DNA from: a virus
Strand: one strand, 5' to 3'
Length of the DNA stretch: 59,440 bases
Virus record (IMG/VR): IMGVR_UViG_3300031788_000016
Coordinates: 1 to 59,440 of that record
Under the pieces are notes generated by a model. That model worked only from the letters and a program-made list of their open reading frames with translations. It ran no database searches and was not told where the DNA came from. Both the position numbers and the translations under genes were made by a program. Numbering within the stretch: position 1 is the first letter of the stretch; every line of letters starts with the position of its first letter. Positions 1 through 59,440 of this stretch are shown piece after piece.

Positions 1-390
1 TCCGCGCGCCATGCCGCCGAGGCCGAACATGGCAGCCGTCTTCATCTCGATGTAGTCGGCGGCCCAGTTGTCTTCATCGACGTCGATCTCGACTTGGGCC
101 GATGCGGTTTTCGAGCAGACGCACTTGTGCGTGGCCTTCCCGCACTCGGGGCATTCACCTCGCGCTTCGCTGCGCTTGCGGATCAGTTCCTTGTAGTCGA
201 ACGAGGCCATCTTCAGGACTTCGCTCGCCCAGAAGTCTGCCTTCTTCTTCTGGTGCTTCTTCCGCTTCTTCTCCGGCAGGTGTGAGTAGTCGGTGGCGTG
301 CGACCATTCGTCGACGTCTACTCCCTCTTTCTCTAGCTCCTTTTTGTTGCTATAGAAATAGCGCTGCTGCGCACGAGATTGGAAGGGCAT
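1..390 (-). CDS. Partial small phage protein, C-terminus beyond left edge
   Basis: An open minus-strand frame starts at ATG 390 and runs off the left edge (130 codons seen). GGAG lies 8 nt upstream. The N-terminus MPFQSRAQQRYFYSNKKEL followed by DYSHLPEKKRKK matches a short module common in phage proteins (SQAQRRKFYA...LPER), found on small virion-associated or hypothetical proteins. Next come a basic helix and a CPECGKATHKCVC cluster (about residues 82-94) that could bind one zinc. The function is unknown. It is the last visible gene of the leftward head block and is separated from the 492-aa gene by the inserted HNH gene. That the frame is real is fairly sure; its role is not. Confidence 0.75.
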   Translation of the reverse strand, partial: MPFQSRAQQRYFYSNKKELEKEGVDVDEWSHATDYSHLPEKKRKKHQKKKADFWASEVLKMASFDYKELIRKRSEARGECPECGKATHKCVCSKTASAQVEIDVDEDNWAADYIEMKTAAMFGLGGMARG

Positions 391-484
391 TGGAGTAGCT
401 CCGGAACACGGAAAGTCTACCTACCGCTGTCCCACGCGCACTAGCCGCTTTACAACGCCTACGCAGTCGTAGTATACCGACACT

Positions 485-1105
485 GTGGCCACGAATATAA
501 AATATGGAACAGATCGTAAATGCCCAGTCTGCCTCGTGGATTTCAAGTCCTATGCGGCCATCACCTGTTCCCGTAAATGCATGGGGCTACTTCACGCGAA
601 GAAAAACTCTGTCATCTGTGTTTGCAAAACGTGCACAAAAGAATTCAGGATAAAACGCTCAGAAAAAGATGAGGGGCGTGGTGTATATTGTTCGTCGAAA
701 TGTTACAGAGATAGAGAACCTACCGCTTTTGATACAACTCTTGTTTTGTCTATGTGGGAGACTGGATTGAGTGCTGGGGCAATCGGGCGGAAAGTTGGCC
801 ATTCAAATGGTCAGACGGTAGCTCGCTATCTTCGTCGCATCGGAATTTTCGAAATCCGCCACGCTACAAAAGAGAAATGCCGAACGTGGAAAGGTGGAGT
901 GACGTATCGGGGCGCGACGGCAGATCGAATTCGCAAGAGAGCAGGAAACAAATGCGAACGGTGCAAATGGAACGAAGAACCTGGAGTTCTTCAAATCCAC
1001 CATGTCGACAGAAATCGTCGGCACAATGGGGATGAAAATCTTATTCTACTATGCCCGAACTGTCATGAGGTTGATCACTTCAAGGCAGGAGACGGGCGCT
1101 ACTGA
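485..1105 (+). CDS. HNH endonuclease with N-terminal zinc fingers, probably free-standing homing type
   Basis: The 206-aa protein starts at GTG 485; no strong ribosome site is visible. Two treble-clef-like cysteine pairs lie in the N-terminal third (CPVC...CSRKC, then CKTC...CSSKC), followed by a helical region resembling a DNA-binding HTH (about 85-120). The HNH nuclease module is at the C-terminus: CERC, IHHVDRN, then N-x8-LCPNCHEVDH. All zinc and catalytic histidine positions of the family are present. It lies on the plus strand within an otherwise minus-strand head block, ends one base before the convergent 1106 gene, and is visibly more AT-rich than its neighbours. This pattern suggests an inserted mobile gene. 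Its target is unknown. Confidence 0.85.
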   Translation: MATNIKYGTDRKCPVCLVDFKSYAAITCSRKCMGLLHAKKNSVICVCKTCTKEFRIKRSEKDEGRGVYCSSKCYRDREPTAFDTTLVLSMWETGLSAGAIGRKVGHSNGQTVARYLRRIGIFEIRHATKEKCRTWKGGVTYRGATADRIRKRAGNKCERCKWNEEPGVLQIHHVDRNRRHNGDENLILLCPNCHEVDHFKAGDGRY

Positions 1106-2584
1106 TCAGGCGCCGCGATCGAAGAGGCCGGCGCTGTGCAGGTTCTGCACCGTGTGGCGCCGGCCGTAATCACGGCCGACGATCTGGTGCCCGGTGACCG
1201 CTCCGAGCCCAGCGCCTGCGATCGCGCTGGGGATCTCCATGTTGGAGATCGTCTCACCGACGCCTTCGCCGCCGGGGATCATGCTCACCGCGCCGCCGAG
1301 CAGCGGGGCGCCGATGGCACCAGCCAGCCCGCCGAAGCCTGCACCGATCAGCCCGCCGCCGGCCGCTTCGAGGTTGCCGGCGAGATTGCTGGCGAAGCCC
1401 GGCCGCGCGTCATCGGCTTCCTGGCCGGTGAGTTGCGGGTTGCGGGAGATGACGTCATCGGAGCCGCCGCGCACGGGATTCAGCGAGAACGCGGCCATCT
1501 TCTCTTCGCCGAAGAAGGACGACGCCCACGGCGCCTCCTCGTCTTCGAGATCGTCGGGAGCGAAGGACGATTCCTTCGTGCGGTAATCGTGCAGCGCCTG
1601 GGCCGCTTCATCGTGGCCGCCCATGTAGGCGTTTGCGATCGAGTGCGGGATGCCGGCGGCGAGACCGAGGCCCAGGCCTGCGAGACCGCCACGTGCCGTG
1701 CGAGAGAAGAAGCCGGGGTGGGCCGCAGGATCGCTTTCGAAGCGGAAACCACGATTTCCTTGCAGCGCCTTCGAGGCCGTATCATAGGTCGAATCGCGGG
1801 CACCCTGCATGCGCTGGGCCATGTCCATCTTGGGATCGGGCGCGGCCGGCGGCGCGGTCGGCGCGAGACCCTTGCCCACCGCGGTAACGCCGGTCATCGC
1901 TGCGTCGTTCACCGCGTTCCAGGCGCGCGGCGCGATGCCGTAGCGATCGACCGCGCCGACGCCCGCACCGAGCACGCCACCGAGCGCGGCGTCGTCGAGG
2001 ATCGTCGCACCGGCGTCCCCAAGGCCGCTGCTCGTGTTGGCGCGCACCGCGTCCTGTTCTTTGGACGAGACGTTGGGGTCGTGGGTGACCTCGTCGCTGC
2101 CCATCGAATGCAGCCCCATCGCACCGCCGGTTGCGAGAACCGGCATCGGCAGGAAGCCCAACTTCTCCTCGCCGTCTTCGCGATCGAGGATGGCGTCGAG
2201 CGCATCGTCGGTGGCCGGCGCGGTGAAACGGTCGAAGAGATTGATGTAGGACATGGCGCTGACCTTGGTGGCTATTGCCAGTTTAGGGATGTCGCGGGCG
2301 AGGCCAAGCGAACGGAGCGTATCTGCGAAGCCCTGCTTCCAGGCCTCCGAGTGCTCCTGCCAGGACAGCCAGTGCTGATCTTCTGCTTGCGAGATTGCTT
2401 GGAATCCGAGGTGCTCGGCGAAGAGATGGCCGTTCTCGTATTCGTGTGCGTCTGGGCTCTTGGTGTTCTGCGTTCCGAATGGATTCGCGATCAGCGTTGC
2501 GGGATTCGAATCACCGTGAGGCGCCGGCGCATTCGTTCCGACGCGAGCGAGTGGTGCGACAGTCGAGAGCTTGAAGAAGTTCAT
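1106..2584 (-). CDS. Glycine-rich membrane-active-looking virion protein
   Basis: 492 aa from ATG 2584, which overlaps the TAA of the upstream gene (TAATG), so translation is probably coupled. A longer frame starting 30 bases upstream exists but would overlap that gene. The protein is soluble-looking at the N-terminus. It then contains glycine-zipper hydrophobic stretches (GGLAGLGLGLAAG, GGLIGAGFGGLAGAIG) and short KLGFLPMP-type motifs that recur in the 343-aa and 694-aa proteins of the same block (GEKLGFL also in the 343-aa protein). This composition suggests an internal or ejected virion protein that meets membrane, but I recognise no family. It ends in TGA next to the convergent HNH gene. 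Confidence 0.75.
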   Translation of the reverse strand: MNFFKLSTVAPLARVGTNAPAPHGDSNPATLIANPFGTQNTKSPDAHEYENGHLFAEHLGFQAISQAEDQHWLSWQEHSEAWKQGFADTLRSLGLARDIPKLAIATKVSAMSYINLFDRFTAPATDDALDAILDREDGEEKLGFLPMPVLATGGAMGLHSMGSDEVTHDPNVSSKEQDAVRANTSSGLGDAGATILDDAALGGVLGAGVGAVDRYGIAPRAWNAVNDAAMTGVTAVGKGLAPTAPPAAPDPKMDMAQRMQGARDSTYDTASKALQGNRGFRFESDPAAHPGFFSRTARGGLAGLGLGLAAGIPHSIANAYMGGHDEAAQALHDYRTKESSFAPDDLEDEEAPWASSFFGEEKMAAFSLNPVRGGSDDVISRNPQLTGQEADDARPGFASNLAGNLEAAGGGLIGAGFGGLAGAIGAPLLGGAVSMIPGGEGVGETISNMEIPSAIAGAGLGAVTGHQIVGRDYGRRHTVQNLHSAGLFDRGA

Positions 2585-3075
2585 TACCACCACTCGCCAT
2601 ATGCCGTCTGCCATGTTCCGTATTCGCTCATCACGCCCATCTGGTTGTAGGCGAGAGCGATGTTGATTGCGGTTTTCAGATCCGACTTCTGCCGTTCGTA
2701 GCGCTGCTCAAGACGCTCGATCCACCCGCTATATTCCGAGGATTTTGCATGATCGTCGCCGCTGGTGCCGCCGTCGCTGCCGGGCATGTGCTCGCGGCTG
2801 TGCCAGATACCTGCGCTCGTGAGCGCCTGGATCGCCGCGCACTGCAAGAGCAGGTATTTGTTCGGATGCGTCTTGAGCGTGATCGGCGGGATCAGCGGCG
2901 GCGACATATTCCAATCGGTGACAGCCTGCGCGATGCACATGCGCAACTCTGAATCGTTCGATTCGAATTGGCCCATGAGCAGGCGATTCAGTTCGCGTTT
3001 GTCGCGGATGAACTCGCGGAGCGAGGTCACCGCGCGCTTCATGCGTTCCGTGTCATCGATCTCGACGACGGACAC
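2584..3075 (-). CDS. Putative neck/head-completion protein, unknown
   Basis: 163 aa, mostly helical by eye, acidic at the N-terminus (MSVVEIDDTERMKRAV) and Trp/Tyr-rich at the C-terminus (YGTWQTAYGEWW). It lies downstream of the capsid gene, between the low-complexity 246-aa protein and the 492-aa protein. This is where connector or head-tail joining proteins often sit, and the size fits, but I see no diagnostic motif. The stop is TAA and overlaps the next ATG by one base. The role is inference from position only. Confidence 0.7.
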   Translation of the reverse strand: MSVVEIDDTERMKRAVTSLREFIRDKRELNRLLMGQFESNDSELRMCIAQAVTDWNMSPPLIPPITLKTHPNKYLLLQCAAIQALTSAGIWHSREHMPGSDGGTSGDDHAKSSEYSGWIERLEQRYERQKSDLKTAINIALAYNQMGVMSEYGTWQTAYGEWW

Positions 3076-3078
3076 GGA

Positions 3079-3819
3079 TCAGACCGTGGGTGCGGCGGGG
3101 GCGGCCGGCACGGTTTCGGCGACGGGCGCGACGGTGGCGGCCGGGGTCACGACCGTCTCGACCGGCGTGACGGTCGCGGCCGGGGTGACGACGGCGGGCG
3201 TGACTTCGACCACGGGCGCGGTGCTCGGGGTGGCCACGGCCGGCGCGGTCTCGACGGCGGCGGGCGGCGCCGCCGGGGGGACGACGGCGGGGGCGACGAC
3301 GGGCGCGGCGGGCGCGGCGGGCGCGGCGGCGGGGGCGGGCGCGGCCGGCGTCGCGGCGGCTGCCGCCGCGGCCTGCAACTGCGCCGGGCTGGTGCCGGCG
3401 GGCGCGGGCGGCGTGTGCTTGACGTTCTTGCCGGTCACGGGATCGAGACCGGGCGTGACCTTGGTGTCGATGGTGAGCGCGGGGCCGTCCACCTTCGGCT
3501 TGATGGCGGGGCCGGCGACCACCGCCGGGCGGCTGAGATCCGTCGAGCGCTGGAACCGCGGGGCCGCGGTGGTGGGGTTCTTGGCGACGTGGCGCGGCAG
3601 CATGACGCCGGTCGAGAGGGTCATCTCGATCGACTTGCCATTCGCGTTCTGGATCGCGGCCCAGGCGCGGCGACGGATCGCGGGGTTCATTCCCGCGAGA
3701 TCGACTTCTTTCGTCTCATTCGCCTTCAGCGTGATCACGCCGTTGAGCGATTGCGGGGCATTGATCAGGCTCTTGAGCGTGACCTTGGTGGCGGTCGTGT
3801 CGGCGCGGAGGAGAGTCAT
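3079..3819 (-). CDS. Virion protein with Pro/Ala/Val-rich C-terminal tail
   Basis: 246 aa. Residues 1-75 form a compact N-terminal domain (MTLLRADTTATKVTLKSL, then a beta-like stretch ending ...LSTGVMLPRHV). From about residue 125 the chain is almost only P, A, V and T, including APAAAPAAPAAP and repeated VVTPAATV units. This is an extended, probably disordered tail or linker, and the GC-rich codons are biased accordingly. It follows the capsid gene after a terminator and a 213-base gap. It could be a capsid accessory or fibre-like protein. The function is unknown. Confidence 0.75.
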   Translation of the reverse strand: MTLLRADTTATKVTLKSLINAPQSLNGVITLKANETKEVDLAGMNPAIRRRAWAAIQNANGKSIEMTLSTGVMLPRHVAKNPTTAAPRFQRSTDLSRPAVVAGPAIKPKVDGPALTIDTKVTPGLDPVTGKNVKHTPPAPAGTSPAQLQAAAAAAATPAAPAPAAAPAAPAAPVVAPAVVPPAAPPAAVETAPAVATPSTAPVVEVTPAVVTPAATVTPVETVVTPAATVAPVAETVPAAPAAPTV

Positions 3820-3950
3820 GTTTTCGCTTTCTTGAGAGGGATGGTGTCACTGTCGACCGGGCGCCGTAGGGATGCCCGAAGAAGGCGTGTCGACGGTGAC
3901 CGCAGAAGTGTAGCTCTTCGTCTTGTCAACACCAGAGACCCAGAACAAAG

Positions 3951-3978
3951 AAAACCCCGGCATTTCTGCCGGGGTTTT
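3951..3978 (-). terminator. Rho-independent terminator after the capsid gene
   Basis: AAAACCCCGGC / GCCGGGGTTTT form an 11-bp stem with a 6-nt loop, giving a U tract on the minus-strand transcript. It sits 55 bases beyond the stop of the major capsid gene. The stem is symmetric and could also act in the plus direction. Confidence 0.85.
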
Positions 3979-4032
3979 GAGACCACCAATGTCGAAGGCG
4001 AGATCAGGCGCACAACCCGAAAGTAGCTACTA

Positions 4033-4953
4033 TCAGGCCGCGAGGCTGATACGGGCCACGGCCGGGGCGTTGGCGATGGCGAGCCCGATGTACTCCCAGC
4101 TGCAGAAGCTGAGGACCTGGAACTCCTTCTTCACGCCGAACTTCGTGCTCTCCAGCACCAGGAAGCGGCCGAGGGCCTTCTCGTCGGCGAACCCGTAGAT
4201 CATCGGGTTGCCGGCGCCGTCCGTCAGCAGATCGACCTTGATCGACACGATCAGCTTGCGCCCGGCCCAGTTGAAGTACTTGTAGCCGTCGATCGTGACT
4301 TCCTTCAGGAGATCGCTGCCGAGGTCCTGGAAGTCCATGCCGAGGATGTCGTTGAAGGTCGTCACGCCCATGAGCAGCGTGGTGCACTTCAGGAACTTGC
4401 TCTCGATCAGGTTGATCAGAGTCACCACGGCGGCCTTGGTGAGCTTCTGACCGGTGCCCGAGATCACGAGGATGTTGCCCGCAGCGGCGGCAGCGGCCTC
4501 GACGTACTTGAGGAAGATCGTGTCTTCGACACGTTCCATCTCGCGCACGATGTTCTCTTCGACGATCTTGACGACCGGCTGCATGCTGGCCAGCAGTTCG
4601 ATCTCGCGCTTCTGGATGAGGTTCGAGGAGATCTCCTGGATGGGGATCTCGTAGGCCGGCGTGTTGATGTACGTGCCGTCCGGGTCGGCGCGGAAGTTGA
4701 TGACCGTCGCGGGACCGACGTCGACTTCCTTTTCGTCCACGAACACCAGCTGTTCGTGCAGGGACGAGCGCTTCAGGTCATACCGGGTGACCGTGCGGGG
4801 CGTCAGGATCTGACGCGAGAACGCGCGCTCACGCAGCTTCACCGCGATGAAGAGACCGGCGGCTTCCGCCATCTTCATGGTGTTGGGGCCACCGACTTCG
4901 CGGATGAAGGTGGTGTTGTCGTTCTTGAACAGATCGAGGTACTGGGTATCCAT
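4033..4953 (-). CDS. Major capsid protein, HK97-fold type (putative)
   Basis: 306 aa. The layout matches compact HK97-type capsid proteins: an N-terminal arm, a beta-rich E-loop segment with 'EKEVDVGPATVINFRADP', a long spine-like helix (IQKREIELLASMQPVVKIVE), Ala-rich helices, a P-domain/A-domain region (TLLMGVTTFNDILGMDF), and a C-terminal strand (VLSFCSWEYIGLAIANAPAV). Context supports this strongly. It lies 4 bases after a decoration-like gene, is flanked by a terminator as expected for a highly expressed gene, and is in the same block as a prohead protease and terminase. No other candidate of this kind is seen in the block. Confidence 0.8.
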   Translation of the reverse strand: MDTQYLDLFKNDNTTFIREVGGPNTMKMAEAAGLFIAVKLRERAFSRQILTPRTVTRYDLKRSSLHEQLVFVDEKEVDVGPATVINFRADPDGTYINTPAYEIPIQEISSNLIQKREIELLASMQPVVKIVEENIVREMERVEDTIFLKYVEAAAAAAGNILVISGTGQKLTKAAVVTLINLIESKFLKCTTLLMGVTTFNDILGMDFQDLGSDLLKEVTIDGYKYFNWAGRKLIVSIKVDLLTDGAGNPMIYGFADEKALGRFLVLESTKFGVKKEFQVLSFCSWEYIGLAIANAPAVARISLAA

Positions 4954-4956
4954 GAC

Positions 4957-5439
4957 TCAGACTCCCAGCGTACGGAAAGTGAGGGCGCTGGCGGAGACCG
5001 CCTCACAGGTGGCCACGCGGACGCCGCCCGCGAGGAGGATGAGACGACCGGCAGCATCCAGCTGCAGGCCGGAGCCGATCGCGATGCCGGCGGCGACGAA
5101 GCCGACCGGCTGCACGGTGGCGCGGAAGATCCCGTACATCAGGCCGACCTGACCGGACGCCATGGCGTCGGGCAGGCTGAACAGCTGCGTGGGATCGACG
5201 AGCGAACCGTCGACGTTGTAGGCCACGGCGGGGAGATCGTCCGGGACCGCGTGGGAAGGACCCCAGGTCAGATACGCGCCGCCGAGGCCGGCGCCGCTGA
5301 TGCCAGGGGGGATGGCGAGCCCGGTGGAATCCAGGATCGCCCAGCGGCCCAACCACAGCTGCACGGTGGCAGTGTTGAAGGCCACCGACCGCGTCTCGAC
5401 GTGCGAGAGCGGCGTGATGGGGATGAGGGAATTGAGCAT
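4957..5439 (-). CDS. Capsid decoration/cement protein (putative)
   Basis: 160 aa, beta-rich, with an N-terminal segment LNSLIPITPLSHVETRSVAF and a C-terminal stretch GLQLDAAGRLILLAGGVRVATCEAVSA. The latter resembles the 'head decoration / capsid cement' families (DUF2190-like), in which a small beta-barrel ends in a repeated G-x-V-x-A-x-A pattern. Placement directly upstream of the capsid gene in the same transcript is typical. A good ribosome site (GCAGGAAAACC) precedes ATG 5439. The assignment rests on resemblance and position. Confidence 0.6.
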   Translation of the reverse strand: MLNSLIPITPLSHVETRSVAFNTATVQLWLGRWAILDSTGLAIPPGISGAGLGGAYLTWGPSHAVPDDLPAVAYNVDGSLVDPTQLFSLPDAMASGQVGLMYGIFRATVQPVGFVAAGIAIGSGLQLDAAGRLILLAGGVRVATCEAVSASALTFRTLGV

Positions 5440-5505
5440 TGGTTTTCCTGCAACTCACGTTGCGCAGAGAGGTCGAAGAGGCGGAGACTGATTGTTCCGG
5501 CGCGC

Positions 5506-5856
5506 CTACACAGTGCGCAGGAAGGAGGTCAGCGGGTCCAGCTTGCCAGGAGTCGGAGTGGTTTGTCCTTCGGTGGGTGGAGCGCCTTCGATATCTCCGG
5601 GGGAGAGTTCGAAGAGGTCATCCGCCGCCGTCGAGCGAACCGAACCGGTCTTGATCAGCTGTCGGGCGTGCTCGAAGATGTCGGAGACATCAATGAGACC
5701 GTCCTGTGCTTGCTGTACCGCCTGAACCAGTGCTGCCGCAGTCTTGACGTCTTGCAGACGCGCGGAGTGCAGTTCTCTGATCAGACTGGCTTGCTTCTCG
5801 ATGGTCGAAGCAGCCGCAGCGATCTTGCTGGTGGCAACGATATTCTGCGTGTCCAC
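5506..5856 (-). CDS. Unknown small helical protein ending in an amber codon
   Basis: 116 aa from GTG 5856; the preceding gene ends 9 bases upstream and no clear ribosome site is seen. It is helical and Ala-rich (KIAAAASTIEKQASLIRELH, AALVQAVQQAQDGLIDV). It ends in TAG. Because the phage encodes an amber-suppressor tRNA, readthrough would add 16 further codons (beginning ARRNNQSP) before a TGA at 5455. It lies between the coiled-coil 96-aa gene and the decoration protein. The function is unknown. Confidence 0.65.
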   Translation of the reverse strand: MDTQNIVATSKIAAAASTIEKQASLIRELHSARLQDVKTAAALVQAVQQAQDGLIDVSDIFEHARQLIKTGSVRSTAADDLFELSPGDIEGAPPTEGQTTPTPGKLDPLTSFLRTV

Positions 5857-5864
5857 AGCGTCAA

Positions 5865-6155
5865 TCAGTTGTTGGAAGAAACGGCGCCGCTGGCGAAGAG
5901 CCGGAGCGCCGCCTTGGTGATGTAGCGAGCGGCCGAGATCTTTTCAGCACGGCGTTCCGCGCGGGCCGAGAGGATCTCGCGCAGGGAAGCGGTGACGACA
6001 CGCGCTTCCTTGTCGAGTTCCTCGACCGACTCTTGCAGCTTCTCGGCCGTCTTCTGGGTCAGCGGTTTCGCTGCTTGGATGCGGGCCTGCGCGGTCTTCA
6101 ACCGCACATCCACATTCGCGAGCAGATCGCTGAATTCCTTGTCGCGATCGAACAT
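5865..6155 (-). CDS. Small coiled-coil protein in capsid block
   Basis: 96 aa, with heptad-like helix from about 5 to 80 (LLANVDVRLKTAQARIQAAK, LQESVEELDKEARVVTASL) and no cysteine. Its ATG overlaps the TGA of the 282-aa gene (ATG at 6155, stop at 6157-6155), giving coupled translation. Small helical proteins just before the capsid gene are often scaffold-like, but nothing here proves it. Confidence 0.7.
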   Translation of the reverse strand: MFDRDKEFSDLLANVDVRLKTAQARIQAAKPLTQKTAEKLQESVEELDKEARVVTASLREILSARAERRAEKISAARYITKAALRLFASGAVSSNN

Positions 6156-7003
6156 CAGGCCTCCTGCGAGGAAGCGCGCAGCTGGATTTCATCCGACCGG
6201 CGCGCGTTGAGATACCACTCGACGGCGGGCGACATCAGGCTGGCCTGCGCCGCGGCGAACTTCATCGACTCGGGCCACGTGCGGGTCTGCGCGGCGATGG
6301 CGACGAAGGCGTGCGCGGGGCCGCGGTGGTCGGCGGTCTTCTCGCTGCCGGAGAGCGCGCTCGCGACCTTGCGGCCGAGGTCTGCATCGCCGCCGTAGTA
6401 GGCGCCGGTCGCGGCGTAGAAGGCGTGGAGGTCGAGCGCGTTCGCGTCGTACGTGCCGCCGTGGAAGAGACCACGGGCATCGAATTCGGGGAGGTTGACG
6501 GCGGCGGCGGCGCGCTTCGACATCTCTTCGCCGTCCGCGGTGGACGCAGCGGTGATGATGACGGCCTGCGCGGCCTGCATCTGCTCGGGCGAGACGGAGA
6601 CGACGCCCTGGGCGAGTTCCGCCATCTTGAGCGCGTCATGCGTGCTCAGTTCGACTTGGTGCTTGGTCAAGACGGCCTGCACGGCAGCGGCGGCGGCGAT
6701 CTTGAGTTCTTCCGCGAGAGCGGCGCCGAATTCGGCACAGGTGCGGTTGTGCTTGAGGTAGTTCTCGGCGACGGTGAAGGCATCGGCGAGTTTGGCTTGG
6801 GGCGATTCATGCTCGACGCCATCGACGAGCATCTGGTTGTAGACGCTCTGCGCGATCTTGGCGAGTTCGGCGGAGACGCCGCGCGCTGCGGCGAGCTTCT
6901 CGATGTCGGCGGGATTCGGCGCGGTCACGCCATTCGCTTTCAGCGTCTCGGCGTAGAACTCTTCCAGGGTCACCGGCGCAGCTTGTTTGATGGTCGTGCT
7001 CAC
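6155..7003 (-). CDS. Unknown Ala-rich helical protein of the capsid block
   Basis: 282 aa. The N-terminus contains a short acidic helix EEFYAETLKANGV, similar in style to the start of the 303-aa upstream protein (LAQFMTENGLLKEA). The rest is helical and alanine-rich with an aromatic segment AFYAATGAYYGGDADLGRKV at about 210. A ribosome site (CCAGGAGAGTTTC) precedes ATG 7003. It comes after a terminator, so it probably has its own promoter near 7004-7046, although I cannot define one. It could be a scaffold or internal head protein. Confidence 0.7.
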   Translation of the reverse strand: MSTTIKQAAPVTLEEFYAETLKANGVTAPNPADIEKLAAARGVSAELAKIAQSVYNQMLVDGVEHESPQAKLADAFTVAENYLKHNRTCAEFGAALAEELKIAAAAAVQAVLTKHQVELSTHDALKMAELAQGVVSVSPEQMQAAQAVIITAASTADGEEMSKRAAAAVNLPEFDARGLFHGGTYDANALDLHAFYAATGAYYGGDADLGRKVASALSGSEKTADHRGPAHAFVAIAAQTRTWPESMKFAAAQASLMSPAVEWYLNARRSDEIQLRASSQEA

Positions 7004-7046
7004 GGTGAAACTCTCCTGGCGTTTTGATGATCTCTTCTACTGAAGA

Positions 7047-7074
7047 AACCCAGCCGGCTTTCGCCGGCTGGGTT
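7047..7074 (-). terminator. Rho-independent terminator between capsid-block genes
   Basis: AACCCAGCCGGC / GCCGGCTGGGTT form a 12-bp stem with a TTTC (minus strand: GAAA) tetraloop, followed on the minus strand by TTCTTC. It lies 15 bases downstream of the 303-aa gene stop. Confidence 0.85.
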
Positions 7075-7088
7075 CACTTCGACCTTGT

Positions 7089-8000
7089 TCAGGCCATCGA
7101 GGAGCGGGCCTTGCCCTCATCCACTTCCTGGCCGTGGTTGAGGCCGGGGTTGCCGGGCAGGGTCCAGGCGTCGACGAAGCGGAGCAGCTTCTCGTCGATG
7201 CCGGAGACGGCCTTGCGGGTGCCGGCGATCGCCTCGACCGAGCGGGTGGTGCTCTGGTTGTCGTTCTTGTCCGCGACTTCCTGCACGACGCTGGTGTTGA
7301 TGCGCGCGGCCGAGCCGAGCAGACCATCGACCAGGGCGGGCGAGGAGGTGGCGGCCTGCAGCTGTTCGGCGCGCTTCGCGATGTTCTCGACCGGGATGCC
7401 GATGCCGGCGGCGACGAGCGAGGCGGTCTTGAGCGCGCTCGCGTACTTCTCCTTGTCGCCGCTGTTGGCCGCATCCATCAGACCCCAGGCGGTCTGCTCG
7501 CCCAGGAAGCCCTGGAACAGGATCGCGCCACGGGCGCGTTCCTCGGCCGCGCGCTTCTCCAGCGCGGCGGTCTTGTTCTGCTCGGCCTTCTCGACGAACA
7601 TCGAGATCATCTGGTCGGCCTTGGCCGGATCGGCGATGTCGCCGTAGCCGTTCTTGGCGAGCCATTCCTGCGCGGCGGTCTTCTGCGCGGGCGGATCGGT
7701 GTTCTTGACGCGCGGCTTCACGCCGCCATCGGGGGTGGGCTCGGGCTGGGACGCGGTGCCCTTGCCGGCGGAGCGATCCGCGGCGAGCTTGGCGGCGGCG
7801 GCGTCGGCCACCAGCTTGTCGGCCGCCAGCTGCTCGGCGGTCTTGGCCGGGGCGGGCGCGGGCTTCGCGGCGCCGGTCTTGGACGCGGCGGGAGCCGGGG
7901 CGGGAGTGGAGGTGGGGGCGGCGGCCGGCGCGGGCTTCGCGGCGGCTTCCTTGAGGAGACCGTTTTCGGTCATGAACTGGGCGAGGGTGCGGGAAGACAT
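7089..8000 (-). CDS. Ala/Pro-rich internal or scaffold-like protein
   Basis: 303 aa from ATG 8000 (AAGG 9 nt upstream). A longer open frame reaching 8291 overlaps the protease gene and is not used. A short helical N-terminus (MSSRTLAQFMTENGLLKEAA) is followed by about 60 residues of A, P, K and T (disordered linker), then a conserved-looking helical domain (TAAQEWLAKNGYGDIADP... to the end). It is encoded directly after the prohead protease and ends at a strong terminator. Position and composition are compatible with a scaffold, but I do not recognise the family. Confidence 0.7.
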   Translation of the reverse strand: MSSRTLAQFMTENGLLKEAAAKPAPAAAPTSTPAPAPAASKTGAAKPAPAPAKTAEQLAADKLVADAAAAKLAADRSAGKGTASQPEPTPDGGVKPRVKNTDPPAQKTAAQEWLAKNGYGDIADPAKADQMISMFVEKAEQNKTAALEKRAAEERARGAILFQGFLGEQTAWGLMDAANSGDKEKYASALKTASLVAAGIGIPVENIAKRAEQLQAATSSPALVDGLLGSAARINTSVVQEVADKNDNQSTTRSVEAIAGTRKAVSGIDEKLLRFVDAWTLPGNPGLNHGQEVDEGKARSSMA

Positions 8001-8068
8001 GGTTTGGTACCTTGGATCAGGAGTGGAGAGGGGTTGGATGCCTGCGCTTCTCAGATGCACTCCGGTTG

Positions 8069-9484
8069 TCAGCGGCTCAACAGTTTGGTTGAGATGCCGG
8101 CATAGGCCAGATGATACATCGCGGATTTCACGCGATCGTGATCGACTGGATTTCCCGTCAGTTTGCGGAGCGCAGGGTTGAGCATCGCAGACTTGTAGAA
8201 ATGGTCGATCGTCAAAGAGCCGAGCAGTCGGCGGTAGTACGCGTAGAGGTCGGAGACGAGTTCGGGTCCAGCGATCTTGGTGGGTTCCCACCCCGAGGCC
8301 GGACCGCGCACCGCGAATCCGCTGCGTGCTGCGATCTTCTGCTCCAGCGCATGATAGAGAGGCAAGGAGAAATTGTCCAGGGAAAGCGCCGTGGGGGCAT
8401 TCACTTCGGCGTCCTTCTCGATCGCCGCAGGATTCTCCATCGTGGTCGCTTCGAGGACGAGATGCGCGAATTCGATCGGCGAGAGCACGGCGCCGGAAGC
8501 CGCCAGCGTCGAGACGATCCGGTTCAGATCGTTGCCGGTGGTATCGAGCATCGTCTTCATGTCTTCGGCCGTGAAGTCGGAAGGCGCCTCTGCGCTCTCG
8601 GCCGCGCAGCCCGGATCCGAGTCGGGATGGATCTGCCCGATCTGCATGCCGCCGTCTGCCGGCGGCATCTGCTTCTCCATTTCGGCCATCTTTGATCTCC
8701 AGTTGCGGTCCATGGAATCGTAGACGTCCTTCTCACGCCGCGGTGCGGTCATGTAGCCTCCAAATGCAGCGACCTTTCCGAGCGACAGCGCGATCGGATC
8801 GGCAGGGATGGTGACGCGGCTGATGTCGAAGAAGCGAGGCTTGATATTGTCCGCGCAGACGAGACGCCCGTCCGGCAGGATCTGATTCATCATCGTGCGC
8901 AGATGCACGCAGCGCTGATGGATGAACTGGTTGCGGTTCTGGCAGATGCGGCACTGCTCGTGGTCGATGCGGCAGCCCATCGAGACGGGGATGATGCCGC
9001 CGTTGTCGAGGATCTGCGCCGAGTCGCGGTCACGATCGACGAAGATGCGGATGATCAGTTCCACCCGATGCATCGGAGCATTCCACGCGGCCACCGGCAC
9101 GTTGCCGAAGCGCGGCGAGAAGTCCGTGTTGTCGTGGTGGTGGAAATAGTTCGCGGTCTCGAACGTCTGATAGCGCGGGATGCAGATGCCGGCGAACGGA
9201 TCGGGATTCTTCTCCGCTTCAGACGGGTCTTGAATGCCGCACAGTTCGGCTTCGCGGAAGACGTCGCCGTTGAGATTGCTGCCGAAGAAGTCGCCGTCCG
9301 ACATCGCGATCGTGTGCATGTACCGATAGCGCGGATCGGGCTGCACCTGATTGATGAATGCCTGGATCGATGGCGGGATGAACTCTTCCGGCTGGAAGAG
9401 CGCCGTCTTGATGATCGTGGAGGAGCCGCGCCCATCGAAGAGCGAGGCCACCTTCATCTCAGTATTGAGCCACTTCTCGATCAT
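8069..9484 (-). CDS. Prohead maturation protease, S78/U35-like, with an inserted Cys cluster
   Basis: 471 aa. Residues 55-172 follow the HK97-type prohead protease pattern: GDFFGSNLNGDVF, then NYFHHHDNTDFSPRFGNV (His about 115-117), then a beta strand VELIIRIFVDRD and GIIPVSMGCRI with the likely nucleophile Ser168. The family uses a His/Ser catalytic core to cleave scaffold and capsid. After the Ser there is CRICQ...HQRCVH (Cys178, Cys181, Cys192 plus His), unusual for the family and able to bind zinc. The C-terminal 200 residues are helical and may be a self-scaffold. Start ATG 9484 lies 3 bases after the 123-aa gene. Confidence 0.75.
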   Translation of the reverse strand: MIEKWLNTEMKVASLFDGRGSSTIIKTALFQPEEFIPPSIQAFINQVQPDPRYRYMHTIAMSDGDFFGSNLNGDVFREAELCGIQDPSEAEKNPDPFAGICIPRYQTFETANYFHHHDNTDFSPRFGNVPVAAWNAPMHRVELIIRIFVDRDRDSAQILDNGGIIPVSMGCRIDHEQCRICQNRNQFIHQRCVHLRTMMNQILPDGRLVCADNIKPRFFDISRVTIPADPIALSLGKVAAFGGYMTAPRREKDVYDSMDRNWRSKMAEMEKQMPPADGGMQIGQIHPDSDPGCAAESAEAPSDFTAEDMKTMLDTTGNDLNRIVSTLAASGAVLSPIEFAHLVLEATTMENPAAIEKDAEVNAPTALSLDNFSLPLYHALEQKIAARSGFAVRGPASGWEPTKIAGPELVSDLYAYYRRLLGSLTIDHFYKSAMLNPALRKLTGNPVDHDRVKSAMYHLAYAGISTKLLSR

Positions 9485-9487
9485 GGA

Positions 9488-9859
9488 TTACATCTCGACG
9501 TTGACGACGCTCGGCGTGGTGACAGGCGGATTCGCTTTGAGCGCAGTCATCGCCGCGAGCATGCGCGCCTGCAGCGTGGTGGCCCAGCCGGCCACCTTGT
9601 ACGACGCAGCCGGATCGACGATCGCGCTCAGCCCGAAGCTGAACGGAGTTCCGCTGCGGATGTAGACCAGCTTCGGGCTGCCCGCGATCACGAACGTCTG
9701 CGGGTTGTGCATGGAGTCGGTGTAATTGATCGTGCCCGCGACGTCGACCTGGGGCTCGCCGTATGCGTCGATCAGCGCGCGCTCCACCGACGTGAGTTCG
9801 GTGGTGACGATCGCCGTCCAGAGATTGTTGATGAGCGTGGTCGTGAACGTGGCGATCAT
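9488..9859 (-). CDS. Unknown small virion-block protein
   Basis: 123 aa. The N-terminal helix is hydrophobic (MIATFTTTLINNLWTAIVTT); the middle is beta-like (VDVAGTINYTDS, KLVYIRSGTPFSFGLSAIV). The stop TAA is followed 3 bases later by the protease ATG, so the genes are co-transcribed and likely coupled. The length and location would suit a head-tail joining protein, but there is no diagnostic motif. Confidence 0.65.
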   Translation of the reverse strand: MIATFTTTLINNLWTAIVTTELTSVERALIDAYGEPQVDVAGTINYTDSMHNPQTFVIAGSPKLVYIRSGTPFSFGLSAIVDPAASYKVAGWATTLQARMLAAMTALKANPPVTTPSVVNVEM

Positions 9860-9868
9860 GGTGTGGTC

Positions 9869-11953
9869 TCAGCGGCTTTGGGTGAAGAGATCAGCCATGG
9901 CGTCGTTGAAGAAGCCGTAGGCGGTGGCGCGGTCGGTCTTGGGCTCGGCCTCGCCCAGCTTGATCGAGATGCGCAGCGGGAGGACGATCTCTTGCGACAT
10001 GGGATTCGGCGGCGCCTGCGGCGTCACGCCGGGGACGGCCGGCGCCGACGTGACGGGCTGCGGCATCGGAGCCGGAGCCGGAGCCGACATCGGCGGCGCG
10101 GCTTCCCCACCGCCGCCGGCCGCGTGGCCGCCAGCATTGAGCGTGGCCGCGAGTTGCGCGTCGGAGGCCTCGTCTTCCGGCGAGCCTTCCGGCGCGCCCG
10201 AAGCCGCATCGGCCACCGCGTCTTCGGGCGTGCCTTCGACGGATTCCGGCGTGTTCGGCCCAGCGGCCAGCGCGGCCTCGGGGTCGATCTCGGGATGCGC
10301 GCCGGGCTCTTCACCTTCCGCGGCCGGGGGCTCTTCACCCTCGGCGGCCGGGGGCTCTTCGCCTTCCGCAGCCGGGGGCTCTTCGCCTTCCGCAGCCGGA
10401 TTCTCGCCGTGCGGCGCGTCTTCCGTCTCGCCTTCGGCGGCCGGCGGCGCCTCTTCGGCCGCAGTGGGTTCGGTGCCAGTGGCCTCGGCCTCGCCGGCTT
10501 CGGTCGGCATCGCCGCCGCAGCGCCGTCGCCGGGTTCGGGATGGCCGACCGGGACTTCGGGCTGCGAGCCGAGACCGTTGGGCTCTTCGCCGATCTCGGA
10601 CGGCGGATTGCCGCTCTCGGGCGGCATGCCTTCGGGCGCGCCGCCACCTTCCGACGCGGGAGCGCCGTGGCCGGTCATGGGTTCGGCGGTTTCTTCGCCC
10701 ATCGCGGGATCGGGCTCGACGCCTTCCGGCGCCGGCTTCACGCCGGTCTGCTCTTCGTCGCCTTCCGCGCCCGGGGGCGCGCCGGGCGGGATGTCGCCAG
10801 GGGCCGAAGCATCGGGCTCGGCCGCCATGGGCTCGGCGCCCGGCTGTTCGCCACCGGCAGCAGGATCTTCCGCCATCGGCGGCGCTTCCGCGGCGGGCTC
10901 TTCGGCGGCAGGCTCGGCGGCAGGCGGCTCCGCGGGATCGCCGGTGTTGGGGTTGACGCCGGAGATGCCCTGGTATTCGTTGCCGGCCTGTTGGATCTGC
11001 TGCATCGCCTCTTGGATCTGCTGCTCGCGCTGCGCGACGATTTCTTCGCGCTGCTGCAATTCCTGCTGCTTCTGGATGAGTTCGCGCACGATCGAGTCGA
11101 GAGGCATCATCGAAGAGCCCATGGACATATCGTCCATCTGCGTGCCCTGATTCGCCTGCTGCATCATGTCGCCGGAGCCGGTAAAGCTGTCGGTGAGCCC
11201 GGCTTTCTTGGCGGCTTCGGTGGCCCAATTGAGCACGGGCTTGTATTCGGCGTGCTTCGGCGCGCCGTCGCCGGGCGGCAGGCCGCCGCGGATCTGCTCG
11301 GGCATGGTCGGCGCGCGGCCGAGTTGGTCGATGAAGCCGGGCTGACGCATCGCGGTCATGCGATCACCGACGCCGCCGAGCGCCTGACCGAAGCCGGTCA
11401 TTGCGGGATTGCCTGCGAACATCGAACCGGAGTTGCGGCTGGTTTCGGCGCGCATCTTCGAGATCTCGACCATCTTGGAGATGGTGCCGAGATCGAGCAT
11501 GGGCATCGACATCATCTGCGTGAGCAGATCGACGAGCAGGACGGTGTTCGACGCGAGATCGGGCGCCGAATTGAAGATGAGATCGAAGATGGCTTGGGCG
11601 CGGCCGGGGTTCTGCTCGAACAGCTGCGGTGCCATCGCCTGCGCATCGGAGAGCGCCTTGGACTTCTTCTGCTGATTCATGAAGTGCGAGACGATCGAAG
11701 ACACCGGGCCGGCGAGCGCGCCAGCGAGACCGATTCCTGCGCCGGCGATTCCGAGGCCTTCACCCCAGGTCGCGGCGGTTTTCTTCTCCTGCTCGATCGT
11801 GTCCGTGACCGCGTCGAAGATGAGACCGACGTCTTCCGGCTCTTCGATGAGCGCCGCGAACTTCTTGAAGATCTCGGAGTGGAGCGCTGTCGCGCCCTCG
11901 CCGGCAGCGCTGATGAGGTCGGCTTCGATGGCCGCGAGCTTCTGGATGGTCAT
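9869..11953 (-). CDS. Large acidic virion protein with coiled coil and Pro/Glu/Ala repeat region
   Basis: 694 aa. Residues 1-100 are helical with a glycine-rich hydrophobic patch (GLGIAGAGIGLAGALAGPV). Residues 290-330 form a Gln/Glu coiled coil (RELIQKQQELQQREEIVAQR). Residues 340-650 are almost entirely P, E, A and G, including four tandem 8-residue units of GEEPPAAE type. A short ordered C-terminus follows (EIVLPLRISIKLGEAEPKTD). It sits between the 343-aa gene and the protease block. Acidic low-complexity proteins here may be internal head or scaffold proteins; the function is unknown. Antisense frames spanning it are artefacts of GC bias. Confidence 0.75.
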   Translation of the reverse strand: MTIQKLAAIEADLISAAGEGATALHSEIFKKFAALIEEPEDVGLIFDAVTDTIEQEKKTAATWGEGLGIAGAGIGLAGALAGPVSSIVSHFMNQQKKSKALSDAQAMAPQLFEQNPGRAQAIFDLIFNSAPDLASNTVLLVDLLTQMMSMPMLDLGTISKMVEISKMRAETSRNSGSMFAGNPAMTGFGQALGGVGDRMTAMRQPGFIDQLGRAPTMPEQIRGGLPPGDGAPKHAEYKPVLNWATEAAKKAGLTDSFTGSGDMMQQANQGTQMDDMSMGSSMMPLDSIVRELIQKQQELQQREEIVAQREQQIQEAMQQIQQAGNEYQGISGVNPNTGDPAEPPAAEPAAEEPAAEAPPMAEDPAAGGEQPGAEPMAAEPDASAPGDIPPGAPPGAEGDEEQTGVKPAPEGVEPDPAMGEETAEPMTGHGAPASEGGGAPEGMPPESGNPPSEIGEEPNGLGSQPEVPVGHPEPGDGAAAAMPTEAGEAEATGTEPTAAEEAPPAAEGETEDAPHGENPAAEGEEPPAAEGEEPPAAEGEEPPAAEGEEPGAHPEIDPEAALAAGPNTPESVEGTPEDAVADAASGAPEGSPEDEASDAQLAATLNAGGHAAGGGGEAAPPMSAPAPAPMPQPVTSAPAVPGVTPQAPPNPMSQEIVLPLRISIKLGEAEPKTDRATAYGFFNDAMADLFTQSR
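10304..10399 (-). repeat. Four tandem 24-bp coding repeats
   Basis: Four head-to-tail copies of a 24-bp unit beginning GGGCTCTTC (units start at 10304, 10328, 10352 and 10376) encode four copies of an 8-residue PAAEGEEP-type unit in the 694-aa protein. Copies 3 and 4 are identical and the others differ by a few third-position bases, so the repeat looks recent and may vary in copy number. Confidence 0.9.
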
Positions 11954-11960
11954 TGGGTCC

Positions 11961-12992
11961 TCAGCGGATGTCAGAGAGTGGGCGATCGTTTGCGCGGATC
12001 ATCTTCGAAGGCAGAAGGTCCGTCTTGCGGGTCAGCATATTGCCGAGACCGGTGCCGGCCGCGCTCGCTGCACCATTGCTGAAATTCGAGATGGTGTCCG
12101 CGACCATGCCCGAGACTTTCGGCATGTTGACGTCCGGCGTGAACGCGCCAGGGGCGCCGGCCGAGCCGCGCGGCGTCTGCGAGATCGGCTTCGGGCCGCC
12201 CTTGGTGATGCCGGGGCCGCTGCCGGGCAGGCTCGGCCGCACCACCATCGTCTGCACCGAGAGCTTCATCGGATCGGGTGGACGCGGCGCTTTGGGCATC
12301 GCGGCCCCGGCGACGGTGGCTGCATTCGCAGCGGTGCCGACAGCTTCCATGGCCTTCGGGGCAGCCGACATCAGGCGCGGTAGCGCGGCGGCGCCCATGC
12401 GTGCGGCACCGGCGATGAGCGGGGCGAGGAAGCCCAGCTTCTCGCCGCCGGCAGGCTGCATCATCGGCGGGTTGTTCGGGCGGATGGGCGACGGCGGCGG
12501 GCGCGGGGTGAGCAGATCGCGGCCGAAGCTGAGCGCCATCGCGCCGTTGGCGACGTGGCCGAGCGACGGCAGCATCGCCTTGCCGGCGTTCATCACGCCG
12601 GTGGGGAGCAGACCACCGACCTTCGGCATCGGCGCCACGCCCTGCACCGAAGGATTTTCATTCGCCGGTTCGGAGGACATGACCGCGGCCTGCGTGCGCG
12701 GCGACTCGATGTCCGGCGCCAGCGACTTCATCAGCTGCGCACGGTGCGCGGACGAGATGATGTCGAGCATCTTCTTGTGCACGTTCAGCTGGTGTTCGAG
12801 GCTCTGCTGTTTCTTCGAATCGAAGTAGCTCTTCACGCTGAGACCGACCGGGATCGCGGTCAGGCCGAGCATGCCGACGCCCTGCGTCACCGGGCTTGCG
12901 ACGAACTTCCCGAGCGAGGACGACGGGGGCTGCAGAGAGCCCTTGGTGTCGTACTTCGCCGAGAAGTCGCCCCAAAATCCGAGCTTCATCAT
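11961..12992 (-). CDS. Unknown virion-block protein with Pro/Gly-rich regions
   Basis: 343 aa from ATG 12992 (a second in-frame ATG follows immediately). N-terminal residues 25-60 contain a hydrophobic helix (VTQGVGMLGLTAIPVGLSV) then a charged helix. Later parts are rich in P, G, A and M with GGEKLGFLAPLIAGAARMG, sharing the 'EKLGFL' motif with the 492-aa protein downstream. It is 3 bases from its upstream neighbour and 7 from its downstream neighbour. It could be another internal or membrane-interacting protein. No family is recognised. Confidence 0.7.
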   Translation of the reverse strand: MMKLGFWGDFSAKYDTKGSLQPPSSSLGKFVASPVTQGVGMLGLTAIPVGLSVKSYFDSKKQQSLEHQLNVHKKMLDIISSAHRAQLMKSLAPDIESPRTQAAVMSSEPANENPSVQGVAPMPKVGGLLPTGVMNAGKAMLPSLGHVANGAMALSFGRDLLTPRPPPSPIRPNNPPMMQPAGGEKLGFLAPLIAGAARMGAAALPRLMSAAPKAMEAVGTAANAATVAGAAMPKAPRPPDPMKLSVQTMVVRPSLPGSGPGITKGGPKPISQTPRGSAGAPGAFTPDVNMPKVSGMVADTISNFSNGAASAAGTGLGNMLTRKTDLLPSKMIRANDRPLSDIR

Positions 12993-12995
12993 GGC

Positions 12996-14219
12996 TCAGG
13001 CCTTCACGCTCGCGAGGCGGGCCGCGCGCACACCGGAGAGAGCGCTGATGGCCTCTTCGATCTGCTTCAGCTTGAGCCCCAGGTATTCCTGCGCGCCGTG
13101 CAGCTGCACCATGCGGCTGCGGTCGCCGATGAGGTTCTCGACCGAGATGATGAACGGATGATTCGAGTTGAAGACGCGCACGTGGTTCTTCGCCTGATCG
13201 ACGCGGAACTGCGGGATCTTGTAGTCCTTGACGGACGGACGATTCATCAGGATCTTGACCGGGTCATTCGTCTGATCCGACCAGAAGTCGATGGGCTGAT
13301 CCGCGGTGTGCGCTTCGGAATAGGTCATGGCCGCGTCCTTCTCGACGCTCGCGCCCTTGGCTTCCTGCATGGTGAACGTGTTCTGCACGCTCATGTCGCC
13401 GTAGCCGCTGACCATCATGCAGTGCTTGAGCAAGTCCTCGGTGGACATCGCTTCCAGCTTCTCGGGGTTGCCGTAGTCGCGGAAGCCCATGCGGTAGGCC
13501 GGCATGCCGCGCTCTTTCAACCCCTCGATCACCATGCCCATCAGGTTGTTGACGTTGCGGAGGTGATTGGCCTGATCGATGTCGGAGCCGGCGCCGGCCG
13601 CATAGCAGGCGGCGTAGAGATCGGGCAGCGTCACAGCGTGCTCGATCATGTCCATCGCGGCCTGGATCAGATCCTTGCGGTGGGACTCCGCGGAATCGGA
13701 GAGCCGGGCGACTTCGAAGTTCGCGGTCTTCTCCAGCAACTCCAGCTTGATGCGCGACTCGTCGAGAGCGAAGAGCGCTTCGCGGTCTTGCTTCTCTTGG
13801 ATGTCGAACGCCAGCTTCTCGGCCTGATCGTCGGTGATGCGGTAGCCGGTCAGGCTGGTTTCGGTCTGGCGATGCGGGGCCGCGAACGGATCGCCGCCGG
13901 CATCGTTGATGGCCGCAGCCAGCTTCTCGGTGTCGGTGGCCTCGGGGAGGGCCTGCCACTCGGCGCTCTTCTTGCGCGCGTGCGTGCGCGTCTTCGAGGG
14001 ATCGGCGACCTCGAACTTGAAGCGCTTGTTGGAGGAGGTCTTGTGCAGTTCCAGCTGCACATTGCGGTTGGCCATCTCGGCGACGCGATTGATCTCGTCG
14101 GCCGTGAGGTCTTCACGCTCCGCGACTTTGTCCAGCACCGCCTGCATGCTTTCGCCTGCGACGCCGGCCTTCTTCAGTTCGTCAGCGAAATTGGACAGGC
14201 GCAGTGCTTGGGCTGTCAT
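12996..14219 (-). CDS. Unknown conserved-looking structural-block protein
   Basis: 407 aa, well-mixed composition, mainly helical, with a basic segment at 60-90 (KRFKFEVADPSKTRTHARKK) and a C-terminal helix ending KQIEEAISALSGVRAARLASV. A portal protein is expected directly after terminase in many phages. The length is close, but I see none of the usual portal features, so I leave it unassigned. A Met-rich segment occurs around 290-300. It lies 62 bases downstream of terminase on the same strand. Confidence 0.7.
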   Translation of the reverse strand: MTAQALRLSNFADELKKAGVAGESMQAVLDKVAEREDLTADEINRVAEMANRNVQLELHKTSSNKRFKFEVADPSKTRTHARKKSAEWQALPEATDTEKLAAAINDAGGDPFAAPHRQTETSLTGYRITDDQAEKLAFDIQEKQDREALFALDESRIKLELLEKTANFEVARLSDSAESHRKDLIQAAMDMIEHAVTLPDLYAACYAAGAGSDIDQANHLRNVNNLMGMVIEGLKERGMPAYRMGFRDYGNPEKLEAMSTEDLLKHCMMVSGYGDMSVQNTFTMQEAKGASVEKDAAMTYSEAHTADQPIDFWSDQTNDPVKILMNRPSVKDYKIPQFRVDQAKNHVRVFNSNHPFIISVENLIGDRSRMVQLHGAQEYLGLKLKQIEEAISALSGVRAARLASVKA

Positions 14220-14281
14220 GGGAAAAACCTCGTGTCAGGGCTCGTTGTACTGTACTGGTGATAGGATGGCAGGCAACGCCG

Positions 14282-15970
14282 TCACTGATAGAACGAATTG
14301 GGCACGCCCCAGCCGTCGTCGGCCATTTGTTCCAGAGATTGCTGCCCGGCGCTGACGGACTGGCTTCCGGCGTGCGCGCCGAAGTTGCCCTGGATCAGCA
14401 GTTCGCCGGCCAGCATGGCATAGGTCAGTGCGTGGGTCGCATCGTCCGGTTTGATGTGGACGTACTGCATCGTGTTCGTCTTCTCGTTGAACTCGATTGA
14501 GACCGCGAGGAGGTGGTCGAACAGGGTGGCATTGTCTTCGGCGCGCGGCAGCCGGCAGTTCGCCTTGCGCAGCATTTCGAAGGTGTCGGTCAGCACCGGC
14601 GTGCGGGCCAGATGCCACTTGCGGGTCTTCGGTTCCCACTTTGCGCGCTGGGTTTTGCCGCCGCGGCCGATCATTCCGGTGTGCCACATCTGGGCCACAC
14701 GCTGCTCGCCGAGTTCGTTGATCAGCTGCAGGTTCTGCACCTGACCAGCGCCGTAGTCAGCGCCGATCAGATAGATGTCGTGCTGTTGGGCGATGCGCAG
14801 GATCTCTTTGATCTGGTACAGCGAATCGGTTTCAGCGCCCTTGAAGCAGTGGTGGTAGTAGACATCGAATTGATGCGGGAAGGAGTTCCAGGCACCGATG
14901 ACGACGTAGGTGTAGGAGTCGATTCCATGGAAGGCCCAGTCGACGCCCATGACCAGCGGAGGAATGCCTCTCGCACCCTTGGCCGGGATCTCGTTCTTGC
15001 GGTCAGCGACGCAGCAGTGCATCAGCTGATTGAGCGTGACCGGCGGAATGCCGGAGTCGAAAGGTAAACCGAAGACTTCGTTGTAGAGCAGCGCCGTGCT
15101 CATCTCGCGCACGTCTTTGAGCAGATCGCGCCACTTGAACGGATCGTCCATGATCGGCTTGCAGATCAGCTGCGAGACGCGATACGACTCCATGGTGACG
15201 GAGGCGTCTTTGCCCTTCTCGAAATCCAGTTCGCGGCGCTTGACCCACTGTCCGAGATTGGTGTTGATCGAGCGACCGCAGAACTCGCAGATGACGCCGT
15301 GGTTGCCGATGTTCTTCTCGGCCCAGGTCATGTTCCACTTGCCGCAGCCCATCTGCTGACACTTCACCGCCCACTCGGCCGCGGTGCTGCGACCGCGCAT
15401 GCCTTCCATGTGGTTGCCGAGAGACTTCGGCGTCCCGCAATACCAGAAGCTGGGTTCCAAGACGCGGAACGCCATGCGCTTCACGACTTGGATGACGTCC
15501 GACATGATGTCCTGGACTTCATCGAACTTCAGTCGGCCAGCCGACCGGCCGCGCAGGCGATCGGCCGTGCGCTGTGCGAAACCACACGAGATCATCGCGC
15601 CATTGCTGAGGATTTTCTGATGCACCTGATTGGTGATGTTGCCGGAGAAGAATCCATCGTGGACGAGAGGGCTGTCTTCGAGGAAATCTTTCAAACGCTG
15701 AGTCGAGAAGACTTTCGCCTGATCTTCTAGGGGCGACACGTACAGCTGCGCGCTCTTCGGATTCAGGACAGCGTGCGCAACCATCAGCGAGGCCAGCGTG
15801 GTCGACTTCGAGACCTGACGTGCGGTGAACAGCCCGACCTCGCGGGAGTTCGTATTGTAGATGGACTTCAGATACGGGTAGTCACTGAGATCGAAAGGCT
15901 TGTTGTTGAGCGAGAGGATCTCTTGACAGAAATCGTACGGCTCCAGCTTGAGCTTCGGTTCTTCGATCAC
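14282..15970 (-). CDS. terL: Terminase large subunit (packaging ATPase/nuclease)
   Basis: 562 aa from GTG 15970, which overlaps the upstream TGA (GTGA). ATPase: Walker A-like ARQVSKST at 50-57 (Ser where the usual P-loop Gly stands) and Walker B LKFDE at 147-151. Residues 204-231 carry CxxxxC...CxxC (C204, C209, C228, C231), a zinc knuckle. Nuclease RNase H-like fold: VMGVDWAFHG (D344), IGADYGAG (D405) and DDATHAL (D509/510), the acidic triad of terminase nucleases. The protein cuts concatemeric DNA and drives it into the prohead through the portal. It lies in the minus-strand head block; the 313-aa gene just upstream may be its partner. Confidence 0.93.
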   Translation of the reverse strand: MIEEPKLKLEPYDFCQEILSLNNKPFDLSDYPYLKSIYNTNSREVGLFTARQVSKSTTLASLMVAHAVLNPKSAQLYVSPLEDQAKVFSTQRLKDFLEDSPLVHDGFFSGNITNQVHQKILSNGAMISCGFAQRTADRLRGRSAGRLKFDEVQDIMSDVIQVVKRMAFRVLEPSFWYCGTPKSLGNHMEGMRGRSTAAEWAVKCQQMGCGKWNMTWAEKNIGNHGVICEFCGRSINTNLGQWVKRRELDFEKGKDASVTMESYRVSQLICKPIMDDPFKWRDLLKDVREMSTALLYNEVFGLPFDSGIPPVTLNQLMHCCVADRKNEIPAKGARGIPPLVMGVDWAFHGIDSYTYVVIGAWNSFPHQFDVYYHHCFKGAETDSLYQIKEILRIAQQHDIYLIGADYGAGQVQNLQLINELGEQRVAQMWHTGMIGRGGKTQRAKWEPKTRKWHLARTPVLTDTFEMLRKANCRLPRAEDNATLFDHLLAVSIEFNEKTNTMQYVHIKPDDATHALTYAMLAGELLIQGNFGAHAGSQSVSAGQQSLEQMADDGWGVPNSFYQ

Positions 15971-16908
15971 TTCTTCACCGCCGGCAGTGCCGCTTCAATC
16001 GGCGCCGGCGTGGGAGGCTTCTCCTGATCTGCTGAGAGACCAGGAACCTCCGACATCAGCGGGATTTCCTGCTCCGTGTATTTGAGCACGATCTTGGCGA
16101 TGGCCTTCGCTGCGGCAGTGGCTCCGCCGTCGCCCTCGTTCAGCTTGGCGACGCGGATCTTCACGCGGCGGTCCATCGCTTTGAAGATGGTGTCGCGTTC
16201 CAGCTTGATGCGGGCAATGTCGGCAGCGGTCGTGGTCTGCCCTTCGACGGACATCTCGACGTTGACGAAATAGCTGTCGCTCATCAGACGATCGATGACT
16301 TCTTCATCGTTCAGATGCACCGGCACGCCCAGCTTGTAGCGGGCGTAGTCCTTCGGGGCCTGCATCATCTTCATCTTGAAGAGCGACTCGGTGGTGCCGA
16401 TGCACTCCTGGTAGTCAAGCCAGGAGTCGCCTTCGATGAATTCGTTGTCGATGAAGAGGGCAGCGAATTCGGAGATGTCGTCTTCCGTCACCTGGATTTG
16501 GTACATGCGCCGCAGATCCGCGGTGACCTGTTCCACCGAGATGCCGCACAGCAGCAACGTCTCGATGCAGATGCGCATCTGCTCGTTCTTGCGCCACTTC
16601 TTGATGTGGTGCGCCAGATTGATTTCGAGACCGTCCGGACCGATGGTGATGTACTTCGAGATCTCCAGCTGCGCGGCAGCCATGAAAGCCACTTCGTAGC
16701 TGCCAACCGCGTTGAAATCGGTGGTGAGCAGCAGTGATTCGACTTCAGGCGTCAGCCACGAAAGAACCTCGGTGGTCCAGAAGCCGAGGACGTCTTTCGG
16801 AAACTTGACATGGCAAATGTCCTCCAGCTTCTCGCGCTCGCCTTCAGGATCCAGAGAGCAGTGCGCGAGAATCGCGATGATACGGAGGATCTTGCGATGC
16901 GGGACCAT
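15967..16908 (-). CDS. Terminase partner / putative small subunit
   Basis: 313 aa, acidic and helical. Residues 110-150 (LLCGISVEQVTADLRRMYQIQVTEDDISEF) read like a helix-turn-helix pair of the kind found in small terminases. A Pro/Ala-rich tail (PPTPAPIEAALPAVKK) ends the protein. The stop codon overlaps the GTG start of the terminase large subunit by 4 bases, so the two are translationally coupled. Position plus HTH makes a DNA-recognition subunit plausible, but the length is above typical small terminases and I do not recognise the sequence. Confidence 0.5.
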   Translation of the reverse strand: MVPHRKILRIIAILAHCSLDPEGEREKLEDICHVKFPKDVLGFWTTEVLSWLTPEVESLLLTTDFNAVGSYEVAFMAAAQLEISKYITIGPDGLEINLAHHIKKWRKNEQMRICIETLLLCGISVEQVTADLRRMYQIQVTEDDISEFAALFIDNEFIEGDSWLDYQECIGTTESLFKMKMMQAPKDYARYKLGVPVHLNDEEVIDRLMSDSYFVNVEMSVEGQTTTAADIARIKLERDTIFKAMDRRVKIRVAKLNEGDGGATAAAKAIAKIVLKYTEQEIPLMSEVPGLSADQEKPPTPAPIEAALPAVKK

Positions 16909-16915
16909 CTATGGC

Positions 16916-18748
16916 TCAGAATCCCGCGGCCCCGGTATTCGACTGCGCGGGCTGGCCTTCGAGGCCGGTGCTGCGCAGGCGCTCCGCGACGCGGCTGAGG
17001 GCCTTCATCGCGACCACGGTTGCCGATTCATCGCCGGGGAAGCCCAGGCGGATGGCCAGGAGCAGGCGGCAGAGACGGCCGACCACCGTTTCGAACTGGT
17101 CGGCGAGCCCGACGAATTCAGCGACGTTGTCTTCGGTCAGGAAGCCGGCGCCCAGCACCGCATCCACGCCCGAGGGATCGCCGATGGCGGCGGCCAGCTT
17201 CACGGCCTTGTCGAGAGGGAGGACGATGTCGCGCATGACGTCGACGAAGAAGGTCGGTAGATCCTTCAGACGGCTGGCCTGCTTGGTGATCTGCTCGATG
17301 GTATCTTCCATGCCGGCGCGGAAGCGCACGGAGCCGTCGACTTCAGCCTTCTTCATGATCTCTTCGGGATTCGAGATGTAGCTGCCGAGCACTTCGGCCA
17401 TCTTCTCGCGATCGACGAAGGACGAGAACGGCTCACCGGAGACGATCAGGCTCCACTGCCCAGCCGAATTCACCAGCTGATCCGGCACGAGGCGCGCCAT
17501 CTGCGAGGCGACCTTGTCGGGCGTCATGGGCAGGAGGTCCTGGTGCGTGCCGAGAGCGATGACCTGGGTCGTCATCGGGAGAAGCCAGACGTCGCGGGCG
17601 TCGTCGTGGATCGCGGTCTTGAGCCGACCGTCGAGCGCGATGCGATGCTCGGCGCCGAAGTCATCGGTCATGGTCAGTTCGACGTAGTTCTGGTCTTCAT
17701 GCACCGCGACGCGGGCGAGCTTGCAGGGCGCGGTGAAGATGCCATCGGTGCAGAACATCAGCGTCTGCCCGTTGCGCAGTGCCGGCGTCGCGGTCGCGAC
17801 CTTCATCGCGGCGACGGCGGCATCCTCTTCCTTCTCGGCCATCTTGAAGCCGGTGGCCTCGATCGGCGCGCGGGCATAGGAGCCGTCGTCGAAGATGAGC
17901 CAGCGGCCCTTCTCCTTGCGGAAGAGATCGACGGCTTCCACCGAGACAGCGGTCTTGGTGGTGTTGCCATCGACGAAGATCTCGGCGGCGAGGATGCTGT
18001 CGGTCTTGAAGGCCTCGATGTTGGCCGGCAGTTCGAGGAACATGCCCTTCGGCAGTTCGATGCTGGCGTGCAGGATCTGCGCCGCGGCGGTCTTCTTCGG
18101 CTCGGGCGAGGCCAACCATTCATCGACCACGCCACCGGTCTGGTTGTGGGCGAAGCCCATGAGCACGTCGCGGTTCTGCAGGAGGGAAGCGAGCTTCTCC
18201 TTCTGCTTCTCGGTGGTGCCGAGAACGCTGGCCAGCACGGTGCGCCCGCGGTAGGGGAGACGCAGCGAGCTTCCGTCTTCGGAGTAGCCCGACTGGATCT
18301 GCTGCGAAGACGGCACCGGGTCGCCGATCGACGAGACGTCGAGCGCGTGCCGGAAGGTGTCTTCGTTGAGCGGCATCACCTCGTTGTTGTCCATCGACGT
18401 GGACTGCGACTTGGAGTCGGCGCTCGGGTCCTTGTTCTGCACGATCAGGATGTCGAGCGGCGAGAGTTCCCAGTTCCGGATGACGATCGGGATCGAGAGG
18501 TGGCTGGCACCGACGATCGAGATGTAGCCGGTCGCCATGCCCGAGGCGTCGTCCTTGCGCGTGAAATTGATCAGCGCGCGGTCGGACGGGATATAGGGGT
18601 GCTCGCGGATGAGCAGCTGCATGATCTCGTCGTCCCAGTAGGCCGGCGGCGAAGTCAGACGGACTCCGGCGGTCTTGAGGCCCGGGATGACCGAGGCGAA
18701 TTCAGCCGGGTCGAGACGCGGGGCCGCTGGTTCCAGGGTGGACGGCAT
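16916..18748 (-). CDS. Unknown large structural-block protein
   Basis: 610 aa, mixed alpha/beta, preceded by AGGACA and ATG 18748. It contains beta-rich middle segments (GQTLMFCTDGIFTAPCKLAR, NYVELTMTDDFGAEHRIALD) and a helical C-terminus. Size and placement between the spike and terminase would permit a portal or another large virion protein. No portal, sheath or fibre signature is visible to me. The reading frame is secure (long, codon-biased, tight spacing to both neighbours). Confidence 0.75.
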   Translation of the reverse strand: MPSTLEPAAPRLDPAEFASVIPGLKTAGVRLTSPPAYWDDEIMQLLIREHPYIPSDRALINFTRKDDASGMATGYISIVGASHLSIPIVIRNWELSPLDILIVQNKDPSADSKSQSTSMDNNEVMPLNEDTFRHALDVSSIGDPVPSSQQIQSGYSEDGSSLRLPYRGRTVLASVLGTTEKQKEKLASLLQNRDVLMGFAHNQTGGVVDEWLASPEPKKTAAAQILHASIELPKGMFLELPANIEAFKTDSILAAEIFVDGNTTKTAVSVEAVDLFRKEKGRWLIFDDGSYARAPIEATGFKMAEKEEDAAVAAMKVATATPALRNGQTLMFCTDGIFTAPCKLARVAVHEDQNYVELTMTDDFGAEHRIALDGRLKTAIHDDARDVWLLPMTTQVIALGTHQDLLPMTPDKVASQMARLVPDQLVNSAGQWSLIVSGEPFSSFVDREKMAEVLGSYISNPEEIMKKAEVDGSVRFRAGMEDTIEQITKQASRLKDLPTFFVDVMRDIVLPLDKAVKLAAAIGDPSGVDAVLGAGFLTEDNVAEFVGLADQFETVVGRLCRLLLAIRLGFPGDESATVVAMKALSRVAERLRSTGLEGQPAQSNTGAAGF

Positions 18749-18789
18749 GTGTTTTTGTCCTGTGACGGAGGTACTTGAATGCTACTTCT

Positions 18790-20439
18790 TCATGTCTTGA
18801 CGGCAATCGCTGAACTGGTGAGCGCCGTATCCGCCGCTGGCACCTGAGTACCGGCCGGTTCGACGGCGAACGTGACGCACGGGATCGGCGCGGACGGTGC
18901 AGTGCAGCCGAAGACGTGCTGATGCTTCTGAACGGAAATACCCATCGTGGTGATGAGATCGGAGCCCTTGACCGTGCCGGGCGTGTCGAGGCCGTTCTTG
19001 TCCCAGGTGCCGGCGTCGTCGCCGTGGATGCTCAGCGTCTTCGCGGATGTCGAGAGCGCCTTCGCAGCGGTCGTCGTCATGCTGCCCTGGATCGCCTGCT
19101 GCATGTCGCCTGCGACCGACATCTTCGAGGTGCCTTTGGCATCCGTTCCGGTCAATCCCCAAGTTGCGGCCGCAACCAGGAAAGCCGCCGGCGTTTCGAA
19201 CAAATAGCCGCCTTTCGCGAAGAACTTGGCCAGCCCGGTGGCCTTGTCCACGTTCAGGCTGAACACCGGCGCCGCCGCCGGCCCGATGCGGATGGTGAAG
19301 ATGCCGGTGGGGACGTCGAAGCCGAATTTGAAGTCCATCGCATCGGCGGCGAGCGGGACGTTGCCCAGGCCTTTCGTCGAGTTGCCGGATTGCAGCGTGA
19401 CCGATCCATCGGCGTAGACCTTGAAGTCGTAGACCGGCATGCCGCGTGTGGCGTAGTCGTTGTCGTTCGGGATCGGCGGATTCGGCGACGGGCCGGTGGG
19501 TTGCACCAGCGTGTCGCGCTTGAGGAGGAAGCGATTCGATGCGAACTGTGAGAGGATATCGGTGGGAAGAATGGTTGGCGTCTCGCCGGCAGTGCGCCCG
19601 CGCAGCAAGCAGTCAGACGAGACGAAGCCGCGCTGCTTCACGAAATACGGTGCGCCGTTCTCGACGAACGGAGACGACTCGATGACCTCAGTCCGCCGCG
19701 TGTAGCCATCGGCGTTGGTGGTGGCGGAGGCACCCAACCACGTCTTGTGGTAGCCGAGATAGCCGGGCGCGCGCGTTTCCGAATTGACGTAGCGCTCGAA
19801 TCGCTGCTGCCCATCGGTGCGCCAGAAGAAGCCGTTGTAGGCATCGCTGCCGACGTAGAGGCCTTCTTTCGATGCACGGATTCGGGCGCCATTACGGCCC
19901 TGGATCCAGTCACCCTCGTCCAGGTCGAACCAGCCGGGCAGCGCCCGGTTGTCAAGCGCGGCGTTCCCCACCTCTTCAATGCCGGGGTTGTAGGAGAATT
20001 CGGCGTTGGTGTCGATCGAGCCGTCTTGGGCAACGATGGGGCCGGTGTAGAAGCCGAGGATCACCCAGCCGCGCGTATCCTCGCCGACGCAGACGACCGA
20101 GCCCTGGCTGGGGATGCCCATGTTTCCGGTCGGGGTCGATTGGGAGTCGAGCGCGCCGAACAGCGGCTGCAGGCAGCGCACCCGCGGGATGACCGCCACC
20201 GGCTCGCCGCCAGTGCTGGATAGCGGTGCGATGTCCGTGCCCTTGGGCCAGTTATCGAGCGGCTCCACATCGAAGAGCATTGAGACGCGGGCGCGCTGAT
20301 TCGCATCGCGCCAGACGTGGGCGATCTTGCCGACCCACATGCCAGAGCGCGACGGCATTCCTTCTCTCAGGATGCGGTCGAGCGAGTTGTGCGTGGACCG
20401 CAGCGCGGAGAACGGGGACTTCTTGAGCGGGTCGTCCAT
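18790..20439 (-). CDS. Baseplate central spike / gpV-like OB-fold protein
   Basis: 549 aa. Residues 34-135 resemble the OB-fold of tail spikes (T4 gp5 N-domain, P2 gpV): KIAHVWRDANQRARVSMLFD, then PSQGSVVCVGEDTRGWVILGFYTG. After a middle region of short strands (GDWIQGRNGARIRASKEGLYVG) comes a beta-helix-like stretch and near the C-terminus HQHVFGCTAPSAP, recalling the His-x-His iron-binding tip of spikes. The family forms the membrane-puncturing needle of contractile tails. It starts the leftward block right after the 65-aa gene (TAA then ATG). Assignment is by pattern, not exact match. Confidence 0.6.
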   Translation of the reverse strand: MDDPLKKSPFSALRSTHNSLDRILREGMPSRSGMWVGKIAHVWRDANQRARVSMLFDVEPLDNWPKGTDIAPLSSTGGEPVAVIPRVRCLQPLFGALDSQSTPTGNMGIPSQGSVVCVGEDTRGWVILGFYTGPIVAQDGSIDTNAEFSYNPGIEEVGNAALDNRALPGWFDLDEGDWIQGRNGARIRASKEGLYVGSDAYNGFFWRTDGQQRFERYVNSETRAPGYLGYHKTWLGASATTNADGYTRRTEVIESSPFVENGAPYFVKQRGFVSSDCLLRGRTAGETPTILPTDILSQFASNRFLLKRDTLVQPTGPSPNPPIPNDNDYATRGMPVYDFKVYADGSVTLQSGNSTKGLGNVPLAADAMDFKFGFDVPTGIFTIRIGPAAAPVFSLNVDKATGLAKFFAKGGYLFETPAAFLVAAATWGLTGTDAKGTSKMSVAGDMQQAIQGSMTTTAAKALSTSAKTLSIHGDDAGTWDKNGLDTPGTVKGSDLITTMGISVQKHQHVFGCTAPSAPIPCVTFAVEPAGTQVPAADTALTSSAIAVKT

Positions 20440-20637
20440 TTATCTTTTCGTTTTCGTGAGAATGAGTTGGATGCGGCCTGGGCCGAGAACATTCTGACGT
20501 ATCGCGTGGTTCGGGAAGAGGCGCTTGTACTGGGTGATCTGGTCCGCGTTGGCGACGACGATCGAGAGCGTCGTCGATTTGGCCTTCCGTGTGGACGCGG
20601 CCATCTGAATCGTCTTGGGGCAATTGGCGCAGGCCAT
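20440..20637 (-). CDS. Small basic protein, unknown
   Basis: 65 aa from ATG 20637 (MACANCPKTIQMAASTRKAK); a longer frame to 20814 overlaps the plus-strand 50-aa gene on the opposite strand and is not preferred. It has one CANC pair, a basic centre and a strand-rich C-terminus (GRIQLILTKTKR). The TAA is followed directly by the ATG of the spike gene. This is the first minus-strand gene after the divergent junction with the plus-strand early region, so a promoter for the leftward operon is expected in 20638-20697. Confidence 0.6.
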   Translation of the reverse strand: MACANCPKTIQMAASTRKAKSTTLSIVVANADQITQYKRLFPNHAIRQNVLGPGRIQLILTKTKR

Positions 20638-20697
20638 GGGCAGATGGTAGCTAAAAATGCAGGGTGGAATACGGGAAAAGACGGTAAGGAGATTTCT

Positions 20698-20850
20698 ATG
20701 TCGGACGCCGTCAAACACGATCTCAGGTTCTACTGGTGGAAGTTTGTCCACAACGCCATCTGCCATCCGCTGATGGCTTTCCCATACGAGCCGAAGTGGC
20801 TCCAGGATTTCCACGACTGGACCGCGACTCGGTGCTGGGGTGCGGGCTGA
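20698..20850 (+). CDS. Small aromatic/His-rich phage protein
   Basis: 50 aa from ATG 20698, preceded by a perfect AAGGAG 6 nt upstream. The sequence has FYWWKFVHNAICHPLMAF followed by WLQDFHDWTATR. An HN-x-x-x-HP-x-x-AF...LHD-x-T-A pattern is seen in many small phage and proteobacterial proteins of unknown role. It is the first gene of the rightward early region, 61 bases from the divergent minus-strand gene. AGCTAAAAA, the motif shared with other early promoters, lies at 20650. It is too short for the usual length cut-offs but well supported by its ribosome site. Confidence 0.7.
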   Translation: MSDAVKHDLRFYWWKFVHNAICHPLMAFPYEPKWLQDFHDWTATRCWGAG

Positions 20851-20861
20851 AGAGCCCGGCT

Positions 20862-20896
20862 GCTTTCGATCTCGCTAAAGAAGCGAGATCGAAAGC
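20862..20896 (+). other. Perfect 15-bp intercistronic hairpin
   Basis: GCTTTCGATCTCGCT (20862-20876) pairs perfectly with AGCGAGATCGAAAGC (20882-20896) around a 5-nt loop, with no U tract after it. It lies 12 bases beyond the stop of the 50-aa gene and runs into the P1 promoter-like site. It could act as an RNase III-type processing site, an mRNA stabiliser or an operator. Confidence 0.85.
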
Positions 20897-20935
20897 GGTA
20901 TAAGGATCATAGAGAGCTTTCTACTTCCAGAGAGC
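20874..20935 (+). promoter_or_regulatory. Promoter-like site P1 with downstream GAGCTT hairpin
   Basis: GCTAAA at 20874, then 19 nt later GGTATAAGG (TATAAG at 20899), followed by TAGA-GAGCTT-TCTA (small hairpin) flanked by outer GGA/TCC. The same arrangement recurs at 21194 and 21761. A TATAA box plus a shared upstream element suggests an early promoter. The hairpin would fall at or near the 5' end of the transcript. Confidence 0.55.
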
Positions 20936-20957
20936 TTCAAACACGAAGGAGAATTTC

Positions 20958-21140
20958 ATGGCTTCAAATCTCGGTCCTGCTGACACGCTTCGCTACGGCC
21001 TCGGATACGCCGCGGGTGCGACGGTTGCCACTGCCGCGGTCGTCCTCCCTGCCGTCGCAGCTGCCGCTGGTGCCGCTGTCCTCACCTACGGTGGGATCTC
21101 GGCGGTGCAGTGGGGAGTGCGCAAACTCAAGAGACGGTGA
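20958..21140 (+). CDS. Small membrane protein
   Basis: 60 aa from ATG 20958, preceded by GAAGGAG. A polar N-terminus is followed by a 35-residue Ala/Val-rich hydrophobic stretch (GATVATAAVVLPAVAAAAGA) and a basic end (VQWGVRKLKRR). This is typical of a single- or hairpin-membrane microprotein. It is a stand-alone unit with promoter P1 upstream and a terminator 4 bases after its stop. The function is unknown; early phage membrane microproteins often inhibit host functions, but nothing here shows that. Confidence 0.75.
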   Translation: MASNLGPADTLRYGLGYAAGATVATAAVVLPAVAAAAGAAVLTYGGISAVQWGVRKLKRR

Positions 21141-21143
21141 AAA

Positions 21144-21178
21144 CAGCCGGGGCGAAAGCCCCGGCTGCTCTTCTTTTT
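21144..21178 (+). terminator. Rho-independent terminator with GAAA tetraloop
   Basis: CAGCCGGGGC-GAAA-GCCCCGGCTG followed by CTCTTCTTTTT. It immediately follows the 60-aa gene. Its T-rich tail is the start of a roughly 35-bp sequence (TTCTTTTTACGTC...GCTAAAAAGAAG) repeated after the next gene. Confidence 0.92.
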
Positions 21179-21193
21179 ACGTCTGGCGTTGGA

Positions 21194-21252
21194 GCTAAAA
21201 AGAAGGGTCGAAAGGGGTATAAGGTGGATAGAGAGCTTTCTAAACCAAGAGC
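21194..21252 (+). promoter_or_regulatory. Promoter-like site P2 with downstream GAGCTT hairpin
   Basis: GCTAAA at 21194, an 18-nt spacer, then TATAAG at 21218, then TAGA-GAGCTT-TCTA. The outer bases are GGT/ACC instead of the GGA/TCC seen at P1, a compensatory change. It drives the 135-aa gene at 21281. Confidence 0.55.
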
Positions 21253-21280
21253 GTCTCTACCTCTTTGAAAGGAGTACACC

Positions 21281-21688
21281 ATGGCTTCGTTCATTGCTTC
21301 GCAATTCAAGTCCGCCATCGCCCACACTCCTGTCGAGTCGTGGTGGGGCGGCGGCCACACTCCTGAGACGCTCCCCACCAACAAAGGGTGGCGGTGCCGT
21401 TTCATGGGGAATGGTGGCTTCACCGGCGGCGGGCGCGGGCTCTGGCTCATGGGTCAGAGGAACGTCGCTGGGTGCGCGAGCATCCAGTGGTACCCCTCCA
21501 TGCCGGAGGAGTTCCCGGCTCTCGATGTCGCCCTCTACGATGAAACCCCGGAGGAAATCTCCGCGATCATCAAGGCGGGTAAATCAATGGAAGGGATCTA
21601 CGTGAAAACCCCCGTCCTTGAATTGGGCGGAACGGGGCTTCTCGTAATCCAGTTCATCGAGCATCGTCGGCTGGAATGTGCCAGCTGA
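21281..21688 (+). CDS. Unknown early protein, Gly/Trp-rich N-terminus
   Basis: 135 aa, ATG 21281 with AAAGGAG upstream. The N-terminal half is rich in W and G (ESWWGGGHTPETL, GGFTGGGRGLWLMG). The C-terminal half reads as alpha/beta (EISAIIKAGKSMEGIYVKTP, GTGLLVIQFIEHRRLE). It is a monocistronic unit, with promoter-like P2 in front and a terminator behind. No family is recognised. This modular promoter-gene-terminator layout is typical of strongly expressed early phage genes. Confidence 0.75.
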   Translation: MASFIASQFKSAIAHTPVESWWGGGHTPETLPTNKGWRCRFMGNGGFTGGGRGLWLMGQRNVAGCASIQWYPSMPEEFPALDVALYDETPEEISAIIKAGKSMEGIYVKTPVLELGGTGLLVIQFIEHRRLECAS

Positions 21689-21713
21689 GCGCCGAAAGAA
21701 ATCACCGCAATTG

Positions 21714-21745
21714 CCAGGGCGCAAGCCCTGGGTGGTTTTCTTTTT
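21714..21745 (+). terminator. Rho-independent terminator with GCAA tetraloop
   Basis: CCAGGGC-GCAA-GCCCTGG, extended by CACC/GGTG pairing outside, followed by TTTTCTTTTT. It follows the 135-aa gene and is again joined to the TTCTTTTTACGTC...GCTAAAAAGAAG repeat. Confidence 0.9.
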
Positions 21746-21760
21746 ACGTCGAACGCTGGA

Positions 21761-22000
21761 GCTAAAAAGAAGAGATCGATTGTGATAAAAGGAAGTATGG
21801 AGCTTCATACCTCCGCGGGCGTCAGAAGCCTATCGTCGCTCTCCGTGTCACCGGGGAGACGTTGTCTGGTAGATGCGCTACCCAGACGCGATGAAAAAGT
21901 GCATGACCCCTGTAGGGGTTGGATGGGAATCCCGAATCCCCAGACGTTGGCACTGAAGCCAACACGAGGACCGCTACAGCGGGAACTCATTTTTCTTTCA
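21761..22000 (+). ncRNA. Promoter-like site P3 and structured non-coding leader or RNA
   Basis: GCTAAA (21761), a 17-nt spacer, GATAAAAGG (21784), then GTATG-GAGCTT-CATAC (21795-21810). About 180 bases follow that fold into successive hairpins: CTCTCC/GGGGAG near 21837-21858, GTCTGG...CCAGAC (21864-21886), ACCCC-TGTA-GGGGT (about 21906-21919), TTGGC-ACTGAA-GCCAA (about 21947-21962) and CCGC-TACA-GCGG (about 21971-21982). A T-run, CATTTTTCTTT, comes next. A frame at 21782-22033 is open but has no convincing start. I read this as a structured 5' leader or a short RNA ending near 22000, just before the 100-aa gene. Confidence 0.45.
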
Positions 22001-22029
22001 CTCCACCGCTTTGTCGAAAGGGACACAGC

Positions 22030-22332
22030 ATGAAGACTTCAACTCTGTACGGTGAAATCACAGTGATCATCAACCGAGTCGCCCAACTCCCAACGGGCGA
22101 TGTACCTGGAACCAGGGCCGCGAAGCAGGCGTTTCTGCAAGCCCTCTACGCCGCGAGGATGGATGTGCTCGACTCCCAGGGTGACACCCAGAGCCCGCAA
22201 GCCGTGAAGAACCTCCTCTTCGCTGCGAGATGGCAACTCGAAGTCGGAGCGCGGATGCTCGAACGACTTCCGGAATCGATTCGCAATCAGGTCGACCTTC
22301 AACCGCTGATCGAGGATCTTCCCGTCGACTAG
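22030..22332 (+). CDS. Unknown early helical protein (TAG stop)
   Basis: 100 aa from ATG 22030 (GAAAGGG 6 nt upstream). It is helical and leucine/alanine-rich (LYGEITVIINRVAQLPTG, KNLLFAARWQLEVGARMLER). The upstream T-rich TTTTTCTTTCACTCC is related to the sequence before the 25267 gene. It ends in TAG; readthrough would continue out of frame with the next gene. The function is unknown. Confidence 0.75.
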   Translation: MKTSTLYGEITVIINRVAQLPTGDVPGTRAAKQAFLQALYAARMDVLDSQGDTQSPQAVKNLLFAARWQLEVGARMLERLPESIRNQVDLQPLIEDLPVD

Positions 22333-22366
22333 AAATCAAACCGCCCACCTCCTACAAGGAGTTTCA

Positions 22367-22558
22367 ATGAGCATCAGATCGAAGTTAGTCAAGGCAGCGC
22401 CATTCATCCCGGCTGCAGTCGGTATTCCGATTGTCGCTGTGACAGTCGGGCTTCCTGCTGCAATTGCCGGGACGGCCGGCGGCCTCATCGGTGGCATCGC
22501 ATGCATCGCGGTTGACGAAGCCGTGCACCGGGCGCGCGAACGCCGCAATCGAAGGTGA
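22367..22558 (+). CDS. Small membrane protein
   Basis: 63 aa from ATG 22367, preceded by AAGGAG. A basic N-terminus (MSIRSKLVKAAPF) is followed by a long hydrophobic, glycine-rich segment (IVAVTVGLPAAIAGTAGG, LIGGIACIAV) and a strongly basic tail (HRARERRNRR). This is likely an inner-membrane microprotein with the tail in the cytoplasm. It is similar in style to the 60-aa protein at 20958 but not clearly homologous. Confidence 0.75.
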   Translation: MSIRSKLVKAAPFIPAAVGIPIVAVTVGLPAAIAGTAGGLIGGIACIAVDEAVHRARERRNRR

Positions 22559-22690
22559 GTCCAACGTCGATTCTCGGACGTTAAATCGGGAGGGGTGCTA
22601 GGCCCGCACACATTTACTGCGCGCGGGGCGCTCAAACCCAGGCAGGCAACTGCCGTTTCACAATCCCGCCTTTGAGCGGAAGGATATACC

Positions 22691-22951
22691 ATGCCGTCGA
22701 TTCACACCATTCTCATCATGATCTTCATCGCGTCGATGGGGGTCCTCAACGAGACCGTCAAACTCTTCCGGAGTATCCGGATTGCCAATGAAAGGGCAAA
22801 GCGCCAAGCAGAAGCTATTCAGGAGTTGGAGACACCGGTATTGGTTCAGTGCAAGAAGATAGCTAACTACTGCTTGCGGCTGATCCTATCGTACAAACCA
22901 AAAGGAGCATCCGATGCTCATGAAAGCGAAAGATCCGGACAAGTGTTGTGA
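22691..22951 (+). CDS. Small membrane-anchored protein
   Basis: 86 aa from ATG 22691, with GGAAGGAT upstream. The N-terminal hydrophobic segment (IHTILIMIFIASMGVLNETV) is followed by a charged helix (IRIANERAKRQAEAIQELE). It overlaps the next gene by 38 bases in another frame. The preceding 130 bases (22559-22690) contain CGTC...GACG and GGGAGG/CCCGCC-type inverted repeats, possibly a promoter region, but no clear -10 is seen. Confidence 0.7.
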   Translation: MPSIHTILIMIFIASMGVLNETVKLFRSIRIANERAKRQAEAIQELETPVLVQCKKIANYCLRLILSYKPKGASDAHESERSGQVL

Positions 22952-23153
22952 CATCTGCAAATGTGATGAACGCATACACATGCTCCGGGACCGGGAGACG
23001 GGTGAAGAACTCCGTCTCTGTTCGGTCTGTTTCAAGGCCCTGGAAATCCTGTCGCGTGAGTTGAAAGACAAAATTGCACAACAACTCACGATCGACTTCA
23101 CCTATCCTCCGGTCGAAGAGCCGGTAGAGGAGATATATGCCGCAGTCAGCTAG
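22914..23153 (+). CDS. Small zinc-finger protein (TAG stop)
   Basis: 79 aa from ATG 22914 with AAAAGGAG 7 nt upstream. CCDICK near residue 11 and CSVCF near 37 provide two CxxC knuckles, enough for one zinc site, followed by a helix (ALEILSRELKDKIAQQL) and an acidic, Pro-rich end. It could bind nucleic acid or a host protein. It overlaps both neighbours and ends in TAG within the start of the 185-aa gene. Confidence 0.75.
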   Translation: MLMKAKDPDKCCDICKCDERIHMLRDRETGEELRLCSVCFKALEILSRELKDKIAQQLTIDFTYPPVEEPVEEIYAAVS

Positions 23154-23694
23154 CATCGTCAGAGATCCGATCGATGCGTTCCTTCCGCCTGGGCTCATGC
23201 GATCGAGTTTCGAGGTGATCCGGCGGGCGAGGATCGTGGTCGGCCACATGAAGAAGGAATGGGATCGGCTCACCGCCGGAAACGTCCACATTCGAGTGAG
23301 CCGAATGAACGGCAGATACATCCCGGAGGATGAGTCTACTGATATGGAACCGGAAGATATCGTCTTCGAGGATTTGCCCACCTTCAGGGTCTTGAGCCGA
23401 CCCGCAGGATTCAAGAAAGCCCTGTGGTTCGGCGCCGGTAGAGAACGGATGATCAGCGAGGAAGATCTCAAAGACGACCCGGATGGGGATCTGTTCTTTT
23501 CTCTTTCTCTTCTGTGTTGTGCTGCAGATAGATCCATCCCTCCGTGGATCGAGCATATGATCGCCAAGAAATGGCTCGTGCTCACGTTTCATATGGAGTT
23601 CCTCGTCGGCCTCGACACGTATGAGATCGACATCGAAAACTGGAATACGTCGAAGTCTTCGAATGAATTCGAGATCGTGCCCGCCAGGGTCTGA
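23137..23694 (+). CDS. Unknown early protein
   Basis: 185 aa from ATG 23137 (GAGGAGATAT upstream), overlapping the zinc-finger gene by 17 bases, so the two are probably coupled. Mixed alpha/beta: a helical N-terminus (SSFEVIRRARIVVGHMKKEW), an acidic middle (DESTDMEPEDIVFEDL) and a hydrophobic strand region (WLVLTFHMEFLVGLDTYEID). No family is recognised. Confidence 0.7.
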   Translation: MPQSASIVRDPIDAFLPPGLMRSSFEVIRRARIVVGHMKKEWDRLTAGNVHIRVSRMNGRYIPEDESTDMEPEDIVFEDLPTFRVLSRPAGFKKALWFGAGRERMISEEDLKDDPDGDLFFSLSLLCCAADRSIPPWIEHMIAKKWLVLTFHMEFLVGLDTYEIDIENWNTSKSSNEFEIVPARV

Positions 23695-23702
23695 TCATCT
23701 AG

Positions 23703-23753
23703 CTACAGCTGGCTGGCGCTGATGCCTCCCTTCATTGTCCCAGCCAGCTGTAG
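23703..23753 (+). other. Perfect 14-bp intercistronic hairpin
   Basis: CTACAGCTGGCTGG (23703-23716) pairs with CCAGCCAGCTGTAG (23740-23753) around a 23-nt loop, 8 bases after the 185-aa gene. No U tract follows. A GCTAAA site begins 7 bases later. It is of the same class as 20862 and 24584. Confidence 0.85.
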
Positions 23754-23756
23754 TCG

Positions 23757-24040
23757 AGCGCTAAACCGTAGCGCGGTATAAATACCTGGAGAGATCCAGG
23801 CGGTCCCCGGCGACAGCCGGTCGGTGAGATGGGTTTTCTCGCCGTATGGGACTCAAGCTGCTGCCTCAGCAGAAAGAGTGGACTGGGTTGTCCCAAGCAA
23901 GGTCTGACGGTCTTCTCGATACTCGTCACGAGGAATTTCGTGATCGAGAAAGGAAGATACAAGACGCTATAAGAAAAGACGATGGGGTAGTTTCCATCGT
24001 TAAACTCACGCCAAACCGAAGGAGCAAAGGTATTGCTCTC
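23757..24040 (+). ncRNA. Candidate structured RNA element A (tandem with B)
   Basis: It begins with GCGCTA-AACCG-TAGCGC, then GGTATAAATACC and a hairpin CCTGGA-GAGA-TCCAGG (GNRA loop). A chain of further stems follows: CCGGC-GACA-GCCGG, GGTGAGA/TCTCGCC, CTGCTG-CCT-CAGCAG, a GGAC...GTCC loop carrying GGGTTGTCCC (23885), TTCTCGA/TCGAGAA enclosing TCACGA/TCGTGA, and ACGATGG/CCATCGT. A 68-codon frame (23846-24052) crosses it but lacks a ribosome site. The following element B shares TAAATACC + GNRA hairpin + GGGTTGTCCC-AGCA at nearly the same spacing. I infer a non-coding RNA or leader, not a protein gene. Confidence 0.45.
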
Positions 24041-24270
24041 GGCGTGTACTAAATACCGCTCCGAAAGGACGGCGATCTTCGACAGAGACAAAGCGCTCAG
24101 TCGATTGGGGGATCTTCGAAGCCGGCGCCAACTCCAGGGCCTGTTTTCGAGACGGATCGGGTTGTCCCCAGCACGGCCTGTCGATTCGAGATCTTGACGT
24201 ACGAGACATTGCCCGTCTTTGAAAGGCGGCTGATGGCTCAGACAGAGAGAAATCAAACCTAAAAAGGGAG
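24041..24270 (+). ncRNA. Candidate structured RNA element B (paralogue of A)
   Basis: CTAAATACC (24049), a CCG-C-TCC-GAAA-GGA-CGG hairpin, then about 100 bases later GGGTTGTCCC (24159) followed by CAGCACGGCCTG. The TAAATACC-to-GGGTTGTCCC distance is 101 bases here and 98 in element A, and both are followed by a similar AGCA-GG-CTG stretch. The rest diverges but keeps hairpins (GCCCGTC/GGCGGC near 24210-24232). No convincing frame exists. It ends before a GCTAAA site at 24280 and the HTH gene. Confidence 0.4.
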
Positions 24271-24326
24271 ACGTCCCCGGCGCTAAAACCAAATCCGGCC
24301 ACAGAGCCGAATGAAAGGGAATCATC

Positions 24327-24578
24327 ATGGTCGACAGTCTCGTCATCGCCGCAGTCGCTCGCGGAGACGTCTATGCCGAAGAGAAATTCGGCGTCGCCTC
24401 CTGGACCGTCGCCCGCCGAGTCCGGCTGGCGGGAATCCGTCGTCACCGTAGCCATCGCAGGGCCACGCGCAACGATCGCATCAGGCAGCTGCGTGGTGCC
24501 GGTGCGAAGGTCACCGAACTCGGTGAAGCCTTCGGCCTGCACCCGAGCCGCATCAGTCAGATCGCGCATTCCGAATGA
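24327..24578 (+). CDS. Small HTH DNA-binding protein
   Basis: 83 aa from ATG 24327 (GAAAGGGAATC upstream). Arg-rich middle (ARRVRLAGIRRHRSHRRATR) and a C-terminal helix-turn-helix IRQLRGAGAKVTELGEAFGLHPSRISQIAH, which resembles sigma region 4 or resolvase-type HTHs: a G-x-x-x-x-E-L-G-x-x-F-G-L turn and S-R-I-S-Q-I recognition helix. An early transcription regulator is likely. It is flanked upstream by the tandem RNA-like elements and downstream by a 16-bp hairpin. Confidence 0.7.
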   Translation: MVDSLVIAAVARGDVYAEEKFGVASWTVARRVRLAGIRRHRSHRRATRNDRIRQLRGAGAKVTELGEAFGLHPSRISQIAHSE

Positions 24579-24583
24579 TCCGC

Positions 24584-24623
24584 GGCGGGAGCCTGGATGG
24601 TGTCACACATCCAGGCTCCCGCC
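24584..24623 (+). other. Perfect 16-bp intercistronic hairpin
   Basis: GGCGGGAGCCTGGATG (24584-24599) pairs with CATCCAGGCTCCCGCC (24608-24623), with an 8-nt loop GTGTCACA and no U tract. It lies 5 bases after the HTH gene. Two further hairpins follow (GCTC-GAAA-GAGC at 24633-24644 and GCCGC/GCGGC around a TAAAATAAAT loop at 24650-24669). Confidence 0.85.
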
Positions 24624-24669
24624 GATCACGTCGCTCGAAAGAGCAAGCTGCCGCTAAAATAAATGCGGC

Positions 24670-24901
24670 CAGAAAGGATTGACGATATGGTGGAGAGTCC
24701 GGCTACCGCTGTATAGGAGTGGCACACCAGCCATTTGACCGCCTCGGCACCAAGAGTCTATTGGATTGGATTGGTTCGCTCACCCTGCAAGAGGGTTTCG
24801 TCGTGTAACAACCGCCTCGTCTCTTCTTCATCTCACGTCGATGCGGCGATCGGGCTGCGTACGCCTGACCGCCGCGTCGCTTTCAAATCCGGGGCTGATG
24901 G
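24670..24901 (+). other. Stretch without convincing gene
   Basis: No frame with a ribosome site is seen between the GCTAAAA hairpin at 24653 and 24901. TTGACG at 24674 has no well-spaced -10 (TATAGG lies about 27 nt away). It contains a short ATTGG tandem (ATTGGATTGGATTGG at about 24761-24776). It may be the leader or body of an RNA that ends at the strong terminator at 25197. Confidence 0.4.
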
Positions 24902-25174
24902 ATGTATTTCCGTCATCTGCTCCGCCGGATCGTCGCTTGGCCGCTCGACTACCTGATCAGCGCCATTGGAATTGCGCGCATCTATGAGGACGAACTCCGT
25001 CTCATGGCCGCCTACCTGACGTTGATCTTGCGTCTGACTTTCGATCGGGGATCCACGATCGCTTGTTTGGACAAGTCGCTGACCTTCCGGTGGAAGAACT
25101 TTTGTGATCACATCTGGGCTCGCTCGATACCGAAGACTCATCCCCGCTGCAGCGCGGAACGTCTGAGGGTTTGA
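24902..25174 (+). CDS. Possible small membrane-associated protein (weak)
   Basis: A 90-aa frame from ATG 24902 (GGGGCTG about 7 nt upstream). The first 55 residues could be two hydrophobic helices (HLLRRIVAWPLDYLISAIGI, LMAAYLTLILRLTF); the end is Cys/Arg-rich and less protein-like. It is the only plausible frame between the HTH gene and the 183-aa gene. It could instead be chance within a structured RNA that ends at the 25197 terminator. Confidence 0.35.
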   Translation: MYFRHLLRRIVAWPLDYLISAIGIARIYEDELRLMAAYLTLILRLTFDRGSTIACLDKSLTFRWKNFCDHIWARSIPKTHPRCSAERLRV

Positions 25175-25196
25175 GTGGGGCCTGACTTGTTGCCAT

Positions 25197-25240
25197 GATC
25201 TAGCCGATCCATGCGGTCGGCTAGATCTTGGCTATTTTCT
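25197..25240 (+). terminator. Strong rho-independent terminator
   Basis: GATCTAGCCGA (25197-25207) pairs perfectly with TCGGCTAGATC (25217-25227), followed by TTGGCTATTTTCTTT. It separates the 24.6-25.2 kb unit from the 183-aa gene. The tail TTTTCTTTCACTCCAGCG is related to sequences at 21990 and 31930. Confidence 0.9.
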
Positions 25241-25266
25241 TTCACTCCAGCGTCAGAAAGGACGTC

Positions 25267-25818
25267 ATGGATTTGTTCGATACGTCTCAAGCCGAGATCA
25301 AAGGCGGGGAGGCACCAGCGATTCTACGATTTGGAATGGAGGCTGTCTCAGTAGCGTTTGGGCTATCGTTGATCGCAGTGGCGAAAGGTGGAAAAACCCA
25401 AGCCGAACAGGATCGTCTTGTCAGAAACCTCCAAGCAATTCTGACTGAAGAAGTGAAAGCGATGTTGGTCGTCACTCCAATCTGCAAGGCAAAGAACGAC
25501 AAGGGGAGATACGTCTTCGTCGGTGCCGCATTCGTTGGTCGCGGTGCGGACATCAACGTCGAAGACGATCCCGAGCACGCCATAGTGCACGCGCTGGTCA
25601 CAAATGATCAGCACGATTACAATACCGCGATTGGGCTGCTCCAGCACACGCGAAAGATTCTACACGCCGACGACAACTTCAAGACGGTGTCTGCCCGTGT
25701 CTCAGGGCCATTCATGAAGGCAATCGGTCCGTACGGGTGGCGCGGTGTGCTGCTCGCGGATTTTTCCTACAAGATCACGGCAACGTGTTCACCAACGGTC
25801 AAGAAAGCAGCTACATGA
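25267..25818 (+). CDS. Unknown early protein
   Basis: 183 aa from ATG 25267 (GAAAGGACGTC upstream); the frame is open from 25228 but only this ATG has a ribosome site. Mixed alpha/beta: AILRFGMEAVSVAFGLSLIAV, then QAILTEEVKAMLVVTPICKA, and a polar C-terminus. Its stop overlaps the next ATG (ATGA), so the two genes are coupled. No family is recognised. Confidence 0.75.
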   Translation: MDLFDTSQAEIKGGEAPAILRFGMEAVSVAFGLSLIAVAKGGKTQAEQDRLVRNLQAILTEEVKAMLVVTPICKAKNDKGRYVFVGAAFVGRGADINVEDDPEHAIVHALVTNDQHDYNTAIGLLQHTRKILHADDNFKTVSARVSGPFMKAIGPYGWRGVLLADFSYKITATCSPTVKKAAT

Positions 25819-26276
25819 GCAACCGCATGATCACCCATGCGCGATTCTACATTCCGATCGAGATCTTTGAGTCGCGAAAAGATGCGCTCGGAGAAATCTT
25901 CGAAGACTATGACGGAGAAGAGATCGAAGACCGGAAGTTCATCGAATACGAAAACACGGAGGACAGCCAAGCGGAGGTCCTGCAACGTGTTCTCATCAGC
26001 CAGAACATCCCGTTCGTCAGCATCCTCGGATACACGGGCGAGAACCCTCCGGAGATGGCGGTCTTCAATGCGGGGGACACCGAGATGGCGTCCATGTGGT
26101 TGGACGACGACCACTGCATGATCAATCGTACGTACTACGATGAATTCAAAGAGGCCTTCATCATCATCCCGGAAGACACAATCGCGTCGGGAGAAGTCGT
26201 CGAGGCCTACAGGGAATTCAGGAAGCTCTACGGTAAGCTCAACATCGCTCAGAGCATCCTGTTTGGTTCTGAATAA
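25815..26276 (+). CDS. Unknown acidic early protein
   Basis: 153 aa from ATG 25815, overlapping the upstream TGA by 4 bases. Very acidic, with IFEDYDGEEIEDRKFIEYEN and WLDDDHCMINRTYYDEF. It is strand-rich at the start (HARFYIPIEIFES). Acidic early proteins in phages are often DNA mimics or host-protein ligands; that is speculation. The stop is TAA. Confidence 0.75.
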   Translation: MSNRMITHARFYIPIEIFESRKDALGEIFEDYDGEEIEDRKFIEYENTEDSQAEVLQRVLISQNIPFVSILGYTGENPPEMAVFNAGDTEMASMWLDDDHCMINRTYYDEFKEAFIIIPEDTIASGEVVEAYREFRKLYGKLNIAQSILFGSE

Positions 26277-26297
26277 TTGAAACCTCCTATCAGGAGA

Positions 26298-27125
26298 ATG
26301 ACAACTGACCTCTTTTCACGAACACCATCACAGTCAAGCGAGAGCCGGATGAAAGACACGACAGTCAAAGACATTCAGAGGAGTCGGGCAGATGATGCGT
26401 ACGCCCGGCACCAGAAGCAGCGTGATGACGACGAGAAGGCCCGGAAAAAGGCGGAGGCCGAAGAAGCCGCAACGCAGGAAGAAGCCGCGAAAGCTGCGGC
26501 ACAGGAAGTGATCGACGCCGAGGCTCGGCGACTGGCACAAGAGAAGGCCATGGAAGATCACGAGCGCAAGATCGCCGAATCCGCCAAGCGGTTCGGCGTC
26601 ATGATCCACCGGGCTATGGGCTGGACCGCCTATTTCCCGAAGCCGTCGAAGCGGGACGAGAAGGACTATTACTCGCTCCTCGACGTCGTCTCTTTGGGGA
26701 TCTTCAGCCGCCGGGCAGAGATCGGCCCCTGGTCCGATCTGGTCATAGGGAAGGGCAAGAAGAAGAAGACCTTCGAGACCGCAGCCATCACGCTACCCAA
26801 GCGCGTGAAGGGTGTGGACATCAAGCAACCGGCTGGGTTCGTCGTTCGAAACGAACTCAAGACAATCGTCGAACTCGAATTCTTCGCCAAGGTCGACACG
26901 GCGAAGAAGGTCACGGCAGAGATGCGGAAAGATCCGAATCTCATCACCTATATCGAGAAGGGCGTGGAGATGACGAAGGTCAAGAAGCTCTTCACCTTCA
27001 TCGTGGAAGGACGGGCTGCCACGTACCCGTTCGATCATCGTATTCTGGGCTTCGAGCGGTTGACCGCGACCAACTGCCCGCTGTTCCCGTCGAACAAGAT
27101 CCTGATTCCACCACCCGCCAAGTGA
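26298..27125 (+). CDS. Coiled-coil early protein
   Basis: 275 aa from ATG 26298. AGGAG is only 1-2 bases before it, too close to be ideal, so the real start may be TTG 26277 or ATG 26349. Residues 25-105 are a highly charged alpha-helix (KQRDDDEKARKKAEAEEAAT, AEARRLAQEKAMEDHERKIA), a single long coiled coil. The C-terminal half is alpha/beta with KGKKKKTFETAAITLPKRVK. No family is recognised. Confidence 0.75.
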   Translation: MTTDLFSRTPSQSSESRMKDTTVKDIQRSRADDAYARHQKQRDDDEKARKKAEAEEAATQEEAAKAAAQEVIDAEARRLAQEKAMEDHERKIAESAKRFGVMIHRAMGWTAYFPKPSKRDEKDYYSLLDVVSLGIFSRRAEIGPWSDLVIGKGKKKKTFETAAITLPKRVKGVDIKQPAGFVVRNELKTIVELEFFAKVDTAKKVTAEMRKDPNLITYIEKGVEMTKVKKLFTFIVEGRAATYPFDHRILGFERLTATNCPLFPSNKILIPPPAK

Positions 27126-27148
27126 TGGATGACTCCGTTGACTGATAG

Positions 27149-27224
27149 TGCTCATGGAGCGTAGGCAGCTGGTGGCACCGGCTGTCGCCCGATCAGCGAA
27201 GCGATCAGAGGTGCTCCATGAGCA
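27149..27224 (+). promoter_or_regulatory. Start-codon-sequestering inverted repeat
   Basis: TGCTCATGGAGC (27149-27160) is exactly complementary to GCTCCATGAGCA (27213-27224), which contains the ATG (27218) of the 40-aa gene, with a 52-nt loop that carries its AGAGG ribosome site. In the mRNA this 12-bp stem would hide the start codon, a classical layout for translational control. Confidence 0.7.
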
Positions 27225-27340
27225 TGAACATCATCAAGCATTGCGAGACCGCGAAAAAGGGTGTTGGCACCGCCATCATCGTCTTGAACGGAGCACTCGT
27301 CGTGCTTGAGGCTATCGCCAAGGCAGCAGCAAAGAAGTGA
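27218..27340 (+). CDS. 40-aa hydrophobic microprotein
   Basis: 40 aa from ATG 27218 (AGAGG 7 nt upstream) to TGA 27338. The sequence begins MSMNIIKHCETAKKGVGTAI and continues with a hydrophobic helix (IVLNGALVVLEAIAKAA) ending in basic residues, so it probably associates with membrane. The start codon lies inside a perfect 12-bp inverted repeat (see 27149-27224). Small size makes it less certain, but ribosome site, composition and the regulated start support it. Confidence 0.6.
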   Translation: MSMNIIKHCETAKKGVGTAIIVLNGALVVLEAIAKAAAKK

Positions 27341-27447
27341 CCCGGACGCTGCTTGGCAACACGTATGACGTATGGTCAAACCGTCGTGCAAAACTGAAAT
27401 GGAGGCCCAATGGGCACCATCGGCTGGTTCCGCTGAACATCCAGTCT

Positions 27448-27475
27448 CCGGGGCGAATGCCCCGGGGACGCTTTC
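27448..27475 (+). terminator. GC hairpin, probable weak terminator
   Basis: CCGGGGC-GAAT-GCCCCGG (27448-27465) extended by GTCT/GGAC outside, followed by GCTTTCATC. It lies between the 40-aa gene and the 122-aa gene. An 8-codon frame (MGTIGWFR) with GGAGG 5 nt upstream precedes it at about 27411. Confidence 0.55.
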
Positions 27476-27526
27476 ATCGCCAAACTCTTGACGATGAAAC
27501 CGTCCTCTACCCCAGAAAGGAAGACA

Positions 27527-27895
27527 ATGGACGCGACACTCTATGCTATCTATTCACGGAGGCTGTCTGACGTGATGGCGTCAATCACTGAATCAAGACG
27601 ACGAGTTGAGGCATTCCCAGAAGATCCGGTCCGGATCGCGAAGATCGGAGACGAACAAGCGGTTGAGGTCCTTGCGCATATGTATGAAACGCGTTCGAAG
27701 ATCAAAGACCTGACGCAGCACATCGTCGACTTGCGGGACAAACCCCACAATGCGGCAGAGACGCTCCTGATGCTGGAGCGCGAGGACAAGCGGCTAGAAA
27801 AGATAGCGGCGGTTGCTGTTTGCTTCACTTTATCTCGCGATCTCTTCGGGACAGATAGGCACGACAATCAGCTCTTCACGACTCTTCACCACTGA
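27527..27895 (+). CDS. Unknown helical early protein
   Basis: 122 aa from ATG 27527 (AAAGGAAG upstream); the frame is open earlier but that start is better. Helical throughout (LSDVMASITESRRRVEAF, LAHMYETRSKIKDLTQHIVD, LLMLEREDKRLEKIAAVAV). No metal site. It is followed 18 bases later by the 65-aa gene, probably in the same transcript. Confidence 0.75.
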   Translation: MDATLYAIYSRRLSDVMASITESRRRVEAFPEDPVRIAKIGDEQAVEVLAHMYETRSKIKDLTQHIVDLRDKPHNAAETLLMLEREDKRLEKIAAVAVCFTLSRDLFGTDRHDNQLFTTLHH

Positions 27896-27913
27896 CTCCA
27901 CAAGGAGAATGAT

Positions 27914-28111
27914 ATGCGAGTCTTCAAACCAACGCTCAACGAGGCCTGCGCCGTCAACCAAGACAACGCAGCAATCGATGGGCAAGAAGTGGTTCGCGTC
28001 GCGGACCTCGTCGCTCACCTCAACAACCGCATCAACCGCCTCGACGACAACTACCTCTACGAACGGCAGGCCATCACCGAACTGAAGGTGTTGCTCGCTG
28101 GCCTCAGCTGA
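27914..28111 (+). CDS. Small helical protein
   Basis: 65 aa from ATG 27914 with AAGGAG 6 nt upstream. It reads as one helix-loop-helix (VRVADLVAHLNNRINRLDDN, LYERQAITELKVLLAGL). The pattern recalls small dimeric phage accessory proteins. The function is unknown. Confidence 0.75.
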   Translation: MRVFKPTLNEACAVNQDNAAIDGQEVVRVADLVAHLNNRINRLDDNYLYERQAITELKVLLAGLS

Positions 28112-28126
28112 TCTACGGGGAAGATC

Positions 28127-28399
28127 ATGCCGAAAGAGACGTATCAAAAAGACGTATTGGCGTGGATGGCAGCCACTGACCAACTCACGGCTGCCATTTC
28201 TCTTTTCCGGCGAGCGCCATGTGTCGAGACATTCGCGCAGCTGGAAGAGAAGATGCGGGAATACATCCAAACGGGCCGGGAGTACATCACGGCCCAGGAG
28301 GACATGGTCTCGCACAAGGAATGGAAGCGTATCGACAAAGTCCTCAAGGGCGGGCCAGCATTCGTAGTGGCCCTCCTTCATTCGGCTACCCACCGATGA
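28127..28399 (+). CDS. Unknown early protein
   Basis: 90 aa from ATG 28127 (GGGGAAG upstream), 15 bases after the 65-aa gene. It is helical with LEEKMREYIQTGREYITAQE in the middle and a hydrophobic C-terminal stretch (GGPAFVVALLHSA). No family is recognised. It is followed by the long hairpin at 28407. Confidence 0.7.
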   Translation: MPKETYQKDVLAWMAATDQLTAAISLFRRAPCVETFAQLEEKMREYIQTGREYITAQEDMVSHKEWKRIDKVLKGGPAFVVALLHSATHR

Positions 28400-28406
28400 G
28401 GTCGAG

Positions 28407-28456
28407 ATGTGGAACAAACTCATCGCCGCGAAATCGACGATGAGAGTGTTCCACAT
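28407..28456 (+). other. Long two-part intercistronic hairpin
   Basis: ATGTGGAACA (28407-28416) pairs with TGTTCCACAT (28447-28456). Inside it CTCATCG (28419-28425) pairs with CGATGAG (28438-28444), with a 2x2 internal loop between: 17 bp in total and a 12-nt apical loop. A 95-codon frame that would start at 28407 overlaps the next gene by 176 bases, so I read this as RNA structure, not as a gene. Confidence 0.75.
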
Positions 28457-28518
28457 CCCGATGTTCGGCACAGCCAATGCCGGGCATGACATCGATGCAT
28501 CCACAAGGAGAGCGCTAT

Positions 28519-29517
28519 ATGGCCGTCGTTTCGGACTCACAGGAAGTAAGGGAGATCCCCGGGATCCCTCTGAACCAATATCTGAACGTCGACGAGAAGC
28601 TGGTTCTCGCCCGATTGTTCAAAGGACGGCTGGTCGCCAAAGTGAAACGGAAGCAGGGCCAGGATCTGAAGGCCGCTGTGGAAATGATCGCTGATGGTCC
28701 TGACATCAGCGAGTCTGTCGCGAACGAACTGCGCTATGCGGTGGAGGATATCTGTGAAGACACGCTGCATGTGCGTGGTGTGGTGTTGCCGCGGCATGCG
28801 TACCTGCTCCAAGTTGTCAAAGCAGGGATCATGCTGAACGCTGCGAAACTGGTCGGGCTGGCGTCGCTCTATTGCAATACTGTTGGAGCGGCTCTCCGGT
28901 ATTCCCCGAAGATCGCAGAAGATGATGGTGCCGCAATCAAGAGCGGCATGGACACGGCAGTCTCGTTGGAGGACTGGGTCCGTATCATCGAGTTCATTGG
29001 TGAAGTGGCTGCGGCGAAGCTCCTGGTGAAGAGGGAGACTTCGGACTCGCCGTGGACGCTGCACCCCGGCCTCACCTGGGATCTGAATGCGATCGATGTC
29101 TATGTCATCAAGGCCCTCGAAGGGGGCGTGCGACATGGGGAACTCGATCGGGCGTCTATCAAGACGCATACGATCATCGAGAAAGTCAACGAGGGTTTGG
29201 CCTTCGACTTCGACCATGCGAAGGGCAAGCCCACCCGCCCTTTTGCTGAAGCGGTCGAGGAACTTCTTGAGCACTTGCGAGAGCGAGTGACTCGAAATCT
29301 CGATGCCCGAGGCATCGAGAAGGTCCTCGACCGCATCGCCGTACAGACGGAAGACCGTCTGGCCGATTTCCTCCGCGGAGACCGCGGAGGAAATCGGTGC
29401 ATTCGTGCTGTGCCTTGGGGGTGTAGCGAGGTTGCCGCGACGGACTTCTACGATCCTTCCTATCAGGAAGATCTGATGCTGCGTCCGACGCGTCGTCGCC
29501 ACAAACACGTCGACTGA
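28519..29517 (+). CDS. Unknown 332-aa early protein
   Basis: ATG 28519 with AAGGAG 10 nt upstream. Largest protein of the early region. Helical, with KLVLARLFKGRLVAKVKRKQ, a central Ala-rich section (KAGIMLNAAKLVGLASLYCN) and a C-terminal charged helix (FAEAVEELLEHLRERVTRNL). The end, after RGDRGGNRCIRAV, becomes less regular. It is followed by a 10-bp GC hairpin and a tRNA gene. No function is recognised. Confidence 0.75.
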   Translation: MAVVSDSQEVREIPGIPLNQYLNVDEKLVLARLFKGRLVAKVKRKQGQDLKAAVEMIADGPDISESVANELRYAVEDICEDTLHVRGVVLPRHAYLLQVVKAGIMLNAAKLVGLASLYCNTVGAALRYSPKIAEDDGAAIKSGMDTAVSLEDWVRIIEFIGEVAAAKLLVKRETSDSPWTLHPGLTWDLNAIDVYVIKALEGGVRHGELDRASIKTHTIIEKVNEGLAFDFDHAKGKPTRPFAEAVEELLEHLRERVTRNLDARGIEKVLDRIAVQTEDRLADFLRGDRGGNRCIRAVPWGCSEVAATDFYDPSYQEDLMLRPTRRRHKHVD

Positions 29518-29527
29518 ACAAACGGAC

Positions 29528-29560
29528 TCCCGGGGCCGTGTGGCCCCGGGATGTCTTTGT
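29528..29560 (+). terminator. GC hairpin before the tRNA gene
   Basis: TCCCGGGGCC-GTGT-GGCCCCGGGA (29528-29551), a perfect 10-bp stem followed by TGTCTTTGT. It is a weak terminator or processing hairpin, 12 bases before the tRNA. Confidence 0.65.
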
Positions 29561-29562
29561 AT

Positions 29563-29635
29563 GGACCTCTAGCTCAGCTGGTAGAGCGGCCGGACTTAAA
29601 GCCGGGAGGCACTGGTTCGATTCCAGTGGGGTCCA
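29563..29635 (+). tRNA. tRNA with irregular anticodon arm, probably Leu(TAA)
   Basis: 73 nt with a perfect acceptor stem (GGACCTC/GGGGTCC), D stem (GCTC/GAGC) and T stem (ACTGG/CCAGT around TTCGATT). The anticodon arm is odd: only CCGG/CCGG pairs, leaving an 8-nt loop ACTTAAAG. Reading from U33 gives anticodon TAA (Leu), but the variable loop is short, unlike bacterial tRNA-Leu. Strict position counting gives TTA with C33 and a broken stem. The identity is therefore uncertain. No CCA is encoded. Confidence 0.7.
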
Positions 29636-29659
29636 CAACCATCAACCAACGGAGGATTC

Positions 29660-30010
29660 ATGCTCATCGCAGGACTCACACCAGAAGAATTAAAAGCGAA
29701 AGTCAACGCCGCCATAGAGTCATTCTATGACGGGCTCCGGGAAGCCTTTTCGCTTCCAAGACCGGAGTGCCTCGCATATCTCAACGAACTCGAAAATGCG
29801 TGGCGCGGCACCAAAGGACTCGCCGGATTCGACATCTTCATCGAAATGCTGCAGACCCTATCCCTCGCTGTCAAAACGAATGATCCGAGAGCGAACGGAT
29901 TCTTCAACCTCGCAGGGGCAACGACGAAGAGAATCCAATCCGAATATCGACGCTGTTTCGGACTGCCGAAATCCTACGTCGCCAAGAGCCGAAAAGCCGG
30001 CAACGGATAG
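29660..30010 (+). CDS. Unknown early protein (TAG stop)
   Basis: 116 aa from ATG 29660, 25 bases after the tRNA, with CGGAGG 6 nt upstream. It is helical with PEELKAKVNAAIESFYDGLR at the start and a basic C-terminus (KRIQSEYRRCFGLPKSYVAK). The TAG stop is followed by TTC TGA, so suppression would add only two residues. A GC-rich terminator follows 8 bases later. Confidence 0.75.
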   Translation: MLIAGLTPEELKAKVNAAIESFYDGLREAFSLPRPECLAYLNELENAWRGTKGLAGFDIFIEMLQTLSLAVKTNDPRANGFFNLAGATTKRIQSEYRRCFGLPKSYVAKSRKAGNG

Positions 30011-30018
30011 TTCTGATC

Positions 30019-30050
30019 GCCCGGGGGACGGTACACCCCGGGCTTTCATT
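30019..30050 (+). terminator. Rho-independent terminator
   Basis: GCCCGGGG (30019-30026) pairs with CCCCGGGC (30036-30043), followed by TTTCATTT. It ends the 116-aa gene. Confidence 0.8.
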
Positions 30051-30116
30051 TACACCTTCAAGGGATCCCATGCCAACAAGGACATTGCGCTTGAACACCT
30101 CCACATGTTCGCCTAG

Positions 30117-30623
30117 CTACGTACCGAGTTTTCTTTCGCGATACGCAATATGCGCGAGTCTGTTGCCTTCACGGCAAACGTCACACCGGCATTTGTAATA
30201 GCTATACGCGTTCTTGGTCCCATGCACCAACCCAGTTTTAGGTGTGCTTTGCCCGGTGTGACCGTTTTCCTTCTTCCACTTTTTCATATATTCGTTCTTG
30301 GCCGCGCGGCAGATCTCGCAATGGCAATACCGGTAGGATGAAAGCGTACCGTGTGTGCCTTTTGCGGTTGTTTGTTCTTGCGTAGTCTTCTCTCTATGGT
30401 GTGAATAGCACAGCAATTGGCATTTCTTTAATTCCGCTACGAGCACGACCCAGCGGCTTCCGCACATATGGCTAACGTCGAATTCTTTCATTTCTGGGTC
30501 TACGTGATCGATCTGAAGACGATCGCTCGATCCACACTTCACACACCGACCGCCTAGATGGTCGATGATTCTGTTCATTCGCTTGACGTATCCTGCTCTT
30601 GCCTTCTCTTTTGAAATCTTCAT
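30117..30623 (-). CDS. HNH endonuclease with duplicated C-terminal Cys motifs
   Basis: 168 aa, antisense to the surrounding genes. The HNH core is at 27-77: CVKCGSSDRLQIDHVDP, then KKCQLLCYSHHREKT. Two repeats follow, YRYCHCEICRAAKNEYMKKW and YYKCRCDVCREGNRLAHIAY, each a G-x(n)-Y-x-C-x-C-x-x-C-R pattern seen as DNA-binding add-ons in phage HNH proteins. The region is AT-richer than its neighbours. It lies between a terminator and tRNA-Thr and most likely is a mobile, free-standing endonuclease. The stop is TAG. Confidence 0.85.
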   Translation of the reverse strand: MKISKEKARAGYVKRMNRIIDHLGGRCVKCGSSDRLQIDHVDPEMKEFDVSHMCGSRWVVLVAELKKCQLLCYSHHREKTTQEQTTAKGTHGTLSSYRYCHCEICRAAKNEYMKKWKKENGHTGQSTPKTGLVHGTKNAYSYYKCRCDVCREGNRLAHIAYRERKLGT

Positions 30624-30665
30624 GCTCCCATGATACGGAAGCTGCTCTACTAATCAAGCTAAACC

Positions 30666-30739
30666 GCCCCTATACCTCAATGGTCGAGGACCTGTTTCGT
30701 AAACAGGCTATGTGGGTTCGATTCCCACTGGGGGCTCCA
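30666..30739 (+). tRNA. tRNA-Thr (anticodon CGT), CCA encoded
   Basis: Acceptor GCCCCTA/TGGGGGC, D stem CCTC/GAGG, anticodon stem CCTGT/ACAGG with loop TTCGTAA (anticodon CGT, reading ACG), T stem GTGGG/CCCAC around TTCGATT, and a genomic CCA end. All stems pair. GCTAAA lies 11 bases upstream, the motif shared by early promoters. Confidence 0.93.
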
Positions 30740-30759
30740 CCCCAAACGAGAAAGAAAGT

Positions 30760-31200
30760 ATGCCGAATCCATTCGAACATCCGCACTGGGAGCCGGACGA
30801 CGGACACAAACTCATCGCATTCGGAATGATGGACGACATCGTCGAGTTCCTGAAAAACGACAATGATCCGAAGATGCTGGAGCACATTCCTCCGGCCGTC
30901 CAAAAAGCCGCCAAGCTGGTGGCCCATGGAATCGAACAGGGCCATTCCGCTGACTGCGGCCACTGCATGGTCGGCCACCTCGTCTGGAACGCATTCGAGG
31001 TGTTCTGCGAACGCATCCGCCCAGGCGGATGGGATGATGAAGACGTGAACGCGGCGACGCTCTTGGTGAAGCTGATACTCAAGCTCACCAAGGAAGAACC
31101 CGCCAACCCGTGCGATGTCACCATCGTCCGTTCCTATTTCAAAGCTGGCACAGATCTGGGTCCGATCGCGGACTACAACCCGGAGCCGTGCCCGAACTAG
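30760..31200 (+). CDS. Unknown early protein whose TAG stop is in frame with the next gene
   Basis: 146 aa from ATG 30760, 20 bases after tRNA-Thr; the ribosome site is weak (AGAAAG). It has an acidic helix (MMDDIVEFLKNDNDPKMLEH), an H-x-D-C-x-x-C segment (GHSADCGHCMVGH, possible metal site) and a helical end. It ends in TAG at 31198. From that codon the frame stays open through 13 sense codons directly into ATG 31240 of the 217-aa gene. With the phage's amber-suppressor tRNA a 377-aa fusion could be made. Confidence 0.75.
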   Translation: MPNPFEHPHWEPDDGHKLIAFGMMDDIVEFLKNDNDPKMLEHIPPAVQKAAKLVAHGIEQGHSADCGHCMVGHLVWNAFEVFCERIRPGGWDDEDVNAATLLVKLILKLTKEEPANPCDVTIVRSYFKAGTDLGPIADYNPEPCPN

Positions 31201-31239
31201 CCTTCAGCCTCTTTAACAATCCAAACCCACGGAGTATTC

Positions 31240-31893
31240 ATGTCTCTTCCCGACACCTACAAAGGTCTTCTCGGATGTCGCACCGAACCAATGGACATCA
31301 AACTCACCGAACTGTTCATGAAGCTGTTCATGGCGGAGATGGACCCGGCCTTCGAGGCCGCGGTGATGAAAGAGAAGGAAGCCGGACGGCTGCCCGATGG
31401 GGCGAAGATCCTGCTCGGCCGACTCAACTGGTACGGCATCAGACCGAACATGGCACTGACGCTGCTGATCACCGGTATCTGCGATTCGCCCGGCAAGGTC
31501 ATCACCTGGGCCTTCACCTTGGCGATGATCGCCAAGAAGTACAACGTCCCGGTGCTGAAGATTTCGCTGCTCACCAACTGCTTCCCCGATGGATTTCCGG
31601 TCGCGTCGGAATATGAACGCATCTGGCAGGAGCAGAAGATCGGTGGCGGCAACCAACTCGACGATGGTGGCAACTGGCCCGACTTCAATTGGTACGACGT
31701 CTGGGAGGACATCACCGTCCAGGAATTCGCCACCATTCTTCGGCGAGATCATCGGGTGGTGATCGAGGTGCTCATGCAGATGGGCATCGTGGCTGATCCG
31801 GCTTTCAAGATGAAGACGGATCACATCAATCAGTTCCGCGATCTGTGGAAGAAGAAGATCCAGATCAATCCGAAAAAGGACAAAGCAGCATGA
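31240..31893 (+). CDS. Unknown early protein, possible C-terminal half of an amber-readthrough fusion
   Basis: 217 aa from ATG 31240 with CGGAG 6 nt upstream, so it can be translated on its own. It has a helical N-terminus (DIKLTELFMKLFMAEMDPAF), a hydrophobic middle (NMALTLLITGICDSPGKVIT, WAFTLAMIAKKYNVPVLKIS), then Trp/Asp-rich (GGNWPDFNWYDVWEDI) and basic ends. It is in frame with the preceding 146-aa gene across a TAG. A strong terminator follows 12 bases after its TGA. No family is recognised. Confidence 0.75.
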   Translation: MSLPDTYKGLLGCRTEPMDIKLTELFMKLFMAEMDPAFEAAVMKEKEAGRLPDGAKILLGRLNWYGIRPNMALTLLITGICDSPGKVITWAFTLAMIAKKYNVPVLKISLLTNCFPDGFPVASEYERIWQEQKIGGGNQLDDGGNWPDFNWYDVWEDITVQEFATILRRDHRVVIEVLMQMGIVADPAFKMKTDHINQFRDLWKKKIQINPKKDKAA

Positions 31894-31905
31894 GCAGACC
31901 GGACA

Positions 31906-31937
31906 CCCGGCCGAAAGGCCGGGTTGTTTTTCTTTTT
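31906..31937 (+). terminator. Rho-independent terminator ending the early region
   Basis: CCCGGCC-GAAA-GGCCGGG followed by TTGTTTTTCTTTTT. It closes the rightward early block. The tail TTCTTTTTACTTCCAGCG resembles the repeats at 21171 and 21738. Confidence 0.93.
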
Positions 31938-31951
31938 ACTTCCAGCGTGAA

Positions 31952-31986
31952 ACGAAAAACCCAGGCCTACCGCCTGGGTTTTTCGT
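31952..31986. terminator. Bidirectional terminator between convergent blocks
   Basis: ACGAAAAACCCAGGC (31952-31966) pairs perfectly with GCCTGGGTTTTTCGT (31972-31986) around CTACC. The A/T runs on both sides let it stop transcription from either direction, as expected between the plus-strand early block and the minus-strand tail and tRNA block. Confidence 0.9.
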
Positions 31987-31994
31987 AGTGAGGT

Positions 31995-32102
31995 TCACCG
32001 CCAGCCAGGATCAGGCTTTAGGCCGTCTTCTGGCAAATGTCCGGCAGATGGACGTCGAACCCATTCCCTCTCGAAAGAGGGTATCGCCGCTGGCACGGTC
32101 AT
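31995..32102 (-). CDS. Possible 35-aa microprotein (weak)
   Basis: A 35-codon frame from ATG 32102 starts MTVPAAIPSFEREWVRRPSA and ends TGA 31995. The composition is protein-like, but AAGGAGG lies about 35 bases upstream rather than at the proper distance. The surrounding 31987-32244 holds no other feature apart from a CCCTCT/AGAGGG hairpin near 32065. Confidence 0.3.
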   Translation of the reverse strand: MTVPAAIPSFEREWVRRPSAGHLPEDGLKPDPGWR

Positions 32103-32244
32103 TTTGACATCGCACCAGTTCGAAGCCGCCGGTTACCTCCTTGAGTCCTCCGTGAGAGGCTCGGCAGACGTTGCCCTGGCCGGGGCGCGGTCCACAGAAG
32201 CAAGGATTGGCGAGATCTTAGTGTGGCGGGGTGACTTGACAAGA

Positions 32245-32319
32245 TGGCTCCCAGAGAGGGATTCGAACCCACGACCAACGTGTTAACAGCACGCTGCTCT
32301 CCCACTGAGCTACCCGGGA
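32245..32319 (-). tRNA. tRNA-Asn (anticodon GTT), CCA encoded
   Basis: Minus strand: acceptor TCCCGGG/TCTGGGA (with G-T pairs), D stem GCTC/GAGC, anticodon stem GCGTG/CACGT with loop CTGTTAA (anticodon GTT), T-arm GTGGG TTCGAAT CCCTC (one mismatch), then discriminator G and CCA. It lies 40 bases downstream of tRNA-Tyr on the same strand. Confidence 0.92.
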
Positions 32320-32359
32320 ATGTTTCATCTGGGAGAGACGTCTCTCCCAGACGAGATGA

Positions 32360-32444
32360 TGGTGCGGGCCGAGGGAGTCGAACCCTCTTGGGCGTAGCCG
32401 CCAGGATTACAATCTGGCCCGGAGCCGAGCCGGTCTTTGCCCGC
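32360..32444 (-). tRNA. tRNA-Tyr (anticodon GTA), long variable arm, CCA encoded
   Basis: Class II tRNA of 85 nt: acceptor GCGGGCA/GGCCCGC, D-arm, anticodon loop TTGTAAT (anticodon GTA) within CCAGA/CCTGG, an extended variable arm, T-arm GAGGG TTCGACT CCCTC, and a genomic CCA. The long variable arm is normal for bacterial tRNA-Tyr. Confidence 0.92.
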
Positions 32445-32451
32445 AAAACGA

Positions 32452-32479
32452 AAAAGCCCGGTCTTTCGACCGGGCTTTT
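32452..32479. terminator. Terminator hairpin between tail block and tRNAs
   Basis: AAAAGCCCGGTC / GACCGGGCTTTT, a 12-bp stem with a TTTC loop. The tRNA genes lie just downstream on the minus strand, so they need readthrough or their own promoter. A 21-codon frame (MPMSLQAAGYRYNRTGDRAI, 32513-32578, minus) lies just upstream and could be a microprotein. Confidence 0.8.
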
Positions 32480-32618
32480 GAAGAGAAGAATGCCTAGAAG
32501 TCCAGGCATAGATCACCCAATCGCCCGGTCTCCCGTGCGATTGTAGCGATAACCAGCGGCCTGAAGCGACATCGGCATGGCCGTACTCTGGCGGTGCTCT
32601 CCGAAAAGTCAAAACGAA

Positions 32619-32642
32619 AACGCAGGCCTCGCGGCCTGCGTT
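32619..32642 (-). terminator. Terminator after the TIG-domain gene
   Basis: AACGCAGGCC / GGCCTGCGTT, a 10-bp stem with a 4-nt loop, followed on the minus strand by TTCGTTTT. It lies 27 bases past the stop of the 32669 gene and closes the leftward tail operon. Confidence 0.88.
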
Positions 32643-32668
32643 GTCGTCGTACTCCGGGAGAAGAAGGC

Positions 32669-33865
32669 TCAGGTGTAGGTGAAGGCCGCGGCGGCGGTGG
32701 CGACCGAACCGCCCGTGCCGGGGTTGGTGACCGCGACCGCGACCGCGCCGGCCGCGCCCGCCGGCACCGTGGCCGTCAGCTGCGTCGAGTTGACGAAGAC
32801 CACCGCGGTGGCCGGGTTGCCGCCCACGGTGACCGTGGCACCCGGCTTGAAGTTCGTGCCGTTGATGGTGATCGAGGTGCCGCCCAGGTGGCTGCCGGTG
32901 GCGGGGATGATCGGCGTGGTGATCGTCGCCGCGGTGACGGTGAGCGCCGCCGCTGCGGTGACGGTGCCGGCGCCGCTGCCGGGGTTGGTGACGACGATCG
33001 CCTTGGCGCCGGCCGAGAGGACAGGCACGGTGCAGGTGATTTCGGTGGGGCTGACCACGACCACGTCGCCGGCCGCGACACCGCCGATGGTGACGCCCGC
33101 GCCGACCACGAAGTCGGTGCCGATGATGGTGACCGAGCCACCGGCGAGATCGACGGTGCTCGGGGTGACCGAGACGAAGGTGGGGGCGACATAGGTGAAG
33201 GCCGCGGCCAGGGTGCCGCTGTACCCGACGCTGTTCTGGACGACGACGGCATAGGGGCCGCCGGCCGCCGCCGCAGGCGCCATGGCGGTGATGGTGTGGG
33301 CGTTGACCCAGGTGACGTTGGTGGCCGCGATGCCGTTGACGGTGACGGTCGCGCCCGGCGCGAAGTCGATGCCCGTGATGGTGAGGAGGGTGCCGGCGAG
33401 ATCGCCCTGGCTGGGCGAGACGCTGACGACGGTGGGGACATCGGTGCTGGGCGTCGGCTCGTAGAGGATCACGCCATTGCCGGTCGCCTGTTCGATCGAG
33501 ACCCAGAAGCGGATGCGCTGAGAGGCGCTGACATCGGTGAGATCGACGTCGATGGAGTCGCTGGCGTTGATGAGCCCGACCTGATCGAGCACGACCGGCG
33601 AGGCGGTCAGGTTCTTGATGCGGACCTTGCCCCAGAGCAGATTGGGCGAGGTGTAGGAGATGACGCCAGCCGCCACCGCGCGCTCGATCGCGTTCCAGCG
33701 GCGCTGCTTGCGCCACTCGGTGTTGATGCCGCTGGCCGAGGTCAGGTCGATCACCGTGGTGCCCGGCGCCAGCGGCGGCAGGTTGTCGACATAGACCGGC
33801 GATGCGCCGGCATTGTGGACGGAGACCGAGGTCGGCAGATCGGGGATCGGGTAGGTGACGGGCAT
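32669..33865 (-). CDS. Virion surface protein with three IPT/TIG Ig-like domains
   Basis: 398 aa from ATG 33865 (GGAG 9 nt upstream). Residues 1-135 form a beta-rich phage-specific domain (PVTYPIPDLPTSVSVHNAGA). Three tandem TIG/IPT repeats of about 85 residues then begin near 'PTVVSVSPSQGDLAGTLLTI', 'PTFVSVTPSTVDLAGGSVTI' and 'ITTPIIPATGSHLGGTSITI', each with the G-x-x-F-x-x-G-A-x-V-x-x-G-G hallmark. Such folds are common on phage head or tail surfaces and in adhesins. It lies immediately downstream of the RNA polymerase gene, last in the tail operon, before a terminator. Confidence 0.82.
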   Translation of the reverse strand: MPVTYPIPDLPTSVSVHNAGASPVYVDNLPPLAPGTTVIDLTSASGINTEWRKQRRWNAIERAVAAGVISYTSPNLLWGKVRIKNLTASPVVLDQVGLINASDSIDVDLTDVSASQRIRFWVSIEQATGNGVILYEPTPSTDVPTVVSVSPSQGDLAGTLLTITGIDFAPGATVTVNGIAATNVTWVNAHTITAMAPAAAAGGPYAVVVQNSVGYSGTLAAAFTYVAPTFVSVTPSTVDLAGGSVTIIGTDFVVGAGVTIGGVAAGDVVVVSPTEITCTVPVLSAGAKAIVVTNPGSGAGTVTAAAALTVTAATITTPIIPATGSHLGGTSITINGTNFKPGATVTVGGNPATAVVFVNSTQLTATVPAGAAGAVAVAVTNPGTGGSVATAAAAFTYT

Positions 33866-33915
33866 GGCAATGGGCTCCGGTTACGGCTGGAGTGTAAAAG
33901 GGCTGGAAAGAAAGG

Positions 33916-36900
33916 CTAGGCCACTTCCGAGGGCATGGGCCGCTCGAAGGCGTCATCGACGATCTGATTCTGGCGGAACTTCGCACCGTAGGCGAGGCCC
34001 GCGATCGGGCTGGCATTACCCGTGAGATCGCTCGACCCGGACTGAGACGCGACGTCGCGCACGCTGTCATCGAGACGTTGGAAATTCAACCGCGAGAGGA
34101 GGTCTTTCGATTCGAGCGGCTTGTAGCCGAGACCGAGCAGCACCGGCTTCGCGGTGATCTTCGGATTGCGCATGTGGCGCAGATTGAATTCGTTCTCGTG
34201 CATCACGTCGCCGATGGCGAGATCCGGCTCGCCGCCATCGTCGGTGATCTCGACGGTGCGCATCATGCCGGCGGCGATCACTTCGATCACCGGCTTGCGC
34301 ACGACTGCGCCGGCGTCTGCGTAGCTCTTGCGGATCTGATTGACGACGTACTTCTGCGCCGCCAGCGCGCCTTGCGAGGCCGCGATCTCGCGCGGATCGA
34401 AATTGCCCGTCGAGATGGGCTGGCCGATGTCCACCATCTGATCGTGCTTCACGATGACATCACGGCCCTGCAGGATGTGGTGCTCGACCGGTTCCTGGTC
34501 CGGCGCCTGGATGTAGACGAAGCTGCCGCCCTGCGGCGCCGCGCGGATGTCGGTGACGCGGCCGGTGACCGTGGCGAGGCCGCCCTGGTTCTTGATGGTG
34601 CTCGGCACCGCGAGCAGTTCGTGCAGGCGTTGGAAGCCGGCGCTCAGGCTGTCGCCAGAGCCCACCGTGCCGCCGGAGTGGAAGCTCTTCAGCATCAGCT
34701 GAGTGGATCGCTCAGACACGGTCTGACCGTAGTTGTAGCCGATGTTGGATCCAAGCGGATGCAGCTGTCCGTTCGCATCACGTCCCGCGCACATCTGACA
34801 GGGAACATGAACGGCGGCACAGGTGAGCGGGGAGCGGACGCGCACAATTTCCATTCCGGCGTCGCGCATCTTTGCCAGGATCTCAGGCGTGACGGGGTCA
34901 TTCCGCTTCGCAATTCCAGGCACATCTTCAAGAAGATGGCGATCAAGAAGATCGACATCTGGTTCAGAGAGTTGTTCGTCGAGGCCGTTGTGGGTTCCAC
35001 AGTCGCGCTCCATGATGCGGATATCGCCCATGTTACCGGCGATCTCCTTGGCGAGGAAGCCCGGCATGGCGACGGAGAGGCCCTTGGCCACCATTCCCTT
35101 ACGCGCGCCGGGCGTGACCATGATGTAGTCGCTCGGGCGCATGCCCATGGCATAGCTGGAGCGGATGACGCCGGGCACGATCTGGTCGTGCACGTCGGTC
35201 ACCATGACCGGCGAGGCGAGCATCTGCTTCAGCTGATCGAGCTTCTTGTTCGAGCCGCTCTCGATGAAGCTGTGGTAGCCGAGGTCGATCTTGCCGAGGT
35301 GGTCTTTCACCTCGTCGATCAGCTGGCTGTCGTACTTCTTCGAGAGGCCGTAGAGCGCCTCCTGATCCTTCGGATCGGTATTGGCGACGTCTTTGTCCAG
35401 TTGCTTGAGCAGCCGGTCGATCTTGGTGCGGTCCACCACGAGTTCTTTGATCGAGGCGGTGATGCCGCCCGCCGCAGCCGCGGCGCTGAACCCCGCGGAA
35501 GCGATTTTCCGGGAAAGATTGTTGTAGTCGGCGGGCGACTTCTCGGCGATCGTCGTCAAAATCTTTTCGAGCTTCTTGCCGTCGATGGGAGCCGAGACGC
35601 CCATCATGAAACGAGCCGGCACGATCTCTTCGAAGATCAGCCAACCGATCGCCACCTGAGTGGGCTGTCCCTTGATCTTGACGAGGCTGCCCATCTGCAG
35701 GCTCGAATCTTTGTTGCTGCGGTAGGCGTCGATCGCATCGTCCGCAGAATCGAAGGTCTTGCCAGTCGGCGTGCCGGGTTTGGTCAGCGCGAAGATGCCC
35801 GAGATGACGTCTTTCGAAACGCCGAACGCGAGGCTCTTGTCTTTGTCATAGAGCAGATTGTTCGTCGGCAGCAGCTTCACCGCTTCGCGCTTGGCGTCAT
35901 CGGTGATCGGCACGAACACCGACATGGTGTCGCCATCGTAGTCGGCGTTGAACGGGCCGACGACGAGCGGGCTGATGCGGACTTCCTTGCCCTCGCTGAT
36001 GCGCGGCTTCGCCGCGAGGATGCTCCAGCGGTGCAGCGACGGCGCGCGGTTGTAGAGGACGAGGCGGTCCTTCATCTCGGCATCGAGATTCTGGCGCGCG
36101 GCCATGGTGCGCTTCTCGACGTGATCCATCGCCTCGGCAGGCTTCCAGCCGCCCTTCGACATGCGGCGGACGACGATGGGCTTGAACAGCTTCCACGCCA
36201 TGTCTTCCGGGATGGCGATCTCGTCAGGGCCGAGAGAAGCGTCGGGCTCGATGGTGGATCGACCGCTGTAGTCGTTGCGGTGGGCGACGACCATGCGCTG
36301 GAACAGGCCCTCTTTGTTGAGCTTGCCCTTGATGACGTCGATGAAGCCCGACGCGTCTTCGCGATCGTCGCGATGCGTCAGCGGATTGTTCACGCCGATG
36401 AGCGCACCGAACGAGGTGTAGAGGTTGTTGCGCGCCGCCTTCATGTGCTCTTCGGGCAGATGCGCGGCCTTGGCGTCCTTCAGCGCGTCATTGGTCAGGA
36501 CGAGGTCGCGGTAGAGGAGATTGCTGTCGGCGATGCGCAGCGACTTGTCGCCCATCTCGATGATGGGGCGGTACTTCGGCGGCACGACTGGCACTACATT
36601 CGTCATGTAGGCGTCGAAAGGCGACAATTTTGACAGCTTGAGGCCACGCAGGTACTTCGTGGCCCGGCTGTATTTGTTCGCGTCGCTGCCCACGGCGGTG
36701 TGGAGCTTCGCTTTGAAATCGTCGAGCTTCTTGTCCACGTCGAAGTCGAGGATCTTCTTGAAGCCGGCCTCGCCCGTCAGCGTGTGCGCGTTCGGCGTCT
36801 CGACGAACTTCCCGGTGCGCGGGTCGTAATGCCGCGTGTGCATGATGAGGCCGTAATAGTCGGCCGTCTTCATCCCCGTCATGTCGCGGATGGTCTTCTC

Positions 36901-39900
36901 GTAGAGCGGATGCGGGATTCTTTCCGCCAACTCGATGTGCGTCCACTTGTCGCCCTTGAGCCCGCCGGTCTTGGCGACGTCGAACAGCCCGCCCTTCTCT
37001 TCGGCGAGGTCTTTCGAGCGGATCAAGCGCGCGCCGGTGATCTCGCCATTCGAGAGAGAACGCACTGTCTTCTCGGTCATCGGCAGGTAGTGGAGGATGT
37101 TGCCCTTCTGCTGCGTGTCGACGCCGGCCGCATTCAGGAAGGCGCGGAACTTCTCGAAGACGAAGGGCACCTTGGGTGGTGGCGGCGTTTCGCCAGCTTG
37201 GTATGCACGCCAGAAATCCTCATTTCGAGTTCCGCGAATACCCGCTGCCTCTCCGAGGATGGCATGGGCATCGTGTCCGAGCAGCGCGTACGTCGTGAGG
37301 TGGTCATAGCTCTGTCCTCCCTTGCCGCCGCCGCGAGTCGGCGTCTCGTCGTAGGTGTAGCCGTCGCGCTCGCGCGCCGAGAACTTCTTCCGCACGGGAT
37401 GGTCGAGTTTGACCATGTAGTTGTAGCCGACGCCGACCGGCTTTTCGAGATACTTTCCGGTCTGCGGATCGAACAGGCGCACGGTGTGGCTGAGCCCCGC
37501 CGCGTCCAAGGCCTTGTCGATCTCGCGGGCGTGATCCTTGCCGTCGAAATTGGCGAACGTGTAGGGCTTTCCGGTTTCGTGCACGAGCAGCCCGGCTGCC
37601 TGCTCGATGGTCTGCGACGGGTTGATGCGGTTGACGATTCCGTGGGTGTTGAGGATGACCTCGATCGGCTTGCCGTCATCGGTGCGCGGCATCTCGGCGT
37701 CGGGGATGATCGCGGCCACAGTGCCCTTGGCGGCCGAAGACATCGACAGCTTGTCGCCGACGCCCATGGGCTCTTCAGTCTGCAGATGCACGTCGATGCG
37801 CGTGCTGCTGCGCAGGACACGGTAGACGGTGGCGGGGAAGTCCTCATTCCAAACCAGCGAGGCGTCCTTGTAGGGGCGCTGCAGGCTCTTGTGGATCTGG
37901 CCCAGGTTCTGTGACGAGCGGTCCTGCTTGTCGAACTCGTTCTTGCGCAGCGCCGCGACCAGGATGTCGCCTGGATCGACGCGCGATCCCTCTTTGACGA
38001 CGCCGGTGTCGTCCAGCTTGGCGTAGTTCGCGCCGGTGTATTTGGTCGGGAACTGCGCGAAGGCCAGCTTCTTGTCGATCACCATGCCGGGCTGGAGTTC
38101 CAGTTCCTCGCGATGGATATGCATCGACGAGAACTTCTCCTTGGCGCTCTCGCTGATGGAGATGGCGTCTTCGAAGTTGAGGCCGTTCTTCCACGGCATG
38201 AAGGCGGTGCGCACGTTGACGCCCAGAGCCAGCTTGCCGTCGCGAGAGTAGTTGCTGTCAGCGAGGAGATCGCCCTTCTTCACCATCTGGCCGACTTTGA
38301 CGACGGGGATGTGATCCAGAGCCACCTTCGCCTGCATCGGATAGTGGTCGAAGAGTTCGTGGCGCACGCCGGCCACCACGATCGCCTGCGGCGACACGCT
38401 CTCGACCTTTCCATCGACCATCGAACGGATCACGAAGGCGCGGGCCAATTCCTCATACACGCTGTTGCCGGCGCCATCGACCATGGAGGCGAGCGGCAGT
38501 TCGCGGTGCACCAGCGGGAGCGCCTGGGTCAGATGCTTGCCGGCCATCATGGCGCGGTTGGCGTGCGTGTGGTCGAGGAAGAGAGCGGCATTCGAGGTGT
38601 TGTCGAACATCGCGCGGCCAGACGGGATGATGTATTCGACCTTCTTCGGGTCGACCATCACGATGTGGCCCTTCTCGTTTGCGCGAACCAGCGTGTCGAT
38701 GGGCTTGCCCTTGTCGTCCCAGTATTCCGGGTAGCCGATGACCGCATCCGAGGCCTGCACCGTGCTCAGCGAGACGGGCTTGTCGTTCTGGTTGACGTGG
38801 CCGCCGTCGACCTTCAAGAAGAAGGAGCGGATCTCGTTGCCGTGCTTCTGTGCGTTGACCGCGAGATGGGTCGTGACGCCCACCGCCATGCCTTCAGGGC
38901 TGTGCACGGGGTCGATGAAGTTGGCAGAGCCGGGGCGGAACAGGCGCGCGTCCTGCGTGATGGCGCGCTCGGTGCCGATGCCGCCCTCGCCCATCACGGT
39001 GATCTTCGAGTTCTCGGAGAGGATCGAGAGCGGGTTCGCTGCTTCAGCGGTGGTCGCCAAGCCGCCTTCGACGTCGTTCGTCCCGCCGAAGAAGGAAACG
39101 GTGGCCGAGTTCAGCCAGCCGTTTCCGAACGCTTTCACCAGTGTGTTCCCTGGTTTCGCGATACGCAGGAGCAGTTTACGCTTGAGGAGGCGCTGGAGAC
39201 GCCGAATGCGCTCGGGGATGAAATCATCGACATGGTAGATGTTCTTGAATTCCACCGAGTCACGGTCGTCCGGCGGTGCCGTGCCACGAGAGACTTCCAG
39301 GATGCGTCGCGATGCTTCGAGGAAGACTCGCGGCGTGATGTAATTGAACGGAGCGCCCAGAGTTTTCTGGGTGGTGTATGCATCGAGCTTGCGGCCCTCA
39401 AGCCACTGCCGGATCGCCACGATCTGTCCCGCCTCATCGACATCATCGAACTCCTTGCTCTTCTCGATCACACCCGCGCGAATGAGATCGCGGTTCTGTT
39501 TGTGCTCCACAACGGAGTGGAACATCTTCGAGACGTCAGAGGCGCGCGCCTTGACGCGGTTCTTGTCCAGGATCTCGTGCGCACCCTTGTCGTTCCCCCA
39601 CACCGCGAGGATGTCGGAGTCGGATACACCAAGAGCGCGCATGATGGCATACCAGCTGACGTTGGACTTGTAGACCTCGATCTTGAAGATCGACGTCTTG
39701 GGCTCCATATACACCTTCAGCTGGCCACTGGGCGTATTGATCCAAGACTCGAACTCGCCGTTGGTCTTCTCCCGGGTGTAGACGCCGGGCTTCATCCGCA
39801 GTTGGTAGGGCTCGAAGTAATCGCTGCCCTTGACCATCATCGTTCCGAGCGCTCCCATGAGAGGCAAGCTGCCGAGATTGAATCCCGGCAGCTTTTGCGC

Positions 39901-40167
39901 GATCTTCCCGTCACGACTCAACGTGATGTCGGCGATGATGCGCCCGCCCACCGTTCTACCAGACTGGCGCGCAGCTTGCCACGCGTTCAACCCATGCGGA
40001 TTGAACTGAGTGTCGTCGACGTGGATACCAGTCGCTTCAATACGGATGGAGCCCTCCTCGATAGGGAAGATGCTCGCGACCGCGTCTATGACATTCTTCT
40101 TCAGCGCATCGTTGACCTGTTCATACCGAAACGAGCGCGCCGGTAGCTGTGCAAATGGGTCGGCCAT
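33916..40167 (-). CDS. Single-chain multisubunit-type RNA polymerase (beta-beta' fusion)
   Basis: 2083 aa. The beta half (1 to about 1045) contains GFNLGSLPLMGALGTM, MPWKNGLNFEDAISISE (NFED 664-667), a KLSMSSAAKGTVAAIIPDAE segment and GVGYNYMVKLDHPVRKKF (about 911-928). The beta' half starts near KGGLFDV (1059) and has WTHIELAERIPHPLY, clamp-helix-like sequence at about 1140-1185, NDYSGRS, LYNRAPSLHR, the catalytic NADYDGD (N1407, D1409, D1411, D1413), a trigger-loop region TPGARKGM (1690) and a four-Cys zinc site (C1723, C1783, C1790, C1793). The C-terminal beta' segment is also present. The N-terminal beta' zinc site is absent. It ends in TAG. Position in the tail operon and no alpha or omega in the window are notable. 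Confidence 0.96.
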   Translation of the reverse strand: MADPFAQLPARSFRYEQVNDALKKNVIDAVASIFPIEEGSIRIEATGIHVDDTQFNPHGLNAWQAARQSGRTVGGRIIADITLSRDGKIAQKLPGFNLGSLPLMGALGTMMVKGSDYFEPYQLRMKPGVYTREKTNGEFESWINTPSGQLKVYMEPKTSIFKIEVYKSNVSWYAIMRALGVSDSDILAVWGNDKGAHEILDKNRVKARASDVSKMFHSVVEHKQNRDLIRAGVIEKSKEFDDVDEAGQIVAIRQWLEGRKLDAYTTQKTLGAPFNYITPRVFLEASRRILEVSRGTAPPDDRDSVEFKNIYHVDDFIPERIRRLQRLLKRKLLLRIAKPGNTLVKAFGNGWLNSATVSFFGGTNDVEGGLATTAEAANPLSILSENSKITVMGEGGIGTERAITQDARLFRPGSANFIDPVHSPEGMAVGVTTHLAVNAQKHGNEIRSFFLKVDGGHVNQNDKPVSLSTVQASDAVIGYPEYWDDKGKPIDTLVRANEKGHIVMVDPKKVEYIIPSGRAMFDNTSNAALFLDHTHANRAMMAGKHLTQALPLVHRELPLASMVDGAGNSVYEELARAFVIRSMVDGKVESVSPQAIVVAGVRHELFDHYPMQAKVALDHIPVVKVGQMVKKGDLLADSNYSRDGKLALGVNVRTAFMPWKNGLNFEDAISISESAKEKFSSMHIHREELELQPGMVIDKKLAFAQFPTKYTGANYAKLDDTGVVKEGSRVDPGDILVAALRKNEFDKQDRSSQNLGQIHKSLQRPYKDASLVWNEDFPATVYRVLRSSTRIDVHLQTEEPMGVGDKLSMSSAAKGTVAAIIPDAEMPRTDDGKPIEVILNTHGIVNRINPSQTIEQAAGLLVHETGKPYTFANFDGKDHAREIDKALDAAGLSHTVRLFDPQTGKYLEKPVGVGYNYMVKLDHPVRKKFSARERDGYTYDETPTRGGGKGGQSYDHLTTYALLGHDAHAILGEAAGIRGTRNEDFWRAYQAGETPPPPKVPFVFEKFRAFLNAAGVDTQQKGNILHYLPMTEKTVRSLSNGEITGARLIRSKDLAEEKGGLFDVAKTGGLKGDKWTHIELAERIPHPLYEKTIRDMTGMKTADYYGLIMHTRHYDPRTGKFVETPNAHTLTGEAGFKKILDFDVDKKLDDFKAKLHTAVGSDANKYSRATKYLRGLKLSKLSPFDAYMTNVVPVVPPKYRPIIEMGDKSLRIADSNLLYRDLVLTNDALKDAKAAHLPEEHMKAARNNLYTSFGALIGVNNPLTHRDDREDASGFIDVIKGKLNKEGLFQRMVVAHRNDYSGRSTIEPDASLGPDEIAIPEDMAWKLFKPIVVRRMSKGGWKPAEAMDHVEKRTMAARQNLDAEMKDRLVLYNRAPSLHRWSILAAKPRISEGKEVRISPLVVGPFNADYDGDTMSVFVPITDDAKREAVKLLPTNNLLYDKDKSLAFGVSKDVISGIFALTKPGTPTGKTFDSADDAIDAYRSNKDSSLQMGSLVKIKGQPTQVAIGWLIFEEIVPARFMMGVSAPIDGKKLEKILTTIAEKSPADYNNLSRKIASAGFSAAAAAGGITASIKELVVDRTKIDRLLKQLDKDVANTDPKDQEALYGLSKKYDSQLIDEVKDHLGKIDLGYHSFIESGSNKKLDQLKQMLASPVMVTDVHDQIVPGVIRSSYAMGMRPSDYIMVTPGARKGMVAKGLSVAMPGFLAKEIAGNMGDIRIMERDCGTHNGLDEQLSEPDVDLLDRHLLEDVPGIAKRNDPVTPEILAKMRDAGMEIVRVRSPLTCAAVHVPCQMCAGRDANGQLHPLGSNIGYNYGQTVSERSTQLMLKSFHSGGTVGSGDSLSAGFQRLHELLAVPSTIKNQGGLATVTGRVTDIRAAPQGGSFVYIQAPDQEPVEHHILQGRDVIVKHDQMVDIGQPISTGNFDPREIAASQGALAAQKYVVNQIRKSYADAGAVVRKPVIEVIAAGMMRTVEITDDGGEPDLAIGDVMHENEFNLRHMRNPKITAKPVLLGLGYKPLESKDLLSRLNFQRLDDSVRDVASQSGSSDLTGNASPIAGLAYGAKFRQNQIVDDAFERPMPSEVA

Positions 40168-40188
40168 GGGCCGGCGAGTGTAGCCCGA

Positions 40189-40371
40189 TCAGTCCGGCTC
40201 GCCAGCGGGCTCGGGAGGCAGTTGGATCGGCTCGCCCTGGATCACAGGCTCACCGTATCTGACCGAGACGCCGACGACAGCGTGCTCGGTGACGCCGCCG
40301 CAGTGGCACATCGAGCCGGGCATGACGCCGCCGTAGATGGTTCCGCAGGCCTTGCAGCGAGAGAGGCTCAT
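40189..40371 (-). CDS. 60-aa zinc-ribbon-like microprotein next to RNA polymerase
   Basis: 60 aa from ATG 40371, which overlaps the TGA of the 821-aa gene by one base (coupled). The sequence starts SLSRCKACGTIYGGVMPGSM and has a CHCGG pair, forming a CxxC...CxC zinc-ribbon-like knuckle, followed by a Pro-rich tail. It lies 21 bases upstream of the RNA polymerase start. It could be a small transcription accessory or a virion protein; only the zinc motif and the neighbourhood suggest the former. Confidence 0.65.
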   Translation of the reverse strand: MSLSRCKACGTIYGGVMPGSMCHCGGVTEHAVVGVSVRYGEPVIQGEPIQLPPEPAGEPD

Positions 40372-42836
40372 CAGTTCCCTTTCAGATTCACGGTGGGCGT
40401 CGTGACGCCGAGCGTGGTCGGTGGCGTCGGGGCGGAATCGCTCCCGTCGTAGTCGTAATACTTCTGCGAGACCGCCTGGAAGTTGCCGCGGTTGATGTAG
40501 GCCGTTTGGTTGGCCTGCGTCTGCGTGGCCGTCACGCTGCCGGGCGCATTCGTGGGCGTGGTGCAGAGCGTGCTGAAGTCGAGATTCAGAAGCTGGTTGA
40601 TCTGATCGATGACGTTCAGCAGGCGCTGAAGACGATCGTTGTCTATGCACTTCTTACCGACCGCGGGGATGCCATCGAACGTGCCCATCGAGATGGTCTG
40701 CGAATCGGCGATGTCGTAGCTGTCCTGCACCTGATTCAACACGTTGTTCGCGATCTTTGAGATCACCGGGTTGTCGCAGTTGAGTACCAAGCACTGCACC
40801 GCTTTGATCAGCGTGTCGAGAGCGGACGAGCTTTGGCCATTCGTTCCGAGCAGGCGACTGAGATCTGCTGTCTTGAGCGTCTCGTACAGATCCGAGAACT
40901 GGGTGGCGAGGCCGGCGATGTTCTCTTCGATGGCCACGGCATCCGAAGCCACGGACAGCGCGACTTCCAGCTGCCCGATTCCAAGGCCGAGGTGGCTCTT
41001 CATGCAGTAGAGGAACGTCTCGCGCTGCTTGATGGCGATATTCAGCGCAGTGGCCGCGGCCTGCAGATCGGTCGTGCTGTTGATGGCATTCGAGGGATCG
41101 TCGATCGAGCGGCGATTCGAATGGTTCTGGCACGCCAGGAGGAAGTTGTCGATGAGCGTGATCACCACTGCGCCGCCCTGCGGGTCGCCACAGGGCGTGA
41201 CGTCGAAGAGATCGATGATGGCCTGCAGTTCGGCAGCGAAGCCCTGCTGCACGTCGAGGATGTCCTGGATGATGTTGAAGATCTTCGGAATGGTGTTCAT
41301 CAGCGGGCACAGCACCGCCAGGATCGAATAGGCGCCGACCATCGACGAGATGTATGTCCATACGTCGGTCTTCGGCTGTGCCGGGATGGCGTTTGCGGCC
41401 GCAAGCCGCTGGCGCGCATAGTTGTTCACGTTCACATAGAACTGCTGCAACTGATCCTGCGAGGCCGTCGTGGTCACCAGGGCCTCGCCCTGCTGCTTGA
41501 TGTAGGTCGCGATGTCCTTGTTCGCCGCAGCCTGCGCCGTGATCTGATTCAGCGAGCCTGCAGGATCACCGCTCTCCAGCTGAATGCGCAGCGCAGAGAT
41601 CTGCATTTGGATGACGTTGATGATCAACGAGAGCATCTCGCCGAGCGGCAGCTGCTCCAACGACTTCAGCAGCGCGACGGCGTTGATGATGTTGTTGTAA
41701 AGCGTGAGGATGTACTGGTCTTCGATCTTCAGCTGGTTGCGTAGGAACTGGAGTTCCGCGCAGGCCAGCCGGAAATTGATGCCAGGGAGGACCTGGGCGA
41801 GGCTGGAGTTGAGGAAGGCTTGGAGATCGGTGACCTTGATGCCATTGATGCCGATGAACGACTCCAGCGAATCGGTGGCGCCGGTGTAGATCGTGTCCTT
41901 GGCATGGCAGACGTGCGCGGTGGCGTCTTGCAGCGTCGCGCGATCGAAGACGCCCTGCGTGCGCAGCTTCCGTGACACGATCCGGAGATCCCGGTCGGCG
42001 ATGCAGAGATCGTTCAGCAGCGACGTATTGGCCAGCGAGACGTCGATCTGCGCCGGGATGAAGCTGGCTTGCTGGAAGCACGTCGAGACTGCGCCACGGA
42101 TCTGCTTGAGATACGTCAGTTCGGTGTCGATCGCCGGAATGCCGTGCTTGAAGGCAAAGAGATAGATCGCCCGCATGTTCCCTTCGGCGTTCGGGCTAAA
42201 GAAAAGAGATTTGCCGACCAGCATGACCTGATCGACGTATTGGGTGATGAGTGATTGGTCAGCCGGGTTTGAATCCGGCGAGAGCGGCTGGATCGTGGCG
42301 TCGTAAAGCGTGCCGAGAGATTGCTGCAGCGTGGCCTGCTGCAACTTGAAGATCGCGGTCAGCGGATCCGACAGGGCATCCGTCACCGAATTTATCATCG
42401 TGTCGAGCACGCTGCTGCCCGATGTCGGCCCGCCGGTCGCACCGTTATTCGGGATCAGGATGTCTTTGAAGAGATCGTAGGTATCGGTGATCGGCTTCGT
42501 CATCGCCGCCGAGAGCTTTGTCGAAGACGCGCTCTGGCCGCTGTAGAAGCTGGTGATCGAGAGCGCGCTCTGCGCCAGTCCGGTGAGGCAGCCGAGAAAT
42601 CCTTCAGCAGGGACAAGTCCGTCCGCGGTCTGCACTCCGTCCAGCTGATTGTTGACGGCGGTGACGCCGGCCAACACCTCCGTTGTGCCGCCAACACCGG
42701 TGGCCATGCCCTGCATGATTCCGAGTTCCGTCGCGGACGGCGCCGGCGTATATGCCGGGCCTGGAAGGCTTTCCGGCGCGACAACGCCGGGGTACCCGAC
42801 ATTGCTCCCCGGTGGGACGTAGGGAGCAGCGGTCAT
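40371..42836 (-). CDS. Unknown large helical protein co-expressed with the sigma factor
   Basis: 821 aa from ATG 42836, overlapping the sigma-factor TGA by four bases (ATGA), so translation is coupled. Pro/Gly-rich first 35 residues, then largely helical with scattered Cys (about 14 in total). It has long hydrophobic-polar repeats, e.g. LYNNIINAVALLKSLEQLPL and FNIIQDILDVQQGFAAELQA, and a polar C-terminal 60 residues. No enzyme motif is seen. Its place between sigma and polymerase genes within the tail operon suggests a virion or injected protein. The family is not recognised. Confidence 0.75.
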   Translation of the reverse strand: MTAAPYVPPGSNVGYPGVVAPESLPGPAYTPAPSATELGIMQGMATGVGGTTEVLAGVTAVNNQLDGVQTADGLVPAEGFLGCLTGLAQSALSITSFYSGQSASSTKLSAAMTKPITDTYDLFKDILIPNNGATGGPTSGSSVLDTMINSVTDALSDPLTAIFKLQQATLQQSLGTLYDATIQPLSPDSNPADQSLITQYVDQVMLVGKSLFFSPNAEGNMRAIYLFAFKHGIPAIDTELTYLKQIRGAVSTCFQQASFIPAQIDVSLANTSLLNDLCIADRDLRIVSRKLRTQGVFDRATLQDATAHVCHAKDTIYTGATDSLESFIGINGIKVTDLQAFLNSSLAQVLPGINFRLACAELQFLRNQLKIEDQYILTLYNNIINAVALLKSLEQLPLGEMLSLIINVIQMQISALRIQLESGDPAGSLNQITAQAAANKDIATYIKQQGEALVTTTASQDQLQQFYVNVNNYARQRLAAANAIPAQPKTDVWTYISSMVGAYSILAVLCPLMNTIPKIFNIIQDILDVQQGFAAELQAIIDLFDVTPCGDPQGGAVVITLIDNFLLACQNHSNRRSIDDPSNAINSTTDLQAAATALNIAIKQRETFLYCMKSHLGLGIGQLEVALSVASDAVAIEENIAGLATQFSDLYETLKTADLSRLLGTNGQSSSALDTLIKAVQCLVLNCDNPVISKIANNVLNQVQDSYDIADSQTISMGTFDGIPAVGKKCIDNDRLQRLLNVIDQINQLLNLDFSTLCTTPTNAPGSVTATQTQANQTAYINRGNFQAVSQKYYDYDGSDSAPTPPTTLGVTTPTVNLKGN

Positions 42837-43576
42837 TTGCCGCCCATATATTGATGCAGCTTCTTCGCGATGGACGTGCGCAGCTGTGAGACGCGGCCGG
42901 CGGAGAGCGCCAGCTTCTTCGCGATTGCATTGTTCGTCATCTTCGTGCGCCCATGAGCGCCGAGGCTATAGTCGAAGACGTTCTGCTCGTCGGGCGTCAA
43001 CGAGTAGTAGGCCATCATGGCGCGTTCGTAGTCAGCATCATGTTCGAACTGGGTAAGGTCGTCGACTCCTCCTCCGAATTCGAGCAGATCCTTTCGCATG
43101 AGACCCTGCAGATCAACGACATGAGAGACGGGCACACCGATATGGTCCGCGATCTCGTGCGTCGTGGGCTCACGTCCGAATTTGATATTGAGGTCAGCCA
43201 CCGCTTCACGGTAGGGTCCGATCTCCTGAATTCTGTGTTCGGGAATGCGGGCCGCGTTCTGGTACTGGCTGACATAGCGGTACAGCTTGTTCTTCACCGC
43301 GGTGGTGACGTAGGTGCCCATGTTCGACGTGCGGGACGGATCGTAATCCTTCAGCGCCTCGACAGCGAAGACGCGGCCCTGCAGTTCGAGCGTGGGCATG
43401 GGCAGCGGTGCGCCGCGAAACGAATTGATCGCCGTGCCGATGGCGCCGCTGAAGTTGTCGAGCAGCGGAACCAGAGCCTCGTCCTTCTCATCCCCAGTCG
43501 CGTTCTTCCATTGCGAATGCAAACGCTGATCCAGGGATCCAGGCGAGGTTCCGGGCAGCGGCATGGGGTCAAACAC
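42833..43576 (-). CDS. Phage-encoded sigma-70 family factor
   Basis: 247 aa if started at GTG 43576 (AAGG 7 nt upstream) or 243 aa from ATG 43564. Region 2 spans about 35-107 with AVEALKDYDPSRTSNMGTYV followed by TTAVKNKLYRYVSQ, matching the RYDPSRG-x-F-x-TYA...IR pattern. Region 3 (110-160) contains LNIKFGREPTTHEIADHIGV. Region 4 (190-245) has LTPDEQNVFDYSLG and an HTH NAIAKKLALSAGRVSQLRTS. There is no region 1.1. It would direct a core polymerase, most simply the phage's own beta-beta' enzyme, to phage promoters. It lies between two baseplate or unknown genes in the tail operon. Confidence 0.9.
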   Translation of the reverse strand: MFDPMPLPGTSPGSLDQRLHSQWKNATGDEKDEALVPLLDNFSGAIGTAINSFRGAPLPMPTLELQGRVFAVEALKDYDPSRTSNMGTYVTTAVKNKLYRYVSQYQNAARIPEHRIQEIGPYREAVADLNIKFGREPTTHEIADHIGVPVSHVVDLQGLMRKDLLEFGGGVDDLTQFEHDADYERAMMAYYSLTPDEQNVFDYSLGAHGRTKMTNNAIAKKLALSAGRVSQLRTSIAKKLHQYMGGK

Positions 43577-43592
43577 GTGGTCGCCTTGTGGT

Positions 43593-45824
43593 TCAACCGT
43601 TGGTGATGAGGGCCTTGATGCGAGCGGAGATCTGCAGTGCAGCATTCTGCCGGAAGGTGGAGATGGTGCCAGCCTTGCCATCGGGCGCGACAGCGGTGTA
43701 GGCACCATATTGGTTGGCAGCCGGCGTTCCGGTATTGCCCACGAATTGCAGTTGCACCGGCGCGCCGAACAGCGGATTGCCCACCGACGTGCTCTTGACC
43801 AGATTGTCGGGCAGCAGGTTCGCGGCGACTGAATCAGGATCGGTGGTGTTCGTGATCGCCGAGTTAAAACCCTGCAGACCATCGAGCCCGTGGAAGTTGG
43901 CGTATTCAGTGATCGTGACGCCCGGCCGGAACTGATAGCGCAGCATGTTGGTCTGGTAGTCGCCACCGGGCATCGCCATGAGATCGGCGAGCGTCATGTC
44001 CGACGATTCGCTCTGCGGGAAGAGGCCGCTCGGATCATAGGTGGGCGAATTGAGCAGCACCTGAGCCAGCACATCGAGATTCACCTGTTGCGGTGCGAAC
44101 TCCGCTGCCGGCGATTGAGTCGTCTGGATCAAGGTCTGGGGCACCATAGCCGCGTGCGCACCAAGCCCGAAGCCAGGGAATGCCACCGAGGGGAAGTTCG
44201 TGCCGAAGAGCTTGGAATAGGTCGCGTCGATGTTGCCGGCCCAGAAGGCAGAGTTCACCCACGACGGCATCGGCGAATGGCGCTGCTTGCCAGGGACGAC
44301 ATATGACTCGCGGATATTTCCGATCAAGACGGTCGTCGACGCGCGCCCAGTGGCCTGGAGCGTGTGCGTGAGGCTGGCGACGATGCCATAGAACGGCCCG
44401 GTGGGATCTTCCACCAAGCACGGGAAGCCGGCGACGAGATATGGCAGGAAGGCGCAGTTCACCTGGGTGCTTCGCACCGCAGAGCGCGCGAGATCGAAGT
44501 GATAGCGGACACACGCCATCATGTAGTTGATCACGCTGTTCTGCTGCACCTGGGAATAGCCAGAGGTAGATGGCGAGGTGCCGGGCTTCGTGGCCGCGAG
44601 CTTGGCCAGCGTGTTCTCGATCGAGATGTTCCCGGGCGACGCCGGGATGATGCCCTTGTAGAGTTCTTCCGGCGACGGATAGCCATGCGTGACGATGGTG
44701 CTCGCGCCGTTCTTCGACGTGTCCATGTTGGCTACGGTCGGATCGTAATTCAGCTGCGCCTGGAACTCCGAGTTCTCGACCGACGTCGCCAAGACGAACG
44801 CCGGGATTTGAAGGCCGCCGGCCAGGGCCGACCCCGGCTGCGCGTAGACGCGCGTCGGCTCGCTGAGATAGCTGCGCGTCATGTCGAAGTCGGTGACTTG
44901 GCTGCGGAAGATGACGTTGCAAGCCGGCGGCACGACGTTGAGAAGATTGGGAACGAAGAGCAATTCGGCGAGGACAGATCCGCTGTCCAGCTGCGAAGAC
45001 TGCTGTGAGCTGGAATCGCCGAGCCCGAGGCTGGCCTGGACGTCATCGATCGCCGTCGCGACCTGCAAGAACTGCTGTGCGTTGGACGAGATCAGCGGCG
45101 GATTCAGGATCGGCGTGTGATGATACAGGATCATCGCCTCGATCTGTTGGAGCACAGAACTCAGTTGCTGATCGGTGGCCATGTTCAGCAATTGATTCTT
45201 CAGCAGGCTGTCGGTCAGTTCTCGCGACAGCAGCTTCTGGATCTCCAAATCGTCGATCGTGAAGACCTTTTTGTTGATGTACCGGGCGAAGTGGTAGAAC
45301 GAGTCCACCGCGCTCTGCTGCATGAACGCGTCGATGATGTTCAAGAGAATGAAGTTGATGCTGGCGTCGGATGCTTGGGATTGGCTGACCGCGGTATCGA
45401 TGAATCCAGCGAGAGTGGTGCCCAACAGATTGCTCTGCGCGCCGCACGACACGTTCAATCCGTTCACGACGAGAGACGACAGCCCTCCTGGATTGGTGGC
45501 GCCAAGAACCGAAGCGATCTTCACGCGATCCCACATCGAATGCAGGCCGCGGAAGATCAGCGTGCGCCGGCGTTTGCTGTCGGCCGCTTTTGATTTGGAA
45601 TAGCCGGTGTATTCGCCTTCGACCATGAAGCGCCACACGTTGGTGACCGGGTCGGAGTAGAAGATGGCGCAGTGCGATCGCGCCGGCAGCAGATCCCATT
45701 CGGCCACTGCAGGCACATCGACAGAGAAGGTGACGAGGCCACCGTCCTGCGCGGTGACAGAGACGGAAGCCGGGTCGAAGCGAACGCCGTTGATGTAGGC
45801 AACAACGGCAATGTTCTTGGCCAT
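43593..45824 (-). CDS. Baseplate/tail hub-like protein (putative)
   Basis: 743 aa. The N-terminus reads like the first domain of tail-hub proteins (gpD/gp27 type): a short strand AVVAYINGVRFDPASVSVTA, then FSVDVPAVAEWDLLPARSHC, VEGEYTGYSKSKAADSKRRR and LIFRGLHSMWDRVK. The rest is helical, Gln/Ser/Asn-rich and unassigned. It is followed 16 bases later by the sigma gene. The assignment is by pattern of the N-terminus and by operon position after the tape measure and tail genes. Confidence 0.5.
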   Translation of the reverse strand: MAKNIAVVAYINGVRFDPASVSVTAQDGGLVTFSVDVPAVAEWDLLPARSHCAIFYSDPVTNVWRFMVEGEYTGYSKSKAADSKRRRTLIFRGLHSMWDRVKIASVLGATNPGGLSSLVVNGLNVSCGAQSNLLGTTLAGFIDTAVSQSQASDASINFILLNIIDAFMQQSAVDSFYHFARYINKKVFTIDDLEIQKLLSRELTDSLLKNQLLNMATDQQLSSVLQQIEAMILYHHTPILNPPLISSNAQQFLQVATAIDDVQASLGLGDSSSQQSSQLDSGSVLAELLFVPNLLNVVPPACNVIFRSQVTDFDMTRSYLSEPTRVYAQPGSALAGGLQIPAFVLATSVENSEFQAQLNYDPTVANMDTSKNGASTIVTHGYPSPEELYKGIIPASPGNISIENTLAKLAATKPGTSPSTSGYSQVQQNSVINYMMACVRYHFDLARSAVRSTQVNCAFLPYLVAGFPCLVEDPTGPFYGIVASLTHTLQATGRASTTVLIGNIRESYVVPGKQRHSPMPSWVNSAFWAGNIDATYSKLFGTNFPSVAFPGFGLGAHAAMVPQTLIQTTQSPAAEFAPQQVNLDVLAQVLLNSPTYDPSGLFPQSESSDMTLADLMAMPGGDYQTNMLRYQFRPGVTITEYANFHGLDGLQGFNSAITNTTDPDSVAANLLPDNLVKSTSVGNPLFGAPVQLQFVGNTGTPAANQYGAYTAVAPDGKAGTISTFRQNAALQISARIKALITNG

Positions 45825-45842
45825 GCGAAACCTCTTTCTCGT

Positions 45843-48131
45843 TTACCCTGCAACCAGAAGAACGCCGTTCACGAGGGTCGTCTGATAGATGGCGGTCTGC
45901 AGCAGGGTCATGATCTCGGTGTAGGCGGCATTCAGATCGACGTTCAGCATCGGCTGCGGCTGGCCGTTCGGGCCGCCGAAGTTCATCGACACCACCGTGA
46001 ACACCAGCGTCGTGGCATTCGCCATCGTGCTCATGATGGTGGACTTGATACGAATCGTGGCGGTGTAGCTCGCGCTGCGGAGGATGACAGTCGACAGGCC
46101 GCCCGGCGTGTTCTGGACGATGGTCTGATCCGCATACTGCGCGGCGCCGATGACGATGTTGATCATCGCGCGGGTCAGTTCGCTTGGATACGACGCCGGC
46201 TGGACGTTGGCCGCGATGGAATTGGCGCTCCAGTGGTAGTTGATCTGTGCAAACGGAGACAAGCGCTGCTGCGACAGCTGCGTGATCCTGGCGTAATCAA
46301 AGAGCGTCGTCACCGCGGTGGTACCAATGAGCTTGAGATCAATGGTGGCATTGATCGGCTTGACCTGGAACGATCCCGAAGGCGTGAAAGAGATGCCGAA
46401 CGTGAGGCGCGCGCCATTTGCGTATTTGAACGGATTGTTCTGGGTGAGATCGGTGAGCGTGCCGAAGTCCACGGAGAGCTTCGTGATCGAGAGCTTCGCG
46501 GGCGTCAGCGTGCTGCTGATCACAGCGCCCACCACATTGCTGCCGCTGTCCTGCGTCGTGGCCGGCGGCGTCGGAGAGCCGCTGTATAGCGGGATCGCGA
46601 CCAAGCCGGGGACGAGCGCGGCCGGATTCAGCTGCGTCATGTCGATCGCGGCATTGTTGCTGTCGACGGCCGAGAGATCGAACGAGATGTCGAGTTCATC
46701 AGCGAAGCCATCGAACACGACGAAGTCGCCATTCACCAGCTGCACAGTCGGCGTGAGGAGATTGCCAGTCGATTTGTCGACGGCGGCCTGCAGCGACTGG
46801 CTGCCAACCTTGAAGTTGGTGATGAGGAAGGTCGGCACCACACCAGTCTGCAGCGAGAAGACGCAGTTGAGCGTGGCGATCACGCTGGACTGCTTGCTCG
46901 ACTGGATGGTGATCGGGATGGTGCCAGAAGTGGCGTTACCGAGAAAGGCATTCAGCGCGGTCGGCGTGGTGACCATGACGCGGACTTCTTGGGCGCCGGC
47001 AGTGGATCCCGAGAGATTGACCGGCGAGCCATCAGCGTAGACCAACGACAAGCCGCCGCCGCAAGAGACCTTGAGGATGTCGTTCGCCAGCGCACACGTC
47101 AGCGTGAGAATCGGATTGGATGCGAAGCTATTGCTTCCCGGATTGAATAGCCCGAGACCAATCGTCTCGGTGGCCTGTGCCGGCCCCACTTCTGGGCCTT
47201 TGACGGTGATCGTCTGGTCCTGCGTGGCAGACGAGATCTGCGTCGGATCGGAGGTCGTCTGCGTCGGCGTGGTGGTCGCCGCGTAATCTCTCAGCGCGAT
47301 CGTCGCGCCAGACTGATCGGTGCGATCGAAGACGACCATATTGAACGCGAAAGTCGACGCGAGTTCCATGTTGGAATTGCGGTCGATGTCGAGATCGGTG
47401 ACGAAGCCTTTGAACGTGTGGCCGTCCACCACGATTGCGGCGTAACGCCCGGCCTGGGCGCAGGCGCTGGCGCGAAGATATTGTTCGTAAAAATTGATCA
47501 GGAGGTCTCTCTGCGAAACTTTCGAGAGGACCTTGGCCTTCGCGTTCCCGGTGACAGAGTAGCCATCCTGCTTGGGATCGGCCGCGGGGTAGTTCCGCAC
47601 GATGCCAGAGAACGAATACTTCCGGACGAAGCGACCGGTGGTGAAGAAGTGGGGTAGGCCGAACGTCTCCAGCACTTCCATACGCTCTTGATCGAGAGCG
47701 CGCACATCGCCGAGAATGAAATGGGTGAACGGCGGCACATGCACGCTGGCATCGGAGCCGTCGATGGCATACAGGCGGATCGCGGGGCGGTTGCGATAGT
47801 TCAGCGTGGTCGGCGGCATGACGCCGGGCTGCAGAGCGTGCCATGCTGAATCGGTGAGCGTATCGGTGTAGGCGTTGATCCCGCCCTGCTGCGCCACGAA
47901 TGCGGCCTTCTGCTGCGTGCTGTTCTGCGCCGAGAGCGCAGCCTGCGTCTGCGACTGCACGGCAGCTGAGGTCATCAGCTGCTTTGAGGTGACCGTCGAG
48001 ATGTTGGAACTGCCGAGCGCTGGCGACAGCGAGGGGTTGTAGCGCGTGAAGACGGTGCCCGGGGCAGTCGGCAAAGTCGACGGACCGAAGGAGGTCTGCA
48101 GTTCAGCCGGATTGACATATTGTTTAGGCAT
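45843..48131 (-). CDS. Tail/baseplate protein, unknown subtype
   Basis: 762 aa from ATG 48131 (GAGG 7 nt upstream), overlapping the 162-aa gene by 8 bases; the frame is open to 48209 but earlier starts overlap more. A Gln/Ala-rich N-terminus is followed by a compact domain HFILGDVRALDQERMEVLET, then RKYSFSGIVRNYPAADPKQD, RDLLINFYEQYLRASACAQA and AAIVVDGHTFKGFVTDLDID. This looks like a distal tail or baseplate ring domain. The C-terminal half is beta-rich and Ser/Thr-rich. TAA stop. Confidence 0.55.
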   Translation of the reverse strand: MPKQYVNPAELQTSFGPSTLPTAPGTVFTRYNPSLSPALGSSNISTVTSKQLMTSAAVQSQTQAALSAQNSTQQKAAFVAQQGGINAYTDTLTDSAWHALQPGVMPPTTLNYRNRPAIRLYAIDGSDASVHVPPFTHFILGDVRALDQERMEVLETFGLPHFFTTGRFVRKYSFSGIVRNYPAADPKQDGYSVTGNAKAKVLSKVSQRDLLINFYEQYLRASACAQAGRYAAIVVDGHTFKGFVTDLDIDRNSNMELASTFAFNMVVFDRTDQSGATIALRDYAATTTPTQTTSDPTQISSATQDQTITVKGPEVGPAQATETIGLGLFNPGSNSFASNPILTLTCALANDILKVSCGGGLSLVYADGSPVNLSGSTAGAQEVRVMVTTPTALNAFLGNATSGTIPITIQSSKQSSVIATLNCVFSLQTGVVPTFLITNFKVGSQSLQAAVDKSTGNLLTPTVQLVNGDFVVFDGFADELDISFDLSAVDSNNAAIDMTQLNPAALVPGLVAIPLYSGSPTPPATTQDSGSNVVGAVISSTLTPAKLSITKLSVDFGTLTDLTQNNPFKYANGARLTFGISFTPSGSFQVKPINATIDLKLIGTTAVTTLFDYARITQLSQQRLSPFAQINYHWSANSIAANVQPASYPSELTRAMINIVIGAAQYADQTIVQNTPGGLSTVILRSASYTATIRIKSTIMSTMANATTLVFTVVSMNFGGPNGQPQPMLNVDLNAAYTEIMTLLQTAIYQTTLVNGVLLVAG

Positions 48132-48612
48132 TGCTGACCTCACGAGTCCGTTCCAGCGTCTGCGCCGATGCTGTTGGATCAGTGTCTGCGGTGTATTCGG
48201 CGCCGGCATTTTCGCCGACGACTGGAGATCCGAGGCTGAGAGAAGAGATCAACGTCGAGACCGTAGCATCGCTGGCGCTCGCCGTCTTCGCGACTTCTGA
48301 GACCGCGTTGACGCCCTGCGCGTATGGATTGGTGATGGTCAATCCCGCGAGGGTGTCGAAGTCGGCACGGCCGAGGGCCTGGGCGTTCGGCGCCGCGGCC
48401 TGCGCAGCAGTTTTGGTGAACCGGGAGCGCTCAGCAGCCAGGGCCTGCGTGGCGTTCGAAGAGGCTTGTGCAATCCGAATCTGGCGCTGCACGTCTTCAC
48501 GCGACTGCGGACGATTCGGCGGCTGCGTCTCTTGGTGCCCATCGTCATACGTGAAGATCACGTAGGAGCCGACGTAGTCGGTCAGGTATTCACGGCTGAT
48601 GATGGTGCTCAC
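48124..48612 (-). CDS. Unknown tail-operon protein
   Basis: 162 aa from GTG 48612. The N-terminus is strand-rich (REYLTDYVGSYVIFTYDDGH); the remainder is Ala/Thr/Ser-rich helix and low complexity. It overlaps the following gene by 8 bases and starts 3 bases after the 253-aa gene stop. No family is recognised. Confidence 0.65.
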   Translation of the reverse strand: MSTIISREYLTDYVGSYVIFTYDDGHQETQPPNRPQSREDVQRQIRIAQASSNATQALAAERSRFTKTAAQAAAPNAQALGRADFDTLAGLTITNPYAQGVNAVSEVAKTASASDATVSTLISSLSLGSPVVGENAGAEYTADTDPTASAQTLERTREVSNA

Positions 48613-48615
48613 GGT

Positions 48616-49377
48616 TTATGCCTGGGAGTTGAAGACGTCGGCGGCAGTCTGCTGTGGGATGTCGGTCTCGGGCGCCAGGACGCAGATGCTGCTGAGGGTG
48701 TTGGCATAGGGCGGCGGCTCGGCGGTGATCGTACCGGTCGAAGGCGCCAAGGCATTCGTCATCATGTCGGTGAGCGAGATCTTCGTCGTAGGGGCGTTGA
48801 GCGCCGACGAGACGTTGATTCCGATGTTCGCCAGCTGCGCGCGAATCCAGGTCGCACGCTGAGACGGAGTCGAGAGCGCATTGAAATCCGCCTGTGACGG
48901 GCTGATCTGCACCGGCAGGTAGGAGAAGACCTGGAAGTTGGTCCAGGCGTCGACGAGTTCGGCCGGCGTCGGATCCATGGCGGTCGCGGTGGCCATGGAG
49001 GCTGCGATCGTCTCGATGGCGTCGCTGGTGGTCCAGAAGCCAGAGCGGTACTGATCGAGGATGCTGAGGCCGCGGGCGATGGAATAGGGCGCCACGACAG
49101 GCGTCGTGGGGATGGCAGTCGGCGCCGCCGGCTGCGGGATGGTAGTGGTAGAGGCAACGTCATCAGGCGTGGCCGCGAGCGTCTGGCCTGGGATGGTCAG
49201 GATCTGGGGCGTGGCGAAGTCGGGTGTGATCGGCGCCGAGTTGGGCTGCGGGACGCGGTAGTAGGTGTTGAGCGGCACCGTGGCCGGAGCCTCGTTGTTG
49301 CCCCACACGTCTCCCGGCTGGTTGAAGATCGTCGACGGCGTGTTGATCGAATCGGGATTCAGGAAATTATTCGGCAT
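48616..49377 (-). CDS. Unknown tail-operon protein, Pro/Thr-rich
   Basis: 253 aa from ATG 49377, overlapping the 56-aa gene by 11 bases. N-terminal 110 residues are rich in P, T, A and N (TIFNQPGDVWGNNEAPATVP), extended rather than globular. A helical region (ARGLSILDQYRSGFWTTSDA) follows. The function is unknown. TAA stop. Confidence 0.65.
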   Translation of the reverse strand: MPNNFLNPDSINTPSTIFNQPGDVWGNNEAPATVPLNTYYRVPQPNSAPITPDFATPQILTIPGQTLAATPDDVASTTTIPQPAAPTAIPTTPVVAPYSIARGLSILDQYRSGFWTTSDAIETIAASMATATAMDPTPAELVDAWTNFQVFSYLPVQISPSQADFNALSTPSQRATWIRAQLANIGINVSSALNAPTTKISLTDMMTNALAPSTGTITAEPPPYANTLSSICVLAPETDIPQQTAADVFNSQA

Positions 49378-49537
49378 TGCGTTTCCTCTTGTCGTTCACC
49401 AAGGACAGATACGTCTTCATGTCGACGTTGAGCGCGGCCGAGACGGGGAACGCGACTTCTTTCGTGTTCAGTATGGCCTGCAAGATCTGTGCAGTCTTGC
49501 GCATGTTCTCGGCATAGAGGTCGTCGAGTTTGGTCAT
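49367..49537 (-). CDS. 56-aa helical microprotein between tape measure and tail genes
   Basis: 56 aa from ATG 49537, sharing four bases (ATGA) with the tape measure stop, to TAA 49367, which lies inside the next gene. The sequence starts MTKLDDLYAENMRKTAQILQ and ends in basic KRKRNAE. The tight overlaps on both sides and the codon use support a real gene. It is too short to be assigned. Confidence 0.65.
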   Translation of the reverse strand: MTKLDDLYAENMRKTAQILQAILNTKEVAFPVSAALNVDMKTYLSLVNDKRKRNAE

Positions 49538-52500
49538 TGCTGTTTGATGTCGAGGAGTTTGACGAGGCGTTCGAGAGCGTCAGCAGCCATCTTCTGGTTC
49601 TTACCTGCGGCGGTGTCGAGATCCGAATCTTTATCCTCAGCAGGCGCGGTCTGCTCGCGCTCTGCACGCTCGGAGAGGAGTTGGTCCATGAGTTTCTTGC
49701 CGCGCTCTTCATCCGTCAGGTGCTCGCCGTGCGCGGCAGCGTCTTTGTCGATGTCTGCGAGTTTGCCCTGATAGGCGCTGGTGTCGAAGTTGAGGGCCTT
49801 CAGGCCTGCGAGATCAAGATGCGAGAACTTGTCTTTGGCATCGAAGATCTTTTTCTCGTCCTTCCAGAAAGCGCCCCATTGATCGTTGTCGACGGCTTTC
49901 GCGATGTCTTTGTTCTGGAACAAGACCCCAAGCGCTTCGATATCGTGATCAGACGTGCTCGCGGCACGGACACGGGCAATGTCAGCGGTGGGATCGAGTT
50001 TATTCCCATCGACGGCGATGTTGCGGATATTGCTGGAGGCAGAGTCAACCATGCTCTCGAAGGTATCGCGCAAGCGGCTCTGGTTGACTCGATCGTTGAT
50101 GCCCTGCGTAAAGGCGATCCCTGCATCGAGGTCCGCGTAGTAGCTGGTCTTGTCCCCGGTGAACAGAGTGATCGTCGCGTCTTGCTCTCGTCCGATATTC
50201 GCGAAGAGAATGTTCTCTTTGTCTTCGCCGATAGCTCCCGCGAGCATACGACGCGCAGCATCCATCTCCTTCTCATCCCCTCCCCGCATCGCGCGGAGGT
50301 AGGCATTCACCTCTTTGGCATTGGTCTTGAGATCAATTCCGGTATTGACCTGCTTGGTGTCTTGGTTCCACCATGCTTTCCACCCGTTCTCCTCACCGAG
50401 GAGATTCGTGAGCTTGGCCTCATTTGCTTTCTGTTCCGGGCTCTTCATGAAGCTATCGATCGTCTGCCCGATATGGCCATTCACGGATTTCAATCCGAAC
50501 GTCACGTTGTCTTTGCGCGTCGCCAGGATGTCCGCGAGTTGCTGCGCAGTCAGACGCTCTCCATTCTGGCCGACCGTGAGATTCGAATTGTCAGCCAAGG
50601 CCTGCTCGAAGAGCGAGTTCACCTCAAGCTGCTTGTCCGCGTCTCCAGACAGTTGGTCGAAGTTAGTGCTGAGAAGAGCATTCCAGGCATCTCCCTTCAC
50701 AACACCGGGCATTGCGTCGGCAAGAGCATTACCGCGTTGGCGATCCGCGTTGTTCAATGCATCCGCAGTGACCACGAGACGAGCTTCGAGTTGTTTGTCG
50801 ATTTCCGTCTTGGTCGGGCCAGACAGTCCGAGCCCCACTGCGATCAGGAGTAGTGGGTTCAGCGTGAGCATACCGGCCGCCACGGCACGACCGCCGGCCT
50901 TTGGTGTGACTTGCAGATATTGCTGAGATGCTGACCCGGCGCGCTCAGCAGACAGACGCTCAGCCGTCGTCATCGGGCCGCCGCCTTCTGCAGCGACAGC
51001 AGCGAGATCGATAGCATGCGCGCGGCTGAATTGATTGCCGGCGGTATCGGTGCCACTGAAGACCATATCGAGCGCGCTGTGGTATTCACGCGCCCAGGAA
51101 TTCTCCGCAGCCTTCAGCCGGCCACCGATCGTGCTCCGCGTGTATTCGAGGTCGTCCTCGTTCTTGAGCATGTTGTAGCGCTCGGCACGGCGCTGCTGCC
51201 ATTCGGCATTCTCCGAAGCCTTGCGGCCCTCTTCTGTATAGTTCGCGGTGACGAATGCCTCTGCCTCCACCGGCCCCATTCCACGGTCCATGGCCATGCT
51301 GAAGGCCATACCGCGGCGGCCCTTCTCATTCAGCCCAGTGCCGACCGCATCCAGCTGCGTGTCGATCATGTTCTTGAAGAGATTGTTCAGTTCGCGCGGC
51401 GTCGCCTTCTGCATCTCCGTGTAGCGATCCATCTGAAACGAGACGAGATCGTTGTACGAGAGATTGCCGAGAGCGCCGCCCATGGCACCGAAAGCGCCAA
51501 CGCCCTTCTGGCCGCCACCACCGCGGAACATCAAGAAGCCCTGGTCGCTCATCGCGAAGCGTTCGATGGCCGCGCGCTGGTTCTCGGCAATCGCAGCAAT
51601 GCCGCCGCCACGGGCGATGTCGTTCTGCGTCAGCAGGCCCTGGCTGCTCATCGTGCGCAGCTGCATCGCGGCATCCATGGCGCCGATGGCACCAGCCTCG
51701 GTCGAGAGGCCCATAGCATTCGCAGTGGCCCCGGCGCGGGTGGCCACACCCAGCATCTCGGTGGGCGACATACCAGCCACCAAGCCGGCGCTGCCAGCGT
51801 AGCGGAGGATGTTGGTCTGCTGCTCGACGGAGCGCACACCCATCATGCGCAGCGTGCCCATCGCGTTCGCGACTTCTTGTGGCACCAGCTTGAGGGAGCG
51901 CGTCAGTTCTTCAGTTGCTGCGGCGAGTTCGCGGACCTTGAGCCGGAACTCTTCGGTGCTGCTGACTTCATTGAACTGTCCAGCCTGCATCCCGGTGTTG
52001 GCGATGGTCTGGTAGTCGTTCTGCGAGAGACGCAGATTCCCGAGCGCCTCATAGTTGACGGCGCGCGCCAGCTGATTCGATTGGATCTGATCGAAGCCGG
52101 CGCCGAAGATGTTGCTCGCGTTCGGATTGCCGAAGCGAATGAAGCGGCTGCTGTTCTGTTGGATGTTCGCTGCAAAGTCAGTCGTCTGCCGGGTGTACTC
52201 CGGGGCGAAGAAGCCGGAGATGGTGCGCGAGACGCGCAGACCGACCGATTGGCCCGCCAGCTGTTCGTATTCAGACTGGGTCAGCGTTTCAGGCGCACGG
52301 CCGAAGCCTGTCAGCGCGAGGATGTCGCGGCCGAAGGACGATTGATACGTCGGCTTGTAGGCGTTCGCCCAGTTCAGCGTGTTCCACTGCCCCGAGAGGA
52401 CCTGATCCGAGATGGTCTGCGCGCGGGAGAAGGTGCCGAAGCCGGGCGTAGCCGAGAAGCCGTAGGAGGATGCACCCGTGGCTTGTGCCGTCGATGCAGC

Positions 52501-52578
52501 GCGCGTAGAGCGGAGTTCGTCGCGGATCTCCTGCAGGAGCCGGGTCTGATTCTGCAGGAACTGCTCGTCGAGATCCAT
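49534..52578 (-). CDS. Tape measure protein
   Basis: 1014 aa, mainly helical and Ala/Gln-rich, with a single candidate membrane segment around 590-612 (AAGMLTLNPLLLIAVGLGLS). N-terminal MDLDEQFLQNQTRLLQEIRD is coiled-coil-like; glycine clusters (RGGGGQKGVGAFGAMGGALG) occur mid-chain. Tape measure proteins set tail length and are ejected. The decisive evidence is context: it directly follows a -1 frameshifted gene pair with the GGGAAAC slippery site, the hallmark of tail assembly chaperones that wrap the tape measure. It begins 9 bases after the end of the frameshift product. Confidence 0.8.
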   Translation of the reverse strand: MDLDEQFLQNQTRLLQEIRDELRSTRAASTAQATGASSYGFSATPGFGTFSRAQTISDQVLSGQWNTLNWANAYKPTYQSSFGRDILALTGFGRAPETLTQSEYEQLAGQSVGLRVSRTISGFFAPEYTRQTTDFAANIQQNSSRFIRFGNPNASNIFGAGFDQIQSNQLARAVNYEALGNLRLSQNDYQTIANTGMQAGQFNEVSSTEEFRLKVRELAAATEELTRSLKLVPQEVANAMGTLRMMGVRSVEQQTNILRYAGSAGLVAGMSPTEMLGVATRAGATANAMGLSTEAGAIGAMDAAMQLRTMSSQGLLTQNDIARGGGIAAIAENQRAAIERFAMSDQGFLMFRGGGGQKGVGAFGAMGGALGNLSYNDLVSFQMDRYTEMQKATPRELNNLFKNMIDTQLDAVGTGLNEKGRRGMAFSMAMDRGMGPVEAEAFVTANYTEEGRKASENAEWQQRRAERYNMLKNEDDLEYTRSTIGGRLKAAENSWAREYHSALDMVFSGTDTAGNQFSRAHAIDLAAVAAEGGGPMTTAERLSAERAGSASQQYLQVTPKAGGRAVAAGMLTLNPLLLIAVGLGLSGPTKTEIDKQLEARLVVTADALNNADRQRGNALADAMPGVVKGDAWNALLSTNFDQLSGDADKQLEVNSLFEQALADNSNLTVGQNGERLTAQQLADILATRKDNVTFGLKSVNGHIGQTIDSFMKSPEQKANEAKLTNLLGEENGWKAWWNQDTKQVNTGIDLKTNAKEVNAYLRAMRGGDEKEMDAARRMLAGAIGEDKENILFANIGREQDATITLFTGDKTSYYADLDAGIAFTQGINDRVNQSRLRDTFESMVDSASSNIRNIAVDGNKLDPTADIARVRAASTSDHDIEALGVLFQNKDIAKAVDNDQWGAFWKDEKKIFDAKDKFSHLDLAGLKALNFDTSAYQGKLADIDKDAAAHGEHLTDEERGKKLMDQLLSERAEREQTAPAEDKDSDLDTAAGKNQKMAADALERLVKLLDIKQQ

Positions 52579-52587
52579 AGCCCACCA

Positions 52588-53735
52588 TCATCGTCCGGGC
52601 CGACCCTTTGGGAAGGATGTAGCAGGCCCAGCTTGGCGCTGCGGCGTGACCCTGGGCGCCTGGGGCGCCTGCGGGGCCGTGGGGCGGGCAAGGTCGCGCT
52701 TGCCCCACAAGCTGGGCGCGACGGGCGCGTCTGGTGCAACGGGTGGCGCCTTGGCCCCGGCAGCAGCCTTGCCGGGCGTCTTGGAGGCCTTCTGTCCCGG
52801 CTTTCTCTTGGCTCCGCGCTCAAGGATGGGCTTGAAGTAATAGCCGGTCTTCTCCAGCGACTTCAGCTGCTCTTCCTGGCTCATCAACTTCTCACGCTTG
52901 TCTTTCGCGCTGACCGGGATCGCCATTTCGAGATAGACCTTTGCCATCTTCGCCGCTGCGTCGGTGCTGCCCATCATTGCGAGAAGAGTCGCCTTCGTCT
53001 TCATCGCATCGAGAAGAAGACGGCGCTGATAGATATGGAAGAGGAACCTGTCGCGCGGGTTGTCCGATCCGGGATTCAGGCCGTCGAGCAGCGCGTTGCC
53101 GATGAACCACAGCCCCGGATCGGCAATCAGTTTCCCAGTTCACGTTCCAGGAAGATGTTCACATAGCTGTTCATCGTCTGGCATTCATCGGCGACGGCGC
53201 CCAAGAGGGGCAGCGGCAGCGGACGCAAGACGGCGAGACGACTTGCGATCGGGACATTCGCGAAATTGCGGAGGGCGATCGGCTTGCCGCCGACCATGGG
53301 CGGCTGGAACTTCGTCACCCACTGCAAGAGGAGCATCTCGTGATGCTCGATCGGGCCGAGGTTCACTTTCACCTTCTGGCCCATCTGGTCGACGATCATG
53401 GTCGGGTCCATTGCGAAGGCCTGCACCTGACGCTGATGTTCGCCGGACGGCACCGCGAGCATGAAGGCGATGTCTTTGATCTTGAAGACGTGTTCGCCGC
53501 CGAGACCGATGATGGCGGCACCGAGATCGATGTCTTCAAAACGCTTGCCGTGGCGCGCGATGAACGCGTCTTGCGCGGTGCGCATCTTGTCTCGATTTGC
53601 ATTCGAGAGCGCCGCGACTTTGCCGTCGAGTTCGTTCTTCCGCTTTTCGAGCCCGGAGATCTCGGAGGTGAGGTTCGCGAGTTCGACTTCGAGCGCGAGC
53701 TTCTGTTCGATCGTGGGCGCGGCGGGAGCGTTCAT
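52588..53735 (-). CDS. Tail assembly chaperone, -1 frameshift product (GT-like)
   Basis: A 382-aa product: 202 residues of the 0-frame protein followed, after a -1 slip at GGGAAAC (53136-53130), by 180 residues beginning LIADPGLWFIGNALLDG. The downstream frame has no usable ATG, GTG or TTG before residue ATG 53004. However, the 42 codons between the slip site and that ATG read as good protein, so an independent start at 53004 would discard conserved-looking sequence. The C-ter part ends in a Pro/Ala/Lys-rich stretch (KRKPGQKASKTPGKAAAGAK). In lambda the equivalent gpGT recruits tail tube subunits to the tape measure. Confidence 0.85.
53098..53136 (-). promoter_or_regulatory. Programmed -1 ribosomal frameshift signal
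   Basis: On the minus strand the 0-frame reads CTG GGA AAC TGA, giving the heptamer G GGA AAC (53136-53130) of the X-XXY-YYZ type directly before the stop. After a 5-nt spacer, GCCGAT (53124-53119) can pair with ATCGGC (53103-53098) to form a stimulatory stem-loop. Lambda G-GT uses GGGAAAG in the same arrangement. Confidence 0.9.
53127..53735 (-). CDS. Tail assembly chaperone, unshifted product (G-like)
   Basis: 202 aa from ATG 53735 (AAAGG 7 nt upstream); the frame is open to 53882 but earlier starts lack a ribosome site. N-terminal coiled coil (KLALEVELANLTSEISGLEK), then a globular alpha/beta region, ending ...FLERELGN at TGA. The last two sense codons GGA AAC form the slippery heptamer with the preceding G. 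Most ribosomes would stop here. It is the first gene of the leftward tail operon, so its promoter should lie in the AT-rich island just upstream. Confidence 0.85.
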   Translation of the reverse strand: MNAPAAPTIEQKLALEVELANLTSEISGLEKRKNELDGKVAALSNANRDKMRTAQDAFIARHGKRFEDIDLGAAIIGLGGEHVFKIKDIAFMLAVPSGEHQRQVQAFAMDPTMIVDQMGQKVKVNLGPIEHHEMLLLQWVTKFQPPMVGGKPIALRNFANVPIASRLAVLRPLPLPLLGAVADECQTMNSYVNIFLERELGN

Positions 53736-53985
53736 CGGGAGGCCTTTCGTTTTCGGTTTCGCTGAAAGCGTTGCGTTTTTGGGTGTGAAAGTCAAGCGAA
53801 CCCGACAGGGTTCGGTGATATGTTGTATTTGCATCGACTTTGTGTTTTGGTGCCTACCCCGGCGGTTACCGGAGGTCTCCATTCGGACCCTATAGTTGGA
53901 GAGATCTTTAGTAGTTCGTTCGGTATAGAAACTTCCCTTAGTATTATCTATTACTTCTTATTCTATTATATTATATTATCTCTTT

Positions 53986-54014
53986 TTCTCTTCTTTTAAG
54001 AGAAAAGAAGAGAA
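53986..54014. repeat. 12-bp inverted repeat in AT-rich island
   Basis: TTCTCTTCTTTT (53986-53997) and AAAAGAAGAGAA (54003-54014) are exact complements separated by AAGAG. On either strand this would give a weak pyrimidine/purine hairpin. It may be a bidirectional terminator-like or protein-binding site. Confidence 0.85.
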
Positions 54015-54019
54015 TTAAA

Positions 54020-54046
54020 TATATAGTATATATAGTATATATAGTG
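54020..54046. repeat. Three tandem 9-bp repeats (iteron-like)
   Basis: TATATAGTA, TATATAGTA and TATATAGTG are adjacent at 54020, 54029 and 54038. They could be iterons for an initiator protein, overlapping -10-type promoter boxes, or simply slippage in AT-rich DNA. Confidence 0.85.
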
Positions 54047-54141
54047 ATATGTGGTAGGTACTATGATATACATACCGTAACCCCATAGGTTTACGCCCCC
54101 AGAGGTACTCCATACACATTACACGCGGGAGAGGAGGATAT

Positions 54142-54450
54142 ATGATCGGAGTAAATAAGGGGTTAATTGATCAATATAGAGAGGGTAAAATAAAACGTGG
54201 AAAAGTAGAGTTGCGGCGCGCGGGAGCGCACAGGCCGGACCTGTGGGGGGTGTTATCCCCTAGTTTCAGCGTAAGTCCTTGCGCAGCAACAACCCCGTGG
54301 GTGTGTCCCGGGGGTGCTCAGACCCGACCGTTGGGGGTCTCTTCAAGACGTGACAGAGAGTTAATACCTCGACAAATTTCGCTACACTCTCTACTAGCCC
54401 GGCATGTAAGTACTAATCTCAATATAGTTCTTAACATCGAACCGGTATAG
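54142..54450 (+). CDS. Possible small protein after AT-rich island (weak)
   Basis: A 102-codon frame from ATG 54142 with a very good ribosome site (GGAGAGGAGG, 5 nt spacing). The first 30 residues (MIGVNKGLIDQYREGKIKRG) look like protein; the rest, rich in S, P, C and T, does not. It may be a short gene whose true end I cannot judge, or a leader peptide. The rest of 54142-54574 holds no other clear gene. Confidence 0.3.
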   Translation: MIGVNKGLIDQYREGKIKRGKVELRRAGAHRPDLWGVLSPSFSVSPCAATTPWVCPGGAQTRPLGVSSRRDRELIPRQISLHSLLARHVSTNLNIVLNIEPV

Positions 54451-54574
54451 TTCCCGTCACTCAGCGTACACATTCCGCCAGCCAATCTTGCGCTTGGCAA
54501 GGTCGGACTTGACGAGGCGCTGACGGTTTGTATTGTCGGCCGCCATGCAGTAGATCTCCAACCAAAACCGCTAC

Positions 54575-55072
54575 GTGTACATCGGCGTCTGTGCCGATCT
54601 CCCCCTCGCCCAGCAGCTGGTCCAGGTGGCCCACGCGGCGCAAGAATGCGGGATCTATTTCTCCACCCCGCAGTTGGACTCCGACTTCATGGTGATCTGC
54701 ACCTTCCCGGATGAGGCCGCACTTCTGGCCGAAGCTGCGAAGCATGATCGTCTGCGCGTGATCCGCGAGCCCGACTTGGGCGGCCGGGCCACCGCCATCG
54801 CATCCCCTCCACTCGTCGGCGCGGAACGGAAGCCGTTCCGCCGCTGGCGTATGTGGACCCCTTCTCATGGAGGGATAGCGCATAGCTTCGCTGGGGCGCC
54901 ACATGCCTCAGCGCCAGGAGAATTCCCTGGTCCCTCCGCCATCTCGAAGGGAAGCTCAGAGGCCGAGCGCCGGAGCAGCAATGCTTCGGAGGTCGCAGGT
55001 TCGAATCCTGCCCCTTCGACCAAACACCTCGACCGCCGGAACGGCAAGGAGGATTTCGCTCATCTCGGCTAG
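54575..55072 (+). CDS. PTH2-like (peptidyl-tRNA hydrolase II fold) protein with upstream in-frame TAG
   Basis: Reading from GTG 54575: YIGVCADLPLAQQLVQVAHA, then VICTFPDEAALLAEAAKH and REPDLGGRATAIASPPL. This is the order of PTH2-type proteins (D-L-x-x-x-x-x-V-Q-x-A-H-A-A; E-x-x-L; T-A-I-A near the end), which release peptidyl-tRNA or bind tRNA. The frame is open further upstream to ATG 54545 except for one TAG at codon 3 (ATG CAG TAG ATC). The domain ends near 54870, but the frame continues through the tRNA at 54945 to TGA 55070, so the true C-terminus is unclear. No good ribosome site is visible for either start. Confidence 0.55.
   Translation: MYIGVCADLPLAQQLVQVAHAAQECGIYFSTPQLDSDFMVICTFPDEAALLAEAAKHDRLRVIREPDLGGRATAIASPPLVGAERKPFRRWRMWTPSHGGIAHSFAGAPHASAPGEFPGPSAISKGSSEAERRSSNASEVAGSNPAPSTKHLDRRNGKEDFAHLG
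54945..55022 (+). tRNA. tRNA with abnormal anticodon arm, CCA encoded
   Basis: Acceptor CGAAGGG/CCCTTCG, D stem GCTC/GAGC, T-arm GCAGG TTCGAAT CCTGC and a genomic CCA are all regular. The anticodon arm is not: CCGGAGCA pairs with TGCTTCGG, giving an 8-bp stem closed by a GCAA tetraloop, 3 nt longer than normal. If only the outer five pairs form, the loop is ten nucleotides (GCAGCAATGC). No anticodon can be assigned with confidence. It may be a degenerate tRNA or a tRNA mimic. Confidence 0.65.
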
Positions 55073-55149
55073 CAACCAAGACGAAGATTTTGAGACAATC
55101 ACCCGCGGCGCCCGCCGCAACGGAGACCGGCCCGTAGCCGGGATATCAT

Positions 55150-55222
55150 GCGTCTTTAGCTCAATTGGCAGAGCGGCCAGATCTAAACTGGCGGGTTGTG
55201 GGTTCGACTCCCACAGGACGCG
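55150..55222 (+). tRNA. Amber-suppressor tRNA (anticodon CTA)
   Basis: 73 nt, regular cloverleaf: acceptor GCGTCTT/AGGACGC, D stem GCTC/GAGC, anticodon stem GCCAG/CTGGC with loop ATCTAAA (U33, anticodon CTA, reading UAG), T stem GTGGG/CCCAC, discriminator G73. CCA is not encoded (ACA follows). G73 and a CCA-to-CTA one-base change would fit descent from tRNA-Trp, though Gln also has G73; the charged amino acid cannot be told from sequence. A strong terminator follows. Confidence 0.93.
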
Positions 55223-55234
55223 ACACTTCAAGAG

Positions 55235-55267
55235 GCCTGGGCTTTTCAGCCCAGGCTTCTTCTTTTT
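55235..55267 (+). terminator. Rho-independent terminator after suppressor tRNA
   Basis: GCCTGGGC-TTTTCA-GCCCAGGC followed by TTCTTCTTTTT. It ends the tRNA transcript. The symmetric stem may also serve the convergent 92-aa gene. Confidence 0.9.
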
Positions 55268-55545
55268 CAGGAATCGAGGATCGCGTAGACCTGGGTCATG
55301 ACCGCGCCGTTCTCGACATTGCCACCCGGCGTCAGCGGCGTCACCAGGATCGCATCGACATTGCCGCTGTCTTCATTCGGGATCGCGTTGAACAGATCCA
55401 CGATCTGATACAGGCAATTGGTGATCGAGCTTTTGTAGATGTCGCCCGCGTTCAGCCCGGTGGCCGGGAGCGAAGTGACGGCGAACAGCACGCCGCTCTT
55501 CCCGGTTGCAGCAGCGCCAGTGACGGTGAAAGCGGGAGTGGTCAT
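55267..55545 (-). CDS. Unknown small virion-like protein
   Basis: 92 aa from ATG 55545 (AAGGAAA upstream), convergent with the suppressor tRNA. Beta-rich with MTTPAFTVTGAAATGKSGVL and LVTPLTPGGNVENGAVMTQV; no Lys/Arg cluster or Cys site except one Cys. The composition resembles small structural phage proteins. No family is recognised. Confidence 0.65.
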   Translation of the reverse strand: MTTPAFTVTGAAATGKSGVLFAVTSLPATGLNAGDIYKSSITNCLYQIVDLFNAIPNEDSGNVDAILVTPLTPGGNVENGAVMTQVYAILDS

Positions 55546-55574
55546 GATTTTTCCTTGGGGTTGTAGTCTATTTT

Positions 55575-56015
55575 ATGCCCCTCCCGAAGCCATACCCTGT
55601 CGCCATGCCGGCCGATATCAAAGTCATCGACTTCATCAATGGGCTCATCGTGCCCGAGTCCTGGCCGAACCCGGCCTATGCCGCAGGCCTCTACAATCTC
55701 GTGCAGCGCGTCTACCTGTGCCTCTTCTGTGAGGTGGGCGATGACGAAGACGATCCCACCTTTGGCGCCGGCATCCGCTCCACGCTCGGGCCTATCCAAG
55801 GCCCAACCAATGACGAGGCGACGCAGGCCGCGACGCTGATGCTGAAGAAGGTCCAGTCTGATCTCTCAGGCAACTCTTCTACCGACCCCTCTGAAGTGCT
55901 GACGGACCTGATCCTGAACAGCATCGACTACGACGAGACCGCCACCGCGTGGCGCCTCTCGATCACGATTGTGTCCGGCTCCACCAAGGCCACCATTGGC
56001 GTCTCGAACGCGTAA
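55575..56015 (+). CDS. Baseplate wedge protein, gp25/GPW-like (putative)
   Basis: 146 aa from ATG 55575 or 136 aa from ATG 55605; neither start has a strong ribosome site. The middle reads DDPTFGAGIRSTLGPIQGPT, like the 'PdFG-x-g-L-x-x-x-L' core of gp25-type wedge proteins. It is followed by a helix with LMLKKVQSDLSG and a C-terminal strand pair WRLSITIVSGSTKATIGV, in the order of that family. It is 13 bases upstream of a J-like wedge gene, as expected. Assignment by pattern and context. Confidence 0.6.
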   Translation: MPLPKPYPVAMPADIKVIDFINGLIVPESWPNPAYAAGLYNLVQRVYLCLFCEVGDDEDDPTFGAGIRSTLGPIQGPTNDEATQAATLMLKKVQSDLSGNSSTDPSEVLTDLILNSIDYDETATAWRLSITIVSGSTKATIGVSNA

Positions 56016-56028
56016 GCGGAGAAAACGA

Positions 56029-59000
56029 TGGCTCTTGCCCTTCCCATTCGCGCTTTCATCCAGGACTACTGCCAGCGGGCATTCCCGACGAAAGACTTCG
56101 GCCGCGGTAGCGCCGCAAACGATCTGATCATCAAGGCCTACACCGGCCTGATGCAGCCGATCCGTCACGAGATCGACATGGTCAAAGTGAACCAGTCGAT
56201 CTCGAACTGGCAGGTGATGCGCCGGGAAGATCTCGATGCCATCTCTTCGAACTGGGGCCGCTTCCGCCAGACGGGCTCGACGTCCAGTGGCGTGGTGCGT
56301 CTCTACTTCAGCACCGTCGCGAACTACTCGCTCAGCAATCTCGTCTTCTACACCGCCGATGGCACGACCTTCAATCTCTCGGCTCCCATCTCCATCACCA
56401 CCGCGGACCTCTACGCGCGCCGTCTCGCTGACGGCACCTTCTACTACGACGTCGCCGTGCAATCGGTCGGCGTCGGCAACAGCTATGCCATCCCTGCCGG
56501 CGCGATCATCGGCGTGCAGAACCCGCCGCCCGGCATTATCCGCGTGGAGAATCCCACTGACTTCTCGATCACCTCGCCGGATCAGAGCAACTTCGACGTC
56601 GTCAACGCGATGTTCAAGAGCATCGGGTTGCAGAATCTCGTCGGCCGTGCCTCCACGCGTGCGCCTCTCCTCGACAACTACCCTGGGATCACTGATCTCT
56701 TCATCGCTGGTGTTGGTGATCCGCAAATGGTGCGCGATCTCGTCACGATCGTTTCCCCTGCCGGGAACATCCTCGTGCATCTGGGTGGGCTGGTCGACAT
56801 CTGGCTCAACACGAAGACGACGTCGCAGCAACAGCTGACGATCAGCTATCTGCCGTCTTCGCAGCAATTCAATATCGTCTCGGAAGACCAAGCCCAGGCC
56901 AATGAACTCGTCTTCGCATTCCAGCGCGGCATCCTCACGATCGAGGGGTTGTTCTGGAATCCCGATTCGCATGAGCCGCAACTCGATGAGAGCGTGGCCT
57001 TCAGCTTCGATCAGGACACCATCCCGGTCACCGGCTTCGTGGTGGGCTCCTTCGGTGTCGATCGTTTCGAGACCGCGAATCAAGACCTCGTCGCTGGCAG
57101 CGAACTCTTCGTGCTGCCCGGCCGCAATGGCGTCTCGTCTCTCGTCGGCGATCTCTTCGGCATCAGCTTCGCCCAGAGCAATCTCCAGGTCGGTGACATC
57201 CTCTACTACGGCGAGAACTACCGCCGCGTCACCGGGGTGGGTGGCCGTCTTCTCGATGTGAGCCCGTCCATCCAGAACGTGGTGAACGCCACCTATGTTG
57301 GCGCCCAGCTGCCCGCTGGCACGCTCACCATCCCGCTGACCTCCATCGGTGCCAGCGCCCGCGTGAACGACCGTCTGGTGGTCCCGGAGGGTGCTGCCGC
57401 CGGCATGTATCAGGTCCTGGCCGTGGCCACCAACTCTTTGATGGTGGGGCTGCCGCTGTCCGAGGGGGCTGTCGTCCACGCTGGCACCGATCTGAATCCC
57501 AACGTCCAGGTCTTCCAATACCGCAATCCCACCGGCGGACCGCCGCATCACCCGGCGACCATCGGCACGCAGTGCTACCTCTACTTCGGCAGCGATGACG
57601 GCTATACGCCGGCGCATTTCTTCCCGATCACGAGCGTGGTCATCGAAACGCTCTTCACGGAGATCCACATCTACGATCCGGGCAACGTCGCACAGACGCT
57701 CGGCTCAGTGGCGCAGATCATCTCCGGATTGGTGGGAGTCCTGCCGCAGAACAGCTTCTGCATCATCGAGCGTGACGATCAGGCCGTCTTCGAACAGTCG
57801 CCTCTGATCACTTTCCCCACCAACCACACCAAATACGTCAGTGAGTTGCCGTCGATCTTGGCCGCCACCACGACCACGCTCTCGGCCACCGGAATCGGCG
57901 CGACGGCCGACGTCGGCGATCTCATCGTCTTCTACAACCCGACCATCCCTGATGCCAACGTCGCCGCCACCGGCGGCGACGGCACCCGCTGCACCGTGCT
58001 CATCGATCAGGTGCTGGACCAGAACACCGTGGTCACGCGTCCTGCGCTGCCCTTCGACGTCGCCGCTGGCACCCGCTTCTCGGTGATGCGCAACAGCCAG
58101 TCGATCTCTTCGGCCGCGGTCAGCGCTGTCGATCTCGTCAACAACGTTGCCACCTTCTCCAGCTTCCCGCTCGGGCTTGGTGATGGCCTGGGGCTCTTCC
58201 TCAAATACGCCGGCGAATATTACACTGTTTTGTCGTCTCAAGTCGGTGCGGTGGTGACGCTTACGTTCGCGCCGCCGGTTAGCGTCATTCCAGTGACTCT
58301 AAATTCCGGCAGCTACACGGCGCCCACGCCGGCATCAAAGGGCAAGAGCGTTCAGCAGATCACCGGTGCCGCCACCTACAACGGTGTGCTCTACGACTAC
58401 GACAACACCGGTCTCATCTGGTACATCATCCCGAACAACCCGGGCACCGATCTCTTCGATGGCGTCGGCTACCAGATCCAGGTCTTCGGTGGCCAGGGCG
58501 TCGGCACGGAAGCCTCGTTCGCTGGCGCGCAGACGCAGGGCTACACCGGGCCGGTCGCGGGCGACATCGGCCTGCCCGTGCGCCAGGGCGCCTACAACGG
58601 CACGCTCATCTCCTACGACAACGGCACCTTCACGTGGGTTGTGCAGCCCGAGACGGGCGGCGATCTCTTCGACAATGAATCGGTGCTGACCTTCGTCGAT
58701 CTGGGCGGCGATACGCCTTCGGTCGGCCATGGCCAGGGCACCACCAATCAGACGCCGGCCGCCTCTTCGTTTGTCGGTGGTCCGGCCTCGGTGACGCTCG
58801 ATCGCCCGATCACGTTCGCCGCGACGGACACCGTGGATTTCTTCTCCCGGTTCGGTTTCTTGGGAACGAATTTCTCGTTGACGAGCGCGATCACCTATCC
58901 TGACAACACCCTGAACCCGCCCACGAATCTCAGCACCGTCGATCCTTCCAGCGACGTGCTGCAGATCCTCGCCGGAGCCGACCAGGACACCTACACCGTC

Positions 59001-59440
59001 TCCACCGCGGCAGCGCAGCAGCTGGGATTGGCCCAGCCGCAGCTGCCGGACGTGGTCCGCATCGCCAATGCGCCGCCGGCCACGCCATTCAGCCTGCTCT
59101 CCACGCTTCCGGCCGGCGCCACCACCATCAGCCAGACGAACATCGGCATCTACGGCGGCATCGGCCGCTGCGTTTTGATTGTCGGCCCCGGTGGTCAGCA
59201 GCTGCTGCCCATCATCGACGTGCTCGACCAGAACGATGTGATGGTGGGTGGCGGTGGCACCGCATTCGCCATCGCACCCTCCGCCGGCTACACCTGGGAG
59301 ATCGTCGAGGCGTTGCATCTGCCGTATTGGGTCACGCCCACCGTGGCGCTCACGCCCTATCGCCTCTTCCGTCCGCCGGCTGTCGTCAACATCCTGCAGC
59401 AATCCGCCACCGGCACGGTTGCGGACGCAAATCCGACGCA
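56029..59440 (+). CDS. Large baseplate wedge protein (gpJ/gp6-like), 3' end beyond window
   Basis: Open from ATG 56029 (GGAG 8 nt upstream) to the right edge, 1137 codons without stop. The N-terminus ALPIRAFIQDYCQRAFPTKD is followed by IRHEIDMVKVNQSISNWQVM and REDLDAISSNWGRFRQTGST, then a beta domain, which is the J-family plan (helical wedge arm, 'LD-x-x-a-x-x-x-G-x-x-R' motif, then beta sheet). Many later segments repeat a strand pattern (TLTIPLTSIGASARVNDRLV, DVGDLIVFYNPTIPDANVAA), consistent with a very long multi-domain baseplate protein. Antisense frames across it are artefacts. Confidence 0.75.

Follow-up and report, generated by a model that had tools for sequence, protein, structure and literature searches.

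A bacterial-type RNA polymerase core encoded as a single polypeptide in uncultured phages

The window analysed here, a 59,440-nucleotide fragment of a virus genome (IMG/VR record IMGVR_UViG_3300031788_000016), carries on its minus strand an uninterrupted frame of 2083 codons (33916-40167), with its ATG at 40167 and a stop codon that ends at 33916. Pfam domains follow one another along the product in the canonical order Rpb2_2, Rpb2_3 and Rpb2_6, then Rpb1_1, Rpb1_2 and Rpb1_5 (best E-value 1e-51). The AlphaFold model of the beta part (pLDDT 87.0, pTM 0.83) has Thermus RpoB as its top match in the PDB (4oin_C, E-value 2e-71). Residues 900-2083 were likewise modelled (pLDDT 88.4, pTM 0.86), and the top match of the beta' part is an RpoC chain (E-value 7e-63, TM 0.82). 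The motifs behind the original prediction of a complete bacterial-type RNA polymerase (RNAP) core in one chain are all present, namely NFED (E666, D667), YNYMVKLDH, YSGRS, NADYDGD, ARKGM and a four-cysteine zinc site. The Asp triad, the bridge helix, both active-site lysines and the trigger loop with its histidine align (Table 1), and the misalignment named beforehand as grounds for rejecting the prediction did not occur. That prediction is now backed by homology, by conserved catalytic residues, by the predicted folds and by several dozen independent relatives. Judged by these features, a single polypeptide here contains a complete two-barrel RNAP core of bacterial type, and the core is probably active. 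What departs from the bacterial plan is the absence of separate beta and beta' chains accompanied by alpha and omega. Absences within a 59-kb linear fragment prove little; neither RpoA nor omega was found in 30 records, two isolate genomes among them, by searches whose controls were positive.

Residue conservation was counted over an alignment of 63 relatives. The junction between the two halves keeps its length in 62 of these, and the N-terminal zinc domain of beta', whose loss had been read from the window alone, is cleanly missing in all 63. A small zinc-ribbon gene upstream (40371-40189) was considered as a stand-in for this domain and rejected, as scanning the relatives turned up no convincing counterpart. 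Close to the active site the beta barrel reads SSAAKG where most aligned relatives have RHGNKG, and we count this departure against our reading of the chain. In bacteria, the clamp coiled-coil is the main sigma-binding element and the flap-tip helix is the dock for sigma region 4. Both are conserved here, which is evidence of architecture and not of binding.

Table 1. Positions of the RNAP core, its structural elements and other genes in the window; fractions refer to the aligned relatives.
Feature	Position	Strand	Basis or remark
RNA polymerase core, single chain, beta then beta', 2083 aa	33916..40167	-	Frame, Pfam, relatives, AlphaFold
Beta part, about residues 1-1022 (Rpb2_2, Rpb2_3, Rpb2_6)	37102..40167	-	Pfam; AlphaFold
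Beta' part, about residues 1023-2083 (Rpb1_1, Rpb1_2, Rpb1_5)	33919..37101	-	Pfam; AlphaFold
Flap-tip helix, residues 750-758	37894..37920	-	Model, alignment
Beta-barrel active-site lysines K806 (VGDK) and K814	37726..37752	-	Invariant, 63/63
Beta/beta' junction, residues 1016-1029, predicted tight beta-hairpin without flexible linker	37081..37122	-	AlphaFold models
Site of the absent beta' N-terminal zinc-binding domain, TGGLKGDKWTHIEL, residues 1067-1080	36928..36969	-	Alignment
Clamp coiled-coil, residues 1214-1257	36397..36528	-	Two helices in model; alignment
Catalytic Asp triad D1409, D1411, D1413	35929..35943	-	Invariant, 63/63
Bridge helix, residues 1678-1713	35029..35136	-	AlphaFold model, alignment
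Second zinc site, Cys 1723, 1783, 1790, 1793	34789..35001	-	Each position kept in 59-60/63
Trigger-helix region, residues 1809-1831, including trigger-loop His1830	34675..34743	-	Model, alignment, relatives
821-aa neighbour between sigma and RNAP	40371..42836	-	Same place in L003 and L004
Sigma-70 family factor, about 247 aa, probable GTG start (listed ORF extends to 43966)	42833..43576	-	Pfam, TIGR02937, PDB search
743-aa neighbour	43593..45824	-	One region like the virion cell wall hydrolase gp8 of Arash
788-aa neighbour	45843..48209	-	Conserved in L003 and L004
610-aa protein	16916..18748	-	Median 2 kb downstream of RNAP in 68 relatives
Terminase large subunit	14282..15970	-	Downstream of RNAP within flank in most relatives
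Head-protease-like gene	8069-9484		
Major capsid protein	4033..4953	-	Homologue of Arash gp226

The RNAP gene sits in a late structural and packaging block. The capsid, protease-like and other late proteins of the window match structural proteins of Salmonella phage Arash; the 610-aa protein found no match in PHROG or the PDB. The earlier description of the RNAP as lying among phage tail genes holds approximately, in that its neighbours are large late-block genes, several of them homologous to Arash virion proteins. A sigma-70 family gene in this block had been overlooked. Its product scores over the Pfam cut-offs for regions r3 and r4 (PF04539, PF04545) and weakly for r2, reaches 46.2 bits against TIGR02937 (cut-off 42.9), looks RpoS-like in a PDB search and is homologous to the Arash virion protein gp10. 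The position of the gene is preserved in two relatives, L003 and L004, and the factor plausibly pairs with the one-chain core. A sigma-like domain was detected in 15 of 30 records by one search and in 9 by another, so recognisable sigma pairing cannot be universal. Around the RNAP block, sigma-70-type promoters showed no excess over shuffled sequences.

The chain is less singular than was first thought, since it belongs to a whole family with a two-gene sister form in isolates. Complete single-chain relatives number 67 in IMG/VR and are 2018-2304 residues long, the closest being 66% identical with local gene order preserved; uncultured phages commonly have this form. Searching with nothing but a separate-gene phage beta gave no matches; an alignment query did. 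Each of 30 records has one Rpb2_6 gene, i.e. a single RNAP per genome, and in record H10, a human-gut 'phage', the RNAP spans two ORFs. The phylogeny proposed with the original prediction places both halves of the 2083-aa protein inside a phage clade, separate from the 27 bacteria sampled. Within that clade the split, two-gene group is nested among single-chain sequences. Despite this nesting, an AU test did not reject single-chain monophyly (p = 0.226), and we did not adopt a derivation of the two-gene form from the one-chain form.

The closest isolates are Arash and the Vibrio phages D69, D148 and D181, whose RNAPs are 29-31% identical to the one-chain enzyme. They fall in the same clade and lack the beta' zinc domain. 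One of their chains joins beta to the N-terminal half of beta' (gp206 in Arash); the difference lies in the final third of beta', which has a gene of its own (gp216, 606 aa, in Arash). Arash also shares with the window its sigma homologue and its capsid, protease-like and terminase genes. The fusion is not noted in the consulted passages of the Arash paper (PMC10585845). The paper reports virion mass spectrometry in which gp206 (beta plus the N-terminal part of beta') tops all proteins with 3516 spectra, compared with 1333 for the capsid protein, 1210 for gp216 (the C-terminal part of beta') and 467 for the sigma factor gp010. By homology, the one-chain RNAP is probably packaged in the virion as well.

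Other phage enzymes resemble this one in part. The mReC phages encode RNAP beta and beta' subunits together with a Gp23 (PF07068) capsid (PMC7481178). Like the one-chain enzyme, their RNAP has recognisable beta and beta', an NADxDGD motif and a place apart from bacteria in trees (PMC7481178), and the window does contain a COG0085/COG0086-like RNAP with this motif in a tailed phage, as judged by the Pfam and NCBIfam equivalents. The window enzyme differs in being one chain, and PF07068 was found in none of 37 single-chain or split records, compared with 7 of 18 separate-gene records used as a control. A distinct IMG/VR group, in which beta' and beta have separate genes, usually keeps the zinc domain, carries PF07068 in each of the six contigs longer than 190 kb and fits the mReC description better than the single-chain phages do. 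The two groups are distinct, and the capsid argues against counting the window phage among the mReC phages. RNAPs of phiKZ/AR9 type are likewise phage-encoded, bacterial-type and without alpha or omega, and they are packaged in virions (PMC7598289, PMC7824862); their core is split among at least four genes, and they come as two enzymes with no sigma, in contrast to the single chain, the single enzyme and the sigma-70-family gene of the window. Both barrels also lie in one polypeptide in crAss-like phi14:2 gp66, P23-45 gp64/gp96 and YonO, and some single-subunit two-barrel RNAPs are virion enzymes (PMC10770324). Divergence puts the crAss and YonO enzymes out of reach of beta/beta' models (PMC7481178), whereas the window RNAP matches these models with E-values of 1e-51 to 1e-130 and has its domains in the bacterial order. 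In PMC10770324, 'derivatives with fused DPBB domains' of multisubunit RNAPs are mentioned, unnamed. In the open-access literature that was searched we found no description of the one-chain family, and the one-chain core is a new variant among phage two-barrel RNAPs.

In bacterial cells, an alpha dimer assembles the two large RNAP subunits. We consider it likely that the one-chain core dispenses with this and, together with the phage sigma factor, is made late, packaged and delivered with the DNA for early genes. The C-terminus of beta would run through the tight hairpin into beta', and with both barrels tethered in one chain no alpha-dimer scaffold would be needed. The sigma factor from the late block would dock on the clamp coiled-coil and flap tip and direct the core to phage promoters. 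Both proteins, produced late, would be packed into the virion and enter with the DNA, and they would then transcribe early genes, either on their own or side by side with the host enzyme. A core that works without alpha and omega, including those of the host, would be consistent with their absence from the 30 records. Resemblance of beta and beta' to the bacterial subunits could instead mean that the core borrows host alpha (and omega) for assembly into a hybrid phage-host enzyme; we find this improbable, given that the fusion makes alpha unnecessary for joining the two, that the phage clade is distant from the sampled bacterial enzymes and that phage RNAPs of the phiKZ type function with no alpha (PMC7598289). 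Still less credible is a polyprotein cleaved after translation into beta and beta' to give an ordinary two-subunit enzyme. Phage proteases do cleave virion proteins and the window has a head-protease-like gene, but the junction is a confidently predicted hairpin of constant length without a linker, and the two-gene relatives break elsewhere, inside beta'.

The timing of action is where an alternative carries some weight. Large-phage sigma factors usually serve later gene classes, and the enzyme could be a non-virion RNAP, produced after infection for middle and late genes like the phiKZ nvRNAP, with any virion copies mere passengers. The Arash authors themselves raise carry-over from infected cells (PMC10585845). 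We nevertheless regard this as unlikely, because no Arash virion protein has a higher count than the RNAP chain and the gene lies in the late structural and packaging block with only one such RNAP per genome. A host rpoBC fused by misassembly, or the recent capture of a host gene, can be dismissed with near certainty. Beta/beta' fusions do occur in bacteria (Helicobacter, Wolbachia; NCBIfam NF007172 and NF011417) and have the same order in one chain; however, the window protein reaches only 436 of the 5372 and 378 of the 4632 bits required by these models, 8% of the cut-offs. The models are 2890 and 2839 aa long, the phage chain being some 750 residues shorter and lacking the N-terminal zinc domain, and in trees it lies outside the sampled bacteria; the scores and trees rule out a recent bacterial fusion. 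Contamination or misassembly, which would have undone the original prediction, is ruled out by the 67 relatives, by the phage clade of both halves and by viral neighbours including terminase and capsid genes, and third-position G+C of the RNAP gene resembles that of adjacent genes.

These findings also suggest that a packaged holoenzyme of this RNAP family is already present in the published Arash virion proteome. Whether a deep and widespread lineage of phages has a packaged holoenzyme of two polypeptides, one-chain core and sigma, that initiates from phage promoters without alpha or omega seems to us evenly balanced. If it does, no simpler sigma-dependent RNAP of bacterial type would be known: a near-bacterial core in one chain with a sigma-70-type factor would form a natural minimal holoenzyme, in contrast to phiKZ-type RNAPs, which have no sigma. 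The core could be cloned as one gene, as a probe for the roles of alpha, omega and the beta' zinc domain and as an orthogonal transcription tool. Work on the history of phage transcription also gains a phage RNAP lineage in addition to that of mReC.

The reading of this locus as a single-chain, bacterial-type RNA polymerase (RNAP) holds: one uninterrupted minus-strand frame of 2083 codons runs from 40167 down to 33916 in the window, a 59,440-base IMG/VR virus record, and carries, in order along the chain, Rpb2 domains 2, 3 and 6 followed by Rpb1 domains 1, 2 and 5 (Pfam), confirming the predicted beta-then-beta' arrangement. The main additions made here are a sigma factor, a family of relatives and virion data from Salmonella phage Arash. 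In NCBIfam, E-values ranged from 1e-79 to 1e-124 for the RpoB and RpoC models and were 1e-130 and 1e-113 for the database's two bacterial beta/beta' fusion models, with every score well under the curated cut-off. The 60 best PDB sequence matches listed are without exception cellular beta or beta' chains. AlphaFold models were obtained for residues 1-1030 (pLDDT 87.0, pTM 0.83) and 900-2083 (pLDDT 88.4, pTM 0.86). Compared with the PDB, the beta model matched RpoB (4oin_C, E 2e-71, TM 0.75) and the beta' model RpoC (best E 7e-63, TM 0.82). The models also contain the clamp coiled-coil (1214-1257), the bridge helix (1678-1713), the trigger helix and the flap-tip helix. Among 63 non-redundant one-chain proteins, aspartates D1409, D1411 and D1413 and barrel lysines K806 and K814 are invariant, 62 retain the trigger-loop histidine, and 59-60 retain each of the four cysteines that form the second zinc site.

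The original prediction also held that the N-terminal zinc site of beta' is lacking, and the alignment bears this out: there is no trace of the domain, and none of the 63 proteins has a cysteine at the site. A TGGLKG-DKWTHIEL join stands at the point where bacteria, and Carin-5, an isolate with separate beta' and beta genes, carry the domain. The bridging residues 1015-1035 are identical in length in 62/63 proteins, and both AlphaFold runs predict a two-strand hairpin here (about 1016-1021 and 1024-1029). Because the junction length is constant and the hairpin appears in both models, the fusion as modelled is one without a flexible linker. A 60-aa ORF with a CxxC...CxC zinc-ribbon-like motif lies between the 821-aa gene and the RNAP gene; it has no convincing counterpart among the relatives.

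Table. Coordinates of features in the window and in related loci.
Feature	Record	Position (strand)	Remarks
RNAP	window	33916-40167 (-)	2083 aa
60-aa ORF	window	40189-40371 (-)	zinc-ribbon-like
821-aa protein	window	40371-42836	
Sigma factor	window	42833-43576	about 247 aa; regions 3 and 4 exceed Pfam cut-off
743-aa protein	window	43593-45824	
788-aa protein	window	45843-48209	
610-aa protein	window	16916-18748	
60-nt element	window	21146-21205, 21713-21772, 31905-31964	three copies
tRNA	window	55149-55224 (+)	anticodon CUA (amber-reading); Rfam 60.9 bits
In-frame TAG	L003	12410-12412	
In-frame TGA	L050	12194-12196	
RNAP with in-frame TGA codons	L062	10202-15979	
RNAP with intein	L006	9962-15409	at DFDGD motif
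RNAP with intein	L085	9917-18946	at DFDGD motif
tmRNA	L002	23901-24291 (-)	predicted

The one-chain RNAP is a family rather than a singleton. Relatives found in a first IMG/VR scan with the protein include L004 (66%, one chain, 2102 aa), L003 (53%) and L002 (37%, 2119 aa); a profile scan of IMG/VR gave at least 401, of which the best 80 were retained. Of the loci examined, 67 have the whole chain in one open frame, with 2018-2304 residues from stop to stop. A predicted tmRNA gene lies on the L002 contig. Among the INPHARED matches listed, the intact one-chain form was not found in annotated isolate records, and the best isolate matches, Arash and the Vibrio D phages, have the two-gene form. 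In a minority (L007, L086, L090, L091, L092, Arash and Vibrio D69) the first chain stops shortly past the catalytic Asp motif, and a second gene encodes the remainder of beta' wherever that part was seen (Arash, D69, L086). The otherwise intact RNAP of L003 has a single TAG at an invariant catalytic lysine codon, which may be a sequencing error, a mutation or a site of suppression. At least some of the in-frame TGA codons of L050 and L062 sit at conserved tryptophan positions, which suggests that these phages read TGA as Trp. The L013 gene looks frameshifted. Inteins interrupt the catalytic motif in L006 and L085, with LAGLIDADG domains detected in both and intein-splicing domains in L006; a second insert in L085 appears to lie within the trigger loop. 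Together with the two-gene cases, these interruptions partly account for relatives without a complete single frame.

Separate trees for the beta half (59 rows) and the beta' half (57 rows), with 27 bacteria as the only cellular sequences, agree in placing all one-chain and split phage proteins together on a long branch distinct from the bacteria. All trees here are unrooted quick searches with SH-aLRT support and long branches, and carry no age. With 13 separate-gene phages added, the one-chain and split proteins again formed one group with full support, and the tree gave no firm position for the separate-gene phages against the bacteria. The split group falls within the one-chain sequences, and one-chain monophyly was not rejected (AU test, p 0.226). 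A second IMG/VR scan yielded the separate-gene loci (L178-L210 and others), in which a beta' gene (about 900 aa) precedes the one for beta (about 1000 aa) and the zinc domain is usually retained. The PF07068 capsid occurs in Carin-5 and in all six separate-gene contigs above 190 kb, in agreement with the published mReC phages, for which beta and beta' subunits and a Gp23 capsid are described (PMC7481178). In contrast, it was found in 0/37 one-chain or split records, so the one-chain family is probably outside the described mReC core; a fused protein could pass the filters of that study. The crAss-type and P23-45 enzymes are likewise single chains, but belong to a divergent second clade of two-barrel RNAPs (PMC10770324). 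Whereas phiKZ-type phages have two RNAP enzymes and no sigma factor (PMC7598289, PMC7824862), exactly one Rpb2_6 gene was present in each of 30 larger records, often with a recognisable sigma. These 30, among them the genomes of the isolates Arash and D69, gave no match to RpoA (cellular controls 13/14 positive) or omega (14/14).

The window's sigma product matches region 2 weakly and exceeds the cut-off of the sigma-70 superfamily model; owing to an overlap with the adjacent gene, the listed ORF extends to 43966. Arash gp10 is a homologue of the sigma product (31%, E 1e-18; by profile E 4e-66), and L004 and L003 share with the window the gene order 788 aa, 743 aa, sigma, 821 aa, RNAP. Region 4 was matched at E 0.001 in 15/30 larger records (seven exceeding the cut-off) and region 2 in 9/30; many of these records thus have a recognisable sigma, but by no means all. 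A 312-kb phage contig, L206 (record G029), has 13 weak region 4-like matches in different ORFs.

In the relatives, members of a 610-aa family of no assigned function are encoded downstream of the RNAP at a median distance of 2 kb (68 loci), and terminase at a median of 6.5 kb (52 loci), which makes the RNAP part of a packaging/structural block. The 27 main ORFs of the window end in TGA (22), TAA (4) or TAG (1), and its 60-nt element consists of a terminator-like hairpin and then an inverted repeat, CTTCTTTTTA...TAAAAAGAAG. Arash has homologues of the window's capsid, protease-like and terminase proteins and of several of its large late proteins, and most of these homologues occur in Arash particles. 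In the Arash virion study (PMC10585845), gp206 (beta plus beta'N) tops the spectra with 3516, against 1333 for capsid, 1210 for gp216 (beta'C) and 467 for sigma gp010, and early transcription or carry-over are the explanations named by its authors. By homology with Arash, the most economical reading for the window's phage is that core and sigma would be packaged in the virion and, once delivered as such, would start early transcription, a mechanism that we consider likely overall.
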